A stretch of DNA of 20,397 nucleotides, taken from positions 1 through 20,397 of the forward strand of contig KE561097.1 in assembly GCA_000442015.1 (NCBI GenBank). The letters are read 5' to 3'. The stretch is from Rozella allomycis CSF55 (lineage: Eukaryota > Rozellomycota). The translations under genes were made by a program, and so were the position numbers. The number at the start of each line of letters is the position of its first letter. Positions within the stretch are counted from its first letter, which is position 1. Shown here one piece after another: positions 1 through 20,397 of the stretch. A model generated the notes under the pieces. That model did not search any database, was not told the DNA's origin, and saw only the letters and a list, made by a program, of their open reading frames with translations.

Positions 1-44
1 TTAAGAAACAAACTTATTAAAGCTAAATTCATTAAGCCACAAAA

Positions 45-449
45 ATGTCTGGAAAAGGAGGAAAAGCATCCGCGTCTCAAGGAAAGGCCGCAAAATCTCG
101 TTCTACCAAGGCGGGCTTACAATTCCCAGTAGGAAGAGTTCACAGATTCTTAAGAAAAGGAAATTACGCACAAAGAGTCGGAGCGGGGGCACCAGTTTAC
201 CTCGCAGCAATATTGGAGTATTTGACAGCGGAAATCTTAGAACTTGCGGGAAATGCAGCCAGAGATAACAAAAAGACAAGAATTGTACCTCGTCATTTAC
301 AATTGGCTATAAGAAATGATGAGGAACTAAACAAATTGTTGGGTAATGTAACGATAGCTTCAGGTGGTGTTTTACCTAATATCAATGAAATGTTGGTTCC
401 GAAAAAGAGCAAGAGTGATAAAAATGTTAGCCAATCCCAGGAACTTTAA
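45..449 (+). CDS. H2A: Histone H2A, canonical with H2A.X-type tail
   Basis: Core nucleosome histone of 134 residues, intronless. The N-terminal tail is Lys/Ser/Gly rich ([20 protein letters not shown]). The family signature [20 protein letters not shown] follows, then the histone fold with [20 protein letters not shown] and the docking region [12 protein letters not shown]. The last four residues are SQEL, the SQ-[E/D]-hydrophobic motif that DNA-damage kinases of the ATM/ATR class phosphorylate in H2A.X and in fungal H2A. This single gene can therefore supply both bulk H2A and gamma-H2A function, as in yeasts. The start is the first ATG, shortly after an A-rich leader, and the length is normal for the family. 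It ends 54 nt before the next gene. No divergent H2B is visible because the window begins only 44 nt upstream. Confidence 0.98.
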
Positions 450-503
450 TAAAAAAGTCTGTTGTAATTTTTCTAAATTTAATTTATTGAATTTTCCGCT
501 CAA

Positions 504-2711
504 ATGAGCTCTACGCACAGACAATTTAACACAAATGAAGAGGACCATAAAACAGATTTAGAATCAGATGATAATTATTTTAACGATGTGGCAAGCATAC
601 TGTCAAAAGAAATGAGTGTCAAATATCGGCAAGAAGTAAAACTCCGTGATTAATTATTCTAGACCATAAATGAAACACATCCATTTGGAATTAGATTATG
701 GAAACCCGCATTATATAAAAAGGAAAGAAGCATTGAGGCAGCCGCTGAAGAAGCTGTTCATTCAATCCCAGAGTCATCAAGGGAGAGCTATTTCTATCCA
801 GGCAACATTGCATGGTTTATATTGTTCGGATGGTGGATGTCATTGCTTTATTTTACTAGCGGATTGATGCTAAAAACTCTTGGCCACAAATTCTCAAAAT
901 TGATGATTCAAATGGCTTGGTACATAATTTGGCCATTTGGGAAGTACATAGAAAAACAGCGAGAAGTAATTATTCATGATGACTTTTCATCATCTCCTGA
1001 CAATGAGAATGAGGGGCTTAACCAACCCTTGTTAAGAGATGCTATTGATCCTAGAACTTCAGGGTATTTCCATTATGGGCCTAGCTATTCGATGAGACTT
1101 TTGATATCTAGGCTCAAAAAGAGAGATTTTTTAATCTACTATTTCTTTTATTGTATTGTGATTGCCCCCATGCATCTGTTTGCCTCATTGTTATGTTGGT
1201 TCTTTGTTATATCTGTTCCCATGGCCAAAGTTAATGGAGTTTTACTTAATCAGCTTCTTCGATCGCCCAATTCGATTCATGTAAAATCTGGCTCTAGCGT
1301 AATAACTGGTGAAATAGTTTTGTGCACATATAAAGCTGTTGGCTTTCGATATTACAAGTATACTTACGATGGAGTAAATATAATTCTTTTGAACTTGATG
1401 GCTGTTGTAATTTTCGCCTTGGTTGATGGAATGTTCATTGCGCCTTCAATAGGTCATACTGGTATTGGGAATCCTTTAATTGTCTTTTGTTTATGTATTG
1501 TATCAACTATTCCCTTGGCATATTTCATAGGCATGTCAGTTAGTTCAATATCTGCACAATCTAGTTTGGGAATGGCTGCTGTCATTAATGCAACCTTTGG
1601 CTCGATTGTTGAAATAATACTGTATTGTTTGGCCATTACGCAAGGAAAAGCTAAATTGGTTGAGGGTGCAATTACTGGTTCTTTTCTAGGTGCCTTACTC
1701 CTTTTACCAGGGCTTTCAATGATTACCGGGGGTATTAAAAAGAAGGAACAGAAATTTAATTCAAAGAGCGCAGTCGTTACCTCAACCCTTCTTTACATGG
1801 CTATTATAGGAGCGTTTACACCAACAGTATTTTATTCAATTTTTAACAAACCTAAATATAACATCACATGCGATTCATGTAATAACAGTGTTTGTCTTTC
1901 ATGCGTTTACGAAAAGGCCAACAGCCTATTGGAAGATAAGTTTTTTCTTGAAAGCATCCGCCCATTAACTTACATCTGTTCGATAATTCTTGTGCTCGTA
2001 TATTTAGTCGGACTTTGGTTCACGCTTAGAACTCACGTTACCCAAATTTATGAAAGGCGAAGCAGCGTCATATCTGCCAGAGATAGCACTTTCAGATTTC
2101 CAGGAAACCTAAATGAGAATAATCATTCTTCCCAAAATGTTTCGCCTGAGCCTGATCACCAGGGAAGTGGTCACGATGCCCCTGCTTGGTCAAAAATTAA
2201 ATCGACCATTGTTCTTTTAGTGTCAACTGTGTTATTTTCTCTTTTAGCGGGTATGAAATTAAAAAATAATTGATTAGAACTGTTGGTAGATTCGGTAGAT
2301 TCTGTTTTAAAAGGGGGAGTTTTAAGTGAACGCTTCATTGGGTTGACTCTTTTTGCCTTGGTTCCAAACGTAACTGAATTCATCAATGCCCTCGCATTTG
2401 CTCTTAACAATAATATTTCACTATCTCTTGAAATTGGCTCAGCATATACTTTACAGGTCGCTTTGTTGCAAGTTCCAGCCTTAGTAGCATTTTCAGCCTT
2501 TTATAACAGACATGAATTCATAGATCTCGGTCACTTTTTTACTCTTTTATTTCCATTATGGGATGTTCTTGCGGTGCTAATGAGCATTTTCATGCTGACG
2601 TACGTCTATAACGAAGGAAGAACCAATTATTTCAAGGGAACCGTCCTTTCCTTTGCATACGTTGTTCTGGTTGTTTCATTTGCATTTGTTCCCAAAGATT
2701 ACTTTAAATAA
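504..2711 (+). CDS. VNX1: Vacuolar cation/proton exchanger, CaCA superfamily, Vnx1-like (3 exons)
   Basis: Exons 504-635, 663-2250 and 2278-2711 splice to 717 residues. Both introns are 27 nt (GTAAAA...CTAG and GTATGA...TTAG). The first intron restores the fungal Vnx1-type N-terminal motif around THPFGIRLWKPALYKK, followed by the PGN...FGWW segment. About a dozen hydrophobic segments follow. The first alpha repeat lies at AAVINATFGSIVEIILYCLA and the second at LFALVPNVTEFINALAFALN, joined across intron 2 as LLA-ELLVDSVDSVL. These Asn/Glu-containing helices form the cation site of CaCA exchangers. A Cys-rich loop (CDSCNNSVCLSC) before ESIRPLTYICS is typical of the long fungal branch. Likely role: Na+/K+ or Ca2+ exchange for protons at the vacuolar membrane; cation choice cannot be read from sequence. 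SPEF1 starts only 41 nt downstream. Confidence 0.92.
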
Positions 2712-2752
2712 ATAATTTAGACTTCAATGGTAAACAAATAAACAGACCACCC

Positions 2753-3639
2753 ATGCAGCCTATTACACCCCAAATTCGTGAATTAACAGAGGAAGAATTA
2801 AGAGATATGTTTGCTTGGGTTGATAGCTTTCCTTTATCTCGCCAAAAACGTAATTTTACGAGAGACTTCTCAGATGGTGGTAAGTTATGCATTAATTACC
2901 ATTTATCAGTTATGTTTGCTGAAATACTAAAGATTTTGATTCCGAAATATGTCGAATTACATAACTATCCTCCATCAAATTCGCATCAGCAAAAAGTAGT
3001 CAACTGGAATACCCTAAATCGTAAAACAACCGAATTTACTACAAAAGATTAGATAAAGTATTGAAAAAAATAGGCATTTATCTCCCTGATGATTACATTC
3101 AAGCTATTGCAGGTTGTCAGCCAGGTATCGTGGAGTGTATACTTTTCGATCTGCGAAAGATTGTAATCAATGAATCAACTAATCAAAGTTACAAGAATCA
3201 CAAAGTTCACTTTCAAATAAAAAGGACACAGTAGGGTATGGCTCTCAACGAGACCAGATAAAGCAATCCGCTCCAATCCCGATTCACAAAAAAGGTCCAA
3301 AGCTGAATCTTTCAAAACCATTAATTAACAGATTTCAATCTGTAATGGAAACACCACTTTCGAACGAAAAAGAGATCAATATGGAAGAAGGATACAATTC
3401 ACAAGTTCTGATTCAAGGTACGCTGAGTGTGTTTAGTATATCTTAAGATAAAGAATCTAAGTTTTCTCTAAATCCAGCTGTTACAGAAGAAGAAAAGGAT
3501 CAAATTATACTAGAATTGCAAGAAACAGTTGAAGTAAAATTCCTTTCAAATATCGATTTAGATCCTCCAAATCAAAATCGCCAAGTTAGAACAACTAGTC
3601 GTATTAAAAGACAAAATGATAGAAGAATTAAAACAATAA
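2753..3639 (+). CDS. SPEF1: Sperm flagellar protein 1 (SPEF1/CLAMP), axonemal calponin-homology-like protein (6 exons)
   Basis: Exons 2753-2879, 2910-3020, 3053-3162, 3189-3417, 3448-3533 and 3562-3639 give 246 residues, close to animal SPEF1. Introns are 30, 32, 26, 30 and 28 nt. The CH-like microtubule-binding domain spans about residues 5-115: FAWVDSFPLSRQKRNFTRDF, then SDG joined to VMFAEILKILIPKYVELHNY, then NWNTLNHKVLKKIGIYLPDD and PGIVECILFDLRKI. The C-terminal coiled coil (LELQETVEILQIKIAKLEQL, then VVLKDKMIEELKQ) matches the conserved SPEF1 tail and appears only when the 28-nt intron at 3534-3561 is removed. In known systems SPEF1 binds the central-pair microtubules of motile axonemes. 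Its presence implies the organism makes flagellated zoospores. It converges on the next gene with 45 nt between stop codons. Confidence 0.93.
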
Positions 3640-3684
3640 AAGTTGACCTTTAATACAAACAAAATTGGTTTATTGTTGCCATTA

Positions 3685-4601
3685 TCATGACCTCAATAAT
3701 GCGTTACTACTTTCATAAACTCCAAAAAATATAAAACCGCCTAGAGAAATCCAACAAGTTCTAGGTAGTGCGCCCTTGAAAAGAATTGCAAGACCTTCAT
3801 GGCGCAGGACATGCTTGAATCCAAATATGGCACCTTTTTTTCTAAGATACGAGTCTTTCGATGATAACATTATTCTTGTTTTAATGACATCAAATGGCGT
3901 AGTCACAAAAGCCGACAGACCACCTTAAATAACAACTGGCTTTATATTACCCGCGATGCTCCCATAAAGAGCATATCTTTCAGTATTGCGTAAATTTATA
4001 CCATTATCTAGGCTCTTTTTACAACATTTATGTCAGTTACCTTTAGAAATTCATAAATCGCGAACTGAATGCATGTGAACGGTATCCGCAAAAAAAAGAA
4101 AAGAACTAATTACCTCCCTAAATATTGTTGAAAGATATCCTGCATATAAGCCTGAGATCCCTTCATGTCTAATTAAAGTTTTCAATACACTTAGGTTATT
4201 TGGGGACATACCAACTTGCGTTCTTTGTTTCAAAATATCAATTGGCACTCTTATAAGACAAGCGGACTAGGAAATCAATAATATATGATTACTAGCTCTC
4301 CTATACAACCAGCAATTACAGGGATGAGGAATTCATTAATTCGATGTTCCAAAACATGTTTTGTAGTTTCATAAGTGATAAAAAATAGGGAGGCTATAAT
4401 TCTAACAATAAAAGACTTACTTGATGGAAATGCTGCCACTGTTGCAGACACTCCAGAGTATACACCCTTAAATCCTCCAGACTGTTTAAATCCACTTTCA
4501 CATTGCACTCTGGTTTTAATTGTATCAAGTGGATAAAGTGCTAGCTCAACAGAGAGTCCTGCAAGTCCACCTGAAAAAAGGGCTTGGAAAAAGTTCGGCA
4601 T
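3685..4601 (-). CDS. PET8: Mitochondrial S-adenosylmethionine carrier, PET8/SAMC type (6 exons)
   Basis: Minus-strand exons 4601-4421, 4393-4293, 4266-4114, 4085-4041, 4014-3951 and 3923-3685 give 260 residues, normal for SAMC. The three mitochondrial-carrier repeats are visible by their PX[DE]XX[KR] motifs: YPLDTIKTRVQ, VPIDILKQRTQV and TPFDVIKTRIML. SAMC-specific stretches are SGGLAGLSVELALYPLD, GELSACLIRVP, REIPFTCIQFAIYEF and WISLGGFIFFGVYE. The protein imports cytosolic S-adenosylmethionine across the inner membrane for mitochondrial methylation, biotin or lipoate chemistry. Introns are 27, 26, 28, 26 and 27 nt. The 28-nt intron (4086-4113) appears to end in GG rather than AG, while its removal restores the conserved REIPF...QFAIYEF helix. 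The intron at 4394-4420 has no stop and is a multiple of three. Start at ATG 4601, 60 nt after the kinase stop. Confidence 0.92.
4086..4113 (-). other. Candidate non-canonical GT...GG intron in PET8
   Basis: On the minus strand the intron begins GTAATTAG after codon GAG, has a long T-rich tract and ends TTTTGCGG. Exact removal joins GAG to ATACCG and gives REIPFTCIQFAIYEF, which matches the family. A canonical TTTTGCAG would differ at one base. The next AG downstream (after CATTCAG) would stay in frame but delete seven residues of a transmembrane helix. Confidence 0.6.
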
Positions 4602-4661
4602 TACAAAATTCAAAAAAACTTATCATTAAAAATAAATAGTAATAATCGATTTAATATTATG

Positions 4662-5843
4662 TTAAAAGTCAAGGAAAAGATGCTGAAAAGGATCCACTTG
4701 TGGACCCACTTGAGGTTCAATGGCTTCTTCCGGATACGTATCAAAGTTACATGTATCACCAGGATGTCGTGCCATTGGAATAATCGGAGCCTTTTAAAAA
4801 TATGGAAAGAGATTACTGGTATTTGCTTATCAAAAAGCATTTGCCAATCAACTCCTCTAAACCATTTGTGCTTTTTGACATCTTCAGAACCACCCTATAT
4901 TTCCGTAATTCAATCGTATACTTTAAGATTTCCAAGACGCTTTGTTCGATCACCAACTAGAAGCCTTTTGATCAGATCTTTTGCCTCTGCATCAATGTGA
5001 GTTGGAAAAGTTATTTTGCCCGCCAAAATTTTCTCATAAATACCGAAAGGATTGTCATCAAAAAAGGGCGGATAACCAGACAGCATTTCAAAAGCCAATA
5101 TCCCTAATGCCCACCAATCGACAGCTTTTCCGTGACCCTTAGATTGAATTATTTCAGGCGCCAAGTATTCAGGGGTCCCACAAAGAGTCCATGTGCGATC
5201 TTCGACAATCTTTGCAAAACCAAAATCTTGTATAGTCTAATTTAAGACCTCTACCTGTAATTTTAACATGGCCCCGCGAATCTAATAGTAAGTTCTCAGG
5301 TTTCAAATCTCTATATACTACGTTTTTAGAATGAAGGAATTCTATAGCTAATAGTATTTCAGAAATATAAAATTTCGTGACATCATTTGAAAATCGCCCC
5401 GCTCTGTTAATGAAAAATTGTGACATTACCTTCGAAGATGAGAAAACAGTTCGCCACCCAATACATACTCCATTAACATGTACAAATTTCGGGTGTTTTG
5501 AAATGTACAGAATCTTGATAAATAGATAAGACATATCTTTACAGATTAACCACAAATGGGTGATTTACAAGGGATAAAATATTTCTTTCGTTATTTACAT
5601 GTTCAACTTGCTTCAATCTCACTATTTCAGATTTCTTCAAAACTTTCATTGCAAAAAATCGATCGGGATTCGCGAGTTTGCATAAATACACCCGGCCAAA
5701 CGTCCCCGTCCCTATAAAAATTATTACAAGTAAATACCAATAGTTTTTAGTAAAATAAAGTCTGATAAACGATGTTGATTCTGGTGCGGGGGATCGTATT
5801 TTGGAGGTTTCGCACTGCTAGGAATAGGGGAAATTTCCTCCAT
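4662..5843 (-). CDS. PKA-C: cAMP-dependent protein kinase catalytic subunit (AGC kinase, 7 exons)
   Basis: Minus-strand exons 5843-5738, 5711-5543, 5513-5430, 5403-5255, 5226-4922, 4894-4817 and 4790-4662 give 339 residues; introns are 26, 29, 26, 28, 27 and 26 nt. All kinase landmarks appear in order: glycine loop GTGTFGRVY, catalytic Lys in FAMKVLKK, helix-C Glu in [26 protein letters not shown] (split by an intron), activation-loop Thr in [15 protein letters not shown], and [20 protein letters not shown]. The AGC tail ends in the hydrophobic FLDF, the PIF-type C-terminus used by [23 protein letters not shown] supports PKA rather than S6K or PKC. The N-terminal extension is short (about 30 residues). 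In fungi PKA acts with a cAMP-binding regulatory subunit in nutrient and developmental signalling. It reads divergently from the SPT20-like gene. Confidence 0.96.
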
Positions 5844-6340
5844 GATGTGGCTAGGTGTCTCTGTAGCTAAGGCGCTACAGATTCACGGAACAAGTCTCGC
5901 AGTGCTCGTTAAATCGGACGGGGAGTTTATAATTATCAATAAATTTTTTCACACAAAACAACTGTTTTCTGTCTAATCATTTTTTTACATTAGCGTTAAT
6001 CGCCTAAAATAGAATCTATCTATCTATATTCAAAACATTCAGGAATTCATTTTACCGGTTTCTTTTATCGCCTGTGACCTTCATTTACCGTTTTCCAGTT
6101 TCCTCCTGCGAATCCCGAATCTCCATTTATCTTGTTCTAATAAAAACATTTATCTTTAAATTAATATAATAATAATTATACAATTGTATACTTTTAAAGA
6201 TTTGCTACACTATGCTGTCTATGGGACTCAAAAGTTCAAAACTAAGTGTAACAAGCGACTTTAATGTCTCTAAAACGCTAATAAAGTAGATAAAAGAACA
6301 ATTTATTAATTTAATTTTATTTATATGTAATTAGACACAT

Positions 6341-6514
6341 ATGGACGATATTAATGAGCAATCCAACATACCGCTTCCAAAACTTCCGCCATCTATATCT
6401 CAACAACTACCTTTACTAAAGGGGCTGAAAATAAATATTACTTTATATATTGCATGTTCTGAGTTCAAAGACCAAATTTGGGAGAAAACGGAAGCAAAAA
6501 ATGGTTACAGACAC

Positions 6515-6545
<31 letters not shown>

Positions 6546-6610
6546 CACCACTCGACAACCACCCTGGTTCACGGTGTAAAACCCTTAAAGTGAGTGTATA
6601 TTCGAAGTGA
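6341..6610 (+). CDS. Possible small hypothetical protein containing a CA-repeat tract
   Basis: An 89-codon open frame with an ATG start, MDDINEQSNIPLPKLPPSIS. Its first roughly 55 residues look like normal coding sequence (EFKDQIWEKTEAKNG). The later part is a (Tyr/Thr)-His repeat translated from the CA microsatellite and is doubtful. A short intron may remove the repeat, but I could not place one with confidence. No family is recognised. It could instead be upstream leader sequence of the SPT20-like gene. Confidence 0.25.
6511..6549. repeat. CA/TG dinucleotide microsatellite
   Basis: A run of ACACACATAC, ATACACACAC and then uninterrupted AC units to about 6549, the only long dinucleotide repeat in the window. 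It lies in the divergent PKA/SPT20 intergenic region. Confidence 0.9.
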
Positions 6611-6881
6611 AAATGGCATTAACTCAACTTGCCAATAATCGTTTCTGAAGTCCGGGTCGTAAACTCCCCGTCCGATAAATTAGTCAGAGTATATATATTT
6701 GATATCGTTGTCTCTATATTCCGCGATTTGAGAGATTATTCGTCCCCGATGATGCGTTTAAATTTGAGCATTGATTTATTAGAGCATATCATTAGGTTTA
6801 CATTATACTAAACGCTTGTTTTCGATATCTATTCTTCATTTTCAACGACAAATAGCGAAAATATTTTTGGAAAAATACAAA

Positions 6882-9152
6882 ATGAAACCTTTCAAGATAA
6901 ATGCCCCGATGAAATTCCCAGTCCCAAAATTAAAAAGGATAGACACACAAATATCTGACAGATTTTCCAAGACAGAAGTTTCAGTATTACCAGTGGTGAA
7001 ACCTGTAGAATCTGCAGATGTGGTTTTCGTGATTTCAGTTTATAAGGATCATATTTCTTTGCAAAACCAAGTAATAAAATTTAATTTCTGGGAAAGGAAA
7101 TATCAATACCTATGCATCCATCTATCCAAGTAAGAACGATATACATTCTTTCAATTAGAAACTTATTTTTTGCATTGAACATAATATATTACCGATTGAA
7201 TTGGAAAGTTTATTAGTAGATAGTGATGTGCAATTTGTAGACGGAGGAATTTGGATCGAATTGTATGACTACCGCGCGAATACTGTGAGTCCGTTTAGTA
7301 GACGAGTCTTTTTGAAATCATCTGGAATGAATTTATACCAAGAATTATCTTCATTATCAGAGACAGATTTATCATATGATGATTTAATAGCCTGCGAGTC
7401 TAAAATTCTCGTAAAAAATAAGTCGAAATTTGATGAAAGTTAGCAAAGCACCAAGTTTTGGCATTAGAACCAGATGATTCCATTATGATGTATTTTAACC
7501 AATTTTGCTACAAAAAACATTTAATGTCTACTTTGAAGGATTCAAGGGAAAACGACTGGAAGCCTCATAAAAAAGAGCCTATCAGTAACCCGAACAATTT
7601 TGATACAGTAACCGAATGTGTCATGCCAAAGTAGACAAAACCTCAGGAACCATTCATGCCTAGATTTAAACAGCTTCAAGCCATTGAAGATTATAAGAGA
7701 CAAAAGAGTTTGCTTGATGCCGATATAAGCGTTGGACTTGATAAAAAAGGTAATTTACAGGGGTCTGTTATCAAGCCAAGGTCGCAAGCCGGGGCCATTC
7801 ATATCAACATTTGTCGGTGATGATAAAAAAGTTGTAAGGACAGTGAGGTTTGAGAAAGAAATGGAGGATGGTAAATTGATAGGATAGTTATTAAAGGTAA
7901 CAAAGAATACACATGTATGAATGTGTATGCAAATGAACAGAAAGAATTCCAAGCTGTTATTAGGGTAGGAACAGAGCCAGACTCTTCAATAAATGGATTC
8001 ATTAGAAAGTACAATAAAAACCGTCAAATAACACAGGGGCCCAGTTTGTGATGCTCATACCATGGAAATATACGTTCAAACGTTCAAAGTATTAATATCA
8101 GCCTTTGAGAGCAACGCAAAGTTAGTTAGCGATATGACAACAGGAGTTTTAGGAAACTCATCACTAGCAAGGCATTCAAGTAAGATTAATCCTATAAAGT
8201 CAAATGATAACATGCCGAAACCGAATTATCCCTCTTTGCAACAACAGTCTGCCCAGAATATTCAAGCTCAAGCAACTAACAAGGCGATCCAAGCGGTAAA
8301 TTTTATCCGACCCTGTTAGAAAAGGCGATGACGGGTATAATAAATTCAAACAGACCAGCCAGTCAACCGGTGAGGCCAGCCACTTCATTTCAACGCCCAA
8401 ATTTAAATTTTGGCGCTCCTTTAATCAGAGCGAATTCAAATGGTTCTTTCGTCCCAGCTGCTAATCAGTACCAAATCTTAATGATGCAAAAGCAACAGCA
8501 ACAAAGAATGCAACAACAATCTCAAATGGCCAATAATGGAAATGCGTATGAAGAAAATGTTTTGAATTCACTTCTAAATGGAGGGCCTACGATCTCTCAG
8601 CCACAGCCTCAAACCAGGACCCTTCAACATTCCAAGACTGAGGAACCAGATCCTGATGCGATTCTTGCATCTTTACTTGGAGGGTCGGTTCAAAATGACC
8701 CACCAAAACAGTCTACTCCATTAATGGTACCACCTGGACAGACGTCGATAGCCAGCACACCTGACATGTATCAACAGTTAATGAAGCAAAGATATTTACA
8801 ACAAATGCAGCAACAAGCCATTCTACAACAACAGCAAGCCATTCAAATGCAACAACAAATGGCTGCTCAATCTTTACCAATGAACGCTGGTCAGCAAATC
8901 CGTTCTCCTGCTTTCGCAATGTCACCAAATATGCTTCAAGGAATGTCTGCTTTACAATCAAATTCTCCCCTCATGGTAAACCCAAATCTCAACATGGTCC
9001 CTCAAAAGAAAAAATCAAGCAACCCTTCAACCCCTTCTGCTAAAAGAGTTCGCGAAGACATGAACGATTCAAACTTTAAGTTCTTTCAAGATTTTTATCG
9101 GTCCATGCAGAATGGCTCCGCCTATTATAATCCCACAAAAAAGCATCAATAA
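6882..9152 (+). CDS. SPT20: SPT20-like subunit of the SAGA transcription coactivator (9 exons)
   Basis: Exons 6882-7070, 7097-7129, 7159-7410, 7440-7607, 7635-7749, 7781-7870, 7897-8008, 8037-8295 and 8325-9152 give 681 residues. Introns are 26, 29, 29, 27, 31, 26, 28 and 29 nt. The N-terminal half resembles the Spt20 domain: VVFVISVYKDHISLQ, then CIEHNILPIELESLLVDSD, FVDGGIWIELYDYR and ACESKILLAKHQVLALEPDD. Later conserved-looking pieces are FISTFVGDDKKVVRTVRFEK and VIRVGTEPDSSINGFIRK joined to GPVCDAHTMEIYVQTFK. The C-terminal half is low complexity and Gln/Met rich, with runs such as QKQQQQRMQQQ, as in many coactivators. Spt20 holds the SAGA core together in the nucleus. The family call rests on the motif order recalled here; the exon structure is firmer than the name. 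The stop is 13 nt before the next ATG. Confidence 0.68.
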
Positions 9153-9165
9153 ATAGACCATTTTT

Positions 9166-9937
9166 ATGTCAAAGTTTACTTACCACTTCTTTATTCAACA
9201 AATAGAATTATTTATGTTTTACCTACCATCAAGGCTTAGCAGAATGCAGAAAAGCAAAAGACTAAAATTAAGGAAAAAGGAGCCTCACGAAAAAAAAGAT
9301 AATCTAAATTTAGATTGTTTTAATTCTTCTATAGTACGAGGATCATTATGGTTATGCCACGAAAAGAGAAAGTTTTTTGAAATGCTGCCCCGCTGTAGAT
9401 CAGATTATGAAACGATATCCAACGCTATAAAAACTAAAAGTCATCTTGAAGTCATTTTGTATGCAAATGAACTACATCTAAACTCCATGAAATTCCCAGC
9501 CCCAAAGTGGGTCTTCTCAGAAGCAAAAGAAGTACCCGAATGGTTAGAAAAAATAAAATACCAAAGATCATTAAAAACAATAAAAAAAGAGACAGAAATA
9601 TTTTTTAAAAAGAAGATTCCTAGTGATCTAGCAAGGTCATCGTCTTTAATTCATAATCAACTTGTTAATTATGAAGGCTTAATTCACGAGAGTATGAAGA
9701 AAATTGAACAAAGCTGTTCAATTTGCCTTCAGTTATCCCCAGATGATCCAAAGTTGACAGACATTACAAAGTTGGTTTTGAACTACGCCCTCAGGATTGC
9801 TATTGTAGAAATAGTCGATGAATTTTGCAGTTTTTCAAATATGTCAACTGACATTGTCAAAGTAACATCACAATTTATAGCTTGACTAGAATATGTCAGA
9901 TCGCTACCGGAATTACAAAAAGAGGCAAATGACATAA
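9166..9937 (+). CDS. SANT-domain protein, possibly Rrn5-like rDNA transcription factor (2 exons)
   Basis: Exons 9166-9861 and 9890-9937 give up to 247 residues; the 28-nt intron is GTAACA...CTAG. A SANT/Myb-like helix set is visible around residues 60-105: GSLWLCHEKRKFFEMLPRCR, then ISNAIKTKSHLEVILYANEL. The spaced Trp, Phe-Phe and the phrase TKS-x-LEV are the pattern of the SANT module in fungal Rrn5 proteins of the Pol I upstream activation factor. The C-terminal third (DDPKLTDITKLVLNYALRIA, then DEFCSF and SRYRNYKK-like tail SDRYRNYKKRQMT) could be a histone-fold-like helical part, a guess. Start is uncertain: ATGs at 9166, 9214 and 9244 are in frame, and the first residues are poorly protein-like. 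Function by similarity would be Pol I initiation. Confidence 0.5.
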
Positions 9938-10019
9938 TGAATTACTGAATAAACATTTTTGCAGGGCATCACCAAGTGTTATTCAGTTGATGTCAACATA
10001 TTTTTAATTTCCGAACTTT

Positions 10020-11245
10020 ATGAATCCAATGTTATTATTTTTCTTACTTCTTCAGCCCTTATTAGCAGCAGATCTTATAACATATTTTGGAAACAATGCT
10101 ATCCAGCAACAAAATTTGGATGCGAAATATTGGGAGCCAAACCTCCTGACATTGTGCAAAATCCCTAATTATTCCAATACAATACATATATATGGAGTGA
10201 CAGCATTCTTTGGAGCAAATAATTATCTGGGCATGGACTTGAGCATTCACTGTTCATCGCCATATCCTGGTTTTACGAAACCGGCCAGCGGCTATACATT
10301 GTTAAAATGCCCAGATATCGAAAATGATATTAAGCAATGTCAAAGTTTAGGGAAAAAGATCATAATATCTGTAGGTAACTATCCCTCAACATTTTGATAA
10401 AGTTAATCTTGGTAGTACAACATCGATGAAAAATGAACAGGATGGAGAAAATGTGGCAAACATGATATGGAATTCATTTTTAGGTGGATCCGGAAACAGA
10501 CCTTTCGGATCTGCAATTTTAGACGGGGTTGACTTGTGGAATAGAGACAATCAAAAAATCGGTTATTTGTCGTTGGTTAATAAATTACGCGCTCTAATGA
10601 ATGCTGACAGTTCAAGAAAATATTTGTTAACGGGTAAAAGCTTTTGATGATCCTTATAAAGCATCTGCTCGTTGTTCATATCCCGAGCCAACCTTTGGAC
10701 CACAAGTTGCAGGTTTGCCTTTTACTGAAGTACCTAAAAGTTTTGATTATATATCATTTCATGCAATGTCCACACCCGAATGCACATTTCAGAACAAGGA
10801 TCTATTTTATCAAACGTTTGAAAAATGGTCCGATTGGGCTCATCCATTAGGCATTCCTATTTATGTTGGGCTACCTGCAAGCATTTCTAATGGGGCACCA
10901 GGGGATTACATTACAGTAGGGAATTTAGGGAGTGCGCTATCAAGACTTTCAAATTTAACATCATTTAGTGGAATAACTTTATGGGAATTTTCCGCGGATT
11001 ACCAAAATCTACCTTGTTCAAATACTAAAGAATTAAGTTATGGCCAAATAATATATCAAATGATGTCCGAGAAGAAATACACCATAACATGTACAGAGGT
11101 CGAAACTACCAATACCAGAAGTAAGCCCAGGTCCACAACAAATTCTGGAAACGGCATACCTTCTTCTGCATTGGAAACTAGTCGTTTTTCTTATTCAATA
11201 TCAGAACTAGCCTTTTCCTTTTTTATTGTTGCTTTTCTAAAATAA
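10020..11245 (+). CDS. Secreted GPI-type GH18 chitinase-like protein, predicted catalytically dead (3 exons)
   Basis: Exons 10020-10374, 10403-10633 and 10662-11245 give 389 residues; both introns are 28 nt. A signal peptide (MNPMLLFFLLLQPLLAA) precedes the first barrel strand ADLITYFGNN, matching class III fungal/plant-type chitinases (usually VAVYWGQN). Further family marks are LLKCPDIENDIKQCQSLGKK, RPFGSAILDGVD, YLLTASARCSYPEPTFGP and GITLWEFSADY. The GH18 catalytic motif DGxDxDxE reads DGVDLWNR, so the catalytic Glu is Arg and the preceding Asp is Trp. The SxGG motif reads SVVN, and the usual QFYNN strand reads SFHAM. The C-terminus has a Ser/Thr-rich linker and an ending hydrophobic segment (LAFSFFIVAFLK) like a GPI signal. 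Most likely a surface chitin or glycan-binding lectin rather than a hydrolase. Confidence 0.85.
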
Positions 11246-11729
11246 AAATCTCGGATTTAGTCTAATTTTAATTTAACGATTAAAATAAAAGCAATTGATT
11301 TAATTGTTTTTCCAAAGGAGCCAAAACTTGCAAGTGTGCAAATGACCCTTGTCAATTCAAACTGACCATTCAGGAAAATAACCTCGGAATGGACGCAGGT
11401 CCTGCAGGAAACAATCATTGCAAACTCTCCTTCTTGGAAGTTTAACCCTAAGTGTTACAAATTTTGACGAGGTTTTCTTTTCTTCCTTCTAAAAAGAGAA
11501 AGACGTGCGAAGATTGCTGACCAACATTCGGTGAAATAGAATTTGTGGTAACACAAAAAAGGTACGCCTTGCTCTATTTTGTTAATACCAATGGGTCAGT
11601 CCTGTATACGAGGTTTTCCGCGGATTTTCTTAAACTACATGTAGAATAATCAAGATTTAAGATTTTCAGATAAAAGTTTATTTGAACTAGCTTTGTATAA
11701 CATAAAAGTAAATTTTCCAAGCGTCAGTC
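11246..11729 (+). other. Intergenic stretch with unresolved coding-like fragments
   Basis: No complete gene could be built here. Two stretches read like protein. One, near 11310-11445, gives KGAKTCKCANDPCQFKLTIQ and then AGNNHCKLSFLEV before a stop. The other, near 11505-11649, gives DVRRLLTNI and, if a 31-nt GTGAAA...AAAG segment at about 11531-11561 is an intron, continues RYALLYFVNTNGSVLYTRFS to a stop. The middle could not be joined in one frame and no start codon was found. It may be a short multi-exon gene or a decayed one. Confidence 0.35.
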
Positions 11730-12559
11730 ATGTCTTCAACTTTTGAAAAAGTAAACTAGGTGGTTACAATTTAGAAGGTTCAGCAAACATTTGAAGAAGG
11801 TGTTGATAAACTTGCAACTTCGGTTGAAAAGGCTGTATCCGCTGGGATCGAGCTAGGTAAAAAAGGAGGTAATTAAATTTGCAAAGTCAACAATTGGTGC
11901 TAACCCAATCCAGCCACCAGAAGCGACTAGCATGAGTGAAAAGGCAGGGCACCACATGGGTTACGCAGCTGGGACGACAAGTGAATTAGGTTCCGAAAGC
12001 TCTCAAAAAGCAATGAATATGGCGAACAAAGCAGGAGAGACGCTAAAAGATGTCCAAAACAAGGCCTCTGAAATTGGTCAATCGGCGAAAGAGAAAGCAC
12101 AACATAGTGCTGATATGACAAAAGAAACCTTACATCAAACGCAAGACACGCTGCAACAAAGTGCGCATGATATGAAAGCTGGGGCCAACGTTGGATATTC
12201 TCAAGGAAAGGAAGAAACAGCAGAAGTTACATCTTCTCTAGGCAAGAAAATGGCAGAAGCTAGTAATTTTTAAATTATGAATTATAAAAGTGGGCAATGT
12301 GAAAGAAACTGTTTTGTCTGTCTTCCCCGGCCATCACCCATCTGCGGAACACTCGCCAACTTTTGATCCTCACATCAAGAGACAGCAAGAAATACATCCT
12401 TCAGTTTCAAGCATTCATGAGAGTTATGAAAGCGGGAAAGAGGCTGTGAAAGAGAAGGTTAGTCCATCACCAAGCACAACAGCCAGCTTCCATGCCGGAG
12501 AAGCGAAAGCAAAAGCTGAAAACAGAGACCCTGGAGTTTGTAAATATGTTAAAGTTTAA
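11730..12559 (+). CDS. LEA-like hydrophilic stress protein (4 exons)
   Basis: Exons 11730-11750, 11778-11834, 11866-12262 and 12291-12559 give 247 residues; introns are 27 (or 24, same frame), 31 and 28 nt. The protein is hydrophilic and rich in Ala, Lys, Glu, Gln and Ser. Its middle carries loose 11-residue amphipathic repeats of the late-embryogenesis-abundant group 3/4 kind: GETLKDVQNKASEIGQSAKE, ADMTKETLHQTQDTLQQSAH. A second low-complexity part (FPGHHPSAEHSPTFDPHIKR, then ESGKEAVKEKVSPSPS) follows intron 3. LEA proteins are disordered in solution and protect membranes and proteins during drying; a role in resting spores or cysts would be an inference. The 5' exons are least certain: removal of 11835-11865 joins VEKA to EVIKFAKSTIGANP, which reads well, but intron 1 has two possible acceptors (11774 or 11777). 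Confidence 0.65.
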
Positions 12560-12883
12560 TGACAAGTTGAAAAGATCAAACAAAGTGTGTCATCAATTAT
12601 CCCTCATCGAGAGGAATAAAGAATAAATAATTTGTTATCATTTTTAAGTATTTGTTGGTTTTTTTATAAAAAAATTAAGACAATTTATCTAGTCACTAAA
12701 TTGTTCTTGAAACTTCAATGAGGATGAGGATCTATTCCTGCCTACTAGGCTTCCATGTGCTCAAAGGTCCACACCAAAAACGTAAGATAATTTACGCCTT
12801 CAGTTCAAATTATAATCATAATAACAGTCTATTTGTGCGTTGCGTACATGGAATATAGAAATGTCTGCATTACATTTCTTAAG
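12560..12883. other. Intergenic, nothing recognised
   Basis: AT-rich gap of 324 bp between the LEA-like gene and tRNA-Leu. It contains a T-run/A-run near 12660-12676 and no open frame with coding character. The tRNA itself carries its internal promoter. Confidence 0.6.
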
Positions 12884-12965
12884 GGTGAGATGGCCGAGCG
12901 GTCTAAGGCGTGTGACTCAAGTTCTCATATCTCCGGATGCGTGGGTTCAAATCCCACTCTCACTA
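12884..12965 (+). tRNA. tRNA-Leu, anticodon CAA, no intron
   Basis: A class II tRNA of 82 nt. Acceptor strand GGTGAGA pairs with TCTCACT (the G1-U72 pair is a wobble), with discriminator A. The D-arm GCCGAGCGGTCTAAGGC, anticodon loop CTCAAGT with anticodon CAA, a variable arm with ATC/GAT stem and TCCG loop, and T-arm GTGGG-TTCAAAT-CCCAC are all in order. Discriminator A and the D-arm fit leucine rather than serine. The anticodon stem (TGTGA/TCTCA) has one T-T mismatch. Many eukaryotic tRNA-Leu(CAA) genes carry an intron next to the anticodon; this one does not. A box TGGCCGAGCGG and B box GGTTCAAATCC are intact. Confidence 0.95.
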
Positions 12966-12966
12966 C

Positions 12967-12970
12967 TTTT
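12967..12970 (+). terminator. RNA polymerase III terminator of tRNA-Leu
   Basis: TTTT begins two bases after the discriminator base, the expected Pol III stop signal. Confidence 0.8.
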
Positions 12971-13003
12971 GCAAAATTTTTACCACATTGCAAAATTTCC
13001 GAC

Positions 13004-14007
13004 ATGTCTAACGTTAAAGACACGGAGCTTTTGCGTGATATTTTATCTGATAAAACCAGTAGTCCAATCTCAAAGCTTGAGTTTGTTAATTTTGCGCAAA
13101 GCGTCACATTAGATTTTGAGAATATTGCATATGTTGAAGCATGTACCAGGTATATCATTAAATACCATGTATGGAAAAGCAAGATTGACGAGGATTATGC
13201 AAAAGTAATAAAAGGTTATATTAATGATAGATTTATGAGGGGGAAGAGAGGAATCCGTTGATGATTTTGGTTAATCAAAATTCCTCGACCAACAATGTAA
13301 CCAGATCGCAGGGCAATTTATCTAAATCGATGAAGAGCATTGCCAATCTAGTTGTCGGAAAAAATGAGAATGTAGAAATTCCAGAAAATTTATTGAATTC
13401 TAGAGCGTTTGAAGAATGGTCAACTAGCGCCATGAAGCAAATAATTAATGATTTCCTTGTGAATGGGTCGCCTAATGAATTGAATATAGATGGAAACATT
13501 AGTTCAGCGGTGAGAGAAGCGTTTGAGCATGGTGAATTAGATCCGAGCGTGTTGGACCCGTCGTTGAAGGCAGTTTTCAAAAACATTCTTGATAATACGT
13601 TAAGAAGATTTAAAAAGGAGCAGATGAGTACGAACATTGGAGAAGCCGATAGGAGGATTCGATTCATAGTAGGGATAACTGGATCATTGTTTTCTGTTTT
13701 AGGCCTTGTGTTGATATTTGCGCTACCGTCGTCGATATATTGGATGCGATTGGGAATGTTGTTGCCATTAGGTACGATGTATGCGGGGTATATTCAATAC
13801 CGGAACAAGTTTTGTGTGATGCATGGGGCCAAGAATACATTGTCGATGGCCAAGAGTGTGAAGGATATGGTGTATGTAAAAGTGAAAGATTCGTGTGTGA
13901 TGGCTAGTCATAAAGAGATTACAAGAAAATTGAATTTTCAGATCTATTTTATGACACTAATGTCATTGATTATTGTGATGTTAATACCGCCCACTCCATG
14001 GTACTAG
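13004..14007 (+). CDS. RAX1: RGS-domain protein with three C-terminal membrane helices, Rax1-like (2 exons)
   Basis: Exons 13004-13204 and 13231-14007 give 325 residues; the 26-nt intron (GTAATA...ATAG) joins DEDYAK to IYEGEERNPLMILVNQ. The N-terminal part reads as an RGS fold: TELLRDILSDKTSSPISKLE, then FVNFAQ, FENIAYVEACTRYIIKY, and after a linker RAFEEWSTSAMKQIINDFLV. Three hydrophobic helices lie at about 211-231 (FIVGITGSLFSVLGLVLIFA), 236-257 and 305-322. An RGS domain plus three TM helices is the layout of fungal Rax1, which in yeast marks sites for bud-site selection. What the protein does in an organism without buds is unknown. Start ATG 13004 lies only 39 nt beyond the tRNA, so its promoter overlaps the tRNA gene. 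Codons in the second half are strongly G-ending, unlike upstream genes. Confidence 0.7.
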
Positions 14008-14012
14008 AATAA

Positions 14013-14240
14013 AGTTAATGATTTTTAATGATTTCTTTAAATACTTCTTTTAATGATTTCTTTAAATGATTTCTTTAAATGATTTTTTAATGATTTCTTT
14101 ATATAATTTCTTTAATATTTATATGATTTCTTTTAATGATTCCTTAATGATTTCTTTAAATTTTTCCTTATATGATTTATTTAACGATTCCATTTAAAAA
14201 TTTATAATCATTTTTCTTTATTTCTTTATTTCTTTACTCT
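14013..14240. repeat. AT-rich imperfect minisatellite
   Basis: The whole 255-bp gap between the Rax1-like gene and beta-COP is built of degenerate copies of TTTAATGATTTCTTTAAA and shorter TGATTTCTTT units, about ten in all, fading into TTTCTTTATTTC before the beta-COP start. There is no coding sense in any frame. Confidence 0.85.
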
Positions 14241-14262
14241 CACAATTTCTAAATTTTCAGGA

Positions 14263-17230
14263 ATGACCCTTGTAATGAGTGATAGCTGTTTTAGTATAAT
14301 AAGCAGTAGCGAGGAAGCAGTTAGTGTGGAGAGAGTCAAGGAAGAGTTGGAGAAGGGGAGTGTTGAAGAGAAGATAAGTGTTATGAAGCGGGTGATAGTG
14401 AGTATGATGAATGGTGAGAATATGAGTGGGTTGTTGATGCATGTGATAAGATTTGTGATGCCGAACAGCAATAAGAATAAGATACTGAAGAAGCTGATGT
14501 TGATGTTTTATGAGATAACGCCCAAAGTTGATGGTGAGGGAAGGATGCAACAGGAGTGGATATTAGCGTGTAATGCGCTTCAGAATGATTTGAAGCATGC
14601 GAATGAGTATGTGAGAGGAGCGACGTTGAGGTTTGTGAGCAAGTTGAAGCAGGTGGAGATATTGGAGCCGTTGATGCCTAATATAAGGCAGTGTTTGGTA
14701 AGATGATTGAAAGTGAGTGAAAAGGAACATAAAAATGCGTATGTGAGAAGGAATGCAGTGTATGCGTTGTATCGAGTGTATTGTGTGGAGAGGAGACTTG
14801 TGCCTGATGCGAGTGAGTTGATAGTGAGTTTTGTGAGGGGAGAGAGTGATAAGATGAGCAAGAGGAATGGATTTAATATGTTGGTTGAGATTGACAAGAG
14901 AGAGGCGATAAAGTATTTGTTGGAGAGTAGGGAAGAGATTAAGGGGTATGATAGTTTGATGCAGATGGCGATATTGGAGTTGATAAAGAAGGATGACGAA
15001 GCAGAGCAGGGAGAGAAGATGGTTTATATGAAGATATTGATAGATTTGATATCGAGTGCGGGGTCATCAGCTGTGAGGTTTGATGCTGCGAATGTATTGT
15101 TGAGGTTGACGAGTAATGGTAGTGCAGTGAAGGAGATTGGACGGTTGTATGTAGAGTTGGCGATTAAAGAGGGCGACAATAATGTAAAGTTGATTGTGTT
15201 GAATAAATTTAAAGAATTGAAGGATAGATTTAAGAGTCAAGTTGAAGATTTGAGTGTTGAAATGATAAAGATAATTTCATGTAGTGATTTTGCGATTAAG
15301 AGTTTGACGATTGAAATAATATTGGATTTGTTGAATGGAAAGAATGAGAAATATTTAGTTGATTATTTTAAGAAAGAATTATTTAAACGCGAACAAGAGC
15401 AAGATGAAAAGATTCAATTATTGTTTATGAAATCATTGAAAAAGATAATAATGAAATTTCCAGAATCTATAAATAGAATTAAAGAAAATTTGAGTTTATT
15501 TTTAAAAGGAGAAATTGGAAAAGAAGTTTGTGAGATTTACAAGTTTATTTTGAGTGTTGAAAGAGATGAGCAAGTATTTAAAGAAATAAAGAAAATATTT
15601 GAAGAGATTAAAGATGCGATAATTTTAAGAAGAATATTTTGGTTATTTGGAGAATTTGGGCGAAGTGAAGAGAATTTAGAGTTTTTGCTATCAAGAGTTG
15701 AGGGGGTTAAAATGTTAGAATTAGAAGGAGTTAAAAGAGACAGTGTAAATGATAACACACTTCAATCACCTCAGACTATGCAATCCCCTCAAACTATGCA
15801 ATCCCCCATTAACTCTCCACAATCTCTGTTATCTCCACTGTCACCAACTAGTTCATTGTTTACTGGTAATCCATTGGCTAGTTTGAATTCAATGCTACAA
15901 CAAAATAATTTTCTTGTTTGTTCAATGGCCAATTGTTTAACAAAGATTTTCCTTTCTTTAAACTCAAATACTTCTAATACTTCTAATGGTTTGAATTCTC
16001 TCAAGGCAAGGGTTTTGTTGGTGTTGACAAGGTTGGCTGGTTTGGTTTCTGGAGATGATTATTCACTTTATTTGATAACATTTTATTTAAAAGTTATAAT
16101 TTTGAATGATGAGAATTTAAATCAAATTATTTTAAATGAATCTTTAAATTCAATCAAAGAATTTTATTTGGAAAATTCAAAAAAATTAATGAAAAAAGAT
16201 TTTAAATCTATTTCTATTGACAAGGGTATCAAATTTAGATTATTCAATCAAGAGAATGAGAAAGAGATCAATGAAGGAAATAGTTCAAATCTAATCTCTA
16301 ATCTAACGTCTACTCTCTCGTCTAATCTCTCATCTACTCTCTCATCTATTTCATTGTCTGGGTATTCAGATTTAGTTTATGTTGAAGGAATTATTTTGAT
16401 TAATTTGTTTGAATTAACGTTGGATGTTCTTTTAGTGAATCAATCGTCACACACACTGCAAAATGTTCTTTTGGAAATTTCTTCTGATTTAAAAATATCT
16501 GATAAACCTCAGCCACTCACATTAGCCCCTTTTTCTTTTAATTCTATAAAATTAAAAATTAAATTATCTTCCTGTGAATCTACTCTCATCCATTCTTCTC
16601 TCTCTTTTGATCTAAATGTAAATTCTGAAATCATCTTTTTAAATCCAATCAAAATTGACATTTTAGAATTCCTCAAACCTGAAAGTATTTCCAGTGATCA
16701 ATTCAGAGAATTCTGGAAGCAATTTGAATGGGAAAACAAAGTCAAAGTATCAAAAGTTAGATATGAGGGGGTTAAGGGAGAGGGAGTAGAGAAGGTGAAG
16801 GGAGATGGAGAGAAGGGTGGTGAAAGTGAGAAGGATGGTGAGAATGTTACTAGTGTTTCTAATGTTACTAATGTTACTAGTGTTGCTAGTGTTACTAGTG
16901 TTCCAAGCAATGTCACGGTTAGTATCGTAACTACTGATCAAGGTAATTTGGTTTCTTTTAGCTTAAATAGAAAATCCATTACTAAGCTTCTTTAATGAGT
17001 TAATGAACAAGATGAAAATGTTTACAGTCAACGTTAGCTGCACTTCTGGAAATGATTCTCTCTCCTTTCTATCAGCCACCGCTTATTCAAAATCTATCTT
17101 TGGTGAAGACATTGTTCTCTCAATCTCTCTAGACTTGGAAAATTACATCAATGGCCACATTCGAATCAGATGCAAATCTAGAGGCTTAGCTTTGGCTATC
17201 GGTGAGAAAATCTCTCTTCTTCTCAAATAA
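14263..17230 (+). CDS. SEC26: Coatomer subunit beta (beta-COP, SEC26; 3 exons)
   Basis: Exons 14263-14697, 14725-16942 and 16971-17230 give 970 residues, normal for beta-COP; introns are 27 and 28 nt. The N-terminal adaptin-like solenoid shows GLLMHVIRFVMPNSNKNKIL, VRGATLRFVSKLKQVEILEP, LMPNIRQCLEHKNAYVRRNA (joined by intron 1) and KEGDNNVKLIVLNKFKELKD. The C-terminal appendage ends KSIFGEDIVLSISL...GHIRIRCKSRGLALAIGEKI, reached only after intron 2 is removed. Beta-COP is a core COPI coat subunit recruited by Arf1 to Golgi membranes for retrograde transport. Oddities: a tandem SPQTMQSPQTMQSP stretch near residue 500, a Ser/Leu/Thr-rich tract, and an Asn-Val-Thr-Ser repeat before intron 2. Strand composition flips inside the gene (see findings). 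ATG 14275 is an alternative start. Confidence 0.95.
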
Positions 17231-17460
17231 ACTATTAATGTTTGAAGTTTTAATTTTAATTTTGAAATTTATTAGAAGATATTAATTTATTATATTAGTA
17301 ATTAATGAAATGCACAAGGTAATGGTAATCAGCAACTGCNGATCGACAATATCCAGCATTCCAAATCCCGAGATTACCCCTCGTCTATTGTAAATGTATC
17401 CGGTTTTTGCATGTTTCTAACTATTACACCCGCGTTGTGTTCCATGGAAATATGGTGANA
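17231..17460. other. Gapped boundary between beta-COP and the metalloprotease fragment
   Basis: About 230 bp, AT-rich at first, with N at 17340 and 17459. On the minus strand there are short open pieces, for example NMQKPDTFTIDEG near 17390-17430, that might be further metalloprotease exons. They could not be joined across the gaps. Confidence 0.4.
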
Positions 17461-17991
17461 ACACTTACACTTTCATCTATTTCAATGTCAGCGGGAAAAT
17501 TAAAATTTTGATCATTCTTGAAACAGCTCGAATGCAATGATAATCTCCTATTAATAGATTCCACAGAACACGGCGAAAATTTGTGACTATTTTCACTCTC
17601 TCCTGAAACTACAGCATTCATAATAAATGATCCCCTTTCACACTCTCCAGAATCATGATCAGCTCCAAATGTATGTCCTATCTCATGCGCAAGTGTAGTC
17701 ACTTCTCGTGAACGTGATATCTTGCCATGGCTCCCCTCATTCGTTACTACAATCGTATTCAATCCAATACTACTACACATCCCAGCCTTGCCACTAGCAT
17801 CATCACCCAAATATGCTAATCCAAGCAACCCTCCATACGGTCTCGGACTCACCAAGATCATCAAACACGGCTTCCGGTCTGGAAACGTCTCATTAAACTT
17901 TGGCAATATCACATAATTATTAACAGACACCATTTTCAACATGTCCAATGCTTCATCTATCGTATTAAAGTTTTGAGATAACGTTGAATAA
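17461..17991 (-). CDS. ADAM-type zinc metalloprotease, partial (adamalysin domain)
   Basis: A continuous minus-strand frame between two N gaps, about 177 codons, partial at both ends. It contains the adamalysin/reprolysin zinc site TLAHEIGHTFGADHDSGE (HExxHxxGxxHD) with intact Glu. The Met-turn is in GSFIMNAVVSGESE, and the disulfide Cys follow in KFSPCSVESINRRLSLHSSC. Upstream, GGLLGLAYLGDDASGKAGMC is the ADAM10/17-like pattern. Such proteases are secreted or membrane-anchored sheddases. The prodomain is missing or lies across the gap at 17992; a frame with LFDDDDMT just beyond may continue it. Disintegrin and membrane parts should lie toward lower coordinates but are not readable. Whether the gene is intact in the organism cannot be told from this assembly. 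Confidence 0.8.
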
Positions 17992-18015
17992 NGTCATATC
18001 ATCATCATCAAACAG

Positions 18016-18053
18016 ATTATCTGTTCATGTCTTAACTCAACCGCGTTCTGAGC
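18016..18053. repeat. 38-bp direct repeat, copy A
   Basis: Begins ATTATCTGTTCATGTCT and ends GTTCTGAGC. Copy B at 18142-18179 differs at one base. On the minus strand both read AQNAVELRHEQII. Copy B starts two bases after the N at 18140. Confidence 0.85.
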
Positions 18054-18141
18054 ATCAGTAGTGTTTTCTGAATTTTTGTCTGTCATCCTGTCTGTCATTT
18101 TTGACGTTATGCCCTGTACTACCTCTTTCGTTCTTCTTTNT

Positions 18142-18179
18142 ATTATCTGTTCATGTCTCAACTCAACCGCGTTCTGAGC
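18142..18179. repeat. 38-bp direct repeat, copy B
   Basis: Second copy of the 38-bp unit, immediately right of the gap at 18140. It could be a true tandem duplication or the overlapping ends of two contigs placed as neighbours. Confidence 0.85.
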
Positions 18180-18828
18180 TTCTCTGAATTCTTTTTTGCG
18201 CTGACCTCCTTCGTACTTTTTTTTCTTAGAGTGTCATCATTTTCTTTGACTCTAATGATACTCAATCCACGCTTTATCNAAAACTTTCAACTTTGGATGA
18301 TCCACGCACGTAGTACAACGATCCTCGGATTTCTCATTGCAATTTGTCACACCGCAGGCGCAGATGTGACCTGATTGGAATCCACTAATTCTCGAATAGC
18401 TTGCTCTTGTACGTTTTGCCAANAATATAGTTTTATGATTCTTCGGAGAATTCTACGGTAAAACGTTTCGGAGGATTTTTACGGGAAACGGGTGTGTCAA
18501 GCTCTTTTCTAAGAAAAATTAGCAACCTCCAATCGCCAGTCACCGACCATGCACTTGCTCACTTTCTTTTAAATATAAAAAAATAGTTAAAATAAAATAG
18601 AAAATATTTATTGTTATTTTTTATATTTAAAATAAAATAGAAAACATTTATTGTCCTAATTCATTATGATTATATGTACTCAGCCTCAGTGGTTTAATCT
18701 TATGCCGTTGNCTTCTTTTTCTTGGAGTGCCATCATTTTCTTTGACTCTATTGATACTCAATCCACCCTTTATCCCGCTAATATTAAATCCACCTCTCAG
18801 GTATTTCATTTTTGTATTTGTGAATTTT
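18180..18828. other. Gapped repeat-rich segment without a recognisable gene
   Basis: Contains N at 18279, 18423 and 18711. A degenerate pair of about 60 bp is present: bases around 18214-18278 ending at one gap resemble 18712-18774 starting at another (shared CATCATTTTCTTTGACTCTA, then GATACTCAATCCAC). No protein family is recognised on either strand. Confidence 0.5.
18504..18614. repeat. Direct repeat unit, copy 1 (111 bp core)
   Basis: This core, starting CTTTTCTAAGAAAAATTAGC and ending TATTTATTGT, recurs at 18938-19048 with the same length and no difference that I can see. Similarity extends further left (TACGGTAAAACG, ACGGGAAACGGGTGTGTCAA) with a 10-bp deletion, and right to the phrase CTCAGCCTCAGTGGTTTAAT. 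Confidence 0.88.
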
Positions 18829-19140
18829 ATATAGACAGTATAGTATTATGATTTTTTGGAGAATCCTACGGTAAAACGTTAAACGTTTCGGACCAGGATC
18901 TTTACGGGAAACGGGTGTGTCAAGCTCCCCTTTACTCCTTTTCTAAGAAAAATTAGCAACCTCCAATCGCCAGTCACCGACCATGCACTTGCTCACTTTC
19001 TTTTAAATATAAAAAAATAGTTAAAATAAAATAGAAAATATTTATTGTCATAGTTCATTATGATTATTTGTATCATTTCATTTCATTTCATTTCATTTCA
19101 TTTTGTACTCAGCCTCAGTGGTTTAATCTTATGCCATTGA
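18829..19140. repeat. Direct repeat unit, copy 2 (long)
   Basis: The most complete copy. Bases 18829-18987 equal copy 3 over 159 bp. Bases 18938-19048 equal copy 1. It also contains a (TTTCA)n pentamer run at about 19074-19103 and ends with the CTCAGCCTCAGTGGTTTAAT phrase. No terminal inverted repeats, polymerase or transposase were seen. Confidence 0.88.
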
Positions 19141-19154
19141 GGCGCATTATCTGN

Positions 19155-19313
19155 ATATAGACAGTATAGTATTATGATTTTTTGGAGAATCCTACGGTAA
19201 AACGTTAAACGTTTCGGACCAGGATCTTTACGGGAAACGGGTGTGTCAAGCTCCCCTTTACTCCTTTTCTAAGAAAAATTAGCAACCTCCAATCGCCAGT
19301 CACCGACCATGCA
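19155..19313. repeat. Direct repeat unit, copy 3, bounded by N on both sides
   Basis: A 159-bp segment identical by eye to 18829-18987. The flanking bases 19154 and 19314 are both N, so the whole segment between two gaps is one repeat copy. Confidence 0.88.
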
Positions 19314-19314
19314 N

Positions 19315-19411
19315 CTTGAATCTTGTCGATGATATTTGCCTTATGCTGTTTGAGTATAGAAAGCACTTCTTTGTTATCCTCCTTGGCTGCTTCATCTTCT
19401 ATTAATATCAA
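19315..19411 (-). CDS. Coding-like fragment, unidentified
   Basis: A minus-strand open stretch giving EDEAAKEDNKEVLSILKQHK and then ANIIDKIQ up to the gap at 19314. It is charged and helical in character. No family is recognised, and it may belong with the minus-strand fragments to its right. Confidence 0.3.
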
Positions 19412-19557
19412 CCAGTCAATTTATTCTTACTTTCGAGATGTATAACCGAGTAGTTCTCTGACTTAAAAGCTACTTGGTCAGTAACTACTTATTATTCAAA
19501 CTTTGATACTTACTTGCGTTTTTGATTCCGTTTAGCTTTTCAGATTTTGTATATCCA

Positions 19558-19761
19558 TCATCTTAACCCAGCTTTTGAAATTTGAATCCACTTTGGCTCT
19601 TTCCATAGACAGTATTGGCTAAACGGAATAAGTTCTTTGTCGTCATCTTTGATCCTTGATTCAAATTTTCCCTTTAGCTTGCTATTTTCTGGTAGGTTGA
19701 GCCAACCTGTAAACATGTGTTCATTTTTGTTGACAGGAGTATTTTCTAAACACATGCTCAT
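19558..19761 (-). CDS. Hypothetical minus-strand exon or small protein
   Basis: A 67-codon open frame. Residues are typical of folded protein (HMFTGWLNLPENSKLKGKFE, then PFSQYCLWKEPKWIQISKAG). Family not recognised. It has the same strand as the fragments at 19963-20397, and may be the start or an exon of the same gene or of a neighbour. Confidence 0.4.
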   Translation of the reverse strand: MSMCLENTPVNKNEHMFTGWLNLPENSKLKGKFESRIKDDDKELIPFSQYCLWKEPKWIQISKAGLR

Positions 19762-19962
19762 TTATTTGCTTTGATTGGAGTCAAAAAATATATTTCATAA
19801 GAAATATCGTCATTAATAAGAGATTTCACCATGGGTTTTAAAGCCTTTGGTTAATCAATTTGTATAAATTTAAGAAAAAATTAAAATTGATGACAATATT
19901 ATAGATCGACTATATCCTGAAAGATTTTGAATATTGAAATATTTGATTCCTAACTTTAGTAT

Positions 19963-20127
19963 TTAATTCCTTGCTGTTTTATCCAACGGTTCCTGATAGA
20001 GCTTGTTCTGAATTTGTACAACGTTCAATTCATGTGAATACCAAAACATAAAACAATCTGCACCATTATTGTTTTTGGGAATCACGACAAAGGCAAGATC
20101 ACGGTAAAAATCTTCATTATCAAACAA
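19963..20127 (-). CDS. Protein fragment with possible PD-(D/E)XK-like nuclease pattern
   Basis: Open for 55 codons from the gap at 20128 to a stop, giving LFDNEDFYRDLAFVVIPKNN and later GADCFMFWYSHELNVVQIQN before KLYQEPL. The arrangement GAD - strand - VVQIQNK resembles the core of restriction-endonuclease-fold nucleases, as found at the C-terminus of Crinkler-type proteins. This is a pattern guess only. The upstream part lies across the gap. Confidence 0.35.
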   Translation of the reverse strand: MFDNEDFYRDLAFVVIPKNNNGADCFMFWYSHELNVVQIQNKLYQEPLDKTARN

Positions 20128-20199
20128 NAATAGGCCTCTAGCAAAGTTTGTAAAAGTGAAACGAGCTTTTTATGTCCTCCCTTGATCATTTCGTTCAGG

Positions 20200-20397
20200 T
20201 CATAAGCGAACGAATTCAAAATCAATAAGCTGGTGGACAGCCTTAGTAATAGTTGGCACTGTAAGTTCGTCATGTGTTAATATCTTGTGGCGCAAGGGGC
20301 AATCAACATCAATGTGCAAAACGTCAAAGACAAAATCAAATGTGCGTTTCATGGATGAGGCAATATCTACAACTACATGGGTGGGCTGTACTGCTTC
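20200..20397 (-). CDS. Partial open frame entering from the window edge, unidentified
   Basis: Runs 65 codons from the right edge: THVVVDIASSMKRTFDFVFD, then DCPLRHKILTHDELTVPTIT and KAVHQLIDFEFVRL, stopping at 20200-20202. It reads as real protein and probably continues, via a short intron, toward the fragment at 19963-20127. No family is assigned. Confidence 0.45.
   Translation of the reverse strand, partial: EAVQPTHVVVDIASSMKRTFDFVFDVLHIDVDCPLRHKILTHDELTVPTITKAVHQLIDFEFVRL

Follow-up and report, generated by a model that had tools for sequence, protein, structure and literature searches.

The locus of the fungus-like parasite Rozella allomycis CSF55 examined here (contig KE561097.1, positions 1 to 20,397 of the forward strand, the whole stretch of 20,397 nt being termed the window) raises the question of how introns of only 26–32 nt are recognized by a spliceosome. 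A sequence-only reading had placed 35 introns of this size in ten genes; the curated set now comprises 36 in ten genes, with lengths of 26 nt (9), 27 nt (9), 28 nt (9), 29 nt (4), 30 nt (2), 31 nt (2), and 32 nt (1), the difference being one 27-nt intron. This agreement was not blind, because the earlier tally was known during curation and the gene finder used favored 25–29 nt; 35 of its 54 introns were kept, 19 were dropped, and one was added by hand. GT..AG ends were found in 35 of the 36 introns. The divisibility by three of the spliced lengths, offered earlier as support, proves nothing, since it is built into the models.

Eight of the ten genes belong to a recognized family, seven by Pfam and the chitinase by alignment to a solved structure. 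In the descriptions that follow, each intron is a gene-finder call with A at nt 23 (intron positions being numbered from the 5′ splice site) unless another origin or base is given. The H2A gene (45-449) is intronless. On the plus strand, the CAX-like Na/Ca exchanger gene (Pfam) has introns at 636..662 (27 nt; T at nt 23) and 2251..2277 (27 nt). The SPEF1-like gene, whose product has a C-terminal part that we take to match SPEF1, has five, at 2880..2909 (30 nt; T at nt 23), 3021..3052 (32 nt), 3163..3188 (26 nt), 3418..3447 (30 nt; an in-frame stop is removed), and 3534..3561 (28 nt), with three of the five junctions, those of the first three introns, lying within ungapped stretches of the alignment to solved structures. 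Both junctions of the class III chitinase-like gene, at 10375..10402 and 10634..10661 (28 nt each), lie within such stretches, as does one of two in the beta-COP gene, at 14698..14724 (27 nt); the other beta-COP intron, 16943..16970 (28 nt), and that of the RGS-domain gene, 13205..13230 (26 nt), have Pfam support. The SPT20-like gene contains eight, at 7071..7096 (26 nt), 7130..7158 (29 nt; C at nt 23, A at nt 24), 7411..7439 (29 nt), 7608..7634 (27 nt), 7750..7780 (31 nt; C at nt 23, A at nt 24), 7871..7896 (26 nt), 8009..8036 (28 nt), and 8296..8324 (29 nt), all but 7871..7896 identical to those of the public protein P0241.

On the minus strand, the PKA catalytic subunit gene has introns at 4791..4816 (26 nt), 4895..4921 (27 nt), 5227..5254 (28 nt), 5404..5429 (26 nt), 5514..5542 (29 nt), and 5712..5737 (26 nt), the second, third, and fifth of which have T at nt 23 and A at nt 24; all six junctions are gap-free against all seven aligned homologues. 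The S-adenosylmethionine (SAM) mitochondrial carrier gene has four gene-finder introns also compared with homologues, at 3924..3950 (27 nt; T at nt 23), 4015..4040 (26 nt), 4267..4292 (26 nt; C at nt 23), and 4394..4420 (27 nt; T at nt 23, A at nt 24), and a fifth, 4086..4113 (28 nt; T at nt 23 and 24), which is the single exception to GT..AG, ending GT..GG, and which was placed by homology, the motif IPFTCIQF being conserved in all three aligned homologues. Three of the five carrier junctions are gap-free in all three homologues, and at the remaining two an alignment gap lies at most 8 residues away in all three. The two other genes, both on the plus strand, matched no recognized family in the Pfam search, and their five introns are weak for that reason: 9862..9889 (28 nt; G at nt 23, A at nt 24) in gene 9244-9937, and 11751..11777 (27 nt), 11835..11865 (31 nt; G at nt 23, T at nt 24; doubtful), 12263..12290 (28 nt; T at nt 23, A at nt 24), and 12540..12566 (27 nt) in gene 11730-12619.

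The public proteins P0001, P0241, and P0121 (the last listed on another contig, of 9,298 bases) match 15 of the 19 introns checked, as judged from protein identity, and thus the introns themselves are not new; the new part appears to be their anatomy, that is, the A at nt 23. As for the mismatches, the PKA protein P0001 begins downstream, with the start missed and intron 5712-5737 absent; the SPT20 protein P0241 implies an acceptor at 7905, giving a 35-nt intron that ends 9 nt beyond the acceptor of 7871..7896; and the carrier protein has 4015-4113 removed as a single block, skipping a 15-residue exon. The DNA directly calls for introns to restore conserved proteins, and we infer from it that the curated segments are removed from the RNA. 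Assembly errors, translational bypassing, or DNA elimination would suit the single Ns carried by the scaffold and the one segment ending in GG, but are scarcely credible in view of the tight size class, the GT/AG ends, the repeated gap-free repair of conserved proteins in steps of 26–29 nt, the detection of a spliceosome, and the removal of the same segments in public gene models.

The size class extends beyond the window. The sequence-only reading had proposed a survey of intron lengths, and in a sample of 20 stretches of 10 kb plus the window (220,397 b) the frame-joining GT..AG segments numbered 29, 30, 25, 19, and 8 at 26, 27, 28, 29, and 30 nt, against matched control means of 8.7, 4.0, 9.3, 11.3, and 6.0. 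The excess over controls is confined to 26–30 nt, with a ratio of 0.95 at 31–40 nt and 0.63–0.79 elsewhere. When only GTA and AG were required, the lower edge was sharp, with 6 introns of 25 nt versus 73 of 26 nt. Nearly all introns in the sample are shorter than ~35 nt, as in the Paramecium class, with a few longer ones possible; a gene finder without length preference picked several long segments, which counts against the main reading.

Inside these introns, the strongest signal, observed directly in the DNA, is an A at nt 23 in all length classes from 26 to 30 nt, with the acceptor varying from 3 to 7 nt downstream of it. With a model scoring only nt 1–6 and the last three nt, this A was present in 91% of 85, 71% of 59, 62% of 64, and 69% of 39 introns of 26, 27, 28, and 29 nt. 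A selection without an intron motif model, and with the window excluded, gave 90% of 30, 73% of 26, 67% of 24, 74% of 19, and 71% of 7 for 26–30 nt, and the selection requiring only GTA and AG gave 65/73, 33/50, 37/58, 24/42, and 14/18 (p from 2e-24 to 3e-4 versus the A content of nt 10–22; control introns of 34–60 nt, 53/152). The three selections overlap, being drawn from one sample with most of their sequence in common, and do not count as independent evidence. Introns of 31 nt lacked the signal (2/11), and in the window itself the count, 22/36, is not far above chance.

An alternative is that these are ordinary ultra-short introns like those of Paramecium, lacking any measured distance, and that the A simply reflects composition or the 3′ splice-site consensus; this would fit an interior A+T content of 76% and a 3′ splice-site preference for A at −4 in 26-nt introns, and other short-intron lineages are described, in the cited part of the source, without a branch motif (PMC2483917). 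This explanation is unlikely, however: the A lies at −4, −5, −6, and −7 from the 3′ end in introns of 26, 27, 28, and 29 nt, receding by one nt for each added nt of length and thus tracking the 5′ end, and it exceeds both the A content of nt 10–22 in five length classes and the 34–60-nt control. The lack of any branch signature that marks the Paramecium class was not found here, there being no consensus and yet an A fixed at nt 23.

The sequence around this A is sparse. T predominates at nt 21 (53%), and the 5′ end is weak past GTA, with A at nt 4 in 65% and no base above 43% at nt 5–10. The yeast-type branch consensus TACTAAC had a best match no better than in shuffled introns (279 introns), so that the branch point would rest on one base and its position; the intron-poor, strict-motif type of yeasts, Trichomonas, and Encephalitozoon was rejected on this result. 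An assignment to the U12 type, in which the 5′ splice site is extended and, like the branch site, strict, was rejected given the weak 5′ end and the lack of a strict interior motif. From the DNA we infer that A23 serves as the branch point and that spacing, not sequence, sets its place. UNA is the core of weak branch sites, and the T two bases ahead of A23 supplies it; moreover, the signal moves as a unit when A23 is absent, with A at nt 24 in 57% of 60 such introns and T at nt 22 in 58%, against A at nt 24 in 35% of 108. Both points argue against a fixed signal of another kind, for example an SF3b or Prp8 contact near the acceptor—a reading that we consider improbable, more so than the compositional one, even though there is hardly any match between the sequence around A23 and the complement of the branch-recognition stretch of U2.

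The sequence-only reading had also suggested modified U1/U2 machinery, to be sought in U2, SF1, and U2AF. The snRNA sequences, read directly from the DNA, do not support altered U1 or U2: U2 (139.2 bits; cut-off 46) retains the Rfam consensus in its branch-recognition stretch, U6 (88.5 bits; cut-off 44) keeps ACAGAGA, and U1 (69 bits, just below the cut-off of 69.5) keeps the 5′ recognition sequence ACUUACCUG. With these canonical intron-contacting parts and the GT..AG ends, the introns show these two features of the U2 type. Human spliceosomes, according to the portion of the work cited, need ~50 nt from the 5′ splice site to the branch site and do not assemble when this distance is 35 nt (PMC6692369), so something must differ in Rozella; that the difference lies in the U1 and U2 RNAs is nevertheless very unlikely given their canonical state. 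SF1, Prp8, Slu7, Prp18, Prp38, MFAP1, and a U2AF65-like gene were detected, and the search for RED gave no detection, which does not show its absence. The retention of Prp18 and Slu7 despite the tiny proposed branch-to-acceptor distance counts against the main reading.

The comparisons with other lineages rest on the cited portions of each source. Shorter introns are known in Stentor (15–16 nt) and the Bigelowiella nucleomorph (18 nt), with Nyctotherus at 21–29 nt and Paramecium at 20–33 nt (PMC9505925, PMC12316389, PMC2633312); the earlier description of the Rozella introns as close to the lower limit is thus fair, although they are not at the limit itself. Paramecium tetraurelia and Nyctotherus ovalis share with Rozella GTA..AG ends, T-richness, intron-rich genomes, and the lack of a branch consensus (PMC2633312, PMC2483917), but the motif search reported for Nyctotherus yielded neither a branch point nor any other motif (PMC2633312), whereas Rozella has an A at a fixed 5′ distance. 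Ciliate introns favor in-frame stops; in the sampled Rozella introns of 26, 28, and 29 nt no excess of such stops was seen (38, 32, and 24 observed versus 43.1, 36.5, and 24.9 expected from shuffling; the 27-nt class had been selected for a stop). Stentor coeruleus resembles Rozella in a fixed branch A position, weak sequence, and canonical snRNAs, but its A, at nt 10 of 15 and nt 11 of 16, keeps a constant 3′ distance, and Slu7 and Prp18, detected in Rozella, are reported as not found there (PMC9505925). The Stentor arrangement was rejected for Rozella on the −4 to −7 positions described above. Type B introns of Trichomonas vaginalis are likewise GT..AG, from ~23 nt upward, with the branch near the acceptor, but are few and have a strict branch motif that is merged with the 3′ splice site, in contrast to the many introns without a strict motif in Rozella (PMC12316389). 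Encephalitozoon cuniculi, of the Microsporidia, relatives of Rozella, has GT..AG introns of 22–76 nt that are few and carry strict 5′ and branch motifs, where those of Rozella are many and weak in motif (PMC3629993). In human short introns dependent on Smu1-RED, as in Rozella, a short distance from the 5′ splice site to the branch is the limiting feature, with the limit at ~50 nt in human and ~22 nt in Rozella (PMC6692369).

Overall, these are probably major-spliceosome (U2-type) introns, of nearly one size across the genome sample, with the branch adenosine set by a fixed distance from the 5′ splice site. Each intron starts with GTA and would carry its branch adenosine at nt 23, or at nt 24 in some, ~22 nt from the 5′ splice site whatever its length. 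The 5′ splice site, contacted by U1 and subsequently by U6, would be held at a fixed minimal spacing from the branch region, where U2/SF3b binds, so that distance would mainly decide which A serves as the branch point, with sequence (U at nt 21 and A at nt 23) contributing weakly. The acceptor would be the AG first within reach, 3–7 nt past the branch A; of 178 introns with A23, 177 end at the first AG encountered from nt 25 onward, although most would comply by chance with so short a tail. A branch point placed in this way would explain the sharp minimum of 26 nt, as 23 nt plus the shortest usable tail (NAG). More tentatively, and with less confidence than in the fixed distance itself, a ruler of ~22 nt from the 5′ splice site may operate with little branch sequence, without a Smu1-RED bridge, and in a compacted pre-catalytic complex. 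The idea of intron definition put forward in the sequence-only reading fares well, as the tight size class and the A at nt 23 fit an intron gauged over its whole span. Coding exons (79,395 nt) contain 52 sense-strand decoys in which GTA is followed by A at nt 23 and then by AG 3–6 nt later, no fewer than at neighboring spacings, and thus the rule alone cannot specify introns; GTA..AG pairs at 26–29 nt are only mildly rarer in sense exons (41.0 per length versus 49.0 at 24–25 and 30–31 nt).

Applied to gene prediction, the combination of GTA, A at nt 23–24, and the nearest AG would alter three public models in the window. The finding bears on how a large spliceosome copes with introns of 15–30 nt, and if the branch point is indeed set ~22 nt in by distance alone, the introns of Rozella would offer a simple, testable splicing geometry.

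The window is one scaffold of a draft assembly that comprises 9,970,177 bases in 213 contigs, and its source organism is classified in the Rozellomycota, Fungi. In the window, a gene finder without preference among 15–150 nt drifted to long segments and gave poor models; the 139-nt segment in the protein kinase A catalytic subunit gene (PKA) and the 99-nt segment in the SAM mitochondrial carrier gene, for example, were ruled out by homology showing that exons had been swallowed. A second gene finder, with a mild length preference favoring 25–29 nt, output 54 introns, and its models were curated to a set of 36 introns in ten genes. Nineteen of the 54 were discarded by judgement, as being unneeded in an open frame, against homology, or in unconvincing models (1681–1707, 1788–1910, 1947–1973, 2484–2509, 2498–2542, 3231–3257, 4041–4065, 4358–4388, 4522–4552, 4639–4668, 9334–9366, 13150–13179, 16226–16252, 17721–17747, 18191–18216, 18284–18316, 19399–19430, 19488–19513, and 19562–19610), and a GT..GG intron (4086–4113) was added by hand.

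Homology at the junctions is the best test of these introns. In PKA, which when unspliced carries 14 to 27 stops in each frame, all six junctions show no gap within 8 residues in 7/7 homologues (chosen from 120 listed), and 6 to 16 of the 17 residues compared are identical. In the carrier, three of the five junctions are gap-free in 3/3 homologues, with a gap near the other two. Pfam recognized seven of the ten spliced products (Na/Ca exchanger, CH domain, mitochondrial carrier, protein kinase, Spt20, RGS, and coatomer beta) and the chitinase-like product matches solved class III chitinases; no family was found for two of the ten genes.

The size class was examined further in a genome sample covering 20 contigs, with 10 kb from each, together with the window, by counting, per dinucleotide pair, segments that, once removed, bring two coding-like flanks together, with TG-AG, GT-GA, and TG-GA as matched controls for GT..AG. 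An initial codon test with over-strict thresholds, later relaxed, gave no signal. An excess of GT..AG over the controls was observed only at 26–30 nt (ratios of 3.35, 7.50, 2.68, 1.68, and 1.33, respectively); elsewhere the ratio was 0.63–0.79, but 0.95 at 31–33 and 34–40 nt, so that a small intron class just above 30 nt is possible. Frame-joining GT..AG counts in the sampled stretches revealed no substantial class of long introns up to 399 nt, and there was no in-frame stop enrichment in the intron classes of non-3n length. A gene finder scoring GTA and AG alone, with 12–60 nt treated alike, returned 4, 6, 73, 50, 58, 42, 18, 11, and 5 introns at 24 to 32 nt, respectively. At eight loci of snRNAs and splicing proteins, a loose gene finder gave noisy output (lengths of 12–284, with 14, 19, 7, and 9 at 26–29 nt), which was set aside. 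The sequence-only reading, which had placed 35 introns of 26–32 nt in ten genes, is borne out by the 36 curated introns, the homology at the junctions compared, and the GT..AG excess.

The strongest interior signal in each length class is an adenine at nt 23 counted from the 5′ splice site (A23), read as the branch point, which is present in 91%, 71%, 62%, and 69% of 26-, 27-, 28-, and 29-nt introns, respectively. Across these classes its position shifts from −4 to −7 relative to the 3′ end, and it is therefore tied to the 5′ end. A23 persists in a set selected without any intron model and with the window excluded, and also, up to 30 nt, under GTA/AG-only selection, although the three selections overlap and are drawn from one shared sample; in the GTA/AG-only set it fails in 31-nt introns (2/11). 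Control segments of 34–60 nt have A23 in 53/152 cases. The commonest base at nt 21 is T, and introns lacking A23 tend to have T22 and A24. Among the window introns, A23 is found in 22/36; of the remaining 14, 8 carry an A at nt 24. No TACTAAC-like branch site was detected beyond shuffled expectation.

Under the proposed ruler, by which the branch A would be picked mainly by its distance of ~22 nt from the 5′ splice site and the acceptor would be the nearest AG, a branch A at nt 23 plus NAG would set a minimum intron of 26 nt, and the spread in intron length would be the spread in tail length. The tails downstream of A23 measure 3 (65 introns), 4 (33), 5 (37), 6 (24), 7 (14), 8 (2), and 9 nt (3). 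The acceptor is the first AG from nt 25 in 177/178 introns, with the tail so short that this agreement says little. The rule is insufficient to specify introns, because coding exons hold similar decoys without clear depletion, the depletion tested there being only weak.

With respect to the splicing machinery, the branch-recognition stretch of U2 and the ACAGAGA box of U6 are conserved relative to the respective Rfam consensus, and U1 scores half a bit under its cut-off with an intact 5′ end. The sequence-only reading had suggested an unusual intron-definition mechanism or modified U1/U2 machinery, and this mechanism is partly supported: A23 agrees with introns being measured over their own length, but altered U1/U2 RNAs are unsupported by the snRNA sequences. 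Prp8, SF1, Slu7, Prp18, Prp38, and MFAP1 were found above their cut-offs. The U2AF family match lies under its cut-off, and the same family also matches 2/14 control genomes; the candidate is 'U2AF65-like' only. No candidate with a RED_N or RED_C Pfam domain, expected of the Smu1 partner RED, was detected in the 9.97 Mb assembly, which does not prove absence. The Rozella genome is about 11.9 Mb in size, and the assembly is probably incomplete. The non-detection matters because human spliceosomes reportedly need ~50 nt between the 5′ splice site and the branch site, and Smu1 and RED are reported to be essential where this distance is short (PMC6692369).

The public gene models differ from the curated introns at several sites. 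The predicted PKA protein matches the public Rozella allomycis CSF55 protein P0001 (100% identity over 83% of its length). Because the public model overlooked the first exon and the adjoining 26-nt intron (5712–5843, −), P0001 starts from an internal Met, and the 56 N-terminal residues, with the glycine-rich loop among them, are absent from it. For the SPT20-like gene, the public protein P0241 points to an intron of 35 nt at 7871–7905 (+); the A23 rule favors one of 26 nt, retaining GNK. In the carrier, homology demands a 28-nt intron at 4086–4113 (−) that ends in GG instead of AG and has no A at either nt 23 or nt 24; the GG reflects a base error or else a genuine acceptor other than AG. The 45-nt exon following it (4041–4085, −; IPFTCIQFAIYEFLK) is left out of the public carrier protein P0121.

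Other features of the window were also noted. In the class III chitinase-like gene (10020–11245, +), DGVDLWNR occupies the region aligned to the catalytic motif DGxDxDxE, and the protein may therefore be inactive. A tRNA-Leu (CAA) gene (12884–12966, +) lies immediately upstream of the RGS-domain gene, and a noncoding CA dinucleotide repeat is located at about 6505–6548. Positions 17200–20397 contain direct repeats (e.g., an identical 159 nt twice, 326 nt apart, and 121 nt at 97%, 434 nt apart) interspersed with isolated single Ns, suggesting that the assembly was joined through repeats. An open frame at 17424–17990 (−), cut by an N, encodes a reprolysin-like (M12B) metalloprotease domain with the motif HEIGHTFGADHD.

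Ultra-short introns are described for ciliates, nucleomorphs, Trichomonas, and microsporidia in PMC9505925, PMC2633312, PMC5014332, PMC12316389, PMC3629993, and PMC2483917, the last of which presents intron-rich short-intron lineages as having no branch signature. For Rozella, PMC8476143 gives a density of 2.53 introns per kb, and the word intron is absent from PMC5701793 and PMC10716661; no paper on tiny Rozella introns or a fixed distance between 5′ splice site and branch point was found in the open-access literature searched. Judged from public Rozella proteins, from which most of the introns tested can already be deduced (5/6 in PKA, 7/8 in SPT20, and 3/5 in the carrier), the tiny introns themselves are not new. 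In Stentor the branch A is also fixed, but from the 3′ side, whereas A23 in Rozella is fixed from the 5′ side, and this fixed 5′ spacing appears to be new as far as the open-access literature searched can tell.
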